From Muribaculaceae bacterium (GTDB lineage: Bacteria; Bacteroidota; Bacteroidia; Bacteroidales; Muribaculaceae), in the NCBI GenBank assembly GCA_017626045.1, contig JAGAJP010000059.1, positions 1 to 64,000 of the forward strand: DNA of 64,000 bases, written 5' to 3'. The notes under the pieces were generated by a model. It was not told the DNA's origin and did no database searches. It was given only the letters and a program-made list of their open reading frames with translations. A program made the position numbers and the translations under genes. This document shows positions 1 to 64,000 of the stretch, piece after piece. The first letter of the stretch is position 1, and each line of letters opens with the position of its first letter.

Positions 1-1
1 G

Positions 2-193
2 AACATAGTGGCACGTGGATACACGGATTACGTTACGGTCCAGGACTATCCGATGCGCGGAAGACCTGTGTACCTGCACATGCGCAAGAACAAATGGTGG
101 GACAAGTCAACCAACGAGATCTTCAGCTATACTCTCGAACTACCAAACAAGGAAGGTACACGACTCAGCGCCGAGTTCGTGGCTTTTTTTAAG
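2..193 (+). pseudogene. ISAon1-type transposase N-region fragment, 5' end outside window
   Basis: The frame is open from the left edge and reads TDYVTVQDYPMRGRPVYLHM and then EGTRLSAEFVAFFK. From memory this pattern (QD[FY]P[IM]RG..VYL, then GTR...EF..FLK) matches the short N-region protein of ISAon1-family insertion sequences; no search was run. The likeness stops at about position 193, and a stop follows in this frame at 233-235. A different protein family continues in another frame from about 195. The start lies outside the window. No DDE transposase ORF follows, so this is probably a truncated remnant. Confidence 0.5.
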
Positions 194-494
194 TGTGCTT
201 CTGGGCAAGCCGTTCAAGGTGTTCGTCATAGATGAACACACCCGCGAGTTCATCGACAGGCTGTCATCACTCAATGCCCGTTACAGGACTTTCGCCATAG
301 ACTATGACCTCGTTGTAAAGTCTCTCCGTGAGAATTTTAACGAGAAAAAGGCTATGAAAGCTCTCTATAAACTGGAGCAGATTACCATTGAGATGGTCAA
401 GGTCAACCGCGAGATTGTCGCACTCGCCAAAGAGTTCGATGCACACTGCCACCATACCACGGGAATCGTGTCATGCTTTCATGTCCGATTTTGA
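189..494 (+). pseudogene. Bacteroidales mobilisation (MobC/BmgB-like) protein, C-terminal fragment
   Basis: From about position 195 a frame offset from the preceding fragment reads GKPFKVFVIDEHTREFIDRL, then NFNEKKAMKALYKLEQ and IVALAKEFDAH, ending at TGA 492-494. This resembles the C-terminal half of the small relaxosome proteins encoded just before relaxases in Bacteroides mobilisable elements. Those usually begin with a ribbon-helix-helix-like region, which is absent here. No relaxase follows; the next 280 bases are non-coding. I read it as a decayed remnant joined to the IS fragment at the T7 run (184-190). Family assignment is from memory. Confidence 0.5.
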
Positions 495-686
495 CCGCAT
501 TTTGACCGGTTATGTCCGAGATAGCCTTTTGTAACATACTGCACATAATATAGTTACAAGGCTTTCGGTGGCACAACGGTGGCAATTCGGTGTGACGGAA
601 ATCTGTGCCACTAATTTGCCACCAATAGTGGTCTCGTTCGGTCTTTTTTCGGTCCGGAATCGGTCCTGAGTCGATAGGGTAAGGAC

Positions 687-724
687 ATTAAAAAACCGCG
701 CAATATGCTGATATTGCGCGGTTT
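687..724 (-). terminator. Rho-independent terminator of ssrA
   Basis: A perfect 14-bp stem (693-706 with 711-724, loop GCTG) is followed on the minus strand by six T residues. It lies 49 bases beyond the 3' end of the tmRNA gene in its direction of transcription. The stretch 495-690 before it holds no supported gene. Confidence 0.85.
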
Positions 725-772
725 GTCTTAATTTTGTCTTGTGTCGTCCGGAAGGTGTCCGGAAGTACATAG

Positions 773-1172
773 TGGAGGTGGAGGGGTTTGAACCCTCGTC
801 CAAACGTGGAAACAATAAGTTTTCTACATGCTTAGTCATCGAATTGGTTTTCGAGTGTCGGCAGGCTCGCGACCGCCAACCGGCACCTTAGCCTCTAAAT
901 CTCGGAGAGAAGGCGAGGCGGTTTCTCTCCTATTTCCGATTTTCTTAGCACCGCTTTGTCCAAACGTCTCGGAACGGGGCAATGGAGCGATGTCTCGTTC
1001 TACTCACTTTGAGCAGAATAAAGGGATCCTACTGTGCTTCAGATCACGCAGCGAGAGCGTAATTGTTATTTTCGCCAATTATAGGTCGATACGTCGTTAT
1101 TATAGAGCTTACGCATCAAGGCTCTGCATGCTTGCTTACCGGTTCTACACGCTGTCAAAGCCAGTCACCCCC
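773..1172 (-). ncRNA. ssrA: tmRNA (transfer-messenger RNA)
   Basis: The minus strand starts with GGGGGTGACTGG, which can pair over 7 bp with CACCTCC near the 3' end to form the tRNA-like acceptor stem. The T-arm sequence GAGGGTTCAAACCCCTC precedes it. The tag reading frame lies at 1044-1076 (minus) and encodes GENNNYALAA followed by TGA, close to known Bacteroidetes tags that end in NYALAA. The gene is about 400 nt. The CCA end is not encoded (the bases after the discriminator A are CTA), so it would be added by tRNA nucleotidyltransferase. tmRNA rescues stalled ribosomes with SmpB. Its 3' end faces the mobile-element remnants at the left edge. Confidence 0.93.
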
Positions 1173-1180
1173 GGTAAAAT

Positions 1181-1220
1181 GTATAACGCCAAAACAGCGG
1201 AAGTTGTTTTGGCGTTATAC
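1181..1220 (-). terminator. Inverted repeat between glnS and ssrA
   Basis: A perfect 15-bp inverted repeat, GTATAACGCCAAAAC at 1181-1195 and its complement at 1206-1220, sits 114 bases past the glnS stop and 8 bases before the tmRNA 5' end. It may terminate glnS, but only a short T-rich run follows (ATTTTACC). The same bases contain TACATTTT, a weak match to the TAnnTTTG element at the right place for an ssrA promoter, so hairpin and promoter may overlap. The stretch 1221-1333 is AT-rich with no gene. Confidence 0.55.
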
Positions 1221-1333
1221 ATTTTAATTTTTAATTTTTAATTTTGAATTTGGAATTAATTGTCAATCACAAATTTAATCATGTGTTAAAAACTCTTAAT
1301 TCCATAATTCCGGAACTATTATCCACATGCGAA

Positions 1334-3037
1334 TTACATTTTTTTCTGTTCCTTCGCCCAGGTGTCGCGAAGTCCTATGGTCTTGTTGAATACAAGCTCT
1401 CCGTCCTTGGAGTCAGGGTCCACCGTGTAGTATCCAAGCCTCTGGAACTGGAAATGGTCGCCGACCTTGGCAATCTCTGCAAGCCACGGCTCAACCATCA
1501 CGTTCTCTCTCACGATCAGAGACTCGGGGTTCAGAAGCTCGCGGAAGTCTCCTTCCTCCGCTGAAGGATTCTCTACCGAGAAGAGACGGTCATAGTCCCT
1601 TACCTCTACCTTGACGGCGGTGGGCACACTTACCCAGTGGAGGGTACCCTTGACCTTACGGTCAGCTCCCGGCAGACCGTTTCTCGTGTCGAAATCGACA
1701 TCAGCATGTATTGCGGAGATATTGCCGTCTGCATCCTTGTCGACACCTGTGCAATTAACGATATATGCAGACTTGAGCCTTACCTCCTTACCCGGACTCA
1801 TGCGGAAGAACTTCTTGGGAGGATTCTCCATGAAGTCTTCCCTTTCTATCCATAGCTCCCGGCTGAAGGGCATTTCATGCTGTCCTGCGCTCGGATCTTC
1901 GGGATTCGAGTCAAGCAGCATCGTCTCTGTCTTGTCGGCAGGGTAGTTGTCAAGGATAAGTTTCACTGGATTCTGAACCGCACACACGCGGATTGCCGTA
2001 TTGTTCAGGTCCTCGCGCACCGAATGCTCCAGAAGCTCGATATGGTTCAGAGCCTCGTATTTGGTATATCCGATACGGTTCACGAAGTTCTTGATTGCCG
2101 ACGGTGTATATCCGCGACGACGCAGACCGCACAGGGTCGGCATACGGGGATCGTCCCATCCGTTGACAAGTCCCTCCTTCACCAACTGAAGAAGCTTACG
2201 CTTGCTCATCACTGTGTATGTAAGATTCAGCCGGTTGAACTCGATCTGTCGCGGACAATAGCTCTCGTCGGCAAGTTCCTTCACGAAATATTCATACAGA
2301 GGGCGGTGGGGCACAAACTCAAGGGTGCAAATGGAGTGGGTTACGCCCTCGAAATAATCGCTCTGTCCATGGGCGAAGTCATACATCGGATACACCTTCC
2401 ATGTGTCGCCCGTGCGCCAGTGGGGTGTCTTGATGATGCGGTACATGATCGGGTCGCGGAAATGCATATTGTCGCTTGCCATGTCGATCTTGGCGCGGAG
2501 CACCATCGAGCCCTCTTCAAACTCGCCGCGGTTCATCGCCTCAAACAGTCGAAGGTTTTCCTCTATCGGCCTGTCCCTGTAGGGGGAGTTCTGACCGGGA
2601 ACGGTCGGAGTGCCTTTCTGACGCGCTATCTCTTCGCTTGTCTGCTCGTCTACGTAAGCTTTTCCTTCCTTTATCATGCGCACTGCAAGATCCCACAGCT
2701 GGGGGAAGTAGTCGGAGGCATAGTAAAGCCTGTCGCCCCAGTCAAATCCGAGCCAGTGGATATCGCGCATAATGGATTCAACATATTCCGTATCCTCCTT
2801 CTGTGGATTGGTATCGTCAAAACGGAGATTGCATGTGCCTCCGAATTTCTCGGCGGCTCCGAAATCCATGATTATGGCCTTGGCGTGGCCGATGTGCAGG
2901 TATCCGTTAGGCTCCGGCGGGAATCGGGTGTTGAGACGTCCGCCATTCTTGCCTGCTTCCAGATCTTCCTTTATGTATTGCTCCACAAAGTTAAGTCCTG
3001 ACTCGTTTTCTTTGACTTCTTCAGTTACTTCAGTCAT
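1334..3037 (-). CDS. glnS: Glutaminyl-tRNA synthetase
   Basis: Charges tRNA-Gln with glutamine in the cytoplasm (class I synthetase). The class I HIGH motif is at residues 48-51 in PPEPNGYLHIGHAKA, and a KMSKS-type motif (VMSKRK) lies near residue 270. The C-terminal half is the usual GlnRS anticodon-binding beta-barrel region. I chose the ATG at 3035-3037 (MTEVTEEV), giving 567 aa; the frame is open for 24 more codons upstream, but that extension reads like leader sequence. A purine-rich AGGAGGAG lies about 25 bases upstream, too far for a normal ribosome site. A consensus promoter lies at 3125-3156. The gene stands alone on this strand. Confidence 0.96.
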   Translation of the reverse strand: MTEVTEEVKENESGLNFVEQYIKEDLEAGKNGGRLNTRFPPEPNGYLHIGHAKAIIMDFGAAEKFGGTCNLRFDDTNPQKEDTEYVESIMRDIHWLGFDWGDRLYYASDYFPQLWDLAVRMIKEGKAYVDEQTSEEIARQKGTPTVPGQNSPYRDRPIEENLRLFEAMNRGEFEEGSMVLRAKIDMASDNMHFRDPIMYRIIKTPHWRTGDTWKVYPMYDFAHGQSDYFEGVTHSICTLEFVPHRPLYEYFVKELADESYCPRQIEFNRLNLTYTVMSKRKLLQLVKEGLVNGWDDPRMPTLCGLRRRGYTPSAIKNFVNRIGYTKYEALNHIELLEHSVREDLNNTAIRVCAVQNPVKLILDNYPADKTETMLLDSNPEDPSAGQHEMPFSRELWIEREDFMENPPKKFFRMSPGKEVRLKSAYIVNCTGVDKDADGNISAIHADVDFDTRNGLPGADRKVKGTLHWVSVPTAVKVEVRDYDRLFSVENPSAEEGDFRELLNPESLIVRENVMVEPWLAEIAKVGDHFQFQRLGYYTVDPDSKDGELVFNKTIGLRDTWAKEQKKM

Positions 3038-3124
3038 ATTCCAAATATGATATTTCCGGCGCTCCTCCTGATAGACTTTCTTCTGGAAAGCACCTCTATT
3101 AACAATCAATTACCAAATAATCGG

Positions 3125-3156
3125 CAAATTTACTAAAAAAAAACTTTTCCGACAAA
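3125..3156 (-). promoter_or_regulatory. glnS promoter, Bacteroidetes sigma-ABfr type
   Basis: On the minus strand TTTG (3153-3156) is followed after 20 bp by TAAATTTG (3125-3132), matching TTTG...TAnnTTTG. This places transcription start near 3118, about 80 bases before the glnS ATG. Confidence 0.7.
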
Positions 3157-3181
3157 TCGAAGTTGTTTAAAATTATTTTTT

Positions 3182-3455
3182 GAAGTTGTTTCTACTTATT
3201 TCTTTGTTAAGATTTCGTCAGGTTTTCGAGCGGATTCTTTCACGCGAAGAGGGAGAAAACTCCATTAAGCGAGAGCAGAAGACATGCTTGCATGGCTTAT
3301 GCCGAGCGTGTGGGAGTACCTGAAAGGAATGCGAGCATCGTGACCGATGAGTGGGGAAGAATACGCCGAAAAGATGGCGGAAGATTGACAAAGAAAATGA
3401 TTGTTTCACAATTCTTAGTAGTTTTTAATGTTTGGAAATAAGTAGAAACAACTTC
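3182..3455. mobile_element. MITE-like element with 21-bp perfect inverted ends
   Basis: GAAGTTGTTTCTACTTATTTC at 3182-3202 is repeated exactly as its reverse complement at 3435-3455, bounding 274 bases. No gene inside is convincing: short frames exist on both strands, but none has a recognisable family or start. A partial extra copy, GAAGTTGTTT, lies outside at 3159-3168. Size and perfect ends suit a non-autonomous transposable element, although no clear target-site duplication is visible. The ends could instead be paired regulator-binding sites between the divergent promoters of glnS and the next gene. Confidence 0.45.
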
Positions 3456-3461
3456 TTTTAT

Positions 3462-3469
3462 TAACTTTG
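3462..3469 (+). promoter_or_regulatory. Promoter -7 element for the 3485 gene
   Basis: TAACTTTG is an exact TAnnTTTG match 15 bases before the ATG at 3485. The right end of the MITE-like repeat (3435-3455) occupies the -33 region, and no good TTTG sits at normal spacing. The start codon would lie very near the transcript 5' end. Confidence 0.4.
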
Positions 3470-3484
3470 CAAAAAAATGAGCGT

Positions 3485-3628
3485 ATGAAAAAGGATGCAT
3501 CTAAACTAATGACCGAAGAGCGATTCTGGAACTTAATCGCCCGGTCAGACAATGGCAACACCTTGAAACAGACTCTGACGCCGCTTAGTGAAAACGAGCT
3601 GTTCGGTTTTCGATACTGGTGGGAATAA
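3485..3628 (+). CDS. Small DUF4240-like protein, possibly truncated
   Basis: A 47-aa frame starts at ATG 3485 and stops at TAA 3626-3628. The sequence MTEERFWNLIARSDNG and then LSENELFGFRYWWE resembles the start of DUF4240 proteins (FW.LI... then a helix ending in an aromatic stretch), whose usual length is nearer 150-180 aa. It is therefore a short stand-alone version or a fragment cut off by the downstream gene. Function is unknown even for the full-length family. It is preceded by an exact -7 element. The next frame can start inside its last codons or downstream of it. Confidence 0.4.
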   Translation: MKKDASKLMTEERFWNLIARSDNGNTLKQTLTPLSENELFGFRYWWE

Positions 3629-3669
3629 ATCTATTAGTAACTTCTTCAGAAATTTGTTTGGTAAATAAA

Positions 3670-4026
3670 GTGCCGCCAATAGTCAGAAATTCGATAATTC
3701 CGATAGGGAAGGGGTTCGGAGCCATCAACCTCTTCGGCATCCTGTTTGTCAAACCCGACATGCGTCTGACTCCCGAACTGATCAATCATGAGAGGATACA
3801 CACAGCCCAGATGCGGGAGCTGCTGTATGTTCCCTTCTATATAATATATGTGCTGGAATGGATATGCCGGCTCGTTCAGTGTCGTGGGAATTCTCAAAAG
3901 GCATATTACATGATTTCTTTTGAACGAGAGGCTTATGCACATGGCGCCGACCTCGATTACCTTAAATCACGCCCGCATTTCGCTCAATGGCGAAAACATC
4001 CACAGAAGATTCACTCAAATAAATAA
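3670..4026 (+). CDS. Small HExxH protein, putative membrane-associated metallopeptidase-like
   Basis: About 118 aa from the GTG at 3670; the frame is open back to a GTG at 3619, and a TTG at 3658 is also possible, so the start is uncertain. It contains HERIHTAQ, an exact HExxH zinc-binding pattern, followed by a hydrophobic stretch (LLYVPFYIIYVLEWICRLV) and then SFEREAYAH, where a third ligand could lie. Similar short proteins with HE.IHTAQM..L are, from memory, common hypothetical genes in Bacteroidales. Zinc binding and peptidase activity are inferred from the motif alone. It ends just before the promoter of the polysaccharide cluster and is probably not part of it. Confidence 0.6.
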   Translation: MPPIVRNSIIPIGKGFGAINLFGILFVKPDMRLTPELINHERIHTAQMRELLYVPFYIIYVLEWICRLVQCRGNSQKAYYMISFEREAYAHGADLDYLKSRPHFAQWRKHPQKIHSNK

Positions 4027-4027
4027 A

Positions 4028-4059
4028 TTTTGCAGTTTCAGAAATATGTGTTAAATTTG
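4028..4059 (+). promoter_or_regulatory. Promoter of the polysaccharide cluster
   Basis: TTTTG (4028-4032), then 19 bp, then TAAATTTG (4052-4059): a full match to the Bacteroidetes consensus. Transcription would start near 4066, leaving a leader of about 115 nt before the first gene. I found no inverted repeats of the kind that flank invertible capsule promoters. Confidence 0.7.
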
Positions 4060-4095
4060 CATAAATTATCGTCTTTAGGCAACTCTCACCTTAAG

Positions 4096-4135
4096 ACTAT
4101 CCTTTTCAAGGAGATAATAGTATATGTGTTTTTAA
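4096..4135 (+). promoter_or_regulatory. Leader with strong Shine-Dalgarno, mini-ORF and weak hairpin
   Basis: Inside the leader, AAGGAGAT (4108-4115) lies 10 bases before ATG TGT TTT TAA (4124-4135), a three-codon frame encoding M-C-F. The flanks ACTAT-CCTT and AAGG...ATAGT can form an imperfect stem that would hide the ribosome site. In UpxY-type operons the leader RNA is where the antiterminator acts; whether this is such a site is a guess. Confidence 0.25.
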
Positions 4136-4181
4136 TCGCCTCGTGCAGTATCGTTATATATCATTATTGACTGAAATTCAA

Positions 4182-5603
4182 ATGTCTGACGTAAACGATT
4201 TTGTGAATTTTGTCGAAAGTCTTGACACTTCCGACATGTCTGACATGCTTGCTACAAGAATCATCCCTTCGTTTCTTCAGGCGGTTCACCGGCATGAAAT
4301 TTCTTCATTTACCGACTCCGCCCTCAAATATTGGTATGTCGACATGGCTTCTGCGGGCATAAAAGGCTCGACTTCAAAACGATATATAGGATCGCTGCAT
4401 AATCTGTACAAAGAGTGGAGGGAGAAGCATCCCGAAGCCGACGACCTCTCCGCCGCTTTCAAGGAAATATCGTCCGCAATAGCGCCTGACGACAACAGCA
4501 ATAATCTAAAGCGAATAGCCGACAACTACAACAAGGTTGCCTCACTCGCAAAGTTTACATCTCGTCTGAAAGGGGAGAGGTTCATTGCCAACAATGTATT
4601 TCAGTTCCTCTTCTACAATCCCCGGATTTCGATGTCGGAACTCGTGAATCTGAAGTTCACCGACCCGGTGGCAGACTCTCATCATCTCAAAGACATAGTG
4701 GCGTCGATGAGAAAGATGCCGCAGGCAAAATATGTCTTCCCGTTCCAGCAGGGCAAGCGTCGCGAGGCCGCCATAATCCGAGACCTTGTGAAGGCAATCC
4801 ATACAGAGGCAAGAAGCTGCGGCATGGATTTCGGCACAAATTTCTCACGCGATTCCATTAAGTCACTGTGGATCCATTCAGCCCTTCAGCTTGACATTCC
4901 GGTTCCTGAAATACTCGCGATGGTCAATCAGCTCCCCGATGACTTCCGCTTTCTCTCCGTGTTCCCCCCCGCGCAGCTGACGGAAGATGAAGAGGCAGAC
5001 CTTATATGCCGCGTCGCCGACCATGTCAACAGCAAGTCGCTCCGTTGGTTTGTCATGAGACTGCGCTCAGGTGTAGAGCCCGACGACATAAAGGAAAAAC
5101 TCGTCGAGCAGAAAAACCCGCACCTCTCCACGATAAAATTCTTCTACCCCCTTCGGGAAACGAAGAAAATCGAAAAGAAAAAGGTAATCACCGTCCAGAC
5201 GCCGTATCTTCCCGGAATCCTCTTTTTCCGCCTCGCCGCCGACAAGGTAGCGAGTCTCATGAGCGGCATCGGCGACCTCGCGTGGTGTTACCGCACCTCT
5301 GCCAATCCCGCCAGTCCCTACTCCGCGATTTCGCAAAAGGAGATGAAAGCGTTTCAGCGCTGCATCGGCTCGTTCACTTCCGACATCGAGATAGAACTCG
5401 TTAGTTCGATGCCCCAGCTAAACATCGGCGACGAAGTAATGATAGAAGACGGCGGAATGCTGACCGGCCAGCAGGCAACCATCCAGAAGATACGCAGCGT
5501 AGACGGCACCATCACCTACTCCCTCCGCCTCTCCGACACAGCCTTCATCCGCTGGAAGGAAATCACCCTCCCCGCCTCCCACCTCACAAAGCTCAGCGAC
5601 TAA
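4182..5603 (+). CDS. Recombinase-like/NusG (UpxY-like) antiterminator fusion
   Basis: A 473-aa protein from ATG 4182; a GTG at 4143 is in frame but less likely. Residues 5-95 look like the SAM-like core-binding domain of tyrosine recombinases. Residues about 115-260 resemble their catalytic domain (FQFLFYNPRISMSELVNLKF aligns with the usual T-G-x-R-x-S-E-L box), but the H-x-x-R and Tyr nucleophile positions are not recognisable, so strand exchange is unlikely. Residues about 288-396 form a NusG N-terminal domain (RWFVMRLRSG...YLPGILFFR), and residues 414-460 a KOW motif (NIGDEVMIEDG.LTGQQATI). First gene of a polysaccharide cluster, it occupies the place of UpxY, which lets RNA polymerase read through the leader of its own capsule operon. 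Its stop abuts the next ATG. That the N-terminal part binds DNA near the operon is inference. Confidence 0.8.
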   Translation: MSDVNDFVNFVESLDTSDMSDMLATRIIPSFLQAVHRHEISSFTDSALKYWYVDMASAGIKGSTSKRYIGSLHNLYKEWREKHPEADDLSAAFKEISSAIAPDDNSNNLKRIADNYNKVASLAKFTSRLKGERFIANNVFQFLFYNPRISMSELVNLKFTDPVADSHHLKDIVASMRKMPQAKYVFPFQQGKRREAAIIRDLVKAIHTEARSCGMDFGTNFSRDSIKSLWIHSALQLDIPVPEILAMVNQLPDDFRFLSVFPPAQLTEDEEADLICRVADHVNSKSLRWFVMRLRSGVEPDDIKEKLVEQKNPHLSTIKFFYPLRETKKIEKKKVITVQTPYLPGILFFRLAADKVASLMSGIGDLAWCYRTSANPASPYSAISQKEMKAFQRCIGSFTSDIEIELVSSMPQLNIGDEVMIEDGGMLTGQQATIQKIRSVDGTITYSLRLSDTAFIRWKEITLPASHLTKLSD

Positions 5604-7037
5604 ATGCCCGAATCCCTGAAACATAAGACTCTCCGTGGCACAATCTGGAGTGGAATAGAGCGCTTTTCCCTTCAGGGCATTTCTTTCCTTGTAATGGTGG
5701 TGATGGCAAGACTGCTGACTCCACACGACTATGGACTGATAGGAATGCTGATGGTGTTCATAGCGGTTTCCCAATCGCTTGTCGACAGCGGTTTCTCTCA
5801 GGCGCTCATCAGGAAACTTGACAGATCGGAAACCGACAACTCTACGGTCTTCTATTTCAATCTCGTCGTTGGAGCAGGGCTATATCTCCTGCTATATTTC
5901 TGCGCTCCACTTATTGCTGACTTTTACGGACAGCCAATTCTGACTCCCATCACAAGGCTCCTGTCTTTGAATATTGTTGTAAATTCTTTGGTAGTTGTTC
6001 AGCGCGCCATTCTCACAATCAACATAGATTTCAAGACCCAGGCAAAAGCATCACTAATAGCCGCCGTCATCTCCGGTGCTGTTGGTATTTCCATGGCATA
6101 CGCCGGATTCGGAGTATGGTCCATCGTATGGTACCAGCTTACAAGTCTATCAATCAACGCGGCATTGCTTTGGCTTTTTTCTAAATGGCGCCCGAAAGCG
6201 ACATACTCCTGGGAATCATTCCGGGAATTGTTCGGGTTCGGGTCCAAACTGGCGTTCTCAGGCATCATCGATACTGTTTACAACAACATTTATCTTATAG
6301 TAATAGGCAAGATATTCAACTCTTCCGATTTAGGATACTACACGAGAGCGCAGCAATTTGCCGAGTTCCCCTCTTCCAATGTTTCCGGCATTATACAAAG
6401 GGTTACATACCCTGTGTTATGCACTATTCAGAATGATGACGAAAGATTACGGGATGTCTACCGCCGATTCCTTAGGGTTTCGGCTTTTGTGGTATTCCCT
6501 TTGATGATAGGACTGGCCGCGGTGGCTCATCCGCTTATTAATGTGATTCTTACGAAGGAATGGAGCTTTACCGCCGTGCTTCTTCAGATCATTTGTCTGT
6601 CGATGATGTGGTATCCCGTTCATGCCATCAACCTTAATCTCCTTCAGGTAAAAGGCAGAAGTGATCTCTTTCTTCGTCTTGAGATAATAAAGAAAATAGT
6701 CGGAGTCTGCATACTGTGTGTCACCATACCAATGGGACTCGTTGCGATGTGCTGGGGATCGGTTGTCAGTTCCCTTATTGCATTGGTTATCAACACCCAC
6801 TACACCGGCATACTGATTCATGTTGGTTTCCTGCGGCAGATGAGGGATCTTATTCCCACTATGCTTTATTCTCTTTCAATGGGTTTGATTGTATATCTTA
6901 CAGTAACTTTGTTGCCTAACGATATTTTAAGGTTGACATGTGGCACCGTGATTGGAATAGCATACTATCTTTTAGTCACAAAACTCACACATTCCTCAGA
7001 TCTTAAGGAACTTCTCTCTCTCATCAAGGCAAGATGA
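5604..7037 (+). CDS. Polysaccharide flippase, Wzx/TuaB (MOP superfamily)
   Basis: A 477-aa polytopic membrane protein. It begins KHKTLRGTIWSGIERFSLQG, with the family signature ARLLTPHDYGLIGMLMVF near residue 40, followed by repeated hydrophobic segments (about 12-14 helices). This is the WzxC/TuaB type of lipid-linked oligosaccharide flippase, which would move the finished repeat unit across the inner membrane. The ATG directly follows the TAA of the antiterminator gene, so the two are co-transcribed. With the EpsG-type protein at 18530 it points to a Wzx/Wzy-style pathway. Confidence 0.9.
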   Translation: MPESLKHKTLRGTIWSGIERFSLQGISFLVMVVMARLLTPHDYGLIGMLMVFIAVSQSLVDSGFSQALIRKLDRSETDNSTVFYFNLVVGAGLYLLLYFCAPLIADFYGQPILTPITRLLSLNIVVNSLVVVQRAILTINIDFKTQAKASLIAAVISGAVGISMAYAGFGVWSIVWYQLTSLSINAALLWLFSKWRPKATYSWESFRELFGFGSKLAFSGIIDTVYNNIYLIVIGKIFNSSDLGYYTRAQQFAEFPSSNVSGIIQRVTYPVLCTIQNDDERLRDVYRRFLRVSAFVVFPLMIGLAAVAHPLINVILTKEWSFTAVLLQIICLSMMWYPVHAINLNLLQVKGRSDLFLRLEIIKKIVGVCILCVTIPMGLVAMCWGSVVSSLIALVINTHYTGILIHVGFLRQMRDLIPTMLYSLSMGLIVYLTVTLLPNDILRLTCGTVIGIAYYLLVTKLTHSSDLKELLSLIKAR

Positions 7038-7095
7038 GGATACCAGTTCCCCGTGAATCTTGAGGTGTTGCCTTAGCGATAATTTATATACGGAA

Positions 7096-8211
7096 ATGAC
7101 AAGCAAAGAACAAATAACAGTAACTTCGCCATTACTTCCCGACCTTGATGAGTTTCATGAAATGCTCACCGAGATTTGGAACAAAAAATGGATAACAAAC
7201 AACGGTTCTTTCCATCAGCAACTTGAAAGGGAACTCGCAAGTTATCTGAAAGTGCCTTTTATAAGTCTTTTCACCAACGGAACGCTTCCGCTTATCACAG
7301 CCCTGCAGGCACTGCGAATAACCGGGGAGGTCATCACGACTCCATATAGTTTTGTGGCGACGACACATTCCTTATGGTGGAATGGAATAAAACCGGTATT
7401 CGTTGACGTTGATCCCTCCAACTGCGGTTTGGATCCTGCGAAAATTGAAGCGGCGATCACCCCCAAGACCACGGCGATAATGCCTGTGCACTGCTATGGC
7501 AAGCCATGCGACACCAAAGCCATTCAGGAGATAGCAGACAAATATGGCCTCAAGGTAATCTACGATGCCGCCCATGCATTTGGAGTAGAAGTAGACGGAG
7601 AGTCTGTTCTCAACGCCGGCGACATGTCTACACTTTCATTTCATGCCACCAAGGTCTATAACACCATCGAGGGTGGAGCCATGGTGATGCATGACGAAAA
7701 GACAAAACAGCGAATAGACTATCTTAAGAATTTCGGGTTTGCCGGAGAAACTACCGTCGTAGCCCCGGGCATCAACTCAAAAATGGATGAGATCCGCTCC
7801 GCTTACGGTATTCTGAATCTCAGGCAGGTTGATTCCGCCATAGCGGCACGTCAAAAGGTGGCCATTCGATATCGGGAGGCTTTAAGGGATGTCCCCGGCA
7901 TTTCATTCTTCGAAGATATGCCCGGTGTAAGGCACAACTACAGTTATTTCCCAATTTTTGTTGACGCAGAGAAATTCGGCATTACAAGAGACGAACTGTA
8001 TTTCGCCATGCGTGAGGCTAATGTATACGGCAGACGTTATTTCTACCCCTTGATAAGCGAATTCTCGACCTATCGCGGACTCCCATCCGCTACGAGAGAG
8101 AACCTGCCAAACGCCTACAAGCTGTCAGACTCAGTCCTGTGCCTGCCGATGCATCACGACCTCTCCGACCAGGATATTGACCGCGTTCTTTATTTCTTTA
8201 AAAAGAACTGA
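7096..8211 (+). CDS. DegT/DnrJ/EryC1-family sugar aminotransferase
   Basis: 371 aa from ATG 7096 (a TTG 36 bases upstream is in frame but unlikely). PLP-dependent fold-type I enzyme that usually aminates a nucleotide-linked 4-keto or 3-keto sugar. Visible hallmarks are FTNGTLPLITALQAL (phosphate cup), YDAAHAFGV (Asp contacting the PLP ring) and SFHATKVYNTIEGGA with the Schiff-base lysine. It resembles VioA/RffA-type dTDP-4-keto-sugar transaminases. No dTDP- or UDP-sugar dehydratase is in the window, so the keto-sugar substrate must come from elsewhere and its identity is open. Spacing to the flippase is 58 bases. Confidence 0.88.
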   Translation: MTSKEQITVTSPLLPDLDEFHEMLTEIWNKKWITNNGSFHQQLERELASYLKVPFISLFTNGTLPLITALQALRITGEVITTPYSFVATTHSLWWNGIKPVFVDVDPSNCGLDPAKIEAAITPKTTAIMPVHCYGKPCDTKAIQEIADKYGLKVIYDAAHAFGVEVDGESVLNAGDMSTLSFHATKVYNTIEGGAMVMHDEKTKQRIDYLKNFGFAGETTVVAPGINSKMDEIRSAYGILNLRQVDSAIAARQKVAIRYREALRDVPGISFFEDMPGVRHNYSYFPIFVDAEKFGITRDELYFAMREANVYGRRYFYPLISEFSTYRGLPSATRENLPNAYKLSDSVLCLPMHHDLSDQDIDRVLYFFKKN

Positions 8212-8214
8212 ACA

Positions 8215-9396
8215 ATGCACACCAGAAATAAATCGAGAATTTCTAAAGTCGCCGATGGAATTGCACCATCTATGATTCGCAAATTGTTCAACATGGCGAA
8301 GTCCATTGACGATGTAGTTGACTTTACACTTGGCGACCCTGACGTCCAGCCTCATGAAAATATAAAGAAAGCGGCTTGTGATGCGATAATGTCAGGGAAA
8401 ACCAGATATTCCCAGAATGCCGGTCTCCTTGAACTGCGCGAAACTATCAGTCGTCGCGTTAAAGAAAAGGATTCTTTGTATTATTCACCGTTGACAGAGA
8501 TTGCTGTTACTGTTGGCGCTATGGAAGGACTTTATTTAACTCTTCTGTCATTGATAGACGATGGAGACGAGGTTATAATTCCTGCTCCTTATTACGTCAA
8601 CTACAAGCAGATGGTAGAGATGTGTGGAGGAATCCCGATAATTGTAAATCCTTCCGACAAAGAGACACTGCTTGTTAATGGCGAGGATATCTCCAGAGCA
8701 ATTACAGAGCGAACAAAGGCTATACTTCTCAATTCGCCGGCAAATCCAAGTGGAAGGATTTTAACCGACGAAACTATAAACACTATCGCTAAACTTGCAA
8801 TTGAACATGACCTGACTGTCATATCAGATGAAGTTTACCGAAAACTTATATATGACTCAAAGCCTTATCTAAGCATCGCTTCTTTACTGGGGATGAAAGA
8901 TTATGTTGTTGTAATCAACAGTCTTTCAAAAGAATTCTGTATGACAGGATACCGGCTTGGCTACATTCTCGGACCTGAAGACATTGTGGCTGCTGTGGTA
9001 AAGTTGCAGGAAAACGTTGCCGCATGTGCACCGCTTCCTTCTCAATACGCTGCGATTGAGGCTCTTGGGTCAAGAATTGATTATTCTGAACAGATGATAG
9101 ACACCTTCACAAAAAGAAGAGATGTCCTGTTCGACGAACTGAAACAGGCAGAAGGTATCAGAATGATAAAACCGGAGGCGACTTTTTATGCGATGATTGA
9201 TATCTCCGGAATGGGTTACGATTCATCAGTCAGTTTTGCATATGACCTGTTGGAAAAAGCAAGGGTAGCGGTCGTGCCCGGAATTTCGTATGGTGATATT
9301 TGTAAGGATTTTATACGCATTGCATTTACTCTTGAAGAATCGAAGATAATTGAGGGAGCAAGACGAATTGCAATGTTTACAAAGACAGCAAAATAA
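8215..9396 (+). CDS. Class I/II pyridoxal-phosphate aminotransferase
   Basis: 393 aa. Aspartate-aminotransferase-like: FTLGDPDVQPHENIKKAA near the N-terminus, RYSQNAGLLELRETIS, ISDEVYRKLIYD (PLP-ring Asp and Tyr) and NSLSKEFCMTGYRLGY containing the PLP lysine. Enzymes of this group transaminate amino acids and keto acids. In this context it may provide an amino-acid building block for the adjacent ATP-grasp ligase, whose ATG overlaps its stop by one base. The substrate cannot be told from sequence. From here to about 14460 the DNA is visibly more AT-rich than the flanking genes, suggesting an imported block. Confidence 0.85.
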   Translation: MHTRNKSRISKVADGIAPSMIRKLFNMAKSIDDVVDFTLGDPDVQPHENIKKAACDAIMSGKTRYSQNAGLLELRETISRRVKEKDSLYYSPLTEIAVTVGAMEGLYLTLLSLIDDGDEVIIPAPYYVNYKQMVEMCGGIPIIVNPSDKETLLVNGEDISRAITERTKAILLNSPANPSGRILTDETINTIAKLAIEHDLTVISDEVYRKLIYDSKPYLSIASLLGMKDYVVVINSLSKEFCMTGYRLGYILGPEDIVAAVVKLQENVAACAPLPSQYAAIEALGSRIDYSEQMIDTFTKRRDVLFDELKQAEGIRMIKPEATFYAMIDISGMGYDSSVSFAYDLLEKARVAVVPGISYGDICKDFIRIAFTLEESKIIEGARRIAMFTKTAK

Positions 9397-10595
9397 TGAA
9401 ACGTATTTTAATGCTCGGTGGCTCGTTGTATCAGACTTTTGCAATAAAAGAGGCTGTAAGTATGGGTTATTACGTGATTACTTGCGATTATCTTCCGGAT
9501 AATCCCGGTCATAAATTCGCTCACGAATACCATAATGTAAGTACGACTGACAAGGAAGCAGTTCTCGAATTGGCGAACAAATTGAATGTTGATGGGGTGG
9601 TGGCATACGCCTCTGATCCCGCAGCTCCAGTAGCAGCCTATGTCAGTGAAAAACTCGGGCTTCCAACATCTCCGTATAAGTCTGTTGAAATCCTTTCAAA
9701 TAAGGATTTATTCAGAAAGTACCTGTCGGAACACGGGTTCAACACTCCCAAAGCTATGGGCTTCTCTTCTTTAGAAGATGCGAAGGCAAGTAAGCATTTG
9801 TTTAAACTTCCTGTCATGATCAAACCGGTGGACTCGTCGGGAAGTAAAGGCATTAACAAACTCGTTTCATGGGATTATCTTGAAGAGTATGTGGCTGACG
9901 CACTCAGTTACTCAAGATCCAAAAGATTCATTATTGAGGAGTTTATCGACAAACAAGGGTGGCAGATTTCCGGAGATGCTTTCAGTGTTGACGGGAAACT
10001 CGTATTTCATTGCTTTGGCAACGAATATTACAATGCAAAAGGTAAGAAGGATTTTGCCCCGATTGGTGAATCATGGCCTTTTATGATGGACTCTAAATAT
10101 ATCGACATTCTCACTGATGACTTGCAGAGACTAATCACTTCCCTTGAAATGAAGAGTACTGCTTATAATGTTGAGGCTATTGTTGATAAGTCCGGTAAAG
10201 TATATATTCTTGAACTTGGGGCGAGAAGTGGCGGAAGCTTGATTCCTCAGATTACAAAATATGCTACCGGTGTTGATATGGTTCCGTATGTAATTAAAGC
10301 GGCCGTTGGCGAAGACTGCTCTGATTTGAAAATGGCGCCTTCCAACGGTTGCTGGGCAAACTATATGGTGCATTCCAAGTCCACAGGTAAATTCAAAGAC
10401 ATCATATTTGCTCCGGGATTCAAGGAGAATCACCTGGTTGAATTTGTCACTGAACTGAAGCCGGGTGATGAAGTTCATGAATTCAGGGATGCGCAAGATG
10501 CTCTGGGAGAAATGATTCTAAAGTTTGAGAATCCGGAGCAAATGTTTGCAATGCTTGAAAATATGGACAATTATATCCGGCTGACCACATACTAA
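9396..10595 (+). CDS. ATP-grasp carboxylate-amine ligase
   Basis: 399 aa. The N-terminal pre-ATP-grasp fold begins KRILMLGGSLYQTFAIKEA. The ATP-grasp core follows, with LPVMIKPVDSSGSKGI (glycine-rich ATP loop), FIIEEFIDKQG, and near residue 290 VYILELGARSGG with Mg-binding Glu. These enzymes use ATP to form an acyl phosphate and join it to an amine, giving amide or peptide bonds. In a polysaccharide cluster the natural reading is attachment of an amino acid to an amino sugar or another amine-bearing residue, or synthesis of an unusual dipeptide. It overlaps the aminotransferase stop by one base. Confidence 0.82.
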   Translation: MKRILMLGGSLYQTFAIKEAVSMGYYVITCDYLPDNPGHKFAHEYHNVSTTDKEAVLELANKLNVDGVVAYASDPAAPVAAYVSEKLGLPTSPYKSVEILSNKDLFRKYLSEHGFNTPKAMGFSSLEDAKASKHLFKLPVMIKPVDSSGSKGINKLVSWDYLEEYVADALSYSRSKRFIIEEFIDKQGWQISGDAFSVDGKLVFHCFGNEYYNAKGKKDFAPIGESWPFMMDSKYIDILTDDLQRLITSLEMKSTAYNVEAIVDKSGKVYILELGARSGGSLIPQITKYATGVDMVPYVIKAAVGEDCSDLKMAPSNGCWANYMVHSKSTGKFKDIIFAPGFKENHLVEFVTELKPGDEVHEFRDAQDALGEMILKFENPEQMFAMLENMDNYIRLTTY

Positions 10596-10607
10596 AATCT
10601 TTTATAG

Positions 10608-11075
10608 ATGCACGAATCGTTGGAATACATCTTTTATCACCTTGATTATAAGACAGTAAAGGACTTGCTTGACAGAATGTCACCTCAGTTTAGTCCTTCG
10701 CTATCTTGCAATATGGATTTGGATTCTTATGCAGAGAAATTGGCGACAAACGCCACCTTTCTATTGTGTAAATCAAGTGATTTAGTTGTAGGGGCTATCG
10801 TGTTTTATCCCAATTCTTCGACTTCAATTATATATATTCCGCTTGTATGGGTTGATAATGACTGGAGAGGTCAGAGAATTGCAAAAAATATGTTTATGTC
10901 TCTGCTGCAGTATGGTGATTCCAACAAATTCAAAAACATAGACTTGGAAGTCCTAAAGTCCAATAAAGAGGCAAGATGCTTATATTCTTCACTGGGCTTT
11001 TCAATTTTGGAAGACAGACAGTCAAAATTTCTACTTCGATTGCCTTTATCTAATAAAGATGAAAAAAATGAGTGA
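10608..11075 (+). CDS. GNAT-family N-acetyltransferase
   Basis: 155 aa. The acetyl-CoA binding signature is WVDNDWRGQRIAKNMFMSLL (R-x-x-R-I-A after beta-4), followed by NIDLEVLKSNKEARCLYSSL and GF near the end, as in small GNAT enzymes. It probably N-acylates an amine, perhaps the amino group made by one of the neighbouring aminotransferases. Its 3' end overlaps the start of the LicD gene, so the two are translationally coupled. The substrate is not deducible. Confidence 0.8.
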   Translation: MHESLEYIFYHLDYKTVKDLLDRMSPQFSPSLSCNMDLDSYAEKLATNATFLLCKSSDLVVGAIVFYPNSSTSIIYIPLVWVDNDWRGQRIAKNMFMSLLQYGDSNKFKNIDLEVLKSNKEARCLYSSLGFSILEDRQSKFLLRLPLSNKDEKNE

Positions 11076-11952
11076 GCTTGAAAGAATTAAAAACAGTGGA
11101 TTGCTATCGCCATCTTTTTTCCTTCCGGAAGAAAAATGTGATTTTTATGTGTCCGAACAACGAAAAATGTTATGGGCGATTCTTTTGGATTTATTAATAG
11201 AATTCCAAAGAGTCTGTAAAAAGCATAATCTGACCTATTATGCAATGTTTGGAACACTCTTAGGTGCAATCAGGCATAAGGGAATTATTCCATGGGATGA
11301 TGATCTTGATGTGGCTATGCCAAGAACTGATTATGAGCGTCTGAAAAGTCTTAAAAATGAGTTCAAGTTCCCATATCACATGACATGGCCGGATGTTGAG
11401 TCTGAAAACGGTTATTCTTTTATTAAATTGCGTAATTCGGAAACAACGGCTATGTCGTATGCCTTTACGCATCTTGATATCGACCAGGGAATATTCCTTG
11501 ATATTTTCCCTTATGATGAGGTCAACGAAGCCACATATTATTCTGATCAGTCCATTATCAAAGAGTTGCTGATTAGGAATTCCAACAATATGAAAATGCT
11601 CAAGAATGAAGGTGTTGACAAGGATATGATTCGAGCCGATATATTGGAAACTTTTCATAAAATAGAAAACCTTGCTCAAAAAGACAATGGTAAAGGATAT
11701 GATAAAATTGCCTTCAGGACAATTTCTTTTGATCCTCCCGAACGTCTGATTTGGTCAAAAGCCAATCATTCCAACAGTTTCCCAATGAAATTTGAGGAGT
11801 TTGAGATAAACATTCCCGAAGGATGGAAAAAAATCTTGGAAGTAAGTTACGGTGACTGGAAGAAGATGCCACCGGCCGAAGAACGAGGCATAGTGCATGC
11901 AAATGCTATTTTTGACCCCAATCTTCCATATTCACATTACCAAAATCAGTGA
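11059..11952 (+). CDS. LicD-family phosphotransferase
   Basis: 297 aa from ATG 11059 (a second ATG at 11068 is equally possible). The LicD signature is clear: MFGTLLGAIRHKGIIPWDDD followed by LDVAMPRTDYERL, with metal-binding Asp residues. LicD proteins move a phospho-alcohol such as phosphocholine from a CDP-linked donor onto a sugar. The cytidylyltransferase domain encoded at 13120 could make such a donor, and no choline kinase or choline uptake gene is present, so the group moved may not be choline. It overlaps the GNAT gene by 17 (or 8) bases. Confidence 0.9.
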   Translation: MKKMSELERIKNSGLLSPSFFLPEEKCDFYVSEQRKMLWAILLDLLIEFQRVCKKHNLTYYAMFGTLLGAIRHKGIIPWDDDLDVAMPRTDYERLKSLKNEFKFPYHMTWPDVESENGYSFIKLRNSETTAMSYAFTHLDIDQGIFLDIFPYDEVNEATYYSDQSIIKELLIRNSNNMKMLKNEGVDKDMIRADILETFHKIENLAQKDNGKGYDKIAFRTISFDPPERLIWSKANHSNSFPMKFEEFEINIPEGWKKILEVSYGDWKKMPPAEERGIVHANAIFDPNLPYSHYQNQ

Positions 11953-11995
11953 TTGGTAAGTCGTTTTTTATTGTCAATGGTGGAGTAAATCATTT

Positions 11996-13093
11996 ATGAA
12001 AAAAATTAAAATCGATAATATGCTGAATTTCACTGTCGGACCTGTCATGTCAAGCGAGGAAATTCTTGCAATTGGAGCGGAACAGGTTCCGTATTTCAGA
12101 ACAGAAGAATTCTCAGATATGATGTTTGAGAATGAAAGGTTGATGAAAGATTTCGTTAACGCCCCAAAGAGCGCTAAAACAGTTTTCATTACCGGCTCCG
12201 GTACCGCGTCAATGGAAGCTGTCGTTATGAACGTATTCAATGATTCCGACAAACTGTTGGTAGTTGATGGTGGCTCCTTTGGACATAGATTCGTAAAACT
12301 ATGTGAAATTCATAACATCCCCCACACTGCTATAAAATTGGATAGTGGACATGTTGTTACCAGGGAAATTCTTGAAAAATATAGTGGATTTGGATATACC
12401 GGATTATTAGTTAATATTCATGAAACATCCACAGGAGTGCATTATGACCCTGAATTGTTGGGAGAATTCTGCAAAAAGGAAGGACTTCTCTACGTCGTAG
12501 ATGCTATCAGCTCATTTCTTGCCGATTCTATCGATATGACGGCAAGTGGAATAGATGTAATCATAACCGGATCTCAAAAGGTTTTGGCTTGCGCTCCCGG
12601 TATTTCTATCATAATTTTAGGAGAAAATGCAATAGAAAGAATATATCGGAATAATACAAAGACGATGTATCTTGATCTTAAAGATGCATTGAATAACGCT
12701 GAAAGAGGGCAGACCCCCTTTACTCCTGCGGTAGGTATACTACGTCAAATTAACGCAAGATTACGTCAGATAAAATCTAATGGCGGTGTCCAGTCAGAAA
12801 TTGATAGGGTAAAGGCTCAGGCAGAGGATTTCAGAAATAAGATTATTGGACTTCCATTCGAAATCGTTTCTGAATCTATGTCAAACGCTCTCACTCCTTT
12901 ACATCCTACAACCGCTTCGGCGTACGATATATTCCTAAAACTTAAGGATGAGTATGGGATTTGGATATGTCCGAATGGAGGTGATATGAAGGATACTGTA
13001 TTCCGGGTCGGTCATTTCGGAGCTATCACTTCAAAAGACAATGACACCCTAATTTCGGCTTTTAACGATCTCCGGAAAAATGGATTTATTTGA
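11996..13093 (+). CDS. Class V aminotransferase (AEP/serine-pyruvate transaminase-like)
   Basis: 365 aa. Class V PLP fold: [13 protein letters not shown] at the start, [33 protein letters not shown] (PLP-ring Asp) and [17 protein letters not shown] (Schiff-base Lys). The nearest well-known relatives are 2-aminoethylphosphonate:pyruvate and alanine/serine:glyoxylate transaminases. Lying between LicD and a cytidylyltransferase-oxidoreductase fusion, it plausibly makes the amine of a phospho-amino-alcohol. No PEP mutase or phosphonopyruvate decarboxylase is in the window, so a phosphonate route is unproven. Confidence 0.82.
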
Positions 13094-13119
13094 CAAAAAT
13101 CATATTCAATCAAGGGTAA

Positions 13120-14460
13120 ATGACAAAAGTCATAACATATGGCACTTATGACCTTCTCCACAAAGGGCATATCAGGCTATTGGAAAGGGCTAAGCAATTG
13201 GGCGATTTCCTGATTGTCGGGGTAACTGCTGATTGTTTTGACCGTTCTCGTGGTAAAATCAATGTCCAACAGTCTCTCATGGAAAGAATTGAGGCTATAA
13301 GGGCAACCGGACTTGCTGATCAGATTATCGTTGAGGAATACGAAGGTCAAAAGATTGATGACATCAAAAAATATGATGTGGATATATTCACTGTCGGATC
13401 TGACTGGGTAGGAAAATTTGATTATCTTAATGAATTCTGCAAAGTTGTATATTTGGACAGAACTCAAGGCATTTCAAGCAGTGATATTCGTTCTGAATTT
13501 AGAAACATAAGAATTGGTGTTATAGGAGAATCTCCAATTATCAACAAATTCATAAAAGAATGCGGCTATGTAAATGGCGTGTCCATTGCCGGAATTTGTT
13601 CGGAAGACACATCTAAACTTGATTTAAATGCTCTTCCCTTACCATTGATTACAAACAGAATCGATAAATTGCTTCCTTGCAGTGATGCCATATATGTGAT
13701 ATCAAGACCGGAGAAACATTTTGGTATTATCAAAGAAGCTTTTGATTTTGGTAAACATGTGTTATGTGAATCCCCGGTAACACTTAAAATTTCAGATTAT
13801 TATACTCTAAAGGCAATTGCTGACGAAAAGGGACTCGTCTTAATGGACGGTGTCAAAACAGCCTATTCAACAGCATTTGAAAGATTGGTTCTATTAGTTA
13901 AGGGTGGAATTATCGGCGATGTGATTTCTATTGACAGCACCTGTACTTCTATGGAAAAATTTGCTTTATATGGAGAACAGGAGTTTAAATATTTATGGAA
14001 TTCAATAACGGAGTGGGGACCTACCGCTTTATTGCCAGTGTTTGATATTCTTGGTACCAATTATACAGATTGCCATATAATCACTAAATTATTGGCACCC
14101 TCTTCAGACTTCGACTTATTCACTAAAATCCTATTGATTTATCCGCACGCTGTTGCGTCTGTCAAGATTGGGCAGGGTGTTAAGTCTGAAGGAGACTTGA
14201 TTATTTCAGGCACTAATGGTTATGTATATGTTCCTGCGCCATGGTGGAAAACTGATTATTTCGAGGTGAGATATGAGAATAGTACTCAAAACAGACGGTT
14301 TTTCTATCAATTAGACGGAGAAGGAATTCGATATGAGATTCTTTCATTTGTAGAGCAGATCGAGTCTAAAATTAAAAATGCCCGTATTTCAAATAATATT
14401 TCGTCCCAGACCATCAAACTCATAGAGGATTTTTACTCAAAAAAATTCATTGAAATTTAA
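13120..14460 (+). CDS. Cytidylyltransferase-Gfo/Idh/MocA oxidoreductase fusion
   Basis: 446 aa. Residues 1-130 are a TagD-type nucleotidyltransferase: TYGTYDLLHKGHIRLLERAK (HxGH) and RTQGISSSDIRS (the RTxGISTT-type motif), typical of CTP:glycerol-3-phosphate or ethanolamine-phosphate cytidylyltransferases. Residues about 135-446 are a Gfo/Idh/MocA-like dehydrogenase (IRIGVIGES Rossmann start). The family's EKP motif reads ESP here (HVLCESPVTL), so the usual catalytic lysine is missing. The protein would make a CDP-alcohol and perhaps bind or reduce its precursor, feeding LicD. It begins 26 bases after the class V aminotransferase. Confidence 0.8.
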   Translation: MTKVITYGTYDLLHKGHIRLLERAKQLGDFLIVGVTADCFDRSRGKINVQQSLMERIEAIRATGLADQIIVEEYEGQKIDDIKKYDVDIFTVGSDWVGKFDYLNEFCKVVYLDRTQGISSSDIRSEFRNIRIGVIGESPIINKFIKECGYVNGVSIAGICSEDTSKLDLNALPLPLITNRIDKLLPCSDAIYVISRPEKHFGIIKEAFDFGKHVLCESPVTLKISDYYTLKAIADEKGLVLMDGVKTAYSTAFERLVLLVKGGIIGDVISIDSTCTSMEKFALYGEQEFKYLWNSITEWGPTALLPVFDILGTNYTDCHIITKLLAPSSDFDLFTKILLIYPHAVASVKIGQGVKSEGDLIISGTNGYVYVPAPWWKTDYFEVRYENSTQNRRFFYQLDGEGIRYEILSFVEQIESKIKNARISNNISSQTIKLIEDFYSKKFIEI

Positions 14461-14483
14461 GCCTAAAAGACATAATATCAGAT

Positions 14484-15482
14484 ATGAGAGCTATCCCTGA
14501 CAACATAAGGAAAAGGATTGAGGAGATCAAGAGGCAATGCGATTCGATAAGGCCTCTTGTTGCTATATATTCAACCGCTTACAATCATGGACCATATATC
14601 AAAGATGCTCTTGAAGGTTTTGTGAAACAGAAAACAAAATTACCGTATATAGCGATTGTACATGATGATGCATCTTCGGATCACACTGCCGATATTATAA
14701 GAAGTTATGCCGAAAAATATCCCGATATCATAATTCCGATTCTTGAGATTGAAAACCTATACTCAAAACCGGGAGGAGGGGTCACGAAAGTAATGATATC
14801 AGCTATAAAAGCAACCGGTGCCAAATATGTGGCGATGTGCGAGGGCGATGATTACTGGACTGATCCAGACAAACTTCAGATGCAGGTGGACTTTTTGGAA
14901 TCCCACCCGGATTATTCAATGTGCTGCCATAGGGTAGATGTTCTCAATGAAAACACCGGCAACATTGATACCGGATGCACGGAAATCTCCGACAGGGACT
15001 ATGACCACTGCGACATTCAGGGTAAGTTAAGTATTCCAACATGTTCTACTGTATTGAGAACTGAATGTCTTCTGAACATGCCGCAAGACAATGATTTCAT
15101 CGTTGGCGACAATGTATTATGGGCTACATGCAGGTCCATGGGGAAAGCGAGGGGGTTCGAAAAATCCATGGGGGTATATCGTAGGGTTGAATCCGGTTGG
15201 ACTGCGCAGACTACACATCTCGATAAAGAAAGATACTATAAGCTTCAGTTATCGTGGATTAAGCACTATGAGGCTATGAAAAGATATTTCCCGACTGTAG
15301 ACAGGAATATTTTTGATAATTTGATATGTGAATATCAGGCTTGCGTGACTTACGTTGATTTGATAAAGTACCATTCAAATTTATTCCCTCATTTTAAACA
15401 GTTCTTTGGTGATTATCGCGGTAAGTATCTGTCAGCATTGATAAAGCTTGTCGCAAAGTCAATCAGTCAAAAATTAAGATAG
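14484..15482 (+). CDS. Family 2 glycosyltransferase
   Basis: 332 aa. GT-A fold: VAIYSTAYNHGPYIKDALEG at about residues 27-46, HDDASSDHTADII with the first Asp cluster, and AMCEGDDYWTDPDKLQMQVD holding the DxD-like metal site. Enzymes with the GDDYW motif add a sugar from a nucleotide donor to the lipid-linked acceptor on the cytoplasmic side. The acceptor and donor are unknown. It ends 4 bases before the first acyltransferase gene. Confidence 0.9.
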   Translation: MRAIPDNIRKRIEEIKRQCDSIRPLVAIYSTAYNHGPYIKDALEGFVKQKTKLPYIAIVHDDASSDHTADIIRSYAEKYPDIIIPILEIENLYSKPGGGVTKVMISAIKATGAKYVAMCEGDDYWTDPDKLQMQVDFLESHPDYSMCCHRVDVLNENTGNIDTGCTEISDRDYDHCDIQGKLSIPTCSTVLRTECLLNMPQDNDFIVGDNVLWATCRSMGKARGFEKSMGVYRRVESGWTAQTTHLDKERYYKLQLSWIKHYEAMKRYFPTVDRNIFDNLICEYQACVTYVDLIKYHSNLFPHFKQFFGDYRGKYLSALIKLVAKSISQKLR

Positions 15483-15486
15483 TCTG

Positions 15487-16476
15487 ATGATTAACAAGAA
15501 TATAGATATACTTAAATATATAATGAGCATCATGATCGTGATTCTCCATCTGGAGTGGTTTCTCGATTCTCCTGTGCTTAGATGTGCTGTTCCTGTATTC
15601 TTCATCATCTCTTCTTTTCTCTTTTTCAATAAAATAAAAAACTCCTCTGCCGCCGATTCTAAAGTCGCGCTCAGAAAACTCACTGCGAGGGCCATAAAAC
15701 TATACCTGTTCTGGTTCATTGTATTACTGCCAATTACTCTCGCTCTCCATATCCATATAGGAGACCTGAGACAATACTTGATATATTTCCCTCTTAACCT
15801 CATTCTTGACGGCGTCTTTCCCGCTTCCTGGTATTTCGCGGCATACATAATTGGAATACATATAGTATATCATCTCAGAAATTTTCCGGTTCTGTCACTT
15901 GTTTTTGGCATTGTCGGTTATCTTATATGCTGTGGGGTGACCAATTACGGATCATTTGCCTTTGCCATTGTAGACATAAATCATCTTCCATATATATTGT
16001 CTCACTATGTAAGAAACTCGTATATGACTTTCTTGGCAGGCCTGTATTTTATATGGATTGGCAAATACATAGCCGACAATAACATAAGGAACATGAAAGT
16101 AGGATTGACAGGAATCGTCGTCGGTTCTGTCATGCTATATTTTGAAAATTCCCTCGTGTGTCGACTCGATTGCCGCGTTCAGGACGACTGCTATTTGAGC
16201 CTTATTCTCTTGGCGCCGGCGATATACATATTTGTGCTGTCGCTCCCTCAATTCATTGGATTTGACACCGGATTCTTTAGGAAAGCAAGCACAATATATT
16301 ATTGTTCTCATATTCCGATATTCACCGTTCTTCTGGCAATGGAAAAAAATCTCCAATTTGAGATGGATAAACCGCTGACATTTATATGTGTAATTACCTT
16401 ATGCACTCTGTTGGCAGCGACTCTTATCAATCTTTCCGAAAGGAGAAGGTTTAAGATTCTGAGGTATTCATATTGA
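15487..16476 (+). CDS. Acyltransferase 3-family membrane protein (first of two)
   Basis: 329 aa, about 10 predicted membrane segments. It starts NKNIDILKYIMSIMIVILHL with the catalytic-type His at the end of the first helix, followed by CAVPVFFIISSFLFF, both typical of Acyltransfer_3 (OafA/WecH-like) proteins. These O-acylate sugars, usually with acetyl groups, at the inner membrane. A second family member follows at 16481, so the polymer may carry two acyl groups. It lies tightly between a glycosyltransferase and that paralogue. Confidence 0.85.
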   Translation: MINKNIDILKYIMSIMIVILHLEWFLDSPVLRCAVPVFFIISSFLFFNKIKNSSAADSKVALRKLTARAIKLYLFWFIVLLPITLALHIHIGDLRQYLIYFPLNLILDGVFPASWYFAAYIIGIHIVYHLRNFPVLSLVFGIVGYLICCGVTNYGSFAFAIVDINHLPYILSHYVRNSYMTFLAGLYFIWIGKYIADNNIRNMKVGLTGIVVGSVMLYFENSLVCRLDCRVQDDCYLSLILLAPAIYIFVLSLPQFIGFDTGFFRKASTIYYCSHIPIFTVLLAMEKNLQFEMDKPLTFICVITLCTLLAATLINLSERRRFKILRYSY

Positions 16477-16480
16477 GCTT

Positions 16481-17560
16481 ATGGACTATAGGAAACTGAC
16501 ATCTGAAACTATTGATTTTCTACGGTTCCCGCTTATTATCGGAGTCATATTCATTCATAGCTACAGTTTATGCGGTCAGTTTTACGAATCAAACGACCTT
16601 TCCGGGCGAGGTCCGTTCTACTATATCGCGACTCTGTTTTCCGATGTCCTGGCAACTGTGGCTGTCCCCATATTCTTTTTCATATCCGGGTATCTGTTTT
16701 TTCGCAACATTGATGTCTTCGACCATTCAGCATATCTTGATAAGATCAGGAAAAGATTCAAATCTCTCGTCATACCGTATCTTTTCTGGAATCTCGCAGT
16801 TGTCGGCTTTTATCTGCTTATCGGTAGGATTCCTGCGCTTTCCGCGTTTGTAAACGGTTATTCTCCGGGCGTTCAGGACATATTAGTTGGAAGAATTGGC
16901 GCTGACGGCACCAACTATTTCCCTGCAGCATATCAGTTCTGGTTTATTAGAGACCTGATAGTTTGCGTGTTCATATCGCCTGTTCTGTATCTTATAATAA
17001 GAAAGACACGGCACATCGGATTGATACTGCTCGGAGTAGGATGGTTTCTCGGCTATTCAATTCCATATATAGGAACAAAAGGATTCAGTCTTGTGTCCAT
17101 GTTCTTTTTCTCTTGTGGAGGCTGGTTCTGCTTCCAAAAGAAAGAACTGATTGCAGTTTTTGAGGATTTGCGTTTCTTCGCATGGATATATCCATTGATC
17201 GCACTCGCAGATCTTGTCACAAAGGGAGAGACCTACAATCTATATATACATAATTTGGGTATTCTCTCCGGTGTTATGTTTTGTTTTCTTCTCTCCGCTG
17301 TTTTGATAAGAAGATATAACTTCCGGATGCTCCCGTTTCTGTCTGCAGCCTCGTTCTTTGTGTTTGCGATTCATGAGCCCTGGCTTTTGACAATACTGAA
17401 GAAATTTATATTCGCCTCTATTGCCCCGAGATCGGAAGCAATGATGATTGCCATCTATTTCCTTACAGTCTTCTTTGTGGCACTACTGTCAGTGGCAATC
17501 TACCGGCTGATGAAAAGATGTTTCCCGTCAATCACCCGTCTTATTTCCGGAGGAAGATAA
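16481..17560 (+). CDS. Acyltransferase 3-family membrane protein (second of two)
   Basis: 359 aa, polytopic. SETIDFLRFPLIIGVIFIHS near the N-terminus ends in the family's His, and VAVPIFFFISGYLFF follows at about residues 62-76. An Acyltransfer_3 enzyme likely to O-acylate a sugar of the repeat unit. It begins 4 bases after the preceding paralogue, from which it has clearly diverged, so different positions or sugars are probably modified. Confidence 0.9.
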   Translation: MDYRKLTSETIDFLRFPLIIGVIFIHSYSLCGQFYESNDLSGRGPFYYIATLFSDVLATVAVPIFFFISGYLFFRNIDVFDHSAYLDKIRKRFKSLVIPYLFWNLAVVGFYLLIGRIPALSAFVNGYSPGVQDILVGRIGADGTNYFPAAYQFWFIRDLIVCVFISPVLYLIIRKTRHIGLILLGVGWFLGYSIPYIGTKGFSLVSMFFFSCGGWFCFQKKELIAVFEDLRFFAWIYPLIALADLVTKGETYNLYIHNLGILSGVMFCFLLSAVLIRRYNFRMLPFLSAASFFVFAIHEPWLLTILKKFIFASIAPRSEAMMIAIYFLTVFFVALLSVAIYRLMKRCFPSITRLISGGR

Positions 17561-17564
17561 AATC

Positions 17565-18521
17565 ATGGTAAGCGTTCTTGTTCCAATATATAATGTCGCT
17601 CCTTACATAGAAAGATGCGCCCGGTCGCTTTTTGAGCAGACATTCTCCGACATTGAGTTCGTGTTTGTTGACGATTGCTCGCCCGATGACAGTATCTCCA
17701 TTCTACAAGAAGTAGTCAAAGATTATCCGGCAGTAGGGGAGCGCGTCCGAATAATTCGCAATAACGAAAACAAAGGCCTCGCAGCAGTGCGAAACATTGC
17801 TGTTGAAAAGGCGAAAGGGGAGTTCATTCTCCATGTAGACAGCGACGACTGGTTGGAAAAAGACACTGTGGAATTATTGTATTCTACAGCGATAGCAGAG
17901 GATGCCGATGTCGTGGCATGCGATTTCAACGAAATCAGAAAAAAGGGATCTTCAATTATAGTTAATAACTGCATCCCTGATCCATTAATGTATGCAAAAT
18001 CACTTTTAAGAAGAAAATCGCTTACTCACATCATCGGAAAACTCATTAGAAAAAGCATCCTTACCGACAATGGACTCCGGGCTGTGGAAGGTCTCAATCA
18101 GGGTGAAGACTATCTCATGACTCCTAAGATAGCATACTTCTCTCGCCGCATTGCAAAAGTCGACAAGCCTCTCTACAACTACAATAGACTGAATGTCAAT
18201 TCATACACCGCAAATGTCAGCGACCATGCCATTGACTGCATAATAAAGGTGCAGAATCTGCTTGTGGATTTTTTCAGAAACATTCCGGATGCCGAAAATT
18301 TCAAAGATACCCTCGACGAGTCCTGCATATACAATAAAATCACATGCTTTTATTGCGCGCCATTCTCATCGTATAAAAAAATACGGTCTCTCTATATGGA
18401 CATCGACTGGCACCGAATGCGTCTTAAATCCGGACAGCGGCTCATACTTAGACTCTCCGATGCCGGAATGACTCGATCGGTATATGCTTTGATTCGTTTC
18501 GCAAATTTCATAATGAAATAA
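17565..18521 (+). CDS. Family 2 glycosyltransferase
   Basis: 318 aa. Starts SVLVPIYNVAPYIERCARSL; FVDDCSPDDSISIL and LHVDSDDWLEKDTVELLYS give the GT-A nucleotide- and metal-binding sites. It resembles the glycosyltransferase encoded at 25127 (same PIY.V..YIE.CARSLF.QT start), so the two are probably paralogues with different acceptors. It follows the second acyltransferase by 4 bases. Sugar specificity cannot be read from the sequence. Confidence 0.92.
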   Translation: MVSVLVPIYNVAPYIERCARSLFEQTFSDIEFVFVDDCSPDDSISILQEVVKDYPAVGERVRIIRNNENKGLAAVRNIAVEKAKGEFILHVDSDDWLEKDTVELLYSTAIAEDADVVACDFNEIRKKGSSIIVNNCIPDPLMYAKSLLRRKSLTHIIGKLIRKSILTDNGLRAVEGLNQGEDYLMTPKIAYFSRRIAKVDKPLYNYNRLNVNSYTANVSDHAIDCIIKVQNLLVDFFRNIPDAENFKDTLDESCIYNKITCFYCAPFSSYKKIRSLYMDIDWHRMRLKSGQRLILRLSDAGMTRSVYALIRFANFIMK

Positions 18522-18529
18522 CTCCACGG

Positions 18530-19627
18530 ATGTTTTTCTACCTGTGCATATTCTTCCTGTCTACCCTGCTTGTCTATGTCGGCACAAGAAGTCGAGGCGC
18601 ACAGAGAAATATAATTATCCTGTTGGCTCTTCTCATCCCCGCCCTTGTCGCTACTTATAGAGGGTTTTCCGTCGGTGCCGACACCCAGAACTACTACGAC
18701 CGTTATCATCAGTTTATAAGCGCCGATGGATTAAAGGCGATGATTGCAGTCCTCGACACCGAGTTCTTCTTTATTGCGGGGTGTTTTGTCGCGAAAATTA
18801 TCGGTGGCTACAGGCTCGTATTCTTCAGTTATTCTTTTCTTACGCTCCTGTTCTCATTCTTAGCTCTTTATAAATACCGGCGTTATGTCTGCGTATGGTT
18901 GGGCTATGCACTCTTCCTCTTTTTCTTCTATCAGGCATCCCTTAATATAATGAGGCAGATCCTTGCCGTGGCATATATTCTTTACTGCACTACTTTCCTT
19001 CTCGACGGACATAAGAAAAAGTTCTTTGTGCTTGCCGCCTTATCGGTGCTTTTCCATCTCACGGCTATAATAGCCGCCGGAGCGATATATCTCATTTACC
19101 TCATTTCCTCCCTTCCAGACAAGAAGCGCAGGAAAGCGTTTAGACTATATTTTCTCTCCATGTTTCTGGGGTTCTTCCTCGTGGACATAGTTATAAGATA
19201 TCTTGCCTCTGTAAATTTCGGAAACAGTTACGCCTATACGTCAGACGAAGGCAATTCAATGATAAGCGCCACCGACTTGATGTATAGCCTGATCTTCATA
19301 TATGTATCTTACACTTCCATGAAAAGGCACACTGTCAGTGTCATTTCACCGGAGTTCTTTTATCTATCTTCAGTGACCTGCCTCATGTTTTTTATGACAG
19401 GTTACTACAACCAATGGCTTTCCCGAATGGCTTACTACATGATGGCTTTCGCCTGCCTCTATTTTGCGATGATTGTGAAATCCCCGAAGATTCGGAAAGA
19501 GAGGAAGATATATAAATTGGCGTTTCTGTCATTAGGAATGGCGTATTGGTTTTACCTTTTTGTCTATTCGGGAGCCACTATCACCATCCCTTACAGCACA
19601 ATGGGTGGCTTAAGTTTCAATTTTTAA
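18530..19627 (+). CDS. EpsG-family polysaccharide polymerase (Wzy-like)
   Basis: 365 aa with about 10 hydrophobic segments. The EpsG signature region is ATYRGFSVGADTQNYYDRYH near residue 45, and IMRQILAVAYILYCTTFLLD lies in the middle. EpsG-type proteins serve as Wzy-like polymerases that join lipid-linked repeat units on the periplasmic face. Together with the flippase at 5604 this supports a Wzx/Wzy route. Start at ATG 18530, 8 bases after the previous stop. Confidence 0.82.
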   Translation: MFFYLCIFFLSTLLVYVGTRSRGAQRNIIILLALLIPALVATYRGFSVGADTQNYYDRYHQFISADGLKAMIAVLDTEFFFIAGCFVAKIIGGYRLVFFSYSFLTLLFSFLALYKYRRYVCVWLGYALFLFFFYQASLNIMRQILAVAYILYCTTFLLDGHKKKFFVLAALSVLFHLTAIIAAGAIYLIYLISSLPDKKRRKAFRLYFLSMFLGFFLVDIVIRYLASVNFGNSYAYTSDEGNSMISATDLMYSLIFIYVSYTSMKRHTVSVISPEFFYLSSVTCLMFFMTGYYNQWLSRMAYYMMAFACLYFAMIVKSPKIRKERKIYKLAFLSLGMAYWFYLFVYSGATITIPYSTMGGLSFNF

Positions 19628-19635
19628 GTACGTAG

Positions 19636-20694
19636 ATGATATATCTCGACAACATCATATTCTCTCTCCAGAAAGCCGGCGGAATATCGGCTGTCTGGGC
19701 AAACCTTATCGAGAATCTTATCAGTCGCACTCAGGACCTGAGAATGATTGAATATGAGGACGCTTATGGCAATTTCTTCAGACAGAATCTTAACCTGCAG
19801 CCGGATTTAATAATCCGAAAACCTGCCACCGGCGGCATATTACGTGAATTCATGTCTCCACGTGTGGTCTGCGATTCTCCCTTCATATTCCATTCATCAT
19901 ATTTCAGGACTTGTCCGAATCCTAATGCAATCAATGTCAACACCGTGCATGATTTCATTTATGAGCAGGGCAAGATGACTCTCAAGCAGAAGATTCGGAC
20001 CGGACTCGACTATCGGGCTATCCGAAAGAGCGATGCCATCGTTTGCGTCAGCGAGAATACAAAACTCGATCTCCTGAAATTTCTTCCGGATATTGACGAG
20101 TCAAAAATTCGAGTGATACACAACGGCGTTTCCGAAGACTTCGTCAGACTTCCGGAAATCCCTTATCCCGAATATGGGAATCATGTGCTCTTTTTAGGAG
20201 GACGGCAGTCTTACAAGAATTTCTCTTTTGTAGTCAAGTCACTCAAAGATACTGATTTCAGCCTTCTGATATGTGGCTCGCCGCTGTCTAAAGCAGAAAC
20301 CGAAATGCTTGAATCTAATTTGAGAGGCAGATACCGACACATCCTTTTTCCTGTGGGATCCGAACTCAACAGAATATATAACTCAGTCTTTGCTCTTGCT
20401 TATCCTTCATCCTACGAAGGATTCGGTATTCCGGTCCTTGAGGCCCAGAGAGCAGGCTGCCCGGTGATTGCGATGAACATTTCATCAATCCCCGAAATTA
20501 TAGGAGAGGACGCTCTTCTGATAAGCAGCCCTGATAAGGATGAATTCTTGGCAAGACTAAGCGAAATCAAAAATCCTCAAAGACGCCATTCTGTGGTCGA
20601 GACGGGGCTTGACAATGCCAAACGTTTCTCATGGAAGAGAATGGCTGATGAGTATTATAGCCTTTACATAAATCTACTGAGACCCCAATCATGA
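19636..20694 (+). CDS. Family 4 glycosyltransferase (mannosyltransferase-like)
   Basis: 352 aa, GT-B fold. The N-terminal domain has SLQKAGGISAVWANLIENL; the C-terminal domain shows HVLFLGGRQSYKNF and the GT4 donor-site motif SSYEGFGIPVLEAQRAGCP with the E-x7-E pair. This version is close to GDP-mannose-using transferases, though donor choice is uncertain. Its stop overlaps the next gene by four bases (ATGA), indicating coupled translation. Confidence 0.9.
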   Translation: MIYLDNIIFSLQKAGGISAVWANLIENLISRTQDLRMIEYEDAYGNFFRQNLNLQPDLIIRKPATGGILREFMSPRVVCDSPFIFHSSYFRTCPNPNAINVNTVHDFIYEQGKMTLKQKIRTGLDYRAIRKSDAIVCVSENTKLDLLKFLPDIDESKIRVIHNGVSEDFVRLPEIPYPEYGNHVLFLGGRQSYKNFSFVVKSLKDTDFSLLICGSPLSKAETEMLESNLRGRYRHILFPVGSELNRIYNSVFALAYPSSYEGFGIPVLEAQRAGCPVIAMNISSIPEIIGEDALLISSPDKDEFLARLSEIKNPQRRHSVVETGLDNAKRFSWKRMADEYYSLYINLLRPQS

Positions 20695-21482
20695 AGATTT
20701 CGATTATCACAGCAGCATACAATAGTGGAGCTACCCTGAAAGACACTATGGAAAGTGTCTTGAGACAGAGTTTCGACGACTGGGAGCATATCATTGTCGA
20801 CGGAGGCTCTACAGATACCACACTCGACATTATTCATGATGCCGAGCCAAGATATAATGGTCGGCTCAAATGGATAAGCGAACCCGACAAAGGTATTTAT
20901 GACGCGATGAACAAAGGTATCGCGATGGCACAAGGTGATGTAATCGGCATTCTCAATTCCGATGATTTTTATTCCTCGGATAACACCTTGAGGAAAGTAG
21001 CCGATGCAATGGAGTCAATGCCTGAGGTCGACGCCGTTTATGGCGACATCCATTTCGTTAAGGATTCAAACCTCTCTAAGTGTACCCGCTACTACAGTTC
21101 CCGTTTCTTCCGCCCCTGGATGATGCTCTTCGGATACCAGCCTGCGCATCCGTCATTCTACTGCAGAAAGAAGGTTTACGACAAATACGGATGCTTCGAT
21201 CTTGACTTCAAGGTGGCGGCGGATTTCGACAATCTTCTCAGACTTATATACATAAACAGAATAAATACCGAATACATCGGTTTCGACTTCGTGACAATGC
21301 GTGCCGGAGGCGCCTCCACAAGCGGTCTCAGAAGCCACAATAGGATTATCAGAGACCATCGAAAGTCTTACAGAAAACATAATCTCACAATCGGATATTG
21401 TCTCGACTTCGTGAGATATCCTATAAAGCTGCTTGAATTATACTCATACCGATTCGGGCATAGACACCGTATCCCGGAATAA
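20691..21482 (+). CDS. Family 2 glycosyltransferase (WcaA-like)
   Basis: 263 aa. It starts KISIITAAYNSGATLKDTME; IIVDGGSTDTTLDII and GILNSDDFYSSDNTL give the nucleotide and metal sites, and FRPWMMLFGYQPAHPSFYCR near residue 140 is typical of the short 250-270-aa GT2 enzymes in capsule and LPS clusters. It overlaps the upstream GT4 gene by ATGA and precedes the permease gene by 10 bases. Confidence 0.92.
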   Translation: MKISIITAAYNSGATLKDTMESVLRQSFDDWEHIIVDGGSTDTTLDIIHDAEPRYNGRLKWISEPDKGIYDAMNKGIAMAQGDVIGILNSDDFYSSDNTLRKVADAMESMPEVDAVYGDIHFVKDSNLSKCTRYYSSRFFRPWMMLFGYQPAHPSFYCRKKVYDKYGCFDLDFKVAADFDNLLRLIYINRINTEYIGFDFVTMRAGGASTSGLRSHNRIIRDHRKSYRKHNLTIGYCLDFVRYPIKLLELYSYRFGHRHRIPE

Positions 21483-21492
21483 TCTTACTTCC

Positions 21493-22767
21493 ATGAGCTT
21501 CAACACTAAACAGTCAAAGACACCATTTCTCGCCTTCGCCCTCGTTTCGTCGCTCTTCCTTCTTTGGGGCGTGGCAAACAACATGAACGACACGTTGCTG
21601 GCGGCTTTCAGACGCATCATGTCGATGTCTGACCTCCAGTCTTCTCTCGTGCAGTTCGCTTTCTACAGCGCATACTTCTGCTGTGCGATTCCCGCAGCTC
21701 TTTTCATCAGCCGGTTCAGCTACAAGACCGGCATTCTACTCGGGCTCACACTATATGCGTGTGGCACGATGCTGTTCTATCCTGCCGGTATCGCGTCGAG
21801 CTATCCTTTCTTCCTGTTTGCCATTTATGTGATGGCAGCCGGATGCTCGGTACTCGAGACCACGGCAAATCCCTACATCCTTTCTCTCGGAAGTCCCGAG
21901 ACCGCGACCAGACGGCTCAATATTGCCCAGACACTCAATCCAATCGGAGCAATATGCGGAATACTGGTCAGCAGGACTTTCATTCTCTCGCAACTCTCGG
22001 CTGCTGATACGGCGGAGAGAAGCAACATGTCGCCTGCCGACCTCGACGCCTTGATGCACAGTGAGCTAAATTCCGTTTCAGAAACGTATATCGGAATTGG
22101 TATTGTGCTTGTTATCCTTCTCGTCATTATTGCTTTGGTGAAAATGCCGGGCGACAGGGGAGAGGCTCACAATTTGAAAATCGGAAAGACCTTCGCTATG
22201 CTGTGGAAAAACAGAAGATGGAGAAACGGTGTTGTGGCGCAGTTCTTCTATGTAGGTGTGCAGACCGGCGTCTGGTCGTTTACAATACGCCTCGCAATGA
22301 AAGAACTCGGAGTGATGGAGAGCGATGCCTCTCTCGTCTTTCTTTACTCTATCATAGCATTCACCCTTTTCCGTTTCTTTTTCACTTGGATGATGAAATA
22401 TTTCCGCCCGGAGCGCCTTATGATGATTGCGTCCATTGCGGCAATAGTGTCTACTCTCGGAGTAATCTTATCACACGGCATTGCTTCCGTGGTATTCCTG
22501 ATATCTATCTCGGCATGGATGTCGCTGATGTTTCCCACCATCTACGGTCTCGCTCTCGAAGGCATTACGGGTGAGGAGGCTAAAATCGGGGCGTCAGGCC
22601 TTATCATGGCAATTTTGGGCGGTGCGCTTATAACGCCTCTGCAGGCTCTCATGTCCGATAGATTAGGAATTTCCGAATCGTTCGTTGTCCCTCTGATATG
22701 CTTTCTGATTGTTATGGCTTATTCGTTCCAAACGATGAAGGAAGCTAAGAGTCATAAAGAATTCTAA
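21493..22767 (+). CDS. FucP-like sugar:H+ symporter (MFS)
   Basis: 424 aa, 12 membrane segments. From ATG 21493 it reads SLFLLWGVANNMNDTLLAAF, matching the FucP start (F.LWG.ANN.NDTL); ETTANPYILSL and RRLNIAQTLNPIGAICG are further FucP-family landmarks. FucP homologues import L-fucose or related hexoses with protons. A sugar importer inside a polysaccharide cluster is unusual. The next gene encodes a kinase-nucleotidyltransferase, so the pair may scavenge a host or dietary sugar for the polymer. An in-frame ATG at 21433 lies inside the previous gene and is unlikely. Confidence 0.88.
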   Translation: MSFNTKQSKTPFLAFALVSSLFLLWGVANNMNDTLLAAFRRIMSMSDLQSSLVQFAFYSAYFCCAIPAALFISRFSYKTGILLGLTLYACGTMLFYPAGIASSYPFFLFAIYVMAAGCSVLETTANPYILSLGSPETATRRLNIAQTLNPIGAICGILVSRTFILSQLSAADTAERSNMSPADLDALMHSELNSVSETYIGIGIVLVILLVIIALVKMPGDRGEAHNLKIGKTFAMLWKNRRWRNGVVAQFFYVGVQTGVWSFTIRLAMKELGVMESDASLVFLYSIIAFTLFRFFFTWMMKYFRPERLMMIASIAAIVSTLGVILSHGIASVVFLISISAWMSLMFPTIYGLALEGITGEEAKIGASGLIMAILGGALITPLQALMSDRLGISESFVVPLICFLIVMAYSFQTMKEAKSHKEF

Positions 22768-22770
22768 AAA

Positions 22771-23919
22771 ATGAAAAAAGTATTTGTTTCCGGCTGCTAC
22801 GATATGCTTCATTCCGGCCACGTGGCGTTCTTCCGTCAGGCCGCATCCTACGGTGATCTTTATGTCGGCATCGGTTCTGACAGGACTATCGAGGAACTGA
22901 AGCATAGAAAAACAGTATATTCCGAAAAGGAACGCCTTTACATGGTTAAGTCAATCCGGTATGTCAAGGACGCGTTTATCAACCCCGGCTCGGGGATGCT
23001 CGACTTCCTTGATATACTCGACATTGTCAAGCCGGACGTGTTTGTGGTCAATTCCGACGGAGGTTCCGATATGAAGCGCGAGCTATGCGCGAGCCGTGGC
23101 ATCGAATATATCGTACTTGACAGAATTCCAGACGACGGACTTGAGGCAAGGTCCACTACATCCCTTAGGCAAAACGTCAAGTCTCACCTCCCTTATCGCA
23201 TTGACATCGCCGGAACATGGATTGACCAGCCTTATGTGTCGATGCACGGCGCAGGATGGGCGATAACCGCTTCCATTGAGCCGACTGTGGAGTTTATGGA
23301 AAGGGGCGGCATGTCGACATCTACTCGGAATGCCGCTAAAAAGATTTGGCCTTATGAACTGCCCAACTACAATGAGGAGATGCTTGCTCGTCTCGTCTTC
23401 TGTTTCGAGAACGATCCGGAAAACAAAGGGCATGTGTCAGGCGCTCAGGATGCCATTGGGATCTGCATGTCCGGTGTGACACGACATTGGTACGACGGAC
23501 ACTACTGGCCGGCAAAGATTGAAAGCTGCCATGACGAAGATATTCTTAAATGGCTTGAAAGCCACATTGCAATTGTCCCGATGTTTCCACGCAGAAAAGG
23601 ATGCTCGGTTGTGGAAGGTAAGGATATAACGCCGGGAAAAGTCAGGAATCTCACCGAAGCCGCATCTCGATGCTGGGACGCCATTATGGAGAAGGATCTG
23701 AATGCATTTGCTTCGGCATACAGGGATTCTTTCAACGCTCAGGTGTCGATGTTTCCCGCTATGATGCAGCCTGGTGTTCAGGAGCATATCGACAGATGGA
23801 AAGATTCCGCTCTCGCATGGAAGATGCTCGGCGCCGGTGGTGGCGGACACCTTGCTTTGGTTTTTGACGAAATTCCTGATAGCCCCGATGTTATCCGAAT
23901 ACATATCAGAAGGGAATAG
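22771..23919 (+). CDS. Cytidylyltransferase-GHMP kinase fusion, putative sugar salvage enzyme
   Basis: 382 aa. Residues 1-130 form a nucleotidyltransferase with HxGH (SGCYDMLHSGHVAFFRQAAS) and a closing RSTTSLR motif. Residues about 140-382 are GHMP-kinase-like: PYRIDIAGTWIDQPYV at the start, GHVSGAQDAIGICMSG in place of the usual serine-rich ATP loop, and MLGAGGGGHLALVFD near the end. One protein could therefore phosphorylate a free sugar and attach a nucleotide, as bifunctional Fkp does for L-fucose, but with a different nucleotidyltransferase fold and reversed domain order. It starts 3 bases after the FucP-like gene. Substrate and nucleotide are unknown. Confidence 0.78.
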   Translation: MKKVFVSGCYDMLHSGHVAFFRQAASYGDLYVGIGSDRTIEELKHRKTVYSEKERLYMVKSIRYVKDAFINPGSGMLDFLDILDIVKPDVFVVNSDGGSDMKRELCASRGIEYIVLDRIPDDGLEARSTTSLRQNVKSHLPYRIDIAGTWIDQPYVSMHGAGWAITASIEPTVEFMERGGMSTSTRNAAKKIWPYELPNYNEEMLARLVFCFENDPENKGHVSGAQDAIGICMSGVTRHWYDGHYWPAKIESCHDEDILKWLESHIAIVPMFPRRKGCSVVEGKDITPGKVRNLTEAASRCWDAIMEKDLNAFASAYRDSFNAQVSMFPAMMQPGVQEHIDRWKDSALAWKMLGAGGGGHLALVFDEIPDSPDVIRIHIRRE

Positions 23920-23922
23920 TTT

Positions 23923-25116
23923 ATGAATATCGCCTTTTTCACGGAAAGAGAGTGTTGCCCGACCATCGGAGGCACAGAGCGCACCACTTCATTGGTGGCA
24001 GGCGCATTGAGAGATTTCTACGGACATCGCATCTTTTCCATTTTCAATAAACCTGTTGAAAGTTCTGTCAAGAGGTTTGAATTTGAGAAGTCAATCTGTA
24101 TAGGTCTGGATGAGCCTTCTGCCGGGAAACTTGCGGAGTTCATAACAGACAACGACATTTCGTTGGTAATCAATCAGGGGGATTTCTATTTCTGTGAGTT
24201 CTTCCACAATGTTGTTTCGCAAAGGGATCTGAGTTGCAGACAGTTCTTTGTCTTTCATTTCTCGCCCGGATCGGGGGAGGAGGCTCTTATCAGTTTCAAG
24301 GAGACTTTCAAGCTTTGGAAACGCAATAAGTTCTCTTCCGAGGCAATAAAGGTAATACTTTATCCACTCTATTATAGATTTGCCACCCGCCGCTTCAGAC
24401 AGCATTACCGGAATGTTGAGAAAATGGCAGACCGTATTGTATTGCTGTCAGATTCATTCAAATCTGTATGGATGGATTATGCTCACCCGGGCGATAACGG
24501 CATATCGGCGGTCAATTTTGAAGTCATTCCCAACGCGCTGACTTTTGACCACTTTGCCTCGGAAGCTGAAATTGAGGCAAAAGAACACCGCATCCTTATA
24601 GTGTCTCGTTTTGACGAACGTCAAAAGAAACTGTCGAAAGCGTTGCGTATATGGAAAGAGATTTCTCAAAAGGAGCATATGAAAGACTGGCATCTCGACA
24701 TAGTAGGGGATGGCGAAGACAGAACGCTTTATGAGAAAATCGTAAAGAAACACAAGATTGAAAGAATCCATTTTCATGGGCGTCGGAATCCTGAACCATT
24801 TTATATGAGAAGTTCTCTCTTCATGATGACTTCTGATTATGAAGGTTTCGGAATGACTATAATCGAAGCGAGCCAATATGGCGTAGTGCCGTTCGCTTTT
24901 AATACTTATGCTTCATTGGAGGATATTCTTATAAATGACGTCAATGGTTATATAATAGAGCCTAATGATTTTTCATCATACGAATCAAAATTGATTGACA
25001 TGGCAAATAATCCTCAGCGAAGGTCTATAGTAGCCCTGAATGCTGTTAAGAATTCAAGACGCTTTGCGTTGGATATCATTGCGGCTCAATGGCAGAATTT
25101 GATTTCGAACTCTTGA
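23923..25116 (+). CDS. Family 4 glycosyltransferase
   Basis: 397 aa, GT-B fold. The N-terminal domain has CCPTIGGTERTTSLVAGAL, the glycine-rich acceptor loop. The C-terminal domain has ILIVSRFDERQKKLSKALRI and SDYEGFGMTIIEASQYGVVP carrying the donor-site E-x7-E pair. It would add one sugar to the repeat unit on the cytoplasmic side. It begins 3 bases after the kinase fusion, so it may use the nucleotide sugar made there; that link rests on position only. Confidence 0.9.
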   Translation: MNIAFFTERECCPTIGGTERTTSLVAGALRDFYGHRIFSIFNKPVESSVKRFEFEKSICIGLDEPSAGKLAEFITDNDISLVINQGDFYFCEFFHNVVSQRDLSCRQFFVFHFSPGSGEEALISFKETFKLWKRNKFSSEAIKVILYPLYYRFATRRFRQHYRNVEKMADRIVLLSDSFKSVWMDYAHPGDNGISAVNFEVIPNALTFDHFASEAEIEAKEHRILIVSRFDERQKKLSKALRIWKEISQKEHMKDWHLDIVGDGEDRTLYEKIVKKHKIERIHFHGRRNPEPFYMRSSLFMMTSDYEGFGMTIIEASQYGVVPFAFNTYASLEDILINDVNGYIIEPNDFSSYESKLIDMANNPQRRSIVALNAVKNSRRFALDIIAAQWQNLISNS

Positions 25117-25126
25117 CACCATACTT

Positions 25127-26095
25127 ATGTCAATTCCCAAAGTCAGCATAATAATTCCTGTATACAAGGTCGAGGAATATATTGAGAAGTGTGCGAGATC
25201 TCTTTTCTCTCAGACTCTCGACGAGTTGGAATATATATTCATTGATGATTGTGGGAATGACAACAGTTTTAATATCATTGATATAATAATTGATGAGTTT
25301 CCACATAGACGGTCGCAGGTTCGAATAATTCGTAATGAATTCAATCGAGGAGTGGGGCAGACCCGCCGGCATGGAATTGATGTCGCATCCGGTGAGTATA
25401 TCATTCACTGTGATCCCGACGACCGGGTGGATTCTGACATGTATCAGACCCTTTACGAAAAGGCTAAACTGAATGATGCCGACGTGTGTATATGCGACTA
25501 TTATGTGGATAATAGTGCCGGGGAAACGGTAGTCTTGCAGAATGCTGAATCTGATAAAAAAGCATTGTTCCATCAATTATCTTCCGAGACACTTCATGCA
25601 GCCCTATGGAATAAGATGGTTCGATCGGATCTTGCCAAACGCTTTCCAATCGAAACCGGCATAAATTTATGGGAAGATCTGTCTGTTATGCCGCTCATTT
25701 TGCTCTCTGCAAACCGTATTGCAAAAGTCGACAGACCTCTTTACCATTATAATATGGCAAATTCAGGCTCGGTGAGTCATATCGATTATGCAAAGAATGT
25801 CGTTTCTTCCGTCAATGCCGTCAATTCCCTCATAAAGAACATGAGGAAACATAATTTAATCGACATTGTCAATCCCATTGACCTGTATCGTCTCCAGTGG
25901 AGCGCGAAGAAAGGACTGATTCTTGACCCGACTAAAGACAACATCCGGAGATGGCAGGAAACCTTCCCGGAATCAAACAGCCATTTCAGGCAACTCGACA
26001 TCTCTCCGAAATTCAAATTCCTTACCTGGCTCGCAATCCACAACCAAGTTCTTCTCCTCAAGCTTTACAAGAAAGTAAAGTCACTACGTAAGTGA
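25127..26095 (+). CDS. Family 2 glycosyltransferase
   Basis: 322 aa. SIIIPVYKVEEYIEKCARSL at the N-terminus, FIDDCGNDNSFNIIDI and IIHCDPDDRVDSDMYQTLY mark the GT-A sites. Close in layout to the enzyme encoded at 17565, so probably a diverged paralogue. It is the last glycosyltransferase of the cluster and is followed by the GSCFA gene after 4 bases. Confidence 0.92.
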   Translation: MSIPKVSIIIPVYKVEEYIEKCARSLFSQTLDELEYIFIDDCGNDNSFNIIDIIIDEFPHRRSQVRIIRNEFNRGVGQTRRHGIDVASGEYIIHCDPDDRVDSDMYQTLYEKAKLNDADVCICDYYVDNSAGETVVLQNAESDKKALFHQLSSETLHAALWNKMVRSDLAKRFPIETGINLWEDLSVMPLILLSANRIAKVDRPLYHYNMANSGSVSHIDYAKNVVSSVNAVNSLIKNMRKHNLIDIVNPIDLYRLQWSAKKGLILDPTKDNIRRWQETFPESNSHFRQLDISPKFKFLTWLAIHNQVLLLKLYKKVKSLRK

Positions 26096-26099
26096 TTAT

Positions 26100-27083
26100 A
26101 TGAAATTTAGAACCGAATATGAGGCGCGTCCTTGTGCCAATCTTCTCAATCCTGAGCTTCCGATAGTGCTCATCGGGTCTTGTTTCACCGACTATATCGG
26201 AGAGAGAATGAGAAAGTGCCGCTGGAGGGCTTTCCCGAATATCTGCGGTACTCTATACAATCCGAAGTCAATCGCAAATATACTCAGAATTGCCTGCGAC
26301 CGGGGTAGTGCATTCAAAACCATCGAGGATTCAATCGCCCAAAGAGACCAACTATGGGTGTCATGGCTAACTGACTCTACTTGCACTACTTATAGCCGAC
26401 AAGACACTGAAGAGAGCGTAAACAAACATCTCAAGTCGCTGAGAATGCATTTGGCGGAGGCTAAAGCATTGATAGTGACCTTCGGAACTGCATGGATTTA
26501 TGAGTTGAGCGAGCGTCCTGGATACGTCGTATCAAACTGCCATAAGTTCCCGGCTGACACTTTCCGACGTCGTCGCCTTTCCATATCTGAAATTGTCTCT
26601 GATTGGAAAGACCTCATAAGTTTGCTCTCACAAACATACCCCGACCTTAGAATCGTCTTTACAGTAAGCCCCGTGCGTCATCTGAAAGACGGCTTCGAGG
26701 GCAATAGTCGTTCAAAAGCTATCCTTCAGCTTGCGTGCGAAGAGATTTGTCAATGCTCTGATCTCGTTGACTATTTCCCCGCTTTTGAGATTGTCAACGA
26801 TGACCTGCGCGACTACCGTTTCTATAACGCCGACCTGGTCCATCCATCCCCCGAGGCGGTGGAATATATTTGGCAGAAATTCCAGGACCGTTATCTCTCC
26901 GCCGAGTCCCGGGCATTACTGAAAGAAGGAGAAAAAGTGACGAACAGGCTCAACCATCGCCCCATCGTTTATGGCAGTGGCGACTTGGCTCAATACGCCG
27001 CATCTATTGAAAGATTTAAAACTGATGAATATTACAACAAATTCATGTCTGCCCATCCCGACATGCTGAGCATCGACGAGTAA
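26100..27083 (+). CDS. GSCFA-domain protein, SGNH-hydrolase-like
   Basis: 327 aa. The family motif appears as PIVLIGSCFTDYIGERM (GSCF then T instead of A), with FGTAWIYE near residue 125 and ADLVHPSPEAVEYIWQKF near residue 245. GSCFA proteins have no settled function. The N-terminal GSC and the late D..HPSP resemble blocks I and V of SGNH esterases, so removal or transfer of O-acyl groups is a reasonable guess, fitting the two acyltransferases in the same cluster. It is the last gene before the terminator. Confidence 0.8.
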   Translation: MKFRTEYEARPCANLLNPELPIVLIGSCFTDYIGERMRKCRWRAFPNICGTLYNPKSIANILRIACDRGSAFKTIEDSIAQRDQLWVSWLTDSTCTTYSRQDTEESVNKHLKSLRMHLAEAKALIVTFGTAWIYELSERPGYVVSNCHKFPADTFRRRRLSISEIVSDWKDLISLLSQTYPDLRIVFTVSPVRHLKDGFEGNSRSKAILQLACEEICQCSDLVDYFPAFEIVNDDLRDYRFYNADLVHPSPEAVEYIWQKFQDRYLSAESRALLKEGEKVTNRLNHRPIVYGSGDLAQYAASIERFKTDEYYNKFMSAHPDMLSIDE

Positions 27084-27133
27084 GTTCTAGAATGTCGGCA
27101 TCGCCGGCGGTAACATAAGAATAAAAACATAAG

Positions 27134-27178
27134 CGGCTGCAACTCAAAAAAAAGTTGCAGCCGTTTCTGTTTTTTTTA
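27134..27178 (+). terminator. Terminator closing the polysaccharide cluster
   Basis: An 11-bp stem, CGGCTGCAACT (27134-27144) with its complement (27153-27163), is followed by TTTCTGTTTTTTTT. The loop is A-rich (CAAAAAAA), so on the minus strand a T run also precedes the stem and the hairpin may act on both converging units. Confidence 0.9.
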
Positions 27179-27184
27179 ATGCTT

Positions 27185-28315
27185 TTACAGCTTATAGACT
27201 TCCACTCCCGCAAGCAGGAAGCAGCCTGTGCCGTAATCGTCAAAGTCGGGCACCGAGTCGTAAGCTACCGGCTGACCGTCTTTCGGTTCCTTGCCGGTTC
27301 CCTGTACATACCCGAGATAACCGTTTTCGTGTACCGCGTCCTTCACCATAGCGTTCCACGCCTTGGTGATGACAGGCATATATGTTTTCTTGTCAATGAT
27401 GCCGTTGCGTACGCCCCATGCCATGCCGTAGACAAAGAGTGCTGTGCCGGTCAACTCTTTACCGCCAAAGTTGTTGGGGTCGTGGAGCGATACATTCCAG
27501 AAGCCGTCCGGACGCTGGCACTTTACAAGTGCGGCACACATCGTCTGCAGGTCCTTGACATACACCTGACGATGCGGATCATCTGCCGGGGTATCCTCAA
27601 GCACCCTCACAAGAGCGGCTACAACCCAGCCGTTGCCTCTCGACCAATAGCAGTCCTCTCCGTTTGGCTCCTTATAGGGGGGCACAAAGTCGGCGTCACG
27701 CCACCAGAGGCCGTCCTTCTCGTTGTACAGTCCTCCGGCAAGAGTATTGCGGCTCCACTCATACATATCCCATGCCTTCTCGCTGTAACGCTTGTCGCCT
27801 GTCACCGCGCTGAGCTTTGTCAGCACCGGCATACCCATCTGGATAGCGTCAATCCATGTCCAGTCATCAACCTGTGGTGTGTTCACAAGCATGTTGCAAA
27901 GTGAGATTGTCTGAGTCAGCATCTCAGGCTTTGGGGTCAGTTTGTAGAGGTCGATATAGGTCTGGCCGCATGCGTAGTTGTCGGCATTGCGTGTAGTGGT
28001 GTCATCGCGGCGCATACCCCATTTGAAACCTTCAGCCCAGTCTGTGGCATACTGCCAGTATTTCTTATTGGGATAAATCGAATGCAGCGCCATCAGTCCC
28101 TCGTAATATATGGCTCTTGTCCATATATTTGCCTCATATACCTTTTTGCGCGAATAGTAAGGGATACCCAGGAGGGGATCCGGATGTTTGCGCATATAGA
28201 GGTCGTTTACTTTAATCAGAGTCTTCAGGGTCTCCTCGCGGGGAGGCAGCGACTCCGCTCCGAACGCCGGCACCACCATTAGCAGTGTCAGCAATCCTAA
28301 AATTACTTTCTTCAT
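27185..28315 (-). CDS. GH105 unsaturated rhamnogalacturonyl hydrolase, secreted
   Basis: 376 aa with a signal peptide (KKVILGLLTLLMVVPAFGA). The (alpha/alpha)6 GH105 family shows KKVYEANIWTRAIYYEGLMA, RNADNYACGQTYIDLY and CYWSRGNGWVVAALVRVLED. Such enzymes remove the 4,5-unsaturated galacturonyl residue left at the non-reducing end by rhamnogalacturonan or pectate lyases. No polysaccharide lyase is in the window, so the unsaturated ends must be made by another locus or organism. It is the last gene of the minus-strand pectin locus, 27 bases after the GH106 gene. Confidence 0.92.
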   Translation of the reverse strand: MKKVILGLLTLLMVVPAFGAESLPPREETLKTLIKVNDLYMRKHPDPLLGIPYYSRKKVYEANIWTRAIYYEGLMALHSIYPNKKYWQYATDWAEGFKWGMRRDDTTTRNADNYACGQTYIDLYKLTPKPEMLTQTISLCNMLVNTPQVDDWTWIDAIQMGMPVLTKLSAVTGDKRYSEKAWDMYEWSRNTLAGGLYNEKDGLWWRDADFVPPYKEPNGEDCYWSRGNGWVVAALVRVLEDTPADDPHRQVYVKDLQTMCAALVKCQRPDGFWNVSLHDPNNFGGKELTGTALFVYGMAWGVRNGIIDKKTYMPVITKAWNAMVKDAVHENGYLGYVQGTGKEPKDGQPVAYDSVPDFDDYGTGCFLLAGVEVYKL

Positions 28316-28342
28316 TATATTATAATATTAAATTTTCAATTC

Positions 28343-31084
28343 TCAATTATCAATTATCAAAGGAGTCAGAGACACCTTTGAGTTAAGTCCCGCCGGAACA
28401 GTCTCCCATTCGGAGAAGTCCACCACTTTCGAGTTCGTGACACTCGCCACATTCGCATCCTTGAAAATCTTCCATTTCTTTCCCTTTCGGTCATAGTCTG
28501 CGATTCTGTTGGCAGGCAGATTTGTCACGTCTATGTCAAGGTGGTTGACACCCGGTTTCAGAAGCTTCCCTATTTCTATCGCAAACGGAACGCTCCACAC
28601 TGTGCCGGCTTCAGCACCGTTGACATATACTCGGGCACTCTCCCTGAGGTCTCCGAGATCCAGAAGCCATTCATCTGCCGATACACCGTCCGGCAGTGTG
28701 AAGTCAACTGAATATCTTGCCGTCCCGGTATTGACCTTGGCGGCATCCACAGGAAGATTTGTCCATGCGGTCAGAGTATCGGTTTTGAAAACGCCTTCAA
28801 TCGACGGTTCGCTTTCAACAAACTCAATGCTCCACCCCTTATTTATAACGTAAGGATCACCTGCTTTCTTATAATAAGCCCAGTCTTCCGCATCCACTTT
28901 TCCGGGGAATGTCTTAAGAAGGAGCGACTGACCCGGCTCAACCTGAAGATATATCTCGGTATTGCCGTTGATTCCCTTGCGGGTACGTGCCATCCCTTTC
29001 TTTCCGGTCAATGGATCGAAGATCATCACGCTTTCTGCCGGTGTGGCGAGTGTTTCCCATCCGTCTATTGCGTTTCCTGAGAGTAGCGCGAGGAAATAGT
29101 TGTGTCCGTCGACCTCATTGGTGCGACGCAGAAGCGACACGCCGCGCTCCCTCAATGGCTCGGGACGGGCACCTGTCATCCTTATGGCTGCCTGAAGGTC
29201 TTTTGCCGGAGTCGCCATTTCAGACTCAAGCGCCTTCAGACGGTTTCTTCTTTCCTCAAGATTGCCAAGTCCCGGCACGTCTTTTGGGAGATGCCCTGTG
29301 AATATCACGTTGCCGCCCTGCTCTTTCAGTCGCTTCAATGTCTCAAGTGTCTCCACCGGCATGAAGTTGACAGGTGGCACTATGAGTGCCTTATACACAT
29401 TTCCACCCTTCGACACGATGCTGCCGTTGGATCCGACCTCCAGATCTTGTGCAAGCGCATCCGACAGATAGTCGGGGTCAAGACCGGCGTTCACGAGTTC
29501 CCTTACCATCTGCTTCACTTCAGGCATCTTCTTGTCCATGCTGTGTATGTCAAACATCATGTAGATGCCGTCCTGACGGTGCCACAGGTCATCGATCGGG
29601 AAGTAGAGGAGCACGTCGGAGTCAGGATTGCCTGCGGTAAGGAACGCCTGACAGCGGGTAATGTATTTAAACAGTCCGTCGGCGTCTTTCCAGATAGTGT
29701 TGGTCGGAGACATATTCACCGACGCGTAGAAAAGCCAGCCTGGGAATGCCGCTCCCTTGGGGGAGTAGGGCGCGCCATGGAAAAACATATGGTTCACGCC
29801 TGCCGCCATCATCTGGTCGATTTCAGGCTTGGCAAGAGAAAGAGAGGTGTGAAAATGCTCCGTAAGCCATGTCAGGGTCTCTGCCGACACAAGCGGTTTC
29901 CCTGCCAAGTGCGCTCCGCTCGACGCGAACTTCAGAACTGCCGGATCCGCATCGCTGTGGCGGAACGGACCCGTAGGATGAAGACCCGGTATATCGAGTT
30001 CCGAACGCCCGAAAGACTCGCACTCCGGTATGTCGACCACTGCATAGAGGTCGATGATGTTGGCCGCACTGCCGTGGCTCTGGTTCCTTATCTGCGCTCC
30101 GTGGCTGTGTGCCCATCTCGTCCAGACGTCCGTGAAGTTTTCCTTCAATATCTTTCCGAGAGTGTAGCGATAGTCTCTCACTATCCTTCCGCGAAGTTCT
30201 GTCTGGTTCTTCGTGTCGGCAAATTCCGGAAGATACTGCTCCAGACGGTAGCCGTGGTCTTCTGCAAACTTGTCGAAAAGACCTTCTGTCCAGTCAGACC
30301 CATAGACCTCGTATGAGTCATTGAAGAGAACCTTGGGGAAGATGTCCTGATTGCCGGAAAACGCCTTGTCGAATCTGTCGAGATATTTCTTGACTGCAGT
30401 GCTGTCGTAATGGTTCACCACATATCCTTCGCCGCCGGGTGCCGCTCTCTTCACTTTCTGGAATGTCCTGCCTGCGAAAAGGGCATATACCTCCCAGTTG
30501 CCGCCTTTGGGAGCTTTCCAGTTTAGGGTGGTGTCTTTTTTCAGACGGTCGGTGATGTCTATCCGGCGGTCGCCGTTGACTGCCATTATCTTCTCTACTG
30601 TCGCCACCCGACGCTGGCGCGCATCCTCCGGCACGATCTTGCCGTCCACTTTCTTGCCGGCAGCGACATCCCATTTGCGAATCACAAGTTTTCTCGCACT
30701 TTCAGCTTCAGTCACCTGAGGTCCTCCGAAAGGCCACCCGGTTCCGTTGTTCATCTCTGTCTGAAGTCCGAGACGCTTGTTTTCCTCGCTCACATGGCGA
30801 AGCATACTCATCCATTTCTCGGAGAGGTAGGGAATGTCGTTCGCCTCGTTGCCCTGCACTCCGAAGATTGGGGTTATCTCCACTCCTCCGAGTCCCTGAC
30901 GGGCAAATTCCTCAAGATTGTAGGTCAGGCCTGCCGGATCTACTGCGCTGCCATGCCACCACCATCTCACAAACGGCCTGTTGACTGTTGCCTCTTCATA
31001 CCAGTCGGTCGGACTGCCTCCGCCATACATGGCTACCGCCATGCTTCCGAACATGCATCCTAAGGCTATTTTTCTGATATTCAT
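28343..31084 (-). CDS. GH106 alpha-L-rhamnosidase
   Basis: 913 aa with an N-terminal signal peptide. The start of the mature protein, VNRPFVRWWWHGSAVDPAGL, then GGVEITPIFGV and TEMNNGTGWPFGGP are characteristic of GH106. C-terminal beta-sandwich sequence (DLGDLRESARVYVNG) follows. GH106 enzymes hydrolyse alpha-L-rhamnose from pectin side chains or rhamnogalacturonan oligosaccharides in the periplasm. Rhamnose catabolic genes are not in the window. It lies 57 bases after the DUF4450-like gene in the same transcription direction. Confidence 0.92.
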   Translation of the reverse strand: MNIRKIALGCMFGSMAVAMYGGGSPTDWYEEATVNRPFVRWWWHGSAVDPAGLTYNLEEFARQGLGGVEITPIFGVQGNEANDIPYLSEKWMSMLRHVSEENKRLGLQTEMNNGTGWPFGGPQVTEAESARKLVIRKWDVAAGKKVDGKIVPEDARQRRVATVEKIMAVNGDRRIDITDRLKKDTTLNWKAPKGGNWEVYALFAGRTFQKVKRAAPGGEGYVVNHYDSTAVKKYLDRFDKAFSGNQDIFPKVLFNDSYEVYGSDWTEGLFDKFAEDHGYRLEQYLPEFADTKNQTELRGRIVRDYRYTLGKILKENFTDVWTRWAHSHGAQIRNQSHGSAANIIDLYAVVDIPECESFGRSELDIPGLHPTGPFRHSDADPAVLKFASSGAHLAGKPLVSAETLTWLTEHFHTSLSLAKPEIDQMMAAGVNHMFFHGAPYSPKGAAFPGWLFYASVNMSPTNTIWKDADGLFKYITRCQAFLTAGNPDSDVLLYFPIDDLWHRQDGIYMMFDIHSMDKKMPEVKQMVRELVNAGLDPDYLSDALAQDLEVGSNGSIVSKGGNVYKALIVPPVNFMPVETLETLKRLKEQGGNVIFTGHLPKDVPGLGNLEERRNRLKALESEMATPAKDLQAAIRMTGARPEPLRERGVSLLRRTNEVDGHNYFLALLSGNAIDGWETLATPAESVMIFDPLTGKKGMARTRKGINGNTEIYLQVEPGQSLLLKTFPGKVDAEDWAYYKKAGDPYVINKGWSIEFVESEPSIEGVFKTDTLTAWTNLPVDAAKVNTGTARYSVDFTLPDGVSADEWLLDLGDLRESARVYVNGAEAGTVWSVPFAIEIGKLLKPGVNHLDIDVTNLPANRIADYDRKGKKWKIFKDANVASVTNSKVVDFSEWETVPAGLNSKVSLTPLIIDN

Positions 31085-31141
31085 ATTTATAAATATTTAT
31101 CTGTTCTATCTGTTTATCAAGTTGCTTCCTGCCGACAAGTT

Positions 31142-34100
31142 CTATTTTTGCTGTGTCAATGACATAAGTCCTATCACCACATCGTTGGAAACAGTCTTCA
31201 AGGTAAGTTGTTTCAGTTCCTTACGTCTGTCAGTCGGAAGGTCGAGAAGGATGCCGGCACCTCCCGGTATCCTGCGGGGCTCAACGCCCTCAATTCCCAA
31301 CTCATCACCGATTCTACGGCTCTGTCTTCCGTCCATGAGACTGAACCGTAGAGGAAGATCGGCTCCGTCGGGCTGCGAGAAGGCATATTCATCGGTATAG
31401 AAATCCTGCTCTATCGGAGCCCATGACACCGGATTCTCAAGAGGATAGTCCACTTTATATCCGTCGGCATATTCCACTGTCACTATGCCGTTGGGGAGTC
31501 CCCACTGCATGTGGTTCGTGCTTCCCGCCATAGCAAGATATATGTGGCTCGATTTTCCTTTGAGAGGTACGGTTATCGAGTCGGGATAATTATCCCACAG
31601 CGAGGTGTAAGCGATGTTGTTGCCTTCTGATGCCATCTTGAACGGAACACCGCTGTCGGTTTTCCATACACCGTTGCTCGATGCAACGATCTTTCGAAAA
31701 CCGGCATCGTCGATCTCTGCCGTCATGGTGGGATGACACCAGTCGCCGATTCCCTGTGCGGGTATCTCAAGGGTGGTCACTGCCGGACGCGGCGAAAGAT
31801 ATCTGTTTTTGAATATGTCGTCAACTTTGGCATTGTAGACTCCGCTTAGGTCTGCCGGAACACAAGCCTTTGACTTGACCTCTGAGAAATCTCCGAATTT
31901 ATTCAAAGCTTTTTCCTTTCCGTCTACCTTCGCTTCATACCATGTCATCAAGCCGTCGGTCTTTTCCACAAATGTCACCGGACCTTCGCGGCGCACTTTC
32001 CCGGTGGGAAGCTCCGGAAGTATTCTTCCATATTCTATCACCACCTCACTTCTTTCCGCAGAGGGAACAGAGATGATGATGCGGGGATATCCCACAGATT
32101 CGCTGTCAATGCTCCATTCTGCCGGTTTGCCGTTTACTGAGACAGACGAAACTCCTCTGCCGTTGGCGGTCAGTAAGATTTCCGGATTGCCCGGATAGCG
32201 GTTGGCGATGTCGTAGGTGGTTTTACCATCTTTTCTTGTGAAGGAATAAGAGAAATCCGGCAGATTCACCGATGCCTCGTTCCAGTCGCTTGGGTAACCC
32301 GGCACAAGGTCGATATGCGGATGCTCGTCAAGGAGGTCCGGACGAATGCCGTAAAGCCCTTCAGTCAGGGCCCGGCTCCATACACCTATCGGGTCTGCGA
32401 AGTCGCGGTAGCATTCACCGCGTGCCGCATCGAGCCGGCTGATCTGGCCGAAGTTGAGCGGAGACGCTCCCATGAGCATGTTGTCGTATGCAGTGCCTTT
32501 CATAAGCGCGTAGGCATCATCAGGTCTTCCCGCCTGCCAGTAGGCGAGTGCCGTGTGCATAACTTCCGCTATCGCCACATTGTTGATGCTCCAAGAATAT
32601 GGCTTCCAGTTGGTGGTGGAGATAGTATAGAGTGTGTCTCCTTCGACCACTGTCACGGGGATATGGGGTATTTCCCTGTCGATATATACTGTTGCGGCGT
32701 ATGCCTTCAGTCTGTCGGCTATTTCGGAGTCTATGGCATGATATATGGTCCACACAGCCGGTTTCTCATGCAGCCGGGCATATCCCATCATATCCTGAAA
32801 CTCCGCCCAATGTCCTTTGCCGTCTATCCACAATGCCGAGTCTATGGCGTTGGTGGTCTTGAGAGCCTCTGCCTCGAATTGAGCCGGATCTTCACCGATT
32901 CGCTTGGCTACGATGGCGGCTAGTCTGTTGGCAAACGCGTTGTAGGCAGAAGAGTGAGTCACCTTGCCGCCGTTGTAATAAAGGGCGTCGCTCGCCCAGA
33001 TACAGCAATATGCGTCATAAAGTCCGTCGTTGTCGGGATCGAAGTTCTTCTTTTCCCACTCAAGATGACGTTTGAGCACCGGAAACAGCCTTCTCATCGT
33101 GGCGGTGTCGCCGGTGTGCCGGAAATGTCGGAGCATCGCGTCAATATACACGAGATTCATGTCATAGTGCGACATTTCATTCTTGTGTCCCGGTCGGCGG
33201 CAGATGTAGCCGTCACTATACATGGGGGTTCCCCACACCTTTCTTGCTCTTGCGAGATTGAGTGCGGTGTCCTGCTGTGGATGAGGATAGACAGCGGGTA
33301 TGCTGTCTATCTGGTTCCCTGCATAGTTGAGAAAATGAGTAAGAGCTCTGTCGTGTCTGCCGATGGCGTCGCCGGCATACGCCCCGCGCCATCCGAGATG
33401 CGGAGTGCGCCAGCCTATGGAGCCGTGAAGCCATGCCTCTCCGCTCCAGATGGCGTCTGCTGATATGGCAAGTGCGCCTCCTGCCGGCTGCAGCCATGCA
33501 TCGGGGGCTTTGAACACCACGGTCGACGCAAGTGCGCTGCGGTCGCGCTCCGCTCGGGCGACAAGCTCCGGAAGGCTGCTGTAGTCCGGCACATCCTTGC
33601 CCGGAACCAATGCCAGGTATTCGGATTCACCGGGCTTGAGGTCAATAGTACCCTCAAGCGATGGCAGGTCAGTTATCTTGGTCTTGGCGTCCCCCGTAAG
33701 GATATGCAGCTTATAGTGAGTCTTGCCGTCAAAGTCTACTGTCACTTCCCCCGGCTTGGAGACTGTATATGTATTTCCCTTGCAGTTCTCCTCACGGAAA
33801 TCGAAACAGTCGGGTCGGTCGACACCGAGGTCTCCCTCGCGGGAAAAACGCTTGCCCGTAGCGCCGCCGTAACGGAACGCAATCTCATGTGTCCGAGTCG
33901 ACGTGTTGGTAAGTTTCCAGATTATGATGTCTTCCGTCTTGCCGGCAAGCACTTCGAGATTTACTCCTCCCTGGCTGTAATCCATGCGTCCGGGAGTATA
34001 GACTGCCGTGCAGTCTCCCTCCGGAAGCCATATCCGCATATTGCCTCCCATATTGGGAAGATAGATTCCAAATTCCGGATAGTCTGAACAGTCTACTCGA

Positions 34101-34264
34101 AATCCGGTGTGGGCGCCATAAAGCGCCCGATTGTATTTCACCGTCCCGTTGGTCGCGGTCACAGAATTTCCGGAAGGTGTATAGTGAATGCCGGGAGCGG
34201 CAGCCCCAGCTGTTACGCTGAGTGCCGCCGCCACTACTGATAAGATTCTAATTGTTCCGTTCAT
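31142..34264 (-). CDS. DUF4450 six-hairpin glycosidase-like protein
   Basis: 1040 aa with a signal peptide (ending near AGAAAPG). The N-terminal region has KYNRALYGAHTGFRVD and PEFGIYLPNMGGNMRIWLP, which I recall as the DUF4450 pattern. The middle third (DAIWSGEAWLHGSIGWRTPH, LEWEKKNFDPDNDGLYDAYC) looks like an (alpha/alpha)6 toroid of the rhamnosidase/six-hairpin clan, and a beta-sandwich-rich region ends the protein. The catalytic residues and family number are not known to me. Between GH106 and a second six-hairpin protein, it probably cuts a pectin-derived glycoside. Confidence 0.72.
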   Translation of the reverse strand: MNGTIRILSVVAAALSVTAGAAAPGIHYTPSGNSVTATNGTVKYNRALYGAHTGFRVDCSDYPEFGIYLPNMGGNMRIWLPEGDCTAVYTPGRMDYSQGGVNLEVLAGKTEDIIIWKLTNTSTRTHEIAFRYGGATGKRFSREGDLGVDRPDCFDFREENCKGNTYTVSKPGEVTVDFDGKTHYKLHILTGDAKTKITDLPSLEGTIDLKPGESEYLALVPGKDVPDYSSLPELVARAERDRSALASTVVFKAPDAWLQPAGGALAISADAIWSGEAWLHGSIGWRTPHLGWRGAYAGDAIGRHDRALTHFLNYAGNQIDSIPAVYPHPQQDTALNLARARKVWGTPMYSDGYICRRPGHKNEMSHYDMNLVYIDAMLRHFRHTGDTATMRRLFPVLKRHLEWEKKNFDPDNDGLYDAYCCIWASDALYYNGGKVTHSSAYNAFANRLAAIVAKRIGEDPAQFEAEALKTTNAIDSALWIDGKGHWAEFQDMMGYARLHEKPAVWTIYHAIDSEIADRLKAYAATVYIDREIPHIPVTVVEGDTLYTISTTNWKPYSWSINNVAIAEVMHTALAYWQAGRPDDAYALMKGTAYDNMLMGASPLNFGQISRLDAARGECYRDFADPIGVWSRALTEGLYGIRPDLLDEHPHIDLVPGYPSDWNEASVNLPDFSYSFTRKDGKTTYDIANRYPGNPEILLTANGRGVSSVSVNGKPAEWSIDSESVGYPRIIISVPSAERSEVVIEYGRILPELPTGKVRREGPVTFVEKTDGLMTWYEAKVDGKEKALNKFGDFSEVKSKACVPADLSGVYNAKVDDIFKNRYLSPRPAVTTLEIPAQGIGDWCHPTMTAEIDDAGFRKIVASSNGVWKTDSGVPFKMASEGNNIAYTSLWDNYPDSITVPLKGKSSHIYLAMAGSTNHMQWGLPNGIVTVEYADGYKVDYPLENPVSWAPIEQDFYTDEYAFSQPDGADLPLRFSLMDGRQSRRIGDELGIEGVEPRRIPGGAGILLDLPTDRRKELKQLTLKTVSNDVVIGLMSLTQQK

Positions 34265-34268
34265 GATG

Positions 34269-36410
34269 TCATGGCAGAGGTTTTATACCTTCCCATCTAA
34301 CGTCCCAGGTTCCGTCTTTCGGGAAACCGGGATTTTTCGTCCCGCAGCCGTCCCAGCCTGCCGTCATCAACGCAACTGCGGTGAGAAGTCCGCCGTTGCC
34401 GGGCAGATAGCAGCGAAGACGGTTGTCCTGAAAATTGTGTCCGTTCGGAAGGTAAGTGTTGGTGCGTTTGTCCATCAGAAGGGCGTTGATTGCCTTTTCA
34501 GGCTCTCCGACCCTTACCGCGCACATTGCCGTGGTGGGATAGTCCCAGCCCCATGTCTTGTCCCAGTTCCAGTTGTCATAGACCCAGTCAAACGTGTTGT
34601 TGAGTATCTTCGGATCGGCAAGAGGAGAGGCGGGGAGAATGCCGAGAGATCCGAGCACTGCCATGTGGTCGGAGGTGAAACGTATGTCCTCATAGGTCTG
34701 GGGCGCTGTTTCAGCTGCTAAATAAAGCGAGTCCTTGGCGGCAAGATGAGAAAGTTTTGCCGTTATCTTGTCCCACTCCGCATTTCTCGCGATACCCATG
34801 CGTTCTCTCCATTTGTTGGCGGTATTAAGCCCGAAATGCCAGTAAGACAGTTCAAACGGGGGATTCACTGTCTCCGACGCGCGAAGCGTTTCCTGCGCCG
34901 GAATTATTCCTTTGAGGATATATCGGTCGTTGTCCTTGTCATAGTCAGCGAACGACGCCATGAACTCAGCGGTCTTTTCCACGAGCGGATAATACTTTTT
35001 CACAAGGGCGCTGTCCTCAGGATTGGCGCGATGAAGGAGTTCCGCCAGATAGATGAGGTGAGGCTGCTGCCAGATAAGGAAGGAGCCTACTCCCGACGGT
35101 GCCTCTATCGATGACGGGTCGGTCATCTTCATCCATCTCGCACCTTCGAATCCCTGTCGTTTCGCGATATTCTCCGCATTTGAGAGTGCCTTCTCATACC
35201 AGGGCAGAGTACGAGCGAGCAGGTCTTCGTGGCCGTAGAGCGCGAACTGTGCCTGATGCCACCATATCATCTCGAGATGAAACTTGCCAAACCACGAGTT
35301 GTAGGTAAGGCCGGTTTCCTGAGGAGGTGTCGTTCCCGCGCAGTTGGCGGCAAGTAGATACTGCGACAGCACGACTCTGCGCTCGAGTTCCTTTGCCCTC
35401 GGGTCTGTGCAGTGGCTGAAATCCACAACTCCGCCTTCCCCCCAGAACTTCTGCCACCATTCCGAAGAGTCCTTGATTGCCTTGGAGGCATCGGGATTAG
35501 TGCCGTCGGTCCGGTTTTCGGTAAACTGGGCAGTTATTCTCCATTCATCGGAGTCGGGAGTGATGAGCACGCTGTTTGCTCCGTTTTTGGACGCTTCGCT
35601 GCTCCCTTTCCAGTTCAGGGTTATGTAGTAGGTAGTAGAATCGAGTGTATGCTTCACCACAGCTTTGCCTGGTTCTGAAAATACAATCTCTGACGTGTGC
35701 AGCGAGTCGGCGTTCCAGTCGCAAGCGTCATCGCTGTGCTTGCCGGTGGGGTAGGGCAGTCGAAGCGACACAGAATGTCTTCCGGGGTCTGAAATCTCAG
35801 CCGCGACAAGATCGAGGTTGGGGTCTGCTGCCGTCTTGACTTTCACCTGTTTGCCATCAACGGTAAATTTTGAGTCGAGAACTCCGTTCCACATGTCCAG
35901 AGTCTGGTCAACACCGGATATCGAACTGAAGTCGATGTCTGAGAATCCCAAAGCTCCTAAATGAAGTCTATGTGGATTGACGCGGAAATAGTTGCTTGCG
36001 TCCTTCAGTCTGCCGTCTTCCTTGAACTGCACTGAATACAGTTCCTTGCGCCCCCTGCCGAAGTCATACTCCTTGAGTGTCTCCTCATGACGGAAGTTTT
36101 CGGTGTTGGGATAGGAGTGCCAGCCCCAGTCGCTCATGGTGCCGAGAGGCACTCCGTTTGTATAGACTTCCGGGAATGTCTGGAGTCCTGTTATGTCTGC
36201 GGTAAACGCAAAACCGCCGTTGCCTACTGTAAAGGATGCCATTGTGTCGGCTTCGGTGATATGGGGATTATTGCGGTTTACAAGCGCATGACGGTCTATT
36301 CCATCTTTCTGACTGCCACACCCGGGCACAACTGCCGTCGCGACAAAGAGACTTGTCGCGACGGTAGTATATGTGAGTCCTTTGCAGATGGATCTGCCAA
36401 GTATTTTCAT
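34269..36410 (-). CDS. Six-hairpin glycosidase-like lipoprotein, family not assigned
   Basis: 713 aa. The N-terminus has a hydrophobic segment ending VVPGCGSQ, a plausible lipobox. FTVGNGGFAFTADITGLQTF near residue 60 and MSDWGWHSYPNTENFRHEE follow. The C-terminal half, with WFGKFHLEMIWWHQAQFALY and DNWNWDKTWGWDYPTTAMCA, reads as an (alpha/alpha)6 barrel like GH65/GH95-type enzymes. I cannot name a family. Placed between two GH28 fusion genes and a DUF4450 protein, it is probably a periplasmic exo-glycosidase on pectin fragments. Spacing on both sides is 4-5 bases. Confidence 0.65.
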   Translation of the reverse strand: MKILGRSICKGLTYTTVATSLFVATAVVPGCGSQKDGIDRHALVNRNNPHITEADTMASFTVGNGGFAFTADITGLQTFPEVYTNGVPLGTMSDWGWHSYPNTENFRHEETLKEYDFGRGRKELYSVQFKEDGRLKDASNYFRVNPHRLHLGALGFSDIDFSSISGVDQTLDMWNGVLDSKFTVDGKQVKVKTAADPNLDLVAAEISDPGRHSVSLRLPYPTGKHSDDACDWNADSLHTSEIVFSEPGKAVVKHTLDSTTYYITLNWKGSSEASKNGANSVLITPDSDEWRITAQFTENRTDGTNPDASKAIKDSSEWWQKFWGEGGVVDFSHCTDPRAKELERRVVLSQYLLAANCAGTTPPQETGLTYNSWFGKFHLEMIWWHQAQFALYGHEDLLARTLPWYEKALSNAENIAKRQGFEGARWMKMTDPSSIEAPSGVGSFLIWQQPHLIYLAELLHRANPEDSALVKKYYPLVEKTAEFMASFADYDKDNDRYILKGIIPAQETLRASETVNPPFELSYWHFGLNTANKWRERMGIARNAEWDKITAKLSHLAAKDSLYLAAETAPQTYEDIRFTSDHMAVLGSLGILPASPLADPKILNNTFDWVYDNWNWDKTWGWDYPTTAMCAVRVGEPEKAINALLMDKRTNTYLPNGHNFQDNRLRCYLPGNGGLLTAVALMTAGWDGCGTKNPGFPKDGTWDVRWEGIKPLP

Positions 36411-36415
36411 GATTT

Positions 36416-38947
36416 TTACTTTTTCAGGTTGTCATATTCAAGGCTTGAAAGTATGAACGGGCCAACGCCTTTGGCGTCATTGTCGCGGATTGGCTCGCTG
36501 AGATAGTATTCAAACGTGCCGTCGCGACGCTGGCTCTTGCCGCCGCCAAGTCCGGCAACCGCGCAACAGTTGGTCAGCGATATGGTGCCGTCAGGATTCT
36601 CCTTTATGAAGGTCTTTACCATTCCTTCGTAGCCTTTCTTGGCAGGCTCGAGATATGATTCGTCGAGGAAGCCGAGTCTTACGCTTCTCAGGAGATTGTA
36701 GACAAACATCGCCGTGGCGGTCGCCTCGAGATAGTTGCCTTCTCTTTCCGGGCTGTCCATCACCTGATACCATACTCCGGTCTTGGGATCCTGATATTTC
36801 ACCACGCCGTCGGCTATGCTCTTGAGGAGTTCGAGAAGTGCCGGGCGGTTGGGATTGTCCATCGGCATCTTTTCGAGGACATCGGTCAATGCCCATATAT
36901 ACCAGCCCATGGCGCGTCCCCAGGCGTGCTTCGATTGTCCTGTCTTTTTGTCTGCCCAGAATTGCTGGCGCTTTTCGTCCCATGCATGGCGATAGAGACC
37001 GGTCTTCGGGTCATAGGTCTTCTTGCCTACGGTGATAAACTGGTTTGCGATGTCGTCCCAGAGTTTAGGGTCACCGTTGAGATAACGGTTAACATACTCC
37101 GCATAGAAAGGCTGGCCCATATACAGTCCGTCGAGCCATGCCTGCCACGGATAGATCTTCTTGTGCCAGAAGTTCTTGGACTTGGTACGGGGCTGCTCGA
37201 GAAGTTGCGAGTAGATTGTGTCGGCTGCCATTCTGTAGCGGGGCTCGCCTGTGATGTCGAGTATCTTGAGCAGCAAGGTGCCTCCCTTGACGTTGTCGAT
37301 GTTGTAGGCTTCCTTCTTGAATGCCTTGATGGAGCCGTCGGGATTCACGAAGAAGTCCGCGTAGTTCTTCACATAGTCAAGCATTGCCTGGTCGTCATAG
37401 GCAAGCGCGGCCGCGAGGATGCCTTCAAGCTCGACTGCGGCGGCGTAACTCCACTTGACGCCTGTCACGTCGATTTTCTCGCTGTTCGGAATCCTGGTCA
37501 TTTCAGATTTAGCCATCTTGTAGGCAAGAGGCTTGCCGTAGAGGCACTCTACACCGTTGATCTTAAGGTTGTCGAATACTATGTCCTTGACTTGACCTGT
37601 GATGTTGTTGCCGTCGGCTACACCGTTGAAGTTGCAGTCCTTGACCTCTACGCCATACACGTTGCAACGGTCTTTCAGACCCACTATCATTACACCGTAT
37701 TTGCTCTTATTGCAGTTTACGTTCTCAAGATATACGTTTCTTACCGTCGGAGGAAAGTCACGGCGGCATTTCTCGTTTGCCTCATAGTCAAGGTTGATCT
37801 TCAGTACGGCTTCCTTACACTGTCCAACCTCTACGTTGCGAACATAGATGTCTTCGATAAGACCGCCTCGGCAAGGATTGGTCTTGATGCGTATCACGCG
37901 GTCAAGCTCCGGGCTGTCCATCTTGCAGTTTTCCACAAACAGGGTCTTGTAGCCTCCGGAGATCTCGCTGCCGATAACCACGCCGCCATGTCCGTTCTTC
38001 ATATAGCAGTTGCGAACAATGATGTTCTCGCTCGGAAGTGCCCAACGAAGTCCGTCCCTGTTGCGGCCGCTCTTGATTGCTATGCAGTCGTCACCGGTGT
38101 CGAAGAAGCAGTTTTCTATCAATACGTCCTTGCACGATTCCGGATCGCAGCCGTCGCCGTTGGGGCCGTCGTTCTGAACATGTACGCCACGAACAGTCAC
38201 ATTCTGGCAGCGAAGGGGGTGCATAACCCAAAACGCAGCCCTGAGCATGGTGACATCTTCTATAAGTACATTCTTGCAGTCTACGGGATTCACAAGCTGG
38301 ACTCGCATACCGTAGCCGTCACCCATCTTGCGCTCTTCTACCGGCACACCGTTTTCATTCCATTCCTGGAGCTGCGGACGTCCGATACGCTGTGACTGCT
38401 GGCCTTCTTTCCAGCCCCAGCGAGCGTTGCCTACCATGCCCCACCAGTTGTCGCGGCTCGCGCCGCCGTCGATTGTGCCTTTGCCTGTGATGGCGATGTT
38501 CTCCTGCTTGTAGGCGTAGATCATCGGGGAATAGTTGTAGCAGTCCATACCCTCCCAGCGGGTGAGTACTATCGGATACTCCTTGACATCTGTGGTGAAG
38601 AGGAGGGTCGCTCCTTCCTCAAGATGAAGGTTGACGTTGCTCAGAAGTGTTATAGGACCGGTGAGCCATGTGCCGGCAGGTACTACCACACGGCCGCCTC
38701 CCTCGTCATGACATTTCTGTATTGCCTTGTTGATCATCTTTGTGTAAAGATAACCTTCCTTCTTGCTTTTTTTGCCGAACTTTAGGATATTGAAGTCCTT
38801 GTCGGGAAATTCGGGCGCCTTGATGCGTGCCTCTACCTGAGGATACACTTCGGTCCAGGCTTTCTTTGACCTTTCGGCTATCCCCTCCGCCTGTGCTGCT
38901 ATCACGCATGCCGCGGCGGTAGCGAGTGTAATCAGTTTTTTCTTCAT
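36416..38947 (-). CDS. GH28 polygalacturonase-GH105 fusion, secreted
   Basis: 843 aa from ATG 38945-38947 (KKKLITLATAAACVIAAQAE signal); in-frame ATGs upstream overlap the preceding gene. The GH28 beta-helix covers residues about 35-480, with catalytic blocks GPNGDGCDPESC, DTGDDCIAIKSG, NGHGGVVIG and VIRIKTNP. A GH105-type (alpha/alpha)6 domain follows to the end (KNFWHKKIYPWQAWLDGLYM, SKHAWGRAMGWYIWAL). One polypeptide could thus remove both saturated galacturonate and unsaturated uronyl ends from homogalacturonan or RG-I oligosaccharides. It is preceded 4 bases upstream by the CE12-GH28 gene. Confidence 0.9.
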   Translation of the reverse strand: MKKKLITLATAAACVIAAQAEGIAERSKKAWTEVYPQVEARIKAPEFPDKDFNILKFGKKSKKEGYLYTKMINKAIQKCHDEGGGRVVVPAGTWLTGPITLLSNVNLHLEEGATLLFTTDVKEYPIVLTRWEGMDCYNYSPMIYAYKQENIAITGKGTIDGGASRDNWWGMVGNARWGWKEGQQSQRIGRPQLQEWNENGVPVEERKMGDGYGMRVQLVNPVDCKNVLIEDVTMLRAAFWVMHPLRCQNVTVRGVHVQNDGPNGDGCDPESCKDVLIENCFFDTGDDCIAIKSGRNRDGLRWALPSENIIVRNCYMKNGHGGVVIGSEISGGYKTLFVENCKMDSPELDRVIRIKTNPCRGGLIEDIYVRNVEVGQCKEAVLKINLDYEANEKCRRDFPPTVRNVYLENVNCNKSKYGVMIVGLKDRCNVYGVEVKDCNFNGVADGNNITGQVKDIVFDNLKINGVECLYGKPLAYKMAKSEMTRIPNSEKIDVTGVKWSYAAAVELEGILAAALAYDDQAMLDYVKNYADFFVNPDGSIKAFKKEAYNIDNVKGGTLLLKILDITGEPRYRMAADTIYSQLLEQPRTKSKNFWHKKIYPWQAWLDGLYMGQPFYAEYVNRYLNGDPKLWDDIANQFITVGKKTYDPKTGLYRHAWDEKRQQFWADKKTGQSKHAWGRAMGWYIWALTDVLEKMPMDNPNRPALLELLKSIADGVVKYQDPKTGVWYQVMDSPEREGNYLEATATAMFVYNLLRSVRLGFLDESYLEPAKKGYEGMVKTFIKENPDGTISLTNCCAVAGLGGGKSQRRDGTFEYYLSEPIRDNDAKGVGPFILSSLEYDNLKK

Positions 38948-38951
38948 GATG

Positions 38952-41060
38952 TTATAGTTTGTCATATTCATTTTCTTCGGGTGCATTCGACCTCTCAACT
39001 TTGGGAGTGAATGCCTTGCCGTTCATTCTAACATTCTCGAACTTTACGTCGGGATAAGCGACAACTGTAAGCGACGGATCTTTAGCCTGCACGTTGACGT
39101 TCTTGAATTCTATATCGTTGACGAGATCGTCGGGATTGCCCTGAATGTGGCAGAGTGTGTTGCAGTTGACATCTACATTCTCGATAGTGATGTCGCGAAC
39201 CACTCCATACGGACGCTCGTTGCTGCCCTCGAGAGTGAAGAACTGTTTCCATGGCTTCATGTCCATGACCGTGCCGCAGGTGCCGGTGATGTTCTCTATC
39301 CTTACGTTTTCATACACCTGATAGGTGTCCGGGCGCATTTTCAGTCGCAGTATCGCGGCGTTGATGTCTACCTTGCAGTTCCTTACCGTCACATTGCGGG
39401 CATGAACGCATTCGCTGCCCAATGTCAGCACTCCATGCAGGTTCCGTCCGAATTCACAGTTCTCCACAAGAATGTCCTCGCAGATGCCGTTGTCCATAGT
39501 GCGGTTGGCGTAGACTCCCTTACCGCCTTTCAGGCATACGCCGTCGTCATCGCAGTTGAGATAGCAGTTGCGCACTGTCACTCTTCTGCAGGCGTCAAGG
39601 TCGAGCGCGTCACTGCTCGGAGCACGCACTTCGCCGCGAGGCGCAGTGATGCGGCAGTTTTCTATCAACACGTCGTCACACATATAGAGATGGGTGGTCC
39701 AGAATGGTGAGTTCTGAAGATTAACTCCGGATATCAGAAGATCGTTGCATCCCCAGAGGAACACAAGTCTCGGTCTGCGGACCTCAAGGTTGGTCCATTC
39801 TCTGCCGTTCTCCACGGCACGGTCACGGTTTGCCCAGAAGTCAAGCCAGTATTTAAGTCCGTTGCCGTCGATTGTTCCTTCACCTGTGATAGCGAAACCT
39901 TTCACAAAGTAGGCGTTGATCAGCGCTGCATAATAGTAGATGCTTTTGCCCTCCATGCGCGACGGAATCAGCGGGAAATCCGCTATATCGTCCGAGCCCT
40001 TGATCTTGGCGCCTTTCTCCAGATGAAGTCTCGTCCCGGGTTTGAAAAACAATGCACCGGTGAGATATGTGCCCGCCGGGAAGACGATCTCGCCTCCGCC
40101 ATTCGCTTCGGCGATGTCTATTATCTTCTGGATGGCTTCCGTCTGAAGTTTCGTGCTGTCGTTGGCATAAACGGCCATGTCGGTTACACGGTATTTCATG
40201 TCGCGGGCACGGTCTTTCGGTATAATGTACTTGCCAAGGTCTGGAACTCTCGCTGCGAGGGAGTCCGCTGCTATTCTGGCGAGAACCGTCGCGCCGTATA
40301 TATTGAGGTGTGTGTTGTCGATCTTTCCTTTAGGGCAGAATTTATATTTGCCCTCGGGTATCCACATGAAGAGGGAGCGAGACTTGTCGCGCCCGAGATA
40401 CTGTATGAGGCTTCTTGTGGAGGCGTTCATGTCGATGAATGTCACCTTCTCTTTCCTGGCGACATTCTTTGGACTCTGCAGATATGCTCCGTGAGTGTCG
40501 ACGAGTGTAAGGCCTTCATTGGCGGGATCGGTGTTGGAGGGTGGTCCGACCCTCTGTCCGGATTCTCCGTCGCTGACGTCCTTGGTGTTGTCGGCTTTAT
40601 CCGAAGGGAAGTTCCTTCTTGCTATTGAGTTCATCAATATCGGGGTGGCTCCTTTCTTCTTCACGTCCTTTACCATCTTTGTAAGGTTGGCATCGAAAGT
40701 GCTTCCGGGGATTGAGTACCGGTCGGGGCTTTTCGGTTTCTCGTCATTGTGACCGAACTGAATGATGACAAAGTCGCCTTTCTTCACGCCTGCCATCATC
40801 TTGTCCCATCTGCCGCTTTCGATGAAACTCTTGCTGCTCTGCCCGTTTACGGCATGGTTGGAAACCTTTACAGCTCCTTCCACAAGCATGGGAAGCATCT
40901 GTCCCCAGCCTCGTTCTTGCTTCTCGTCATCAATCTTCTTGTCTGCCATAGTCGAGTCGCCCGCCATCCAGATGGTCACTGAGTCGGGGCGTTCCTCGGC
41001 TACGACACACGCCGGCAGCATTGCTGCCAGCGTGAGTATGAATATAGTTAGTCTTTTCAT
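38952..41060 (-). CDS. CE12 acetylesterase-GH28 fusion, secreted
   Basis: 702 aa from ATG 41058-41060 (KRLTIFILTLAAMLPACVVA signal; possible lipobox LPAC). Residues about 25-270 form an SGNH esterase of the CE12 rhamnogalacturonan acetylesterase type: WMAGDSTMADK (nucleophile Ser), QFGHNDEK and GKIDNTHLNIYGA (Asp/His). Residues about 295-702 are GH28: PSSDALDLDAC, NCDDDGVCLKGG, LHGVLTLGSE and ILRLKMRP. It would deacetylate and cleave pectin oligosaccharides in the periplasm. It follows exuT after 22 bases. Confidence 0.9.
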   Translation of the reverse strand: MKRLTIFILTLAAMLPACVVAEERPDSVTIWMAGDSTMADKKIDDEKQERGWGQMLPMLVEGAVKVSNHAVNGQSSKSFIESGRWDKMMAGVKKGDFVIIQFGHNDEKPKSPDRYSIPGSTFDANLTKMVKDVKKKGATPILMNSIARRNFPSDKADNTKDVSDGESGQRVGPPSNTDPANEGLTLVDTHGAYLQSPKNVARKEKVTFIDMNASTRSLIQYLGRDKSRSLFMWIPEGKYKFCPKGKIDNTHLNIYGATVLARIAADSLAARVPDLGKYIIPKDRARDMKYRVTDMAVYANDSTKLQTEAIQKIIDIAEANGGGEIVFPAGTYLTGALFFKPGTRLHLEKGAKIKGSDDIADFPLIPSRMEGKSIYYYAALINAYFVKGFAITGEGTIDGNGLKYWLDFWANRDRAVENGREWTNLEVRRPRLVFLWGCNDLLISGVNLQNSPFWTTHLYMCDDVLIENCRITAPRGEVRAPSSDALDLDACRRVTVRNCYLNCDDDGVCLKGGKGVYANRTMDNGICEDILVENCEFGRNLHGVLTLGSECVHARNVTVRNCKVDINAAILRLKMRPDTYQVYENVRIENITGTCGTVMDMKPWKQFFTLEGSNERPYGVVRDITIENVDVNCNTLCHIQGNPDDLVNDIEFKNVNVQAKDPSLTVVAYPDVKFENVRMNGKAFTPKVERSNAPEENEYDKL

Positions 41061-41082
41061 GTATATTTCGGGGTATATGGAG

Positions 41083-42585
41083 TTATGCAACATCAATCTT
41101 CTTGTAACGCGGCACAAGAAGTTTCATGATGCACCAGCCCACCAGATAGGCAAGTCCGCAAATGCAGAACACTATAAAGTAACCTGCAGGCTTGCCGGTA
41201 AAGCTCATGAACGACATCTGCACCTGATCGGCATAGTCAAACAGGATACCCGAGCCATAGTTGATAAGGCTCGATCCGATGCCGCCTGCCATGCCGCCTA
41301 TACCGATGATGGTGGCTATGGTGCTCTTCGGGAACATGTCACCTACTACAGAATAGATGTTGGCGCTCCATGACTGGTGTGCCGCGCCTGCTATACCGAT
41401 GATGATAATCGGAAGCCAGGGAGATACACCGCTGAGAGGCTGCGCAAGCAGTGCCAGGATAGGGAACAGCGCGAAGATGAACATTGCTTTCATGCGTGCG
41501 GAGTAGGGGTCTACCCTGAGTCCGCGCTTCGCTGCGTTGTCAATGAATATCGCCGGCAGTTTGCCGCCATAGATCGAGAGCATCGTTATCAGATACAATA
41601 CGAAGATCATCAGCATGCCTTCACCCTCCGATGTGGAGAGCTTGAATACATCAGTGATATAGGCGGGAGTCCAGAACAGGAAGAACCACCACACGCCGTC
41701 GGTGAGGAACTTGCCGAAGAATACCGCCCAGGTCTGCGGGTATTTGAAACATTTGAAGAAGGGGATGGTAGCGGTTTCGCTGTCCTCTATCTCTGCCTTT
41801 TCCGTTGCAGTCTCGTCGGGTGTTGTGTTGTCCTGCTCGATATAGGCAAGCTCTGCTTTGTTCACGCGAGGATTGGAAGCAGGTTCCTTATAAAGGAAAA
41901 TCCAGAAGCCCATCCATACGAAGCCGAGTCCGCCGATTACGATGAATGCCATTTCCCAGCCGTTGCCCCAGCCTATGCTCTGGAAGAACTTCGCGAGCGG
42001 GCCGATGGTGAAGGGCGCAATAAGCGCGCCTATCGCAGAGCCTGCGTTGAAGATGGATGTGGCATACGCGCGGTCGCGTTTCGGGAAATACTCTGCTGTT
42101 ACCTTGATGGCGGCAGGGAAGTTGCCTGCCTCACCAAGTGCCAGTATCGTACGGGCTGCCAAGAAATAATACACTGATACGGTGGCGATAGTCGCAGCCG
42201 TTGTACCTGCGGCGTCAAGTAGATCCGCTGAGGTGTGGAGACCGAGGGTGTGCTCTGTCGCCCAGCCGCACGCTGCGTGGAGACACGCGCCGGCTGACCA
42301 TACGCCGATTGCCCAGAGATAGCCTTTCTTGGTGCCCATCCAGTCCACGAATCGACCTGCAAGCAGATTGGCTACGGCATACACTATGGAGAAGACTCCC
42401 GTGATGAGACCGTAGTTGGCGTCGGTCCAGTGAAACTCAGGAGAGATGAACTCCTTCCATGTCAGCGACAGCACCTGACGGTCCATATAGTTGACCGTGG
42501 TCGCGAAAAAGAGAAGCATACAGATGATCCACCTGAAACTGGTCATCTTCTGATTTGCTTCCGCAAGTTTTGTTGTTGTGGCCAT
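41083..42585 (-). CDS. exuT: Hexuronate transporter (ExuT-like MFS)
   Basis: 500 aa, 12 membrane segments. FFATTVNYMDRQVLSLTWKE in helix 1 and ILALGEAGNFPAAIKVTAEY with FPKRDRAYATSIFNAGSAI in helices 4-5 are landmarks of the anion:cation symporter family containing ExuT. It would import galacturonate or glucuronate with protons across the inner membrane. It sits 2 bases after uxaC and just before the pectin hydrolases, linking extracellular release to catabolism. The long loop between helices 6 and 7 is acidic, an ordinary feature. Confidence 0.9.
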   Translation of the reverse strand: MATTTKLAEANQKMTSFRWIICMLLFFATTVNYMDRQVLSLTWKEFISPEFHWTDANYGLITGVFSIVYAVANLLAGRFVDWMGTKKGYLWAIGVWSAGACLHAACGWATEHTLGLHTSADLLDAAGTTAATIATVSVYYFLAARTILALGEAGNFPAAIKVTAEYFPKRDRAYATSIFNAGSAIGALIAPFTIGPLAKFFQSIGWGNGWEMAFIVIGGLGFVWMGFWIFLYKEPASNPRVNKAELAYIEQDNTTPDETATEKAEIEDSETATIPFFKCFKYPQTWAVFFGKFLTDGVWWFFLFWTPAYITDVFKLSTSEGEGMLMIFVLYLITMLSIYGGKLPAIFIDNAAKRGLRVDPYSARMKAMFIFALFPILALLAQPLSGVSPWLPIIIIGIAGAAHQSWSANIYSVVGDMFPKSTIATIIGIGGMAGGIGSSLINYGSGILFDYADQVQMSFMSFTGKPAGYFIVFCICGLAYLVGWCIMKLLVPRYKKIDVA

Positions 42586-42587
42586 AA

Positions 42588-44003
42588 TCAGAATTTGAAG
42601 TAGTTCTTGGCGTTGTTGTAGCAGATGTCTTCTATCATCTGGTTGACTCTCTTCTCTTCATATCCGGTGTAGGGTATTTCGCCGTTCTCGATGTCTGTGC
42701 CTACGAGGTTGCAGAGTGTGCGGCGGAAATATTCGTGACGCGGATATGACAGGAAAGAGCGGCTGTCGGTGAGCATGCCCACAAAACGGCTCAGAAGTCC
42801 GAGCAGTGACAGTGCGTTCATCTGCTTCTGCATTCCGTCTTTCTGATCGAGGAACCACCAGCCGGAACCAAGCTGTATCTTGCCGGCTACGCTACCGTCC
42901 TGGAAGTTGCCGAGCATTGTCGCCATCACTTCGTTGGCACACGGATTCAAATTGTAGAGTATGGTCTTGGCAAGTTTGCCGCGGCTGTTGAGCTTGTCGA
43001 GATATTTCGCACATTTCTTGGCGGTGTTGAATTCGCCGATTGAGTCGAATCCGGTGTCAGGACCGAGAAGTTTGAACATCTTCGAGTTGTTGTCGCGAAT
43101 GGCGCCATAATGGAACTGCTGGGTCCAGCCGCTCTCGTAGTCCATCTCGCCGAACACTACCAACATCGCACTCTTGAATTTATCTACCTCTTCGGGGCTC
43201 AATGTGCCGCCGTCGATGATTTTTGCGAATATGGCATCAATCTCCGGCTGGGTGTAGTCTTCCGCGTAGAATTCCTCGATTCCATGGTCGGATAGACGGC
43301 AGCCCATCTCCTCGAAGAAGTCATGACGCTTCTGAAGCGCGTCAACAAGATCGCTGAATGAGCGTATCTCTACGTCGGCGGCTGCTCCTAATTTTGCGAT
43401 ATACTCGCGGTATTCCTCCGGCTTGTCGACTGCCATGGCTTTGTCGGGACGCCATGTCGGAAGCATCTTGATCTCAAAGCCTGACTCCTTGACCTGCTTG
43501 TGATACTCAAGAGTGTCGGCGGGATCGTCGGTGGTGCACACCGTCTCCACATTGTAGCGGCGCATAAGGCCACGAGCTGTCATATTCGGGTCGTTGCGAA
43601 GCTTGTCGTTGCATTCATCGAAGATTTCTTTGGCTGTCTCGGGATTCAGAAGTTTGTCGATACCGAATGCAGTCTTCAGTTCCAGATGAGTCCAGTGATA
43701 GAGGGGATTCCTGAAGGTATAGGGCACAGTCTCTGCCCATTTCTGGAATTTTTCCCAGTCGGATGTATCCTTTCCGGTGCAATATTTCTCGTCTACTCCG
43801 TTGCTGCGCATGGCACGCCATTTGTAATGGTCGCCGCCGAGCCATATTTCGGTTATCGAAGAGAACCTATGGTCATCAGCCACCATCTTCGGAATCAGAT
43901 GGCAGTGGTAGTCTATTATCGGCATCTTTGCCGCATGCTCATGATAGAGTTTCTGAGCTGTTTCTGTCTGCAACAGAAAGTTTTCATCCATAAATGGTTT
44001 CAT
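42588..44003 (-). CDS. uxaC: Uronate isomerase
   Basis: 471 aa, the usual length. It converts D-galacturonate to D-tagaturonate (or D-glucuronate to D-fructuronate) in the cytoplasm. AKMPIIDYHCHLIPKMVADD near residue 28 holds the metal-binding HxH of the amidohydrolase-like barrel; TVCTTDDPADTLEYH and GMLTDSRSFLSYPRHEYFRR are further family blocks. Start at ATG 44001-44003; an ATG four codons later is possible. It sits between uxaA and exuT. Confidence 0.95.
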   Translation of the reverse strand: MKPFMDENFLLQTETAQKLYHEHAAKMPIIDYHCHLIPKMVADDHRFSSITEIWLGGDHYKWRAMRSNGVDEKYCTGKDTSDWEKFQKWAETVPYTFRNPLYHWTHLELKTAFGIDKLLNPETAKEIFDECNDKLRNDPNMTARGLMRRYNVETVCTTDDPADTLEYHKQVKESGFEIKMLPTWRPDKAMAVDKPEEYREYIAKLGAAADVEIRSFSDLVDALQKRHDFFEEMGCRLSDHGIEEFYAEDYTQPEIDAIFAKIIDGGTLSPEEVDKFKSAMLVVFGEMDYESGWTQQFHYGAIRDNNSKMFKLLGPDTGFDSIGEFNTAKKCAKYLDKLNSRGKLAKTILYNLNPCANEVMATMLGNFQDGSVAGKIQLGSGWWFLDQKDGMQKQMNALSLLGLLSRFVGMLTDSRSFLSYPRHEYFRRTLCNLVGTDIENGEIPYTGYEEKRVNQMIEDICYNNAKNYFKF

Positions 44004-44071
44004 ATGCTTGTATTTTGTTAGTTTTCTTGTATTTAGATACTTTTCTCTTTATCGTAGCGGATATTCGCGCG

Positions 44072-45571
44072 TCAGAGGGTGACGCCGTTTTTGAATATCG
44101 CTATTTCGTGGATACCCGCCTTCTCGGAGTTGACCTTTCGGCCGCTGGCTACTTCAAGAACAAAGTCCGCAAACCTGGCTGCCACTTCCTTCATGTCGGC
44201 ATCCTCCACTAATACTCCCGCGTTGAAGTCTATCCATTCGGGCTTGCGCTGGGCAAGTCTGCTGTTGGTGGATATCTTGGCGGTGGGAACGAAGGTGCCA
44301 AACGGTGTGCCGCGCCCTGTGGTGAAAAGGACTATCTGGCATCCGGAGGCTGCAAGCGCGGTGGCGGCTACAAGGTCGTTGCCTGGGGCTGAGAGTAGGT
44401 TGAGTCCCGCATTCTGTATGCGCTCGCCATAAGAGAGTACTCCCTTAACCTCGCTCTTGCCGCTCTTCTGGGTGCAGCCCAGTGCTTTCTCCTCAAGTGT
44501 CGAGATGCCTCCCGCCTTATTGCCGGGTGAGGGGTTCTCACCGACCGGTTCGCCGTGGCTGAGAAAATATTCCTTGAAATCGTTGATCAGATGAATGGTC
44601 TTGTCCAACAGCGCATCGTCGGCACATCTCTGCATGAGGATGGTCTCTGCTCCAAACATCTCCGGAACTTCAGTCAGCACTGTCGTGCCGCCCTGACATT
44701 CACACAGGAAATCGGAGAATTCTCCGAGTAGGGGATTGGCTGTTATACCCGAGAAACCGTCACTTCCTCCGCATTTCAGTCCGATACGAAGCTTCGAGGC
44801 GGGCAAGGTCTGACGTCTGTCTTTTCTCGCATTCTCGTAGAGTCCGCGAAGCAACTCAACTCCGTATGACACCTCATCGCCCTCTATCTCCTGACATACC
44901 ATGAATTTCACCCTGTCGTGATCATAGTCGCCGCAGAATTGCTCGAATACTGCAGGCTGGTTGTTTTCGCAACCGAGACCCACTACAAGTATACCGCCGG
45001 CATTCGGATGATGCACCATGTCGCGTAGTATCTTCTTGGTATTCTCATGATCGTCGCCGAGCTGAGAGCAGCCGTAGTTGTGTGGGAATCCGAATATTCC
45101 GTCCACTCCTTCTGCTCCGGTCTCTGCGTTTAGTCTGTCTACAATCTGCTTTACGATGCCATTGACGCAGCCAACCGTCGGAATAACCCAGATCTCGTTG
45201 CGAACGCCAGCCTGACCGTCTTTGCGAAGATAGCCTTCAAATGTACGTTCCCCTCCATCGCATTCGCATTTCGATACCGGTTTCCGCTGTATGCCGCTAT
45301 AGTCAAGCTGGCCCGCGAGGTTCGTCTTTATGTCATGGTCGTCGAGAAACGATCCGCAAGCCACCGGATGCTTTGTATGTCCGATGGGGAAACCGTATTT
45401 GACCACATTCTCGCCTTCCTTCAGATCTCTAAGTGCAAACTTATGGCCGGCGGGGATGTCTGACACCAGTGTGAAAGACACACCGTCCACTTCTACCTGA
45501 CGTCCTTTCTGAAGCGCGTTGATTGCAACCGCCACATTGTCGTCAGGATTTATCTTTATATAGTCTTTCAT
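44072..45571 (-). CDS. uxaA: Altronate dehydratase
   Basis: 499 aa. It dehydrates D-altronate to 2-keto-3-deoxy-D-gluconate. The N-terminal SAF domain is visible (NVAVAINALQKGRQVEVDGV, AGHKFALRDLKEGENVVKYG), followed by the catalytic part with VGCVNGIVKQIVDRLNA, GFPHNYGCSQLGDDHENT and LKCGGSDGFSGITANPLLG. Both halves are encoded as one gene, as in E. coli UxaA. It lies between uxaB and uxaC with short gaps. Confidence 0.95.
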   Translation of the reverse strand: MKDYIKINPDDNVAVAINALQKGRQVEVDGVSFTLVSDIPAGHKFALRDLKEGENVVKYGFPIGHTKHPVACGSFLDDHDIKTNLAGQLDYSGIQRKPVSKCECDGGERTFEGYLRKDGQAGVRNEIWVIPTVGCVNGIVKQIVDRLNAETGAEGVDGIFGFPHNYGCSQLGDDHENTKKILRDMVHHPNAGGILVVGLGCENNQPAVFEQFCGDYDHDRVKFMVCQEIEGDEVSYGVELLRGLYENARKDRRQTLPASKLRIGLKCGGSDGFSGITANPLLGEFSDFLCECQGGTTVLTEVPEMFGAETILMQRCADDALLDKTIHLINDFKEYFLSHGEPVGENPSPGNKAGGISTLEEKALGCTQKSGKSEVKGVLSYGERIQNAGLNLLSAPGNDLVAATALAASGCQIVLFTTGRGTPFGTFVPTAKISTNSRLAQRKPEWIDFNAGVLVEDADMKEVAARFADFVLEVASGRKVNSEKAGIHEIAIFKNGVTL

Positions 45572-45655
45572 CGGGTTATATATCCTTTTATTGATGTCTC
45601 CCTCCTAATTCTCTTCCGAATTCCTTTGGTGTTTCCGAAATGCAGGCAGGGTAGT

Positions 45656-45695
45656 ATAAGTGTGAGACAAAAATATATTTTCGTCCCACACTTAT
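45656..45695 (-). terminator. Long palindrome between uxaB and uxaA
   Basis: ATAAGTGTG (45656-45664) pairs with CACACTTAT (45687-45695), and the interior continues as GAC/GTC around the self-complementary AAAATATATTTT. It lies 13 bases past the uxaB stop. No T run follows on the minus strand, so it may be a partial terminator or an mRNA-stabilising or processing hairpin that sets uxaB apart from uxaA. Confidence 0.55.
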
Positions 45696-45707
45696 CTATG
45701 AATAATA

Positions 45708-47189
45708 TTAGAGTATGCTCTCAACCGTAGCGAGCATTCCCTTGTCTCTGATGCTGTCGAGATACTCAACCACAAGATCGGTGAGTCCCGGAATCTTGTT
45801 CAGGTCGCCATGCTCTTTCCAGATGAGCTCATCGGCGGCAAGAACGCCTTCGGCTACTTTCCTTGTGTCTCCGGTAGCCCAGAGCTCTGTCAGGAGATCC
45901 ATGATCTTCTTGTCATCCTTCGGCTGGATGGGCGCGCCGTCGGCACGTGTGCCTCCCTTGTAGTAGGTGATGATGGCGGCAAGTCCCAACACAAGTCCTT
46001 TCGGAAGCTCTCCCTTGCGCTCAAGATATGTCTTGACTCCGGGGAGGTCTCTCGTCTGGTATTTCGGGAACGAGTTGAGCATGATTGATGTCACCTGATG
46101 ATCCACAAACGGATTGTTGAATCTCTCGAGAACGCTCTCTCCGTATGCCTTCAATTCGTCCATGGGAAGATTCAGGGTCTGCATAAGTTCGTCAAACTGA
46201 ACCTTGTGGATATACTTGCCAATCACCGGATGGTTGCAAGCGTCTCTAACGATGTCGACACCGCTAAGATAACTTACCGGAGACAGCACTGTGTGGGGAC
46301 CGTTGAGAAGTGTCACCTTGCGCTCATGATATGGAGCCTCGGAGTCGGTGATGATGACGTTGAGTCCTGCTTTCTCTGCCGGGAATTCAGCCTTAAGTTC
46401 TTCAATGCTCATGTTTTCAGGACGTTCGATTACCCAAACATGGAAAGCTTCGCCCTGAACCACTACATTGTCCTTGTATCCAAGTTTCTCCTGGATATTG
46501 GCTATGTCCTTGCGCGGGAAGCCCGGTACTATGCGGTCTACGAGAGTGGCGCATACATAGTTGTAGGTATTGAACCATTTCTTGAATCCTTCGTAGTCTT
46601 CACCGAGTTGATCTTTCCAGAGGTCGATGTAGTCATTGATAAACTTCTTCAGATGATGGCCGTTTTCGAAAATCAGCTCACATGGCATGATGATCAGACC
46701 CTTGCTCGGATCGCCGGAGAATGCCTTATACCGAGTGTAGAGTATCTGTGTGAGCTTTGCAGGATATGTTGAGGGGGGAGTGTCGTTTAGTTGGCAGGAT
46801 GCGTCGAACGCTATACCGGCTTCTGTGGTGTTGGAGATTACAAACCTGATTTCCGGCTGTACGGCAAGTCCGAGAACTGCATCATGCTGACCCCACGGCG
46901 AAAGGCCGCGGCTGATTACGTCTACTCGCTTGAATGAGTTGACAATCTCGCCATTAAGACGTCCCTGAAGATTCACATGATACAGATAGTCTTGTGAAGA
47001 CAGCAGTTTCATGGCAAAGTCATCGGGGGTGCCTTGCATCAGCACTACCGATGAGTTGAAGTCTGTTGCCTCATTCATGTTTTTAACAATCCAGTCTACA
47101 AACGCTCTCAGGAAGTTTCCTTCCCCAAACTGGATGATTCTCTCGGGTGCCGTCGCTTTCGGGGCGGTCAGTTTGTTTAAAACTTTCAT
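45708..47189 (-). CDS. uxaB: Tagaturonate reductase
   Basis: 493 aa. It reduces D-tagaturonate to D-altronate with NADH; a member of the mannitol dehydrogenase-like superfamily. ERIIQFGEGNFLRAFVDWIV is the family's N-terminal nucleotide-binding block; LVDRIVPGFPRKDIANIQEK and YHERKVTLLNGPHTVLSPVS (with catalytic Lys) follow. First gene of the minus-strand uronate/pectin locus, behind a consensus promoter. With UxaC and UxaA it takes galacturonate to 2-keto-3-deoxygluconate; the kinase and aldolase that follow (KdgK, KdgA) are not in the window. Confidence 0.94.
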   Translation of the reverse strand: MKVLNKLTAPKATAPERIIQFGEGNFLRAFVDWIVKNMNEATDFNSSVVLMQGTPDDFAMKLLSSQDYLYHVNLQGRLNGEIVNSFKRVDVISRGLSPWGQHDAVLGLAVQPEIRFVISNTTEAGIAFDASCQLNDTPPSTYPAKLTQILYTRYKAFSGDPSKGLIIMPCELIFENGHHLKKFINDYIDLWKDQLGEDYEGFKKWFNTYNYVCATLVDRIVPGFPRKDIANIQEKLGYKDNVVVQGEAFHVWVIERPENMSIEELKAEFPAEKAGLNVIITDSEAPYHERKVTLLNGPHTVLSPVSYLSGVDIVRDACNHPVIGKYIHKVQFDELMQTLNLPMDELKAYGESVLERFNNPFVDHQVTSIMLNSFPKYQTRDLPGVKTYLERKGELPKGLVLGLAAIITYYKGGTRADGAPIQPKDDKKIMDLLTELWATGDTRKVAEGVLAADELIWKEHGDLNKIPGLTDLVVEYLDSIRDKGMLATVESIL

Positions 47190-47279
47190 ACTCTTTATGA
47201 AATTATTATTTTCATGTGTTGTTTATTGATTCAGCGGCTAACTGCTAATGTTGGCTTCTTTATTCGGTCGTTCGATTGT

Positions 47280-47329
47280 ATCACAGTTTGTGATATGCAA
47301 AACTAAATAAAAAATTCCACTTATGCAAA
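47280..47329 (-). promoter_or_regulatory. uxaB promoter with overlapping operator-like palindrome
   Basis: On the minus strand TTTG (47326-47329), 20 bp, then TAGTTTTG (47298-47305) gives a consensus promoter with start near 47291. The palindrome ATCACA-GTT-TGTGAT (47280-47294) lies at the predicted start, where a repressor would block transcription. A GntR- or LacI-type uronate regulator is a reasonable guess, but none is encoded nearby. Confidence 0.6.
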
Positions 47330-47355
47330 TAAATTCTGAATATTTCAGATTTAAT

Positions 47356-47414
47356 ATGCATTATTCTTACTCGTTTCGCTCAGATCTGACATGCATTATT
47401 CCTACTCGTTTCGC
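47356..47414. repeat. Short direct repeat at the 3' end of the GNAT gene
   Basis: A 24-base sequence at 47356-47379 recurs at 47391-47414 with one mismatch. The second copy contains the last codons and stop of the GNAT gene, so the first is an extra copy of the gene tail lying beyond the stop. Confidence 0.7.
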
Positions 47415-47989
47415 AAGGCCTTCTGCATGTGCTCCATCTCTACGCCACAGAATTTTCGCATCCCCTTGCTCTCAAACCCTGATTTCGCATATAGTTTTCT
47501 TGCATTGGGGTTGGTATAGTCCACCAAGAGCCCCAGTGCTTTGCCACATCCCGCATATTTCTTTCCTAATTCGTCTATGAGCATAGACGCAATCCCCTGC
47601 CGCCTGTAGGCGCTTCCAACCATAAGCGTGTCGATATAGATCTCATCAGGACTTGTCTCGTCATCGAAATCCGATTCGCTTAACGTCGCATTAAACAGCT
47701 CATTGTATTTATCCACAAAGTTCTGACGCAAAGTATGCAGGTCGGCTCCGTCGTATGCCACTATAACTCCGGCAATAGCTCCGTTCTCATCCACAGCCTT
47801 CAAGGTATTGAGATAACTATACTGACTCGTCTCTTTCTCCGCAAGTTCCCGGAAGAGACGCCTGACCATGGGCAGATTCTCTTTCCCTCCCGCAAGATCA
47901 GTACATATTTCCTCCCCGATAGCCGTCATTATACCTTCAGCTATCACATCAGCATCTTCCTTAGATGCTCCAATTATCCTATATATCAT
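47402..47989 (-). CDS. GNAT-family acetyltransferase
   Basis: 195 aa. IDTLMVGSAYRRQGIASMLI contains the R-R-Q-G-I-A acetyl-CoA loop, and VDYTNPNARKLYAKSGFESK closes the fold. The substrate is unknown; position between uxaB and an outer-membrane protein gene offers no hint. The stop codon lies in a short duplicated sequence. No consensus promoter is evident upstream. Unlikely to belong to the pectin unit, whose promoter lies between the two genes. Confidence 0.88.
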   Translation of the reverse strand: MIYRIIGASKEDADVIAEGIMTAIGEEICTDLAGGKENLPMVRRLFRELAEKETSQYSYLNTLKAVDENGAIAGVIVAYDGADLHTLRQNFVDKYNELFNATLSESDFDDETSPDEIYIDTLMVGSAYRRQGIASMLIDELGKKYAGCGKALGLLVDYTNPNARKLYAKSGFESKGMRKFCGVEMEHMQKALRNE

Positions 47990-48080
47990 ATCTTCATTCC
48001 TTTAAATTAAATTTCATTAGCCCTCACAAGCCAAGCCCCCTAAAGCAAAAGCCTAAAGCCTTCCTCAAATCCTCCCAAAG

Positions 48081-48202
48081 CCCATGTTTGTTTCGGTGTC
48101 AGAGCCTCCGGCTCTGCTCCTATCCGGTTTAGAATTGAAAATCCTTCCCGAAGCCCTGTTTGTCTTGGTGTCAGAGCCTTCGGCTCTGCTCCTATCCGGC
48201 TT
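48081..48202. repeat. Two REP-like palindromic repeats
   Basis: A unit of about 45-50 bases occurs twice, at 48081-48130 and 48154-48202, about 72 bases apart. Both contain GGTGTCAGAGCC, a 3-base loop, then GGCTCTGCTCCTATCCGG; the stem is CAGAGCC/GGCTCTG (48100-48116 and 48172-48188). The loop differs (TCC or TTC). The second copy touches the stop of the outer-membrane protein gene. No T run follows on either strand, so these look more like REP elements than simple terminators. The stretch 48005-48080 holds nothing recognisable. Confidence 0.7.
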
Positions 48203-49245
48203 CATATCGAGAAGCTAACCATTACCCGCTGATAGAAATTGAAAAAAGATGGCGCCAAGTTAAAATCAAGCGAAGCTTTAATCTCTACAAAAGATTTCCG
48301 AAGGAAGATTGCCGAAACCGTTGTGCGGTTATAAAGCGAAGCGGCATAATAAGGCTCCCCCTGATCAAGTATATAATTATATTTGCCGTAATAGGGAAAT
48401 AGTTTGCCTCCTGAATAAAAGGTGTTTTTCAATTCCAGAAACCGCCACGCCACATCAATGTCTACCCACACTCCGACCGGTGTCTTCCATTTGTTGTCAC
48501 CTCTGTCGCGAGTCAGTCCGCCAAGCGCTCCAAACCTCAGCGAGCATGAGTCAAGTGGCACTCCCGTAAACTTCGAAAGGTCTATTCCTACGTAAGGATT
48601 ATACATGAAGTTGTCCACTACATGCTGATCCGGATTGCCCGATTTGTCAAATGCAAGATGGTTCATCATCGCAAGTCCTCCCCAAAGGTATTTACCTCCT
48701 CGATAGCGCCTTTCTCCATTGGCTATGACATTGAAAGCCTCGCGCCTGTCTTTAGTCTGCATGCCGCGCCAGTCTACTATCGTCTGAAAATACCCCTTCT
48801 CATTGCGGTAGCCGATCATCGCACCCCTCACGTTTCGCTGACTATATTTCACGGAATCATTCCAAATGTAGTTGGGCATATCTGAATATAGCAGATCTCT
48901 GCCAAACATTCCTATGGCAAAACGAAGGCCTTGGGACTGATAACGGTAGTAAACAGTAGGGGAGATACGATAGCCGTCCCATTCACAGCCAATCGGCTGG
49001 GTCCATACAGCACCTGCCGCAACAAGATGTTTGCCGTCTTCAAGACTAAGTCCTACCTCCGGAGCGAGCTGTGTCTGAAAAAAGGTCTTGGCGGCTGCAT
49101 ATTTAGTATCCCCTTCCCGGTTGTCGAACACTGCCGACATGTCCACACTCCAGTAAAAGTCCGGTTTCTGAGCCTGAAGAGTCCCTGACAGACATGAAAA
49201 CAGCGCTGTCAACACAATTGCAATTTTCAAGTCCGTTGTTTTCAT
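48202..49245 (-). CDS. Putative outer-membrane beta-barrel protein
   Basis: 347 aa from ATG 49243-49245 (KTTDLKIAIVLTALFSCLSG signal peptide ending LQAQ). The mature part is rich in short alternating polar/aromatic stretches (YRISPTVYYRYQSQGLRFAI, RRYRGGKYLWGGLAMMNHLA) and ends FYQRVMVSFSI, a possible barrel-closing strand. I do not recognise the family or ligand. Its ATG overlaps the stop of the PAP2 gene (ATGA), so the two are probably translated together. The open frame runs 88 codons further upstream, but that part is a shadow of the PAP2 gene. Confidence 0.65.
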   Translation of the reverse strand: MKTTDLKIAIVLTALFSCLSGTLQAQKPDFYWSVDMSAVFDNREGDTKYAAAKTFFQTQLAPEVGLSLEDGKHLVAAGAVWTQPIGCEWDGYRISPTVYYRYQSQGLRFAIGMFGRDLLYSDMPNYIWNDSVKYSQRNVRGAMIGYRNEKGYFQTIVDWRGMQTKDRREAFNVIANGERRYRGGKYLWGGLAMMNHLAFDKSGNPDQHVVDNFMYNPYVGIDLSKFTGVPLDSCSLRFGALGGLTRDRGDNKWKTPVGVWVDIDVAWRFLELKNTFYSGGKLFPYYGKYNYILDQGEPYYAASLYNRTTVSAIFLRKSFVEIKASLDFNLAPSFFNFYQRVMVSFSI

Positions 49246-49850
49246 GAAAGCACATCCGGTCTGCGGCGTATCATCATATACAGCCTTGGTATTGCAATAT
49301 AGAGTCGTGTCACAATCTGAAGCGACAGATACCCGAAAACACTTCCGAACGCGGCTCCGCAAAGTATGTCCGTGGGATAGTGAACACCAAGATAAAGTCG
49401 TGACACGCTTACCATTACAGCCCATGCAAAGATGCCGAGTGTAAACACACGTATACGGAAAACCAAAGAAAGAAGCGTGGCAAGCGCGAATGTATTGGCG
49501 GCATGACACGACGGCCAGCTATAGCCTCCCGGACTTATGCCATTGACTATGGTGATATACTGATATATCGGATTGTCGGGATTGCAAGGACGTAGACGAC
49601 CAATATACGGGCGTATCACGCTCGCACATATCTGGTCGGTCATAACTATCGCAAGCACCACAGACAAAAGTACCATTAATGCATACTTGGGTCCGAGTTT
49701 TCGAAATATCATGTCAACTAATAGAAGGTAAAACGGTATCCATATCCATTTACCCGTAATCAATGACATGAAACTATCTAAGAATGCCGTGTGATTCCCG
49801 TTGAAAAACAGCAGAATCTGATCATCGATCGATGATAAAATTTCTATCAT
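49242..49850 (-). CDS. PAP2-family phosphatase
   Basis: 202 aa with about 6 membrane segments. The three PAP2 motifs are present: a first block around RPYIGRLRPC, YSWPSCHAANTFALATLL (PSCH) and SRLYLGVHYPTDILCGAAFG (SR-x5-H-x3-D). Such enzymes act on undecaprenyl pyrophosphate, lipid A phosphate or phosphatidyl phosphates at the periplasmic face. Coupling to an outer-membrane protein gene suggests an envelope-lipid role. A consensus -7 element lies 72 bases upstream. Confidence 0.92.
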   Translation of the reverse strand: MIEILSSIDDQILLFFNGNHTAFLDSFMSLITGKWIWIPFYLLLVDMIFRKLGPKYALMVLLSVVLAIVMTDQICASVIRPYIGRLRPCNPDNPIYQYITIVNGISPGGYSWPSCHAANTFALATLLSLVFRIRVFTLGIFAWAVMVSVSRLYLGVHYPTDILCGAAFGSVFGYLSLQIVTRLYIAIPRLYMMIRRRPDVLS

Positions 49851-49921
49851 TATGTTAAGCTCCCGAATTATATTTACGAATCAAATAATCAACCTCAATA
49901 GAATGATTTTTCAATTATTCG

Positions 49922-49929
49922 CAAATATA
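49922..49929 (-). promoter_or_regulatory. Promoter -7 element for the PAP2 gene
   Basis: TATATTTG on the minus strand matches TAnnTTTG exactly; the -33 element is not well matched. The rest of 49851-50035 is AT-rich with no gene. Confidence 0.45.
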
Positions 49930-50036
49930 GTTCTTTTTTTCGGAAAAACCTTAAATATGACCCGTCTTTTTTTGATTTTTATATAAATTAAAACCTCTAT
50001 AACAAGCAAACCCTCCTTCCACATGTCCATAAACAT

Positions 50037-50060
50037 AAAAAAGCACCCCGAAGGATGCTT
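50037..50060 (-). terminator. Terminator of the PurF-like gene
   Basis: Minus-strand AAGCATCC-TTCG-GGGTGCTT folds with one mismatch and is followed by six T residues. It lies about 65 bases past the stop. Confidence 0.85.
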
Positions 50061-50125
50061 CTTTATGATTATTCAATTCCTATTTTCTTCGTTACTGTTC
50101 CGCCGATTTATCGGCGCCTAAGGCA

Positions 50126-51538
50126 TCAAAAATGCGAGGTCCCGTCAAAGCAATGCGTGCATATCTGATCCTTCGGAAGCCCGATTGCCTCCACAAGATT
50201 CTCGAGCGTATTGAACTTAAGCGACGTGAGGCCATATCTCTCGCGCATCTTCTCCACCATCTTGCAATACCTGCAGCTGCCGGTGGTGGCATACTCATCA
50301 AGATGCGCATTGGCATCTCCCTCAAGTTCCTCTATGATGCGACGTGTCAACAGCTCCATCTCTGATTTCGACGAAGTGAAGTTGAGATACCGACACCCAT
50401 AAATCAACGGCGGACACGCGATGCGCATATGCACTTCCTTGGCACCGCAGTCATACAATACCTTCACGTTGTCGTTGAGTTGAGTACCCCTGACTATGGA
50501 ATCATCGCAAAACAATGCCCTTTTGCCCTTAAGCATCGACTGATTGGGCACCAGTTTCATCTTTGCTATAAAAGAACGCATTGACTGGTCTGAGGGTGTG
50601 AAACTGCGGGGCCATGTAGGTGTATATTTTGAGATACACCGCTGATATGGAGTGCCGTGCCCGGCGGCGTAGCCTAATGCCATGCCTACTCCCGAGTCAG
50701 GTATGCCCGAAACGCAGTCTATCTCGGTCTCCTTGTCCTGCTGACCAAGAGCATACCCGGACCGGAACCTTACTTCCTCCACATTTCGGTTTTCGTATGT
50801 AGAAGTCGGGAAGCCATAATATACCCACATGAACGCGCAGATCTGCATCTCTTTGTTGGCTTCCCTGAGACATCGTATGCCGTCGGGCTTGAGTTCCACT
50901 ATCTCACCGGGACCTACGTCGCGAAGCAGTTCATAGTCAAGATTCGGGAAAGAGGTCGACTCGCTGCTGACGGCATACCCGTCTTCTTTCCTGCCAATGA
51001 CTATCGATGTCCTGCCAAGCTTGTCTCGCCCTACTATCACTGAGTCTTCAGTCAGGATAAGCATGGAACACGAGCCTTTTACTTTTCTGTACACATGTTC
51101 TATACCATCCACAAAATCCTTGCCTTTATTTATCAGAAGACCGATAAGTTCTGTAGGATTGGTGGTACCGGAACTGAGTTCGGCAAAATGTGCTCCCTCG
51201 TCTATCAGTTCCTTCTCAAGTTCGTCAAGATTCTCAATCTTGGCTACGGTCACTAACGCGTATCGTCCAAGATGCGTGTTGAATGTAATTGGCTGGGGAT
51301 CGGTGTCGCTGATTACACCTATTCCGATGTTGCCCTTATACTTGTGCAGCTCTGACTCGAATTTTGTGCGGAAATACGAACTTTCGAGCGAGTGGATAGA
51401 TCTGCAGAATCGATGTTCTTCTGCGTCATACGTCACCATACCTCCTCGACGTGTGCCAAGATGCGAGTTATAGTCTACTCCGTAAAACACATCGTTGACA
51501 CATCTACGCTTTAAGGCTGCGCCAAAAAAACCTCCCAT
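50126..51538 (-). CDS. PurF-like amidophosphoribosyltransferase paralogue lacking the catalytic Cys
   Basis: 470 aa from ATG 51536-51538. Active PurF is cut to expose an N-terminal Cys (MCGI..G); here the start reads MGGFFGA, so that nucleophile is glycine and glutamine hydrolysis should not occur. The rest of the fold is kept: GTRRGGMVTYDAE, IPDSGVGMALGYAAGHGTPY, the PRPP loop ALFCDDSIVRGTQL, and four cysteines placed like the 4Fe-4S ligands of B. subtilis PurF (MQICAF, YGCRY, CTHC). It might be ammonia-dependent, regulatory, or have another phosphoribosyl role. It is a single gene with its own terminator. Confidence 0.85.
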   Translation of the reverse strand: MGGFFGAALKRRCVNDVFYGVDYNSHLGTRRGGMVTYDAEEHRFCRSIHSLESSYFRTKFESELHKYKGNIGIGVISDTDPQPITFNTHLGRYALVTVAKIENLDELEKELIDEGAHFAELSSGTTNPTELIGLLINKGKDFVDGIEHVYRKVKGSCSMLILTEDSVIVGRDKLGRTSIVIGRKEDGYAVSSESTSFPNLDYELLRDVGPGEIVELKPDGIRCLREANKEMQICAFMWVYYGFPTSTYENRNVEEVRFRSGYALGQQDKETEIDCVSGIPDSGVGMALGYAAGHGTPYQRCISKYTPTWPRSFTPSDQSMRSFIAKMKLVPNQSMLKGKRALFCDDSIVRGTQLNDNVKVLYDCGAKEVHMRIACPPLIYGCRYLNFTSSKSEMELLTRRIIEELEGDANAHLDEYATTGSCRYCKMVEKMRERYGLTSLKFNTLENLVEAIGLPKDQICTHCFDGTSHF

Positions 51539-51577
51539 AAGACTTCTTTCTTTCTTGTTACCTGTTTGAAATAGAAG

Positions 51578-51628
51578 TCCGGTGAGGATTGTTGTTTCTA
51601 TCCTCACCGGATATCCGATGCAAAATTA
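51578..51628 (-). promoter_or_regulatory. Hairpin and promoter -7 before the PurF-like gene
   Basis: TAATTTTG (51621-51628, minus) is an exact -7 element. Immediately downstream is a perfect 12-bp stem, TCCGGTGAGGAT (51578-51589) with 51600-51611. The hairpin would form at the very 5' end of the PurF-like mRNA, or it ends the upstream esterase transcript; no T run follows. Confidence 0.5.
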
Positions 51629-51647
51629 ATAAAAAGTTACCGATTTT

Positions 51648-53282
51648 CTATCGCGTCTTCGAATTTTTTTTGACGTTCTTTACTTTACCGAGTTTCATCT
51701 TTCCTACAATCCTTTCGGCAAGTGTCTTTTTATCAAGAGGATGAATATCGTTCCATTCTCCAAGATCATAATTCTCCACGAGAGAGCACTCGTCAATCCG
51801 TTCGCATGCCGATTTCTGGATTGCTCGCATTTCTGCCCAGCACTTTCTACCCCAGGCATCGCTCTCCGGAAGATAATTGGCAAGTTCCACAACGAAAAAT
51901 GGAAGTGTCGGAGCCTTACGGTCGCTTCTCCATAATGCCACCATCTTTTCAAGCAGGTCTCCGTATTCATTGCGTGTGTCAACATTGCTCTCGCCCTGAT
52001 ACCATACCACATTCCCGACAGGGTATTGGCTCACAGGACTTATCATCGAGTTGTAGAGAACAGTGGGGGAGTAGCACCAGAAAGTGCTCCCGGGGGCTGA
52101 CGGCATTCTATTGCCCTCTTTATATTTCCAGTTACCTTCAAGACTTATCTCCTCTCCACCTTCAAATTTTATCTTGTATGGCTTCTCCGAAATGAACTCT
52201 CCCGGGCCTCCATTTGATACGAGACGCACTGTGATTGTGTTCTCGCCCGGTTTAAGAAGTCCCTCACGAAGCCGATAGATTCTCGGAGGGTAGCGGTAGC
52301 TCACAGTCCCTACAAACTCTCCGTTGACATAGGTGGAATCAGAATCCACTATCACTCCCATCCGAAGGGTGGCGGGCTGATTGGCAAGATTCGCAGGTAT
52401 ATTTACTTTTTTTGTAAACCAGTGACTCCCGGCTTTAGCATTACATTCATCCCTCGTCCAACTTCTGTCTTTCAGCAGGTCGATATCTTTCCAGTCAGAC
52501 AGGTCGGTGCCGGCGGATTCCCAATGCTCCTTGCGTCCAGGATCTCCTGCCCAAAGAGCGGCGTCCCATCTGCCTTGCTTCTCCCTCTCCATGCGCGTCT
52601 GCCTCTCACGATAGCCGTTGTCCTTGTCTATAGCAAGTTGACCGAGCTGCCGTTGATATCCTGTCAGTGACTTTTCGCTCATCCAGGCTTCTATCGGGGT
52701 TCCTCCCCAACTGCAGTTGATGATGCCCACCGGCCTGCCGGTCTTGGCATTCATCTCCATAGCTATGAAATATCCGAGGGCTGAGAAGTTCCGGCTCTCT
52801 GTGGGCGATGTCTTTACCCATTGCCCGCCGTTCAGATCCGCTTCCGGTCCTGCAAACGATATCTCTTTCGGCGCAATGAACTGACGGATGTTGTCATTCT
52901 TATAAGTCGTGATTATGTCATGAAACTTATCGTCCACGCGATATACGTATAGTTCCATATTGCTCTGGCCCGAACAAAGCACGACATCGCCGCTTAGAAC
53001 GTCTTTCAACACTTTGTCGCCGATTGTGACAGTATACGGTCCCCCCGGTTTCAGTGCCGGAAGCTCGACTTTCCATTTTCCTTCATCGTCTGCCGTCACT
53101 CTCGCCTTTCGGGAATTATTAATCTTAATGTCAAATTTCTCATTGGGGTCAGCCGTCCCCCATAGTGTCAGCGGCTTGCTGTATTCAACCACCATGCCGT
53201 CCTGAAGTATTTTTGCCGGCTTTACTTCTCCATTTGCTATCGCCGCAGACAAGACGGTGCTCCACAAAAGTATTCTCTTCAT
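51648..53282 (-). CDS. Sialate O-acetylesterase-type (SGNH) carbohydrate esterase
   Basis: 544 aa with a short signal peptide. SGNH blocks: DVVLCSGQSNMELYVY (nucleophile Ser), INCSWGGTPIEAWMSEKSL and GNVVWYQGESNVDTRNE. Between them is a beta-sandwich insertion (DSTYVNGEFVGTVSYRY) common in this family. Members remove acetyl groups from sialic acid or, in plant-glycan loci, from xylan. Next to GH67, GH35-like and xylose genes, xylan deacetylation is the better guess. It is the last gene of the xylan minus-strand set, 7 bases after the GH35-like gene. Confidence 0.88.
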   Translation of the reverse strand: MKRILLWSTVLSAAIANGEVKPAKILQDGMVVEYSKPLTLWGTADPNEKFDIKINNSRKARVTADDEGKWKVELPALKPGGPYTVTIGDKVLKDVLSGDVVLCSGQSNMELYVYRVDDKFHDIITTYKNDNIRQFIAPKEISFAGPEADLNGGQWVKTSPTESRNFSALGYFIAMEMNAKTGRPVGIINCSWGGTPIEAWMSEKSLTGYQRQLGQLAIDKDNGYRERQTRMEREKQGRWDAALWAGDPGRKEHWESAGTDLSDWKDIDLLKDRSWTRDECNAKAGSHWFTKKVNIPANLANQPATLRMGVIVDSDSTYVNGEFVGTVSYRYPPRIYRLREGLLKPGENTITVRLVSNGGPGEFISEKPYKIKFEGGEEISLEGNWKYKEGNRMPSAPGSTFWCYSPTVLYNSMISPVSQYPVGNVVWYQGESNVDTRNEYGDLLEKMVALWRSDRKAPTLPFFVVELANYLPESDAWGRKCWAEMRAIQKSACERIDECSLVENYDLGEWNDIHPLDKKTLAERIVGKMKLGKVKNVKKNSKTR

Positions 53283-53289
53283 ATATTAT

Positions 53290-54891
53290 TCAATATTTAT
53301 ATAGTTTCACATGAAGAACCTTGAAATCATCTATTCCTATTCTGACATGTCTTCCTTGATGTGTCTCGTCTCCGTTAAGTCGTCTCACTTCTTTCATACT
53401 GCCGTCTGGAAGTAGCTCGACTTCGTCACAACTGAGGATTCCCACTCTTCCCTTTCCATGCCATGCATCTTTTTTATCTTGGTTTCCCGATTCCACGAAT
53501 CCATCCTCGCCAAGTCGAACCGAACCGTCCTTTTCGTCTGCCAACTCCCATTTTACCACGATGCCGCTGCCGGCTATCACATATTCAAGATCTGAAAGTT
53601 TTATCACGATGCCTCCTCCGTCAGGCCATACACTTCCCTCTGATGACCGGGGATCCCAGGGAAGCGTGAGGAAATGGGACGAGATTGTCTTTATATCGCC
53701 ATCGCAAACCGTTTTGGAGTCTTTGCTGTTGGCAGATTCAAAAAGCAATCCATAATGCTCGTTTCCCTTGATCAGCGGCTGGAGACTATCAAGCAGACTA
53801 TATGCTTTCCTTAGTCTGTCTGCCGCTCTCTCGCCGGCGTTTTCAATGGAAAAGGGACTGAATCCTATTGCAGAATGTTCTCCCACTGCATACATGGCAT
53901 GTACACCGCTGTTTTCACTTAGTCTGATTTCCGGTATGAAAAGGGGATTTCCCGGCATGTCATATTGAGCAAGCCATGGCGCGAAGGGGGGATCGTATAT
54001 ATCCGGAGAAATAAAGTCTACCGACGGAGCGCCTGTCTTCCATATTTCAGACAGGCGGGAGAGTGGTCCTGCCGAGGGATATTGTCCCGGACGGCGTCCG
54101 CGACTGTCAAGAGCGGCATTCACATATAGAGGCATGGAGGGAAATATCTTCCGGGCTTGTTTCGCGAGCCGCTCCACATAGGTCGCATAATACCATGCCA
54201 TAAACATTTCATCAGCATAGTCCGAATCCTCTGCAAGTATCGACCATTTGCTTCCTTCCTTTACGCCTGATTTTTTTGCTAATTGTCGAGGCACTCCGAG
54301 CGAATAGGCGGTTTCGGCTTCCTTTGAATGGTCTCTTGCCGACTCAAGCATTCCTATCTCGTTTTCTATCTGAATCATCATCACTCTGTCTGAAAGTCTG
54401 CTGCCTTTCAAATGATTCAGAAGTGCTTCGAATGCCTTGAGATCTGCATCCGATACATTTTCACTGAATGCACTCAATATCTCAAGTGGCTTCCCTTCAT
54501 GGGTTATGGCTCTCGGGAATCTTTTTGTGTCTGTCTTTACCCAGCCGGGAGCATAGCAGCTCATGGAGTTTTTCCACGCTCCAAACCATAGCAAGACAAG
54601 GTCAAGGTCTTGCTCTTCAGCTGTTTTTAGGGCGTGGTCAAGAAGAGTGAAATCATACTTGCCTTCTTCCGGCTCTATGAGTTCCCAATACACGGGCATC
54701 AATACCGTGTTAAGTCCCATAGACTTTAGTCTTGGAAAAATTGCGTTGATATCAACTGTTGAGGAAGCTGACGAGTTGCCAAGTTCACCTCCGAGAAGAA
54801 TATGGTCAGGTACTCGCGGTGTGCCTGCAAGGCAAGTCATAAAGCCGAGGATAGCGGCTACGCTCAAAATCTTGCGTCTGGGAATAATCAT
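53290..54891 (-). CDS. GH35-like glycosidase with DUF5597-type C-terminus
   Basis: 533 aa with a signal peptide. A TIM barrel of the GH35/GH42-like group: GLNTVLMPVYWELIEPEEGK near residue 60, RVMMIQIENEIGMLESARDH with the proposed acid/base Glu, and NPLFIPEIRLSENSG with the proposed nucleophile Glu. The C-terminal part (GGGIVIKLSDLEYVIAGSGI) resembles DUF5597. Related proteins occur in xylan and arabinoxylan loci and may act as beta-galactosidase or beta-xylosidase. Specificity is not visible. It lies 8 bases after the GH67 gene. Confidence 0.82.
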   Translation of the reverse strand: MIIPRRKILSVAAILGFMTCLAGTPRVPDHILLGGELGNSSASSTVDINAIFPRLKSMGLNTVLMPVYWELIEPEEGKYDFTLLDHALKTAEEQDLDLVLLWFGAWKNSMSCYAPGWVKTDTKRFPRAITHEGKPLEILSAFSENVSDADLKAFEALLNHLKGSRLSDRVMMIQIENEIGMLESARDHSKEAETAYSLGVPRQLAKKSGVKEGSKWSILAEDSDYADEMFMAWYYATYVERLAKQARKIFPSMPLYVNAALDSRGRRPGQYPSAGPLSRLSEIWKTGAPSVDFISPDIYDPPFAPWLAQYDMPGNPLFIPEIRLSENSGVHAMYAVGEHSAIGFSPFSIENAGERAADRLRKAYSLLDSLQPLIKGNEHYGLLFESANSKDSKTVCDGDIKTISSHFLTLPWDPRSSEGSVWPDGGGIVIKLSDLEYVIAGSGIVVKWELADEKDGSVRLGEDGFVESGNQDKKDAWHGKGRVGILSCDEVELLPDGSMKEVRRLNGDETHQGRHVRIGIDDFKVLHVKLYKY

Positions 54892-54899
54892 AGATGTGC

Positions 54900-56924
54900 C
54901 TATCTTTTTGTATCGAGAAGTTCTGCCGATGGATTCGTGAAATTGTCTATATTCAGCTTCACTTTCATCATGTCTTCAAGTCGATGCATCGGAAGTCGTT
55001 CCGCTTCCTTGCCCGATATGTTCCCAAAATATTCAAGACACGCGTCTCTCCACCAGATTGCATCTTTATGCTGGGTCAGAAGGCGGCTGTCAATATCGGA
55101 ATAGATTTCCGGTTCGACACTCCCTTTCATGTCTTGCCACATGCCGCGCATCTCTGCCACTCCTTCAACTCCACTATCATAATGCCGGTTGAGAGCTTGC
55201 CAAACGGTCTCTCCGCTCGGAAGCTTACTGTCCCATCCTACATGATGAAACCACAGCAGATATTTCTCCGGACAGGTCGAAAAATGCTCAAACCGGGACC
55301 TGTCGGATTCTGGATATTGACACGTGGCGCCGCTTCCGCTCTTTTCAGTGCGGTCAAAACCTATTCCTTCTTTGTCGGCTCTGTGATAATACTTCGGAAG
55401 CCAGTCGGCGCGTGCTCCGGCTACGTCACACCATGGTTCCGGTCCATAGTGATGACCGAACGCGAATAAGTGGTGAAGCCCCATAGGCATCATGTAGTCT
55501 ACCACATGTTCGCGGCTCCCCGCCATCATCTTGACGAGCGTCTTCTGTTGATCTGCATCCGGATTGAGCCATTGAGTCTGGTAAATCCACTCGTCAAGTA
55601 TTGTCTCGGGAGATAGTTCCGGATTCCACGCCATTCGTCCGAATGCATACCAGTTTGCCTGGGCAAGAGGATGCCCGGTAAAATTGTCAGAATCTCCGAC
55701 GTTCGCGACACCGGCTACACCTTTGATTCCACTGCGCGGAGCCTCTTCAAAGAATTCCTCCCACATAGGCGCGAGATAGGCAAGATGGTTGGAATGTCCC
55801 AAATATTCCTGCGTTATCTGAAGTTCTGCCAAAAGCGGGGTCGCTTTCATCCCGGCAAATAGTGGGCTATACGGCTCACGGGGCTGGAAATCCACAGGAC
55901 CGTTCTTTACCTGTACAAGTACGTTATCGTCAAACTGTCCGTCAAGTGGCTTGAATTCCACATACGCCTGCTTTGCCCGGTCTGCGTCTGACGGAGAATA
56001 TACAAAGGCGCGCCACATCACTATTCCATTATGCGGCTTCAGCACTCTTGCCAGCATATTTGCTCCTTCCGCATGACTCCTCCCGAAGTCACACGGTCCC
56101 GGTTGTCCCTCACTGTTGGCTTTTACCAGAAAACCTCCGAAGTCGGGAATCTCTCTATAGATTTCTTCTACCTTCTTTTTCCACCACCCTGAGACTTCGG
56201 AAGAAAGGGGATCGGCGGTGCTGAGTCCGCCTAATGCCATCGGACTTGCAAAATTTACCGATAGATACACCTTGATGCCGTAAGGTCTGAGTATGTCGGC
56301 TACTTTTGCCACTTCGCGAACAACTTCCGACCGAAGCATGTCGGGTGATGCGTTGACATTGTTCAGAACCGTTCCGTTGATACCTGCGATAGCGTTTGCA
56401 AGTGCATATTTCTCATACACTGATTTCATGCTGTCGGCAATCTGACTTTTCCAGTCCCAGATGCTTTTGCCGGCATAACCTCTCTCCACCGTCCTGTCCA
56501 TGTTGTCCCAGTGATTAAGAATTCTGAGATTGTGGACGGGCTTGTCTTCCCTATCTCGGCAACTCTGAGGTCTGTAGAGCGACAGGGCACCGTATAGCAA
56601 TCCTCGCCCCGACGGTGATGTCACTGTTATGGTTCTGCTTGCGCTGTCGGCTTTGACTTTATATGATTCAGACGGAATTTTTCGGTCTCTTTTCTGTTCC
56701 AGCCTCACTCGGGTGAAATACTCATCCGGAGCGGACGCTTGAAGAATCTCACATGCCTTCTTCGCTTCAGGTAGAGATCCCTTATATTCAACCTTGCATC
56801 CACAATTCTCTGAAGGAAGCCAGAGTTGTGAGTCACTCCTCTCTCCCCGTACTCCGGGACAAAGAAGTAGTCCGGTTGCTAATGCTAAGGCGGTTTTAGT
56901 AAGTCTTGGTATCAAGTTGTTCAT
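54900..56924 (-). CDS. GH67 alpha-glucuronidase, secreted
   Basis: 674 aa with a signal peptide (TKTALALATGLLLCPGVRG). GH67 blocks: LNHWDNMDRTVERGYAGKSI, FGGFLVKANSEGQPGPCDFG and HAEGANMLARVLKPHNGIVM. It removes 4-O-methyl-D-glucuronic acid from the non-reducing end of glucuronoxylan oligosaccharides, in the periplasm. It lies about 116 bases after xylA, with a hairpin between, and heads the GH67/GH35-like/esterase set. Confidence 0.95.
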   Translation of the reverse strand: MNNLIPRLTKTALALATGLLLCPGVRGERSDSQLWLPSENCGCKVEYKGSLPEAKKACEILQASAPDEYFTRVRLEQKRDRKIPSESYKVKADSASRTITVTSPSGRGLLYGALSLYRPQSCRDREDKPVHNLRILNHWDNMDRTVERGYAGKSIWDWKSQIADSMKSVYEKYALANAIAGINGTVLNNVNASPDMLRSEVVREVAKVADILRPYGIKVYLSVNFASPMALGGLSTADPLSSEVSGWWKKKVEEIYREIPDFGGFLVKANSEGQPGPCDFGRSHAEGANMLARVLKPHNGIVMWRAFVYSPSDADRAKQAYVEFKPLDGQFDDNVLVQVKNGPVDFQPREPYSPLFAGMKATPLLAELQITQEYLGHSNHLAYLAPMWEEFFEEAPRSGIKGVAGVANVGDSDNFTGHPLAQANWYAFGRMAWNPELSPETILDEWIYQTQWLNPDADQQKTLVKMMAGSREHVVDYMMPMGLHHLFAFGHHYGPEPWCDVAGARADWLPKYYHRADKEGIGFDRTEKSGSGATCQYPESDRSRFEHFSTCPEKYLLWFHHVGWDSKLPSGETVWQALNRHYDSGVEGVAEMRGMWQDMKGSVEPEIYSDIDSRLLTQHKDAIWWRDACLEYFGNISGKEAERLPMHRLEDMMKVKLNIDNFTNPSAELLDTKR

Positions 56925-56951
56925 GATATTCTAAGATCAGATGTTAATAGT

Positions 56952-56981
56952 CTTGGGAAGACTTGTCACGGTCTTCCCAAG
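56952..56981 (-). terminator. Hairpin after xylA
   Basis: CTTGGGAAGAC (56952-56962) pairs perfectly with 56971-56981 across an 8-base loop, 60 bases beyond the xylA stop. It lacks a T run, so it may only weaken read-through into the GH67 gene. Confidence 0.55.
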
Positions 56982-57040
56982 TGAGATGATTCATCTACAG
57001 GCACTTTCGCCTATAGTAGAAAGATGTGTCATGCCAGTTT

Positions 57041-58360
57041 TTAAGCATACATGTTGACAATAGCCTCGTAGAGCTCCTGCTTGCCGCTTGTCTGAGCGGG
57101 TTCGGGGTTCTTCTTGGCGTATGCCACTACGTCTTCAAGCGAAAGGGCTCCTTCTTCGAATGCCTTGCCTTCTCCCTTGTCAAACGATGCATAGCGGTCA
57201 GCGAGCATCTGCTTGTAAGGCGATTTTTCAAGAACGTCGGCTGCGCTGAGAAGTGCACGTGCCATTGCGTCCATACCTGCGATGTGTGCGATGAAGATGT
57301 CCTCGAGGTCAGTGGAGTTGCGGCGGGTCTTGGCGTCGAAGTTGGTGCCTCCGTTGCCGAGACCTCCGTTACGGATGATCTGCATCATTGCCTGAGTCAG
57401 TTCGTAGTTGTCGATGGGGAACTGGTCGGTGTCCCAGCCGTTCTGATAGTCACCGCGGTTGGCGTCGATGCTGCCGAGCATGCCGTTGTCGACTGCTACG
57501 CACAGCTCATGCTCGAATGTGTGGCCGGCAAGTGTGGCGTGGTTTACTTCGATGTTTACCTTGAAGTCTTTGTCGAGATTGTGTGCCTTCAGGAATCCGA
57601 TTACTGTCTCAGTGTCTACGTCATACTGATGCTTGGAGGGCTCCATGGGCTTGGGCTCGATGAGGAATGTGCCGGTGAAGCCTTTGGCGCGTGCATAGTC
57701 GCGTGCCATAGTGAGCATTCTTGCGAGATGCTCCTTCTCACGCTTCTGGTCGGTGTTCAGAATGCTCATATATCCTTCGCGGCCACCCCAGAACACGTAG
57801 TTGGTGCCTCCGAGGGCGATGGTGGCGTCGATTGCATTCTTAATCTGAACTGCTGCGCGTGCCACTACGTCAAAGTCAGGGTTGGTGGCGGCGCCGTTCA
57901 TGTAACGTGCGTTGCCAAACACATTGGCTGTGCCCCACAGGTTCTTGATGCCGGTAGCTGCCATCTTTTCCTTCAGATATGCGGTGATCTCGTGCATACG
58001 GTTCTCGTAGTCAGCTATGTCTTCTCCGAGGTCGCCGATAAGGTCGGTGTCATGGAAGCAGAAATACTCGATTCCGAGTTTCTGCATTATCTCGAAGCCG
58101 GCATCGGCTTTCTGCTTTGCCACTGCCATTGCGTCAGCGCCTTCGTTCCAGGGGAACTTCTTTGTGCCGCCACCGAACTGGTCGCCGCCTTCTGCGCAAA
58201 GTGTATGCCACCATGCCATGGCGAACTTGAGCCATTCTTTCATCGGTTTGCCGAGAACTACTTTCTCTGCGTCATAATAACGGTAGGCGAGGGGATTATA
58301 GCTTCCTGCGCCTTCATACTTGATTTTCCCTATATTAGGAAAATACTCTTTCTGTGCCAT
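57041..58360 (-). CDS. xylA: Xylose isomerase
   Basis: 439 aa. It interconverts D-xylose and D-xylulose in the cytoplasm with Mg or Mn. The signature motifs are intact: TNYVFWGGREGYMSILNTD and GMLGSIDANRGDYQNGWDTD; FCFHDTDLIGDLGEDIADYE contains the catalytic His/Asp region. It follows xylB by 40 bases on the same strand and receives xylose released by the neighbouring glycosidases. Confidence 0.97.
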   Translation of the reverse strand: MAQKEYFPNIGKIKYEGAGSYNPLAYRYYDAEKVVLGKPMKEWLKFAMAWWHTLCAEGGDQFGGGTKKFPWNEGADAMAVAKQKADAGFEIMQKLGIEYFCFHDTDLIGDLGEDIADYENRMHEITAYLKEKMAATGIKNLWGTANVFGNARYMNGAATNPDFDVVARAAVQIKNAIDATIALGGTNYVFWGGREGYMSILNTDQKREKEHLARMLTMARDYARAKGFTGTFLIEPKPMEPSKHQYDVDTETVIGFLKAHNLDKDFKVNIEVNHATLAGHTFEHELCVAVDNGMLGSIDANRGDYQNGWDTDQFPIDNYELTQAMMQIIRNGGLGNGGTNFDAKTRRNSTDLEDIFIAHIAGMDAMARALLSAADVLEKSPYKQMLADRYASFDKGEGKAFEEGALSLEDVVAYAKKNPEPAQTSGKQELYEAIVNMYA

Positions 58361-58400
58361 AAATTAAATTTATTTAAACAATTGCTATTGTATGTTTTAT

Positions 58401-59876
58401 TCAAAATTTCAAGTGTTCCTTCCAGCGCTCGTATGCTTCTTTATAGGCTCCACGGTCTTTTGCCGGCTCGATTTCCCTGATTTTCTTTAGAGTCGCGAAC
58501 GCCTCGTTGTTGTCTTTATAGATGCCTGCTCCGATACCCGCGCCCTTCGCCGCGCCGACACTTCCATCCGTCTCAAACAATTTGATGGTCGCGCCACTGA
58601 CAGCCGCAAGGGTGTCGCGGAAGAGAGGACTCAGGAACATATTGGCGTTTCCGGCATGTATGGTGTCGACCTTCAGACCCATTGCCTCGGTGATTTCTAT
58701 GCCATACATAAAGGAGAACACGATTCCTTCCTGTGCGGCACGCATGAGGTGCGCCTTGTTGTGGATGTTGAAGTTCACCCCGTGGATCGAGCAACCTGTA
58801 TCCTTATTCTGAAGTATGCGCTCCGCTCCATTGCCGAACGGAACGATGCTCACGCCCTCTGAGCCCACGGGCACGGATTCCGCCATCCTGTTCATATCTT
58901 CGTAGCTCATGCCGTTGTCAGCGATGTTACGCTTGATCCAGCTGTTGAGGATGCCGGTGCCGTTGATGCACGTCAGCACTCCGATTCTCGGCGCCTCCGC
59001 CGTATGGTTTACATGCGCGAAACAGTTGACTCTTGACTTGGAATCACAGTCAACCTTGCCGTTGACAGCATATACAACTCCCGACGTTCCCGCTGTGGCG
59101 GCTATCTCTCCGGGGTTGAACACATTAAGGCTCAATGCGTTGTTGGGCTGGTCGCCGGCTCGATAGGTGACAGGTGTGCCGGCTGCCAAACCGAGTTCCT
59201 TTGCAGCCTCCGGCAGTAACTCGCCCTGCATGCTGAAAGTGGGTTTGACATCGGGAAGTATCGACATGTCGAAACCGAAATAGTCCATGAGGAATCGTGC
59301 CGGTGCATTCTCCTTGAAGTCCCATAGCACATAGTTCGACAGTCCCTCCGGCGTGGTGCAAAGTTCGCCGGTCATCTTCATAGCAATATAGTCTGCCGGA
59401 AGCATAACCTTGTCGATGCGGGAATAAATTTCAGGCTCGTTCTCCTTCACCCACGCAAGTTTGGCGGCGGTAAAGTTGCCGGGGGAATTGAGAAGATGTG
59501 TCAGACATTTTTCAGGACCTACCTCGCGGAATGCTTTCTCGCCGTAGGGTACAGCGCGTGAGTCACACCAGATGATGGCGTCGCGCAAAACCTTGCGGTC
59601 GCGGTCTACGCACACCAGTCCGTGCATCTGGAAGGAAAAGCCAATCGCCTTTATGTCCGACGGATTGATTTTTGAGGTCTGAAGCACACTGGCTGTAACA
59701 TCCTTCAGATGCTTCCACCAGCTTTCCGGATCCTGCTCTGCCCACCCGGAGCGCAACGCCTTGATCTTTGCCTCGCTCTTGGGATAAAAATCAGTGGCTA
59801 TACACTTGCCGCTCTCCGATTCCACGATGCTGGCCTTCACTGACGAGGTGCCTATGTCATATCCTAATAAATACAT
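58401..59876 (-). CDS. xylB: Xylulokinase
   Basis: 491 aa FGGY-family kinase making D-xylulose 5-phosphate. LLGYDIGTSSVKASIVESES is the N-terminal phosphate loop, FSFQMHGLVCVDRDRKVLRD holds the MHG substrate motif, and AQEGIVFSFMYGIEITEAMG and GSVGAAKGAGIGAGIYKDNN are C-terminal. A good ribosome site, AAGGAGAAAC, immediately precedes the ATG. It is the first gene of the minus-strand xylose unit, divergent from the transporter at 60096. Confidence 0.96.
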   Translation of the reverse strand: MYLLGYDIGTSSVKASIVESESGKCIATDFYPKSEAKIKALRSGWAEQDPESWWKHLKDVTASVLQTSKINPSDIKAIGFSFQMHGLVCVDRDRKVLRDAIIWCDSRAVPYGEKAFREVGPEKCLTHLLNSPGNFTAAKLAWVKENEPEIYSRIDKVMLPADYIAMKMTGELCTTPEGLSNYVLWDFKENAPARFLMDYFGFDMSILPDVKPTFSMQGELLPEAAKELGLAAGTPVTYRAGDQPNNALSLNVFNPGEIAATAGTSGVVYAVNGKVDCDSKSRVNCFAHVNHTAEAPRIGVLTCINGTGILNSWIKRNIADNGMSYEDMNRMAESVPVGSEGVSIVPFGNGAERILQNKDTGCSIHGVNFNIHNKAHLMRAAQEGIVFSFMYGIEITEAMGLKVDTIHAGNANMFLSPLFRDTLAAVSGATIKLFETDGSVGAAKGAGIGAGIYKDNNEAFATLKKIREIEPAKDRGAYKEAYERWKEHLKF

Positions 59877-59945
59877 GTTTCTCCTTTATTATATTATGGT
59901 ATTAAAACTTTATTTTGAGTTATTACTTCAATACATACAGCTCCA

Positions 59946-60034
59946 CAAAATTAATAAAATTTTTGATTCGAAAGAAATTTTTAATATAATTTTTAATTGT
60001 TTTTCCTCAATTCAAAAAAAAAGTTGTAACTTTG
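59946..60034. promoter_or_regulatory. Divergent promoters between xylB and the transporter gene
   Basis: TAATTTTG on the minus strand (59946-59953) and TAACTTTG on the plus strand (60027-60034) are exact TAnnTTTG elements for xylB and the transporter. Their -33 boxes are poorer. The interval is very AT-rich. No clear shared operator palindrome was seen. Confidence 0.5.
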
Positions 60035-60095
60035 CATTGTTGCTGCATGAATTTTGATTTTACATTATATTTTTTATTAACCTGTATTGTTTACC

Positions 60096-61532
60096 ATGAC
60101 AGAATCTATTGACTCAGTATCTGCTGTCGGTTCTTCTAACGCTGCGGAGAAAAAAGGTTTTTACAAGGTCTCCATGCTGAAGTGTATCGGCTTTGGCGCA
60201 GGTGACCTCGCTCAAAATCTTATTTACCAGACTATCAGCATGTACTTGCTGTTCTTCTACACTAATGTTTATCATCTCGACGCAGCTGCCGCCGCTGTGA
60301 TGTTCTTGGTGGTTCGTATTATCGATGTTATCTGGGACCCTATTGTTGGAACTTTCGTCGATAAACACAATCCTAAACTCGGTAAGTATCGCGCTTATCT
60401 CGTGCTCGGTGGTATTCCTCTTACAGTGTTTGCTATCCTTTGTTTCTGGAATGGCTTCTCCGGTTCGCTTTTCTATGCATATTTCACATACGTAGCCCTC
60501 TCGATGTGCTACACGCTCGTGAATGTGCCGTATGGAGCTCTTAATGCCTCTCTTACTCGCGACACTAACGAAATCACAAAACTTACTTCCGTCCGCATGT
60601 TTATGGCGAATATCGGTGGCCTTGCCGTCGGCTCCGGAATTCCTCTCGTTCTTGAGCTGATTGACCCCTCGAGCACCGATAAAATGTCTACTTCCGACAC
60701 GGCTTGGTTCCTTACCATGACTATTTACGGTCTTTTCGGTCTCGCCCTCCTTTTCTTCTGCTTCTCTCAGTGTAAGGAGAGAGTGGTGATGGATAAAAAG
60801 GCTACGGCAAACGTGAAGGTCTCCGACCTCTGGATGGAATTTGTTCACAACAGGCCTCTAAGAATACTCGCCTTCTTCTTCATCACGGCTTTCGCTATGA
60901 TGGCTATCGGAAATGCCGCCGGCGCTTACTACATTAATTATAATATGAATGGCACTGCCGCCGAACTTTCCATTTTCATGGGTCTCGGTTCGATTCCGGC
61001 TTTCATTTTCATGCCGATGGTGCCGGCAATCAAGCGTCTTATAGGAAAAAGAAACATGTTCTATGTGTTCCTTTTAGTGGCTATTATCGGTATGGCGGTG
61101 CTGTATGCCGTTTCCGTAGTTCCCGCTCTGCAACATATGTGGCTCGTTTACATCGCTCAGTTCATCAAGTCTACCGGCATTATTGTTGCCACTGGTTATA
61201 TGTGGGCACTCGTTCCGGAGGTTATCTCTTATGCTGAGTATACAAATGGAAAGCGAATCGCCGGTATTGTCAATGCTCTTACCGGTATCTTCTACAAGGC
61301 AGGTATGGCTCTCGGTGGTGTGGTGCCGGGTCTTGTGCTTTACTATGTCGGATTCAATAGCGAGGCACCCGTGCAGACTCCTCTTGCCGAGCAGGGTATC
61401 CTCTGGCTCGTTTGCGTTATTCCGGCAATGCTGCTTTTCCTCGCTATGTACATCATTTCCAGATATGAGCTGACCGACGAGGTGATTGACCGCATCAATA
61501 CCGAAATCGAGGCTCGTCATTCCAACAACTGA
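60096..61532 (+). CDS. GPH-family sugar:cation symporter
   Basis: 478 aa from ATG 60096, 12 membrane segments. KCIGFGAGDLAQNLIYQTIS, IIDVIWDPIVGTFVDKHNPK and VPYGALNASLTRDTNEITKL are hallmarks of the glycoside-pentoside-hexuronide family (XynB, XylP, MelB). Beside a cytoplasmic GH43 gene and the xyl genes it probably imports xylosides or short arabinoxylo-oligosaccharides across the inner membrane. The GH43 ATG follows its stop after 22 bases, so the two form an operon. Confidence 0.92.
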   Translation: MTESIDSVSAVGSSNAAEKKGFYKVSMLKCIGFGAGDLAQNLIYQTISMYLLFFYTNVYHLDAAAAAVMFLVVRIIDVIWDPIVGTFVDKHNPKLGKYRAYLVLGGIPLTVFAILCFWNGFSGSLFYAYFTYVALSMCYTLVNVPYGALNASLTRDTNEITKLTSVRMFMANIGGLAVGSGIPLVLELIDPSSTDKMSTSDTAWFLTMTIYGLFGLALLFFCFSQCKERVVMDKKATANVKVSDLWMEFVHNRPLRILAFFFITAFAMMAIGNAAGAYYINYNMNGTAAELSIFMGLGSIPAFIFMPMVPAIKRLIGKRNMFYVFLLVAIIGMAVLYAVSVVPALQHMWLVYIAQFIKSTGIIVATGYMWALVPEVISYAEYTNGKRIAGIVNALTGIFYKAGMALGGVVPGLVLYYVGFNSEAPVQTPLAEQGILWLVCVIPAMLLFLAMYIISRYELTDEVIDRINTEIEARHSNN

Positions 61533-61554
61533 CATTACAAAAAAAACTATTATA

Positions 61555-62517
61555 ATGAAAAGATATCTTTTCCCTGCCGACTATATGGCAGACCCCAGCG
61601 TCCATGTCTTCGACGGTAAGATCTACATTTATCCGTCTCACGACTGGGAATGCGAAAATGTCGAAAACGACAACGGTGACCAGTATGTCATGAAGGATAT
61701 GCATGTGCTGTCTATCGATGGCGATCCTATGACCGGTAAGGTAACAGACCATGGTAAGGCTCTCGACATTGCCGATGTTCCTTGGGCAGGAAGACAGCTC
61801 TGGGATTGCGACGTCGCTGAAAAAGACGGTAAGTATTATCTATATTTCCCCCTGAAGGACAAAAACGATATTTTCCGCACCGGCGTGGCGGTTGCCGATT
61901 CTCCCACAGGTCCCTTCATTCCGATGCCGGATCCGGTCAGAGGCAGCTATTCCATCGACTACTGCGTTTTAAAGGAAGGCGACGAGTACTATATGTATTT
62001 CGGCGGCCTTTGGGGTGGTCAGCTCCAGAGATATTGCGACAACAAGGCGCTTGAGACTCCCTATCTTCCCGAAGGTAAACAGGATTCTCTCCCAAGCCGC
62101 TGCGTGAGGCTTTCGAAAGATATGCTTCAGTTTGCAGAAGAGCCGCGTCCCATTCAGGTCGTTGACGAGAATGGCAAACCGCTCGCTGCCGATGACCCTC
62201 ACAGGTTCTTTGAGGCTTCATGGGTACATAAATACAATGGGAAATACTATTTCTCTTACTCCACCGGCGACAGCCACCTCCTATGCTACGCCGTTGGCGA
62301 CAATCCCTACGGACCATTCACCTATAAGGGTGTAATCCTGACTCCGGTCGTAGGCTGGACAACTCATCATTCAATCATAGAGTTTGACGGTAAGTGGTAT
62401 CTCTTCCATCACGACAGCGTGCCGTCCGGTGGCAAATCCTGGCTCAGAAGCCTGAAGGTCTGCGAACTCCAATACGATAAAGATGGAAACATAATCCCCA
62501 TCGAAGGAATCGATTGA
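61555..62517 (+). CDS. GH43 beta-xylosidase/arabinofuranosidase, cytoplasmic
   Basis: 320 aa from ATG 61555 with no signal peptide. Five-blade GH43 motifs: YMADPSVHVFDGKIYIYPSH (catalytic base Asp), RGSYSIDYCVLKEGDEYYMY (pKa-tuning Asp) and HRFFEASWVHKYNGKYYFSY (acid Glu). It probably splits imported xylo- or arabinoxylo-oligosaccharides, the partner of the GPH transporter upstream. Xylose then goes to XylA/XylB. The frame is open further 5', but that overlaps the transporter gene. Confidence 0.92.
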   Translation: MKRYLFPADYMADPSVHVFDGKIYIYPSHDWECENVENDNGDQYVMKDMHVLSIDGDPMTGKVTDHGKALDIADVPWAGRQLWDCDVAEKDGKYYLYFPLKDKNDIFRTGVAVADSPTGPFIPMPDPVRGSYSIDYCVLKEGDEYYMYFGGLWGGQLQRYCDNKALETPYLPEGKQDSLPSRCVRLSKDMLQFAEEPRPIQVVDENGKPLAADDPHRFFEASWVHKYNGKYYFSYSTGDSHLLCYAVGDNPYGPFTYKGVILTPVVGWTTHHSIIEFDGKWYLFHHDSVPSGGKSWLRSLKVCELQYDKDGNIIPIEGID

Positions 62518-62697
62518 CAATATCAATGTGGCTGCGGATAACCATTATATCCGCAGTCATATTTTTTAGCTGATCCGCCATCCGATCTTTGGTTGGCGGA
62601 TTACTGTTTTCCGGCATTCCTGGACAGCTAAGACACATTTTATCCAAACTTTGACTTTCTCGATTTTTCCCAGGCTGCGAAGTAACTCCATTAAATG

Positions 62698-62748
62698 AAT
62701 AATCAAAAGAAGGCCCGCGAATCTGTCGCGGGCCTTCTTTTGATTATT
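62698..62748. terminator. Bidirectional terminator, perfect 23-bp stem
   Basis: A 23-bp inverted repeat (62698-62720 with 62726-62748) with a 5-base loop lies between the converging GH43 and GH51 genes. The GC-rich inner part (AAGGCCCGCGA) flanked by A/T runs would stop transcription from both sides. 62518-62697 shows no gene. Confidence 0.88.
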
Positions 62749-62762
62749 GTCGTTTAAGCCGT

Positions 62763-64000
62763 TTATCTGACTATTCTGACTACTGTAAAGGAATAGGGAG
62801 GAACCGTAACATTATCGCACGATTCAATCTCTGAGGTAACCGGCTTTGCATCAAGCTGGCGAGGAGTACCCGAAATAACGGTCATCAATCCTTTTCCTGC
62901 GGGATAACCCGCAAGGTCAACTTCTACTCTTACAGGAAGCAGGTTCGCTATCCTGATTATAGTGTCGCCTGTCTTTTCATCAATCACTGTCGAAACTCCG
63001 AAACGGTTTCTAACATCATCGTTAATTCCTGTGCAACCGCTGCCGTCGCAGTTCGGACATTTCTTTTCCTCAAGATTCACTCGCGAGGGAATATAGGTCG
63101 TGCCGGCGTTAGCGCCATACATCTGCTGTACGTAATAGTCAGGCGTCAGCGTTATGCTGTCGTTGTCGAAATAGATCAGGTCCGGGCGCCATTGAGTGCG
63201 TCCCTTCTTCGAAAAGAGGGGTGCGTAACTCGTCATCTCGACCACATCGGCATTCCTTTCTACATCTGTCAGATAAAGCGCTATTGACAGAGCGCATTCA
63301 AGATTTGACTCTCGGCCGGGGTAGTGGGAGGCATATTCGCCAAGATATACCTTCGGACCCTTCCTGTCGTATCCGTCGTAGAAGTCACGATGATTGATAT
63401 ACCAGCCGGGTGCCACATAATAATGCTCGTCTACTATCTTGACATTTTCTTTACGCGCGAAGTCCCAGCCCTCCTCATAGTCTGATCCTTCATAGAACGG
63501 ACCGGTGGTTCCTACCACTGTGATGTCGGGATACTTTGCGATGACTGCATCCCTTATCATCTTGAATCGCGTCTTGAATGCTTCGCTTATAAGGTCTTCG
63601 TTGCCTATCCCTAGATACTTCAGATTAAAGGGCTCTGGATGTCCGGCTTCTGCACGAACCTTTCCCCACTTCGAGTCTGCAGGCCCGTTGGCATACTCCA
63701 CAAGGTCGAGAATGTCCTGAATATATCCCGGCATTTCGTCCATCGGAATGCCTTCCTGCTGTCCATTGCTGGTCAGTTCATCATGACTGCAGTGTGATTT
63801 CCTCGATGAGTTCTGACACGGAACTCCTGCCGCAAGCACCGGAAGCGGTTCCATTCCGAGATCCTCGCAAAACTGAAAATATTCATAGAATCCGAGTCCT
63901 CGTGTCTGATGGTAGCCCCAGAGATTGGATAGAGGCTTTCGGGATTCCAATGGTCCTACCGATCCTTTCCAGTCGTAGATGTTGTCTATGCCGTTGCCAT
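62763..64000 (-). CDS. GH51-type alpha-L-arabinofuranosidase, 5' end outside window
   Basis: The frame is open through the right edge; about 412 C-terminal residues are visible. GH51 blocks: QTRGLGFYEYFQFCEDLGME, LKYLGIGNEDLISEAF (acid/base Glu) and KVYLGEYASHYPGRESNLE (nucleophile Glu), then the C-terminal beta-sandwich. It removes arabinose from arabinoxylan or arabinan. Unusually, a cysteine cluster CPNCDGSGCTG (63027-63059) sits in the region before the final sandwich strands. It converges on the GH43 operon; its own upstream context is not visible. Confidence 0.9.
   Translation of the reverse strand, partial: GNGIDNIYDWKGSVGPLESRKPLSNLWGYHQTRGLGFYEYFQFCEDLGMEPLPVLAAGVPCQNSSRKSHCSHDELTSNGQQEGIPMDEMPGYIQDILDLVEYANGPADSKWGKVRAEAGHPEPFNLKYLGIGNEDLISEAFKTRFKMIRDAVIAKYPDITVVGTTGPFYEGSDYEEGWDFARKENVKIVDEHYYVAPGWYINHRDFYDGYDRKGPKVYLGEYASHYPGRESNLECALSIALYLTDVERNADVVEMTSYAPLFSKKGRTQWRPDLIYFDNDSITLTPDYYVQQMYGANAGTTYIPSRVNLEEKKCPNCDGSGCTGINDDVRNRFGVSTVIDEKTGDTIIRIANLLPVRVEVDLAGYPAGKGLMTVISGTPRQLDAKPVTSEIESCDNVTVPPYSFTVVRIVR

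Follow-up and report, generated by a model that had tools for sequence, protein, structure and literature searches.

Surface-polysaccharide expression in Bacteroidales is known to be controlled by two separate layers, promoter inversion and antitermination by UpxY. The UpxY proteins of B. fragilis and B. thetaiotaomicron prevent premature termination in the leader of their own operon (PMC7819879, PMC7315117). Invertons 5' of UpxY genes and beside invertase genes are known in Bacteroidota from a study whose passages on them do not mention a fused protein (PMC11892184). Another specialized NusG paralog, LoaP, requires an RNA hairpin, aided by a pause, and has been described as unique among known NusG-like proteins in binding to an RNA element (PMC12691694). 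Inactivated tyrosine recombinases have been found at work in other proteins: TnsF of Tn6022 is reused for target choice (PMC10293859), and Crypton-derived DUF3504 domains occur mostly in transcriptional regulators (PMC3212892). Here we describe a protein family in which the two layers of polysaccharide control are physically joined, with a dead relative of an inversion enzyme lying within a putative antiterminator.

A degenerate recombinase joined to a NusG/UpxY-like protein

The window (the whole stretch of 64,000 nucleotides analyzed from a Muribaculaceae bacterium) contains a 473-aa open reading frame that runs without interruption from an ATG at 4182 to a stop at 5603, with an alternative GTG start at 4143 (Table 1). 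The preliminary description of this DNA had claimed a single-frame fusion of recombinase-like and NusG/KOW parts at the head of a capsule-type operon. Both statements hold: the frame shows both homologies, and the ATG of a flippase gene at 5604 follows the fusion stop codon with no gap, opening an operon that extends to about 27083. On the other side of the gene, at 3619-4026, lies an ORF of 135 aa with a HERIH (HExxH-like) motif and without a Pfam match, and in locus L069 a relative of it (50% identical) lies within a few kb of the fusion gene.

Table 1. Features of the fusion gene and its surroundings in the window.
Feature	Position	Strand	Basis
Fusion gene, degenerate tyrosine recombinase + NusG/UpxY-like putative antiterminator, 473 aa	4182..5603	+	ORF, profiles
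Core-binding (SAM-like) region, residues ~1-103	4182..4490	+	Family PF13102/PF02899, pLDDT, conservation
Degenerate catalytic region, residues ~104-284	4491..5033	+	Alignment, profile-profile comparison
NusG N-terminal (RNAP-binding) domain, residues ~288-401	5043..5384	+	PF02357, NF033644, Foldseek NusG/RfaH
KOW domain, residues ~413-455	5418..5546	+	Family profile vs NusG/RfaH/Spt5 KOW domains; family KOW matches
Bacteroidales-type promoter TTTTG-N19-TAAATTTG	4028..4059	+	Sequence, scan
Degenerate leader element TATCCTT-TTC-AAGGAGATA then ATAGTATATGTG	4098..4128	+	Leader comparison, model score
Polysaccharide biosynthesis operon headed by fusion gene	5604..27083	+	Flippase, DegT aminotransferase, sugar genes, glycosyltransferase, GSCFA

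Residues 1-284 are homologous to the tyrosine recombinases that flank invertons. When the family profile was compared by hhalign with nine tyrosine recombinases from these genomes, family columns 13-274, which make up nearly the whole N-terminal half, were aligned with a probability of 99.1% (E 1.6e-18). The window protein alone gave a marginal match to XerD (E 0.067). Across the family, the phage-integrase SAM-like (N-terminal) domains PF13102 and PF02899 were matched by 10 of 47 members (best 3.4e-11) and 11 of 47 members, respectively; the family profile matched Cre (2e-4) and XerD (0.03) in the PDB, and active recombinases beside invertons matched the fusion N-terminal half by BLASTP down to 3e-12. 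The earlier reading of the first part as recombinase-like is thus confirmed by profile, although Mpi, which had been set beside XerD, is a serine recombinase. Structure prediction bore out one half of the protein, as the C-terminal part matches NusG and RfaH. For the N-terminal half, AlphaFold models from a 7-sequence alignment reached a pLDDT of 53-54, too poor to confirm the fold, and Foldseek and VIA-align, queried with an N-terminal model of that quality, listed no recombinase. Across approximately residues 11-100 of the window protein, in the core-binding region, pLDDT was 70-92. W51, G59, T64, and Y68 of this region are conserved in the family, as is its T..RY helix.

The catalytic site has been lost, as the preliminary description had claimed for HxxR and Tyr. 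In the window protein, R1, the beta-strand K, HxxR, H/W, and Tyr are all replaced, and across the family the catalytic Tyr is absent from 48 of 48 aligned sequences, R1, R2, and the histidines are not conserved, and the beta-strand K segment is deleted. The RHSW motif retains its tryptophan, W230, in 47 of 48 sequences, and conservation is highest at hydrophobic or aromatic residues (W51, Y68, F186, W230). The isoelectric point of the recombinase half (family median 7.7, 6.3 in the window protein) is well below the 9.4-9.9 of active recombinases. Given the profile homology and the loss of catalytic residues, the N-terminal half, judged by its sequence, descends from a recombinase but is no longer active as one. 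Pairwise identities indicate that it evolves faster than the NusG half, with a median of 20% versus 30% and the lower value in 1095 of 1128 pairs.

Residues 288-473 form a NusG/UpxY-like domain followed by KOW, as had been proposed. The match to the UpxY model NF033644 (E 1e-12, 48.4 bits) lies below the curated cut-off of 100 bits, and the fusion proteins in 35 genomes all fall under this cut-off. PF02357 (NusG) is matched at its gathering score (2e-4), the best Foldseek matches of the window model are NusG and RfaH, and the family profile matches the KOW domains of NusG, RfaH, and Spt5, with KOW matches in family members as well. A third UpxY-like match in the genome of the window (C53) adjoins EF-Tu and was rejected as a housekeeping NusG. 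Elsewhere, the UpxY proteins of L104:4292-5311 and L134 (~340-390 aa, with a long C-terminal extension) represent another unusual architecture, and at L132 (G055:C27) a pair of UpxY genes diverges in a locus that also contains an inverton of the ATCTCTT-N3-AAGAGAT class.

Distribution and genomic context of the family

The same two-domain protein was sought elsewhere and found across Muribaculaceae. Protein searches matched 69 of 297 genomes of this family, a few of these matches being standalone UpxY, and we collected 47 full-length fusion proteins, encoded in uninterrupted frames of 450-545 aa at 47 independent loci, most of which head polysaccharide operons. The genome of the window has a second copy, 26% identical to the first. 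No further fusion was found in 393 genomes sampled across Bacteroidales, where two matches outside the family were standalone recombinases (L116 being complete with catalytic residues), and no relatives were found in the viral contigs, phages, or plasmids searched. In the tree, the NusG halves of the fusions group together, apart from 13 standalone UpxY of the same genomes; the grouping corresponds to one change, with support of 93/60 and recovery in 90% of bootstrap trees. Since the fusion halves stand apart in this way, the tree fits a single fusion event.

In the window and at most family loci, the fusion gene is the first gene of a surface-polysaccharide operon, and the families represented among 80 downstream proteins belong mostly to polysaccharide biosynthesis. 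No UpxZ was recognized by Pfam among the downstream genes scanned. The exception is an orphan clade (L005-L009 and L040), in which the fusion gene, whose product shares ~50% identity with that of the window, lacks a polysaccharide operon and, in L007, L009, and L040, abuts a rhamnogalacturonan-I locus. The same genes form a rhamnogalacturonan-I type utilization locus in the window (27185-41117, minus strand; GH88, GH106, GH28/GH88), where it stands past the far end of the polysaccharide operon. Orphan-clade leaders contain neither an inverton nor the hairpin element described below. Because the clade is nested in the tree beside L042 and the window, both with operons, the simplest account is that the clade retained the protein but lost the operon together with the element. 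Such a joint loss ties the element to the operon and not to translation of the fusion gene itself. The clade shows that the fusion protein is useful without an adjacent operon, and its conservation there, under purifying selection, points to another function or to action in trans.

Leader element and invertible promoters

The leaders of the family have in common a hairpin whose stem is ~9 bp long and whose loop spans 6-27 nt, immediately before a GGGAAGAGAAGAATTG-type stretch, for which motif search gave the consensus GGG(A/T)(A/C)G..AAGA.TG. This element typically lies 40-80 nt 5' of the start codon, and a promoter scan placed promoters upstream of it. A model of the element, R1, was trained on 36 leaders, of which five were positioned manually, and then applied to 35 whole genomes. 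Every one of the 25 matches with E<0.01 was directly upstream of a fusion gene, as were 31 of 40 matches up to E 0.1, and six of these 31 preceded fusion genes that had not been used in training (G223:C26, G238:C86, G117:C1, G209:C33, G261:C31, and G105:C38). R1 gave no match at the ~30 standalone UpxY genes that these 35 genomes contain and none with E<0.01 in 20 genomes without a fusion, and a regular-expression search found no element at the standalone UpxY loci examined. The leader element is specific to the fusion family; Rfam contained no relevant match for it.

RNAalifold retained just 4 pairs from a MAFFT alignment in which the arms were misaligned, so pairing was tested by swapping arms between loci, with the swapped arms re-optimized under the same procedure as the original ones. 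Arms from the same locus formed 235 pairs, compared with 215.9 after swapping (sd 3.3, max 225), and compensatory pair types (GC, TA, AT, CG) occur at most helix positions. The element ends in YG in 22 of 30 cases, 18 of which have a pause-like G-10 Y-1 G+1, the elemental-pause consensus. The window version is below R1 detection (6.2 bits, E 0.4 in 351 bases), and resembles the elements of L043 and L056 by eye; that of the relative L042 is intermediate. The window leader as a whole folds no better than shuffles, and a promoter and terminator scan gave results at chance level. An R1-like match at L094:6515-6588, which precedes a low-complexity ORF, was taken as chance or a relic.

Leaders of many family members also contain the palindrome ATCTCTT-N3-AAGAGAT. 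At 19 of 51 family loci it forms the boundaries of an invertible promoter, with copies 174-269 bases apart that have reverse-complementary centers and a promoter motif between them, and both promoter orientations occur among these 19 loci. No inverton is present at the window locus, where a repeat scan found no repeats around the promoter; a palindrome at 4098-4116 was considered as a half-site and rejected, as it fits the hairpin element better and has no partner repeat. Genome-wide, the repeats also precede genes for standalone UpxY, SusC, fimbrillin-like, and restriction-like proteins. Beside these invertons (L102, L103, L106, L113, and L076) lie tyrosine recombinases whose catalytic residues are intact, with a tandem recombinase-inverton-fusion order at L076 and L113. 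Sequence relationships indicate that the N-terminal half of the fusion is derived from this recombinase type, which flanks promoter invertons in these genomes. As a candidate address tag, however, the leader hairpin is better documented than the inverton site.

Several invertons of this class have other arrangements. In L064, two divergent fusion genes (54-1463 and 1967-3442) have a common promoter between ATCTCTT-N3-AAGAGAT repeats that now faces one of them, and inversion would switch expression to the other. Elsewhere in the genome of the window, invertons are found at L094:6634-6845 (C33), where the promoter now points away from a minus-strand gene set, at L095:6719-6921 (C54), and at L096:155 (C65). 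In L098, L101, and L102, they lie directly 5' of a conserved gene pair (~285 and 1064 aa) that resembles a defense or restriction-type system, possibly a case of phase-variable defense.

Proposed action and comparison with known systems

The explanation that we consider probable as a whole is that the fusions are a Muribaculaceae-specific branch of UpxY-type NusG paralogs with a dead tyrosine-recombinase domain, acting as antiterminators that are loaded at the leader element and to which the dead half adds specificity or partner binding. RNA polymerase transcribing the leader would meet the hairpin and then the pause-like stretch GGG..G..AAGA.TG, and the fusion protein would be recruited at this element. 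By analogy with UpxY, LoaP, and RfaH, the NusG half would bind RNA polymerase there and suppress premature termination, and transcription would then proceed through the long polysaccharide operon, in which the gene for the fusion protein comes first. The recombinase half, no longer cutting DNA, would most likely contribute an extra specificity or tethering contact, for which leader DNA, promoter DNA, and a related active recombinase are candidates. We count against this explanation that the window element was undetected by R1, that the UpxY cut-off was not reached, and that the orphan clade keeps the protein without operon or element. Most fusion genes stand at the head of polysaccharide operons, after the family hairpin and in many cases after an invertible promoter, and this arrangement suggests that an enzyme of phase variation was repurposed to regulate the genes that it formerly switched.

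The preliminary description had taken the recombinase half for a DNA-binding module that ties the antiterminator to its locus. DNA binding is favored by descent, by the T..RY helix, by the TnsF precedent (PMC10293859), and by a tendency of the half to a higher net charge at loci with an inverton, but the half is not strongly basic, which weakens the case for nucleic-acid binding, and the simple version of the claim is opposed by this low pI, by the lack of an inverton in the window, and by the orphan clade. A more specific version, which we hold to be unlikely, is that the half still binds ATCTCTT-N3-AAGAGAT, present in the leader when the promoter is ON, and in doing so places the antiterminator at the promoter of its own gene and acts as a competitor of the active recombinase, stabilizing the ON state. 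The inverton pairs at 19 of 51 loci in both orientations, the descent from recombinases beside such invertons, and the tandem arrangements (L076, L113) all agree with it, and the recombinase half has a median net charge of +2 with the site versus -2 without it (p 0.02 after near-copies were dropped, which is the only way in which this test accounts for phylogeny; 5 of 7 sister contrasts agree). However, the window and ~20 other loci have no inverton, and the repeat serves many unrelated genes as well as standalone UpxY, so its presence in a fusion leader requires no such explanation. The broader idea of a recombinase-derived targeting domain that still reads a recombination site, with that site flipping the promoter via an active paralog, seems more doubtful still; if true, the same site would flip the promoter and load or lock elongation, so that DNA inversion and antitermination would be coupled within a single feedback.

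Alternatively, the recombinase half could be a protein-protein module without any nucleic-acid role, serving in dimerization or in capture of an active recombinase, NusA, Rho, or a UpxZ-like partner. Inactive members of enzyme families often turn into partners, and the loss of basic character (median pI 7.7) and the hydrophobic or aromatic nature of the top conserved positions (W51, Y68, F186, W230) agree with such a role. We rate it as possible though somewhat unlikely, as the T..RY helix of the core-binding domain is conserved and no conserved neighboring partner gene was seen at family loci. The presence of an inverton beside many fusion genes could also be explained by a still active recombinase whose NusG tail is regulatory and which inverts the promoter of its own gene, but this is refuted at the sequence level by the loss of catalytic residues (Tyr absent in 48 of 48, R1 and R2 not conserved, and the beta-strand K segment deleted), active recombinases exist as separate proteins, and we give it almost no credence. 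An assembly error or chance joining of neighboring genes is just as improbable: nothing was found in its favor, and it is refuted by the recurrence of the same uninterrupted frame at 47 loci in many species, by the purifying selection under which both halves evolve (dN/dS of 0.08 and 0.014 in the L005/L007 pair), and by the grouping of the fusion NusG halves apart from standalone UpxY.

The preliminary description knew of no earlier account of such a fusion, and this stands within the open-access literature searched: no fusion of UpxY or NusG with a recombinase or integrase was found. In the text searched of NusG-paralog surveys, the words recombinase, integrase, and fused do not occur and this architecture is likewise missing. 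With a defined leader element to work from, recruitment of a protein of the UpxY type can be tested directly. Given the abundance of Muribaculaceae in the mouse gut, this system is likely to shape a surface phenotype that is common.

Compared with UpxY, the fusion protein shares the NusG N-terminal domain and KOW, the position as first gene of a surface-polysaccharide operon, and often an invertible promoter. It differs in its recombinase-derived N-terminal half of ~280 residues, in scoring under half of the NF033644 cut-off, in forming a separate tree group, and in having a leader element of its own, with no Pfam-recognized UpxZ in the downstream genes scanned. With LoaP and RfaH it would share the recruitment of a specialized NusG paralog at a defined leader element, but neither of these has an extra domain, and unlike in LoaP the hairpin precedes a stretch rich in purines and its loop is variable, not a UNCG tetraloop. 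The inverton-flanking tyrosine recombinases (PF13102 type; L102:2769-4061 and, in the genome of the window, L086:724-1929) are homologous to residues 1-284, but have the catalytic R, K, R, H, and Y, are strongly basic, lack a NusG part, and mostly carry an arm-binding extension that is not found in the fusion. TnsF and DUF3504 proteins likewise reuse a dead tyrosine recombinase inside another protein, with other fusion partners, in other lineages, and with no link to NusG or antitermination; beside TnsF, the family is a bacterial example of the reuse of a recombinase as a domain without catalytic function. Overall, each part is of a known kind; what appears to be new is the way they are combined, the spread of this combination through the family, the leader element, and the link to invertons.
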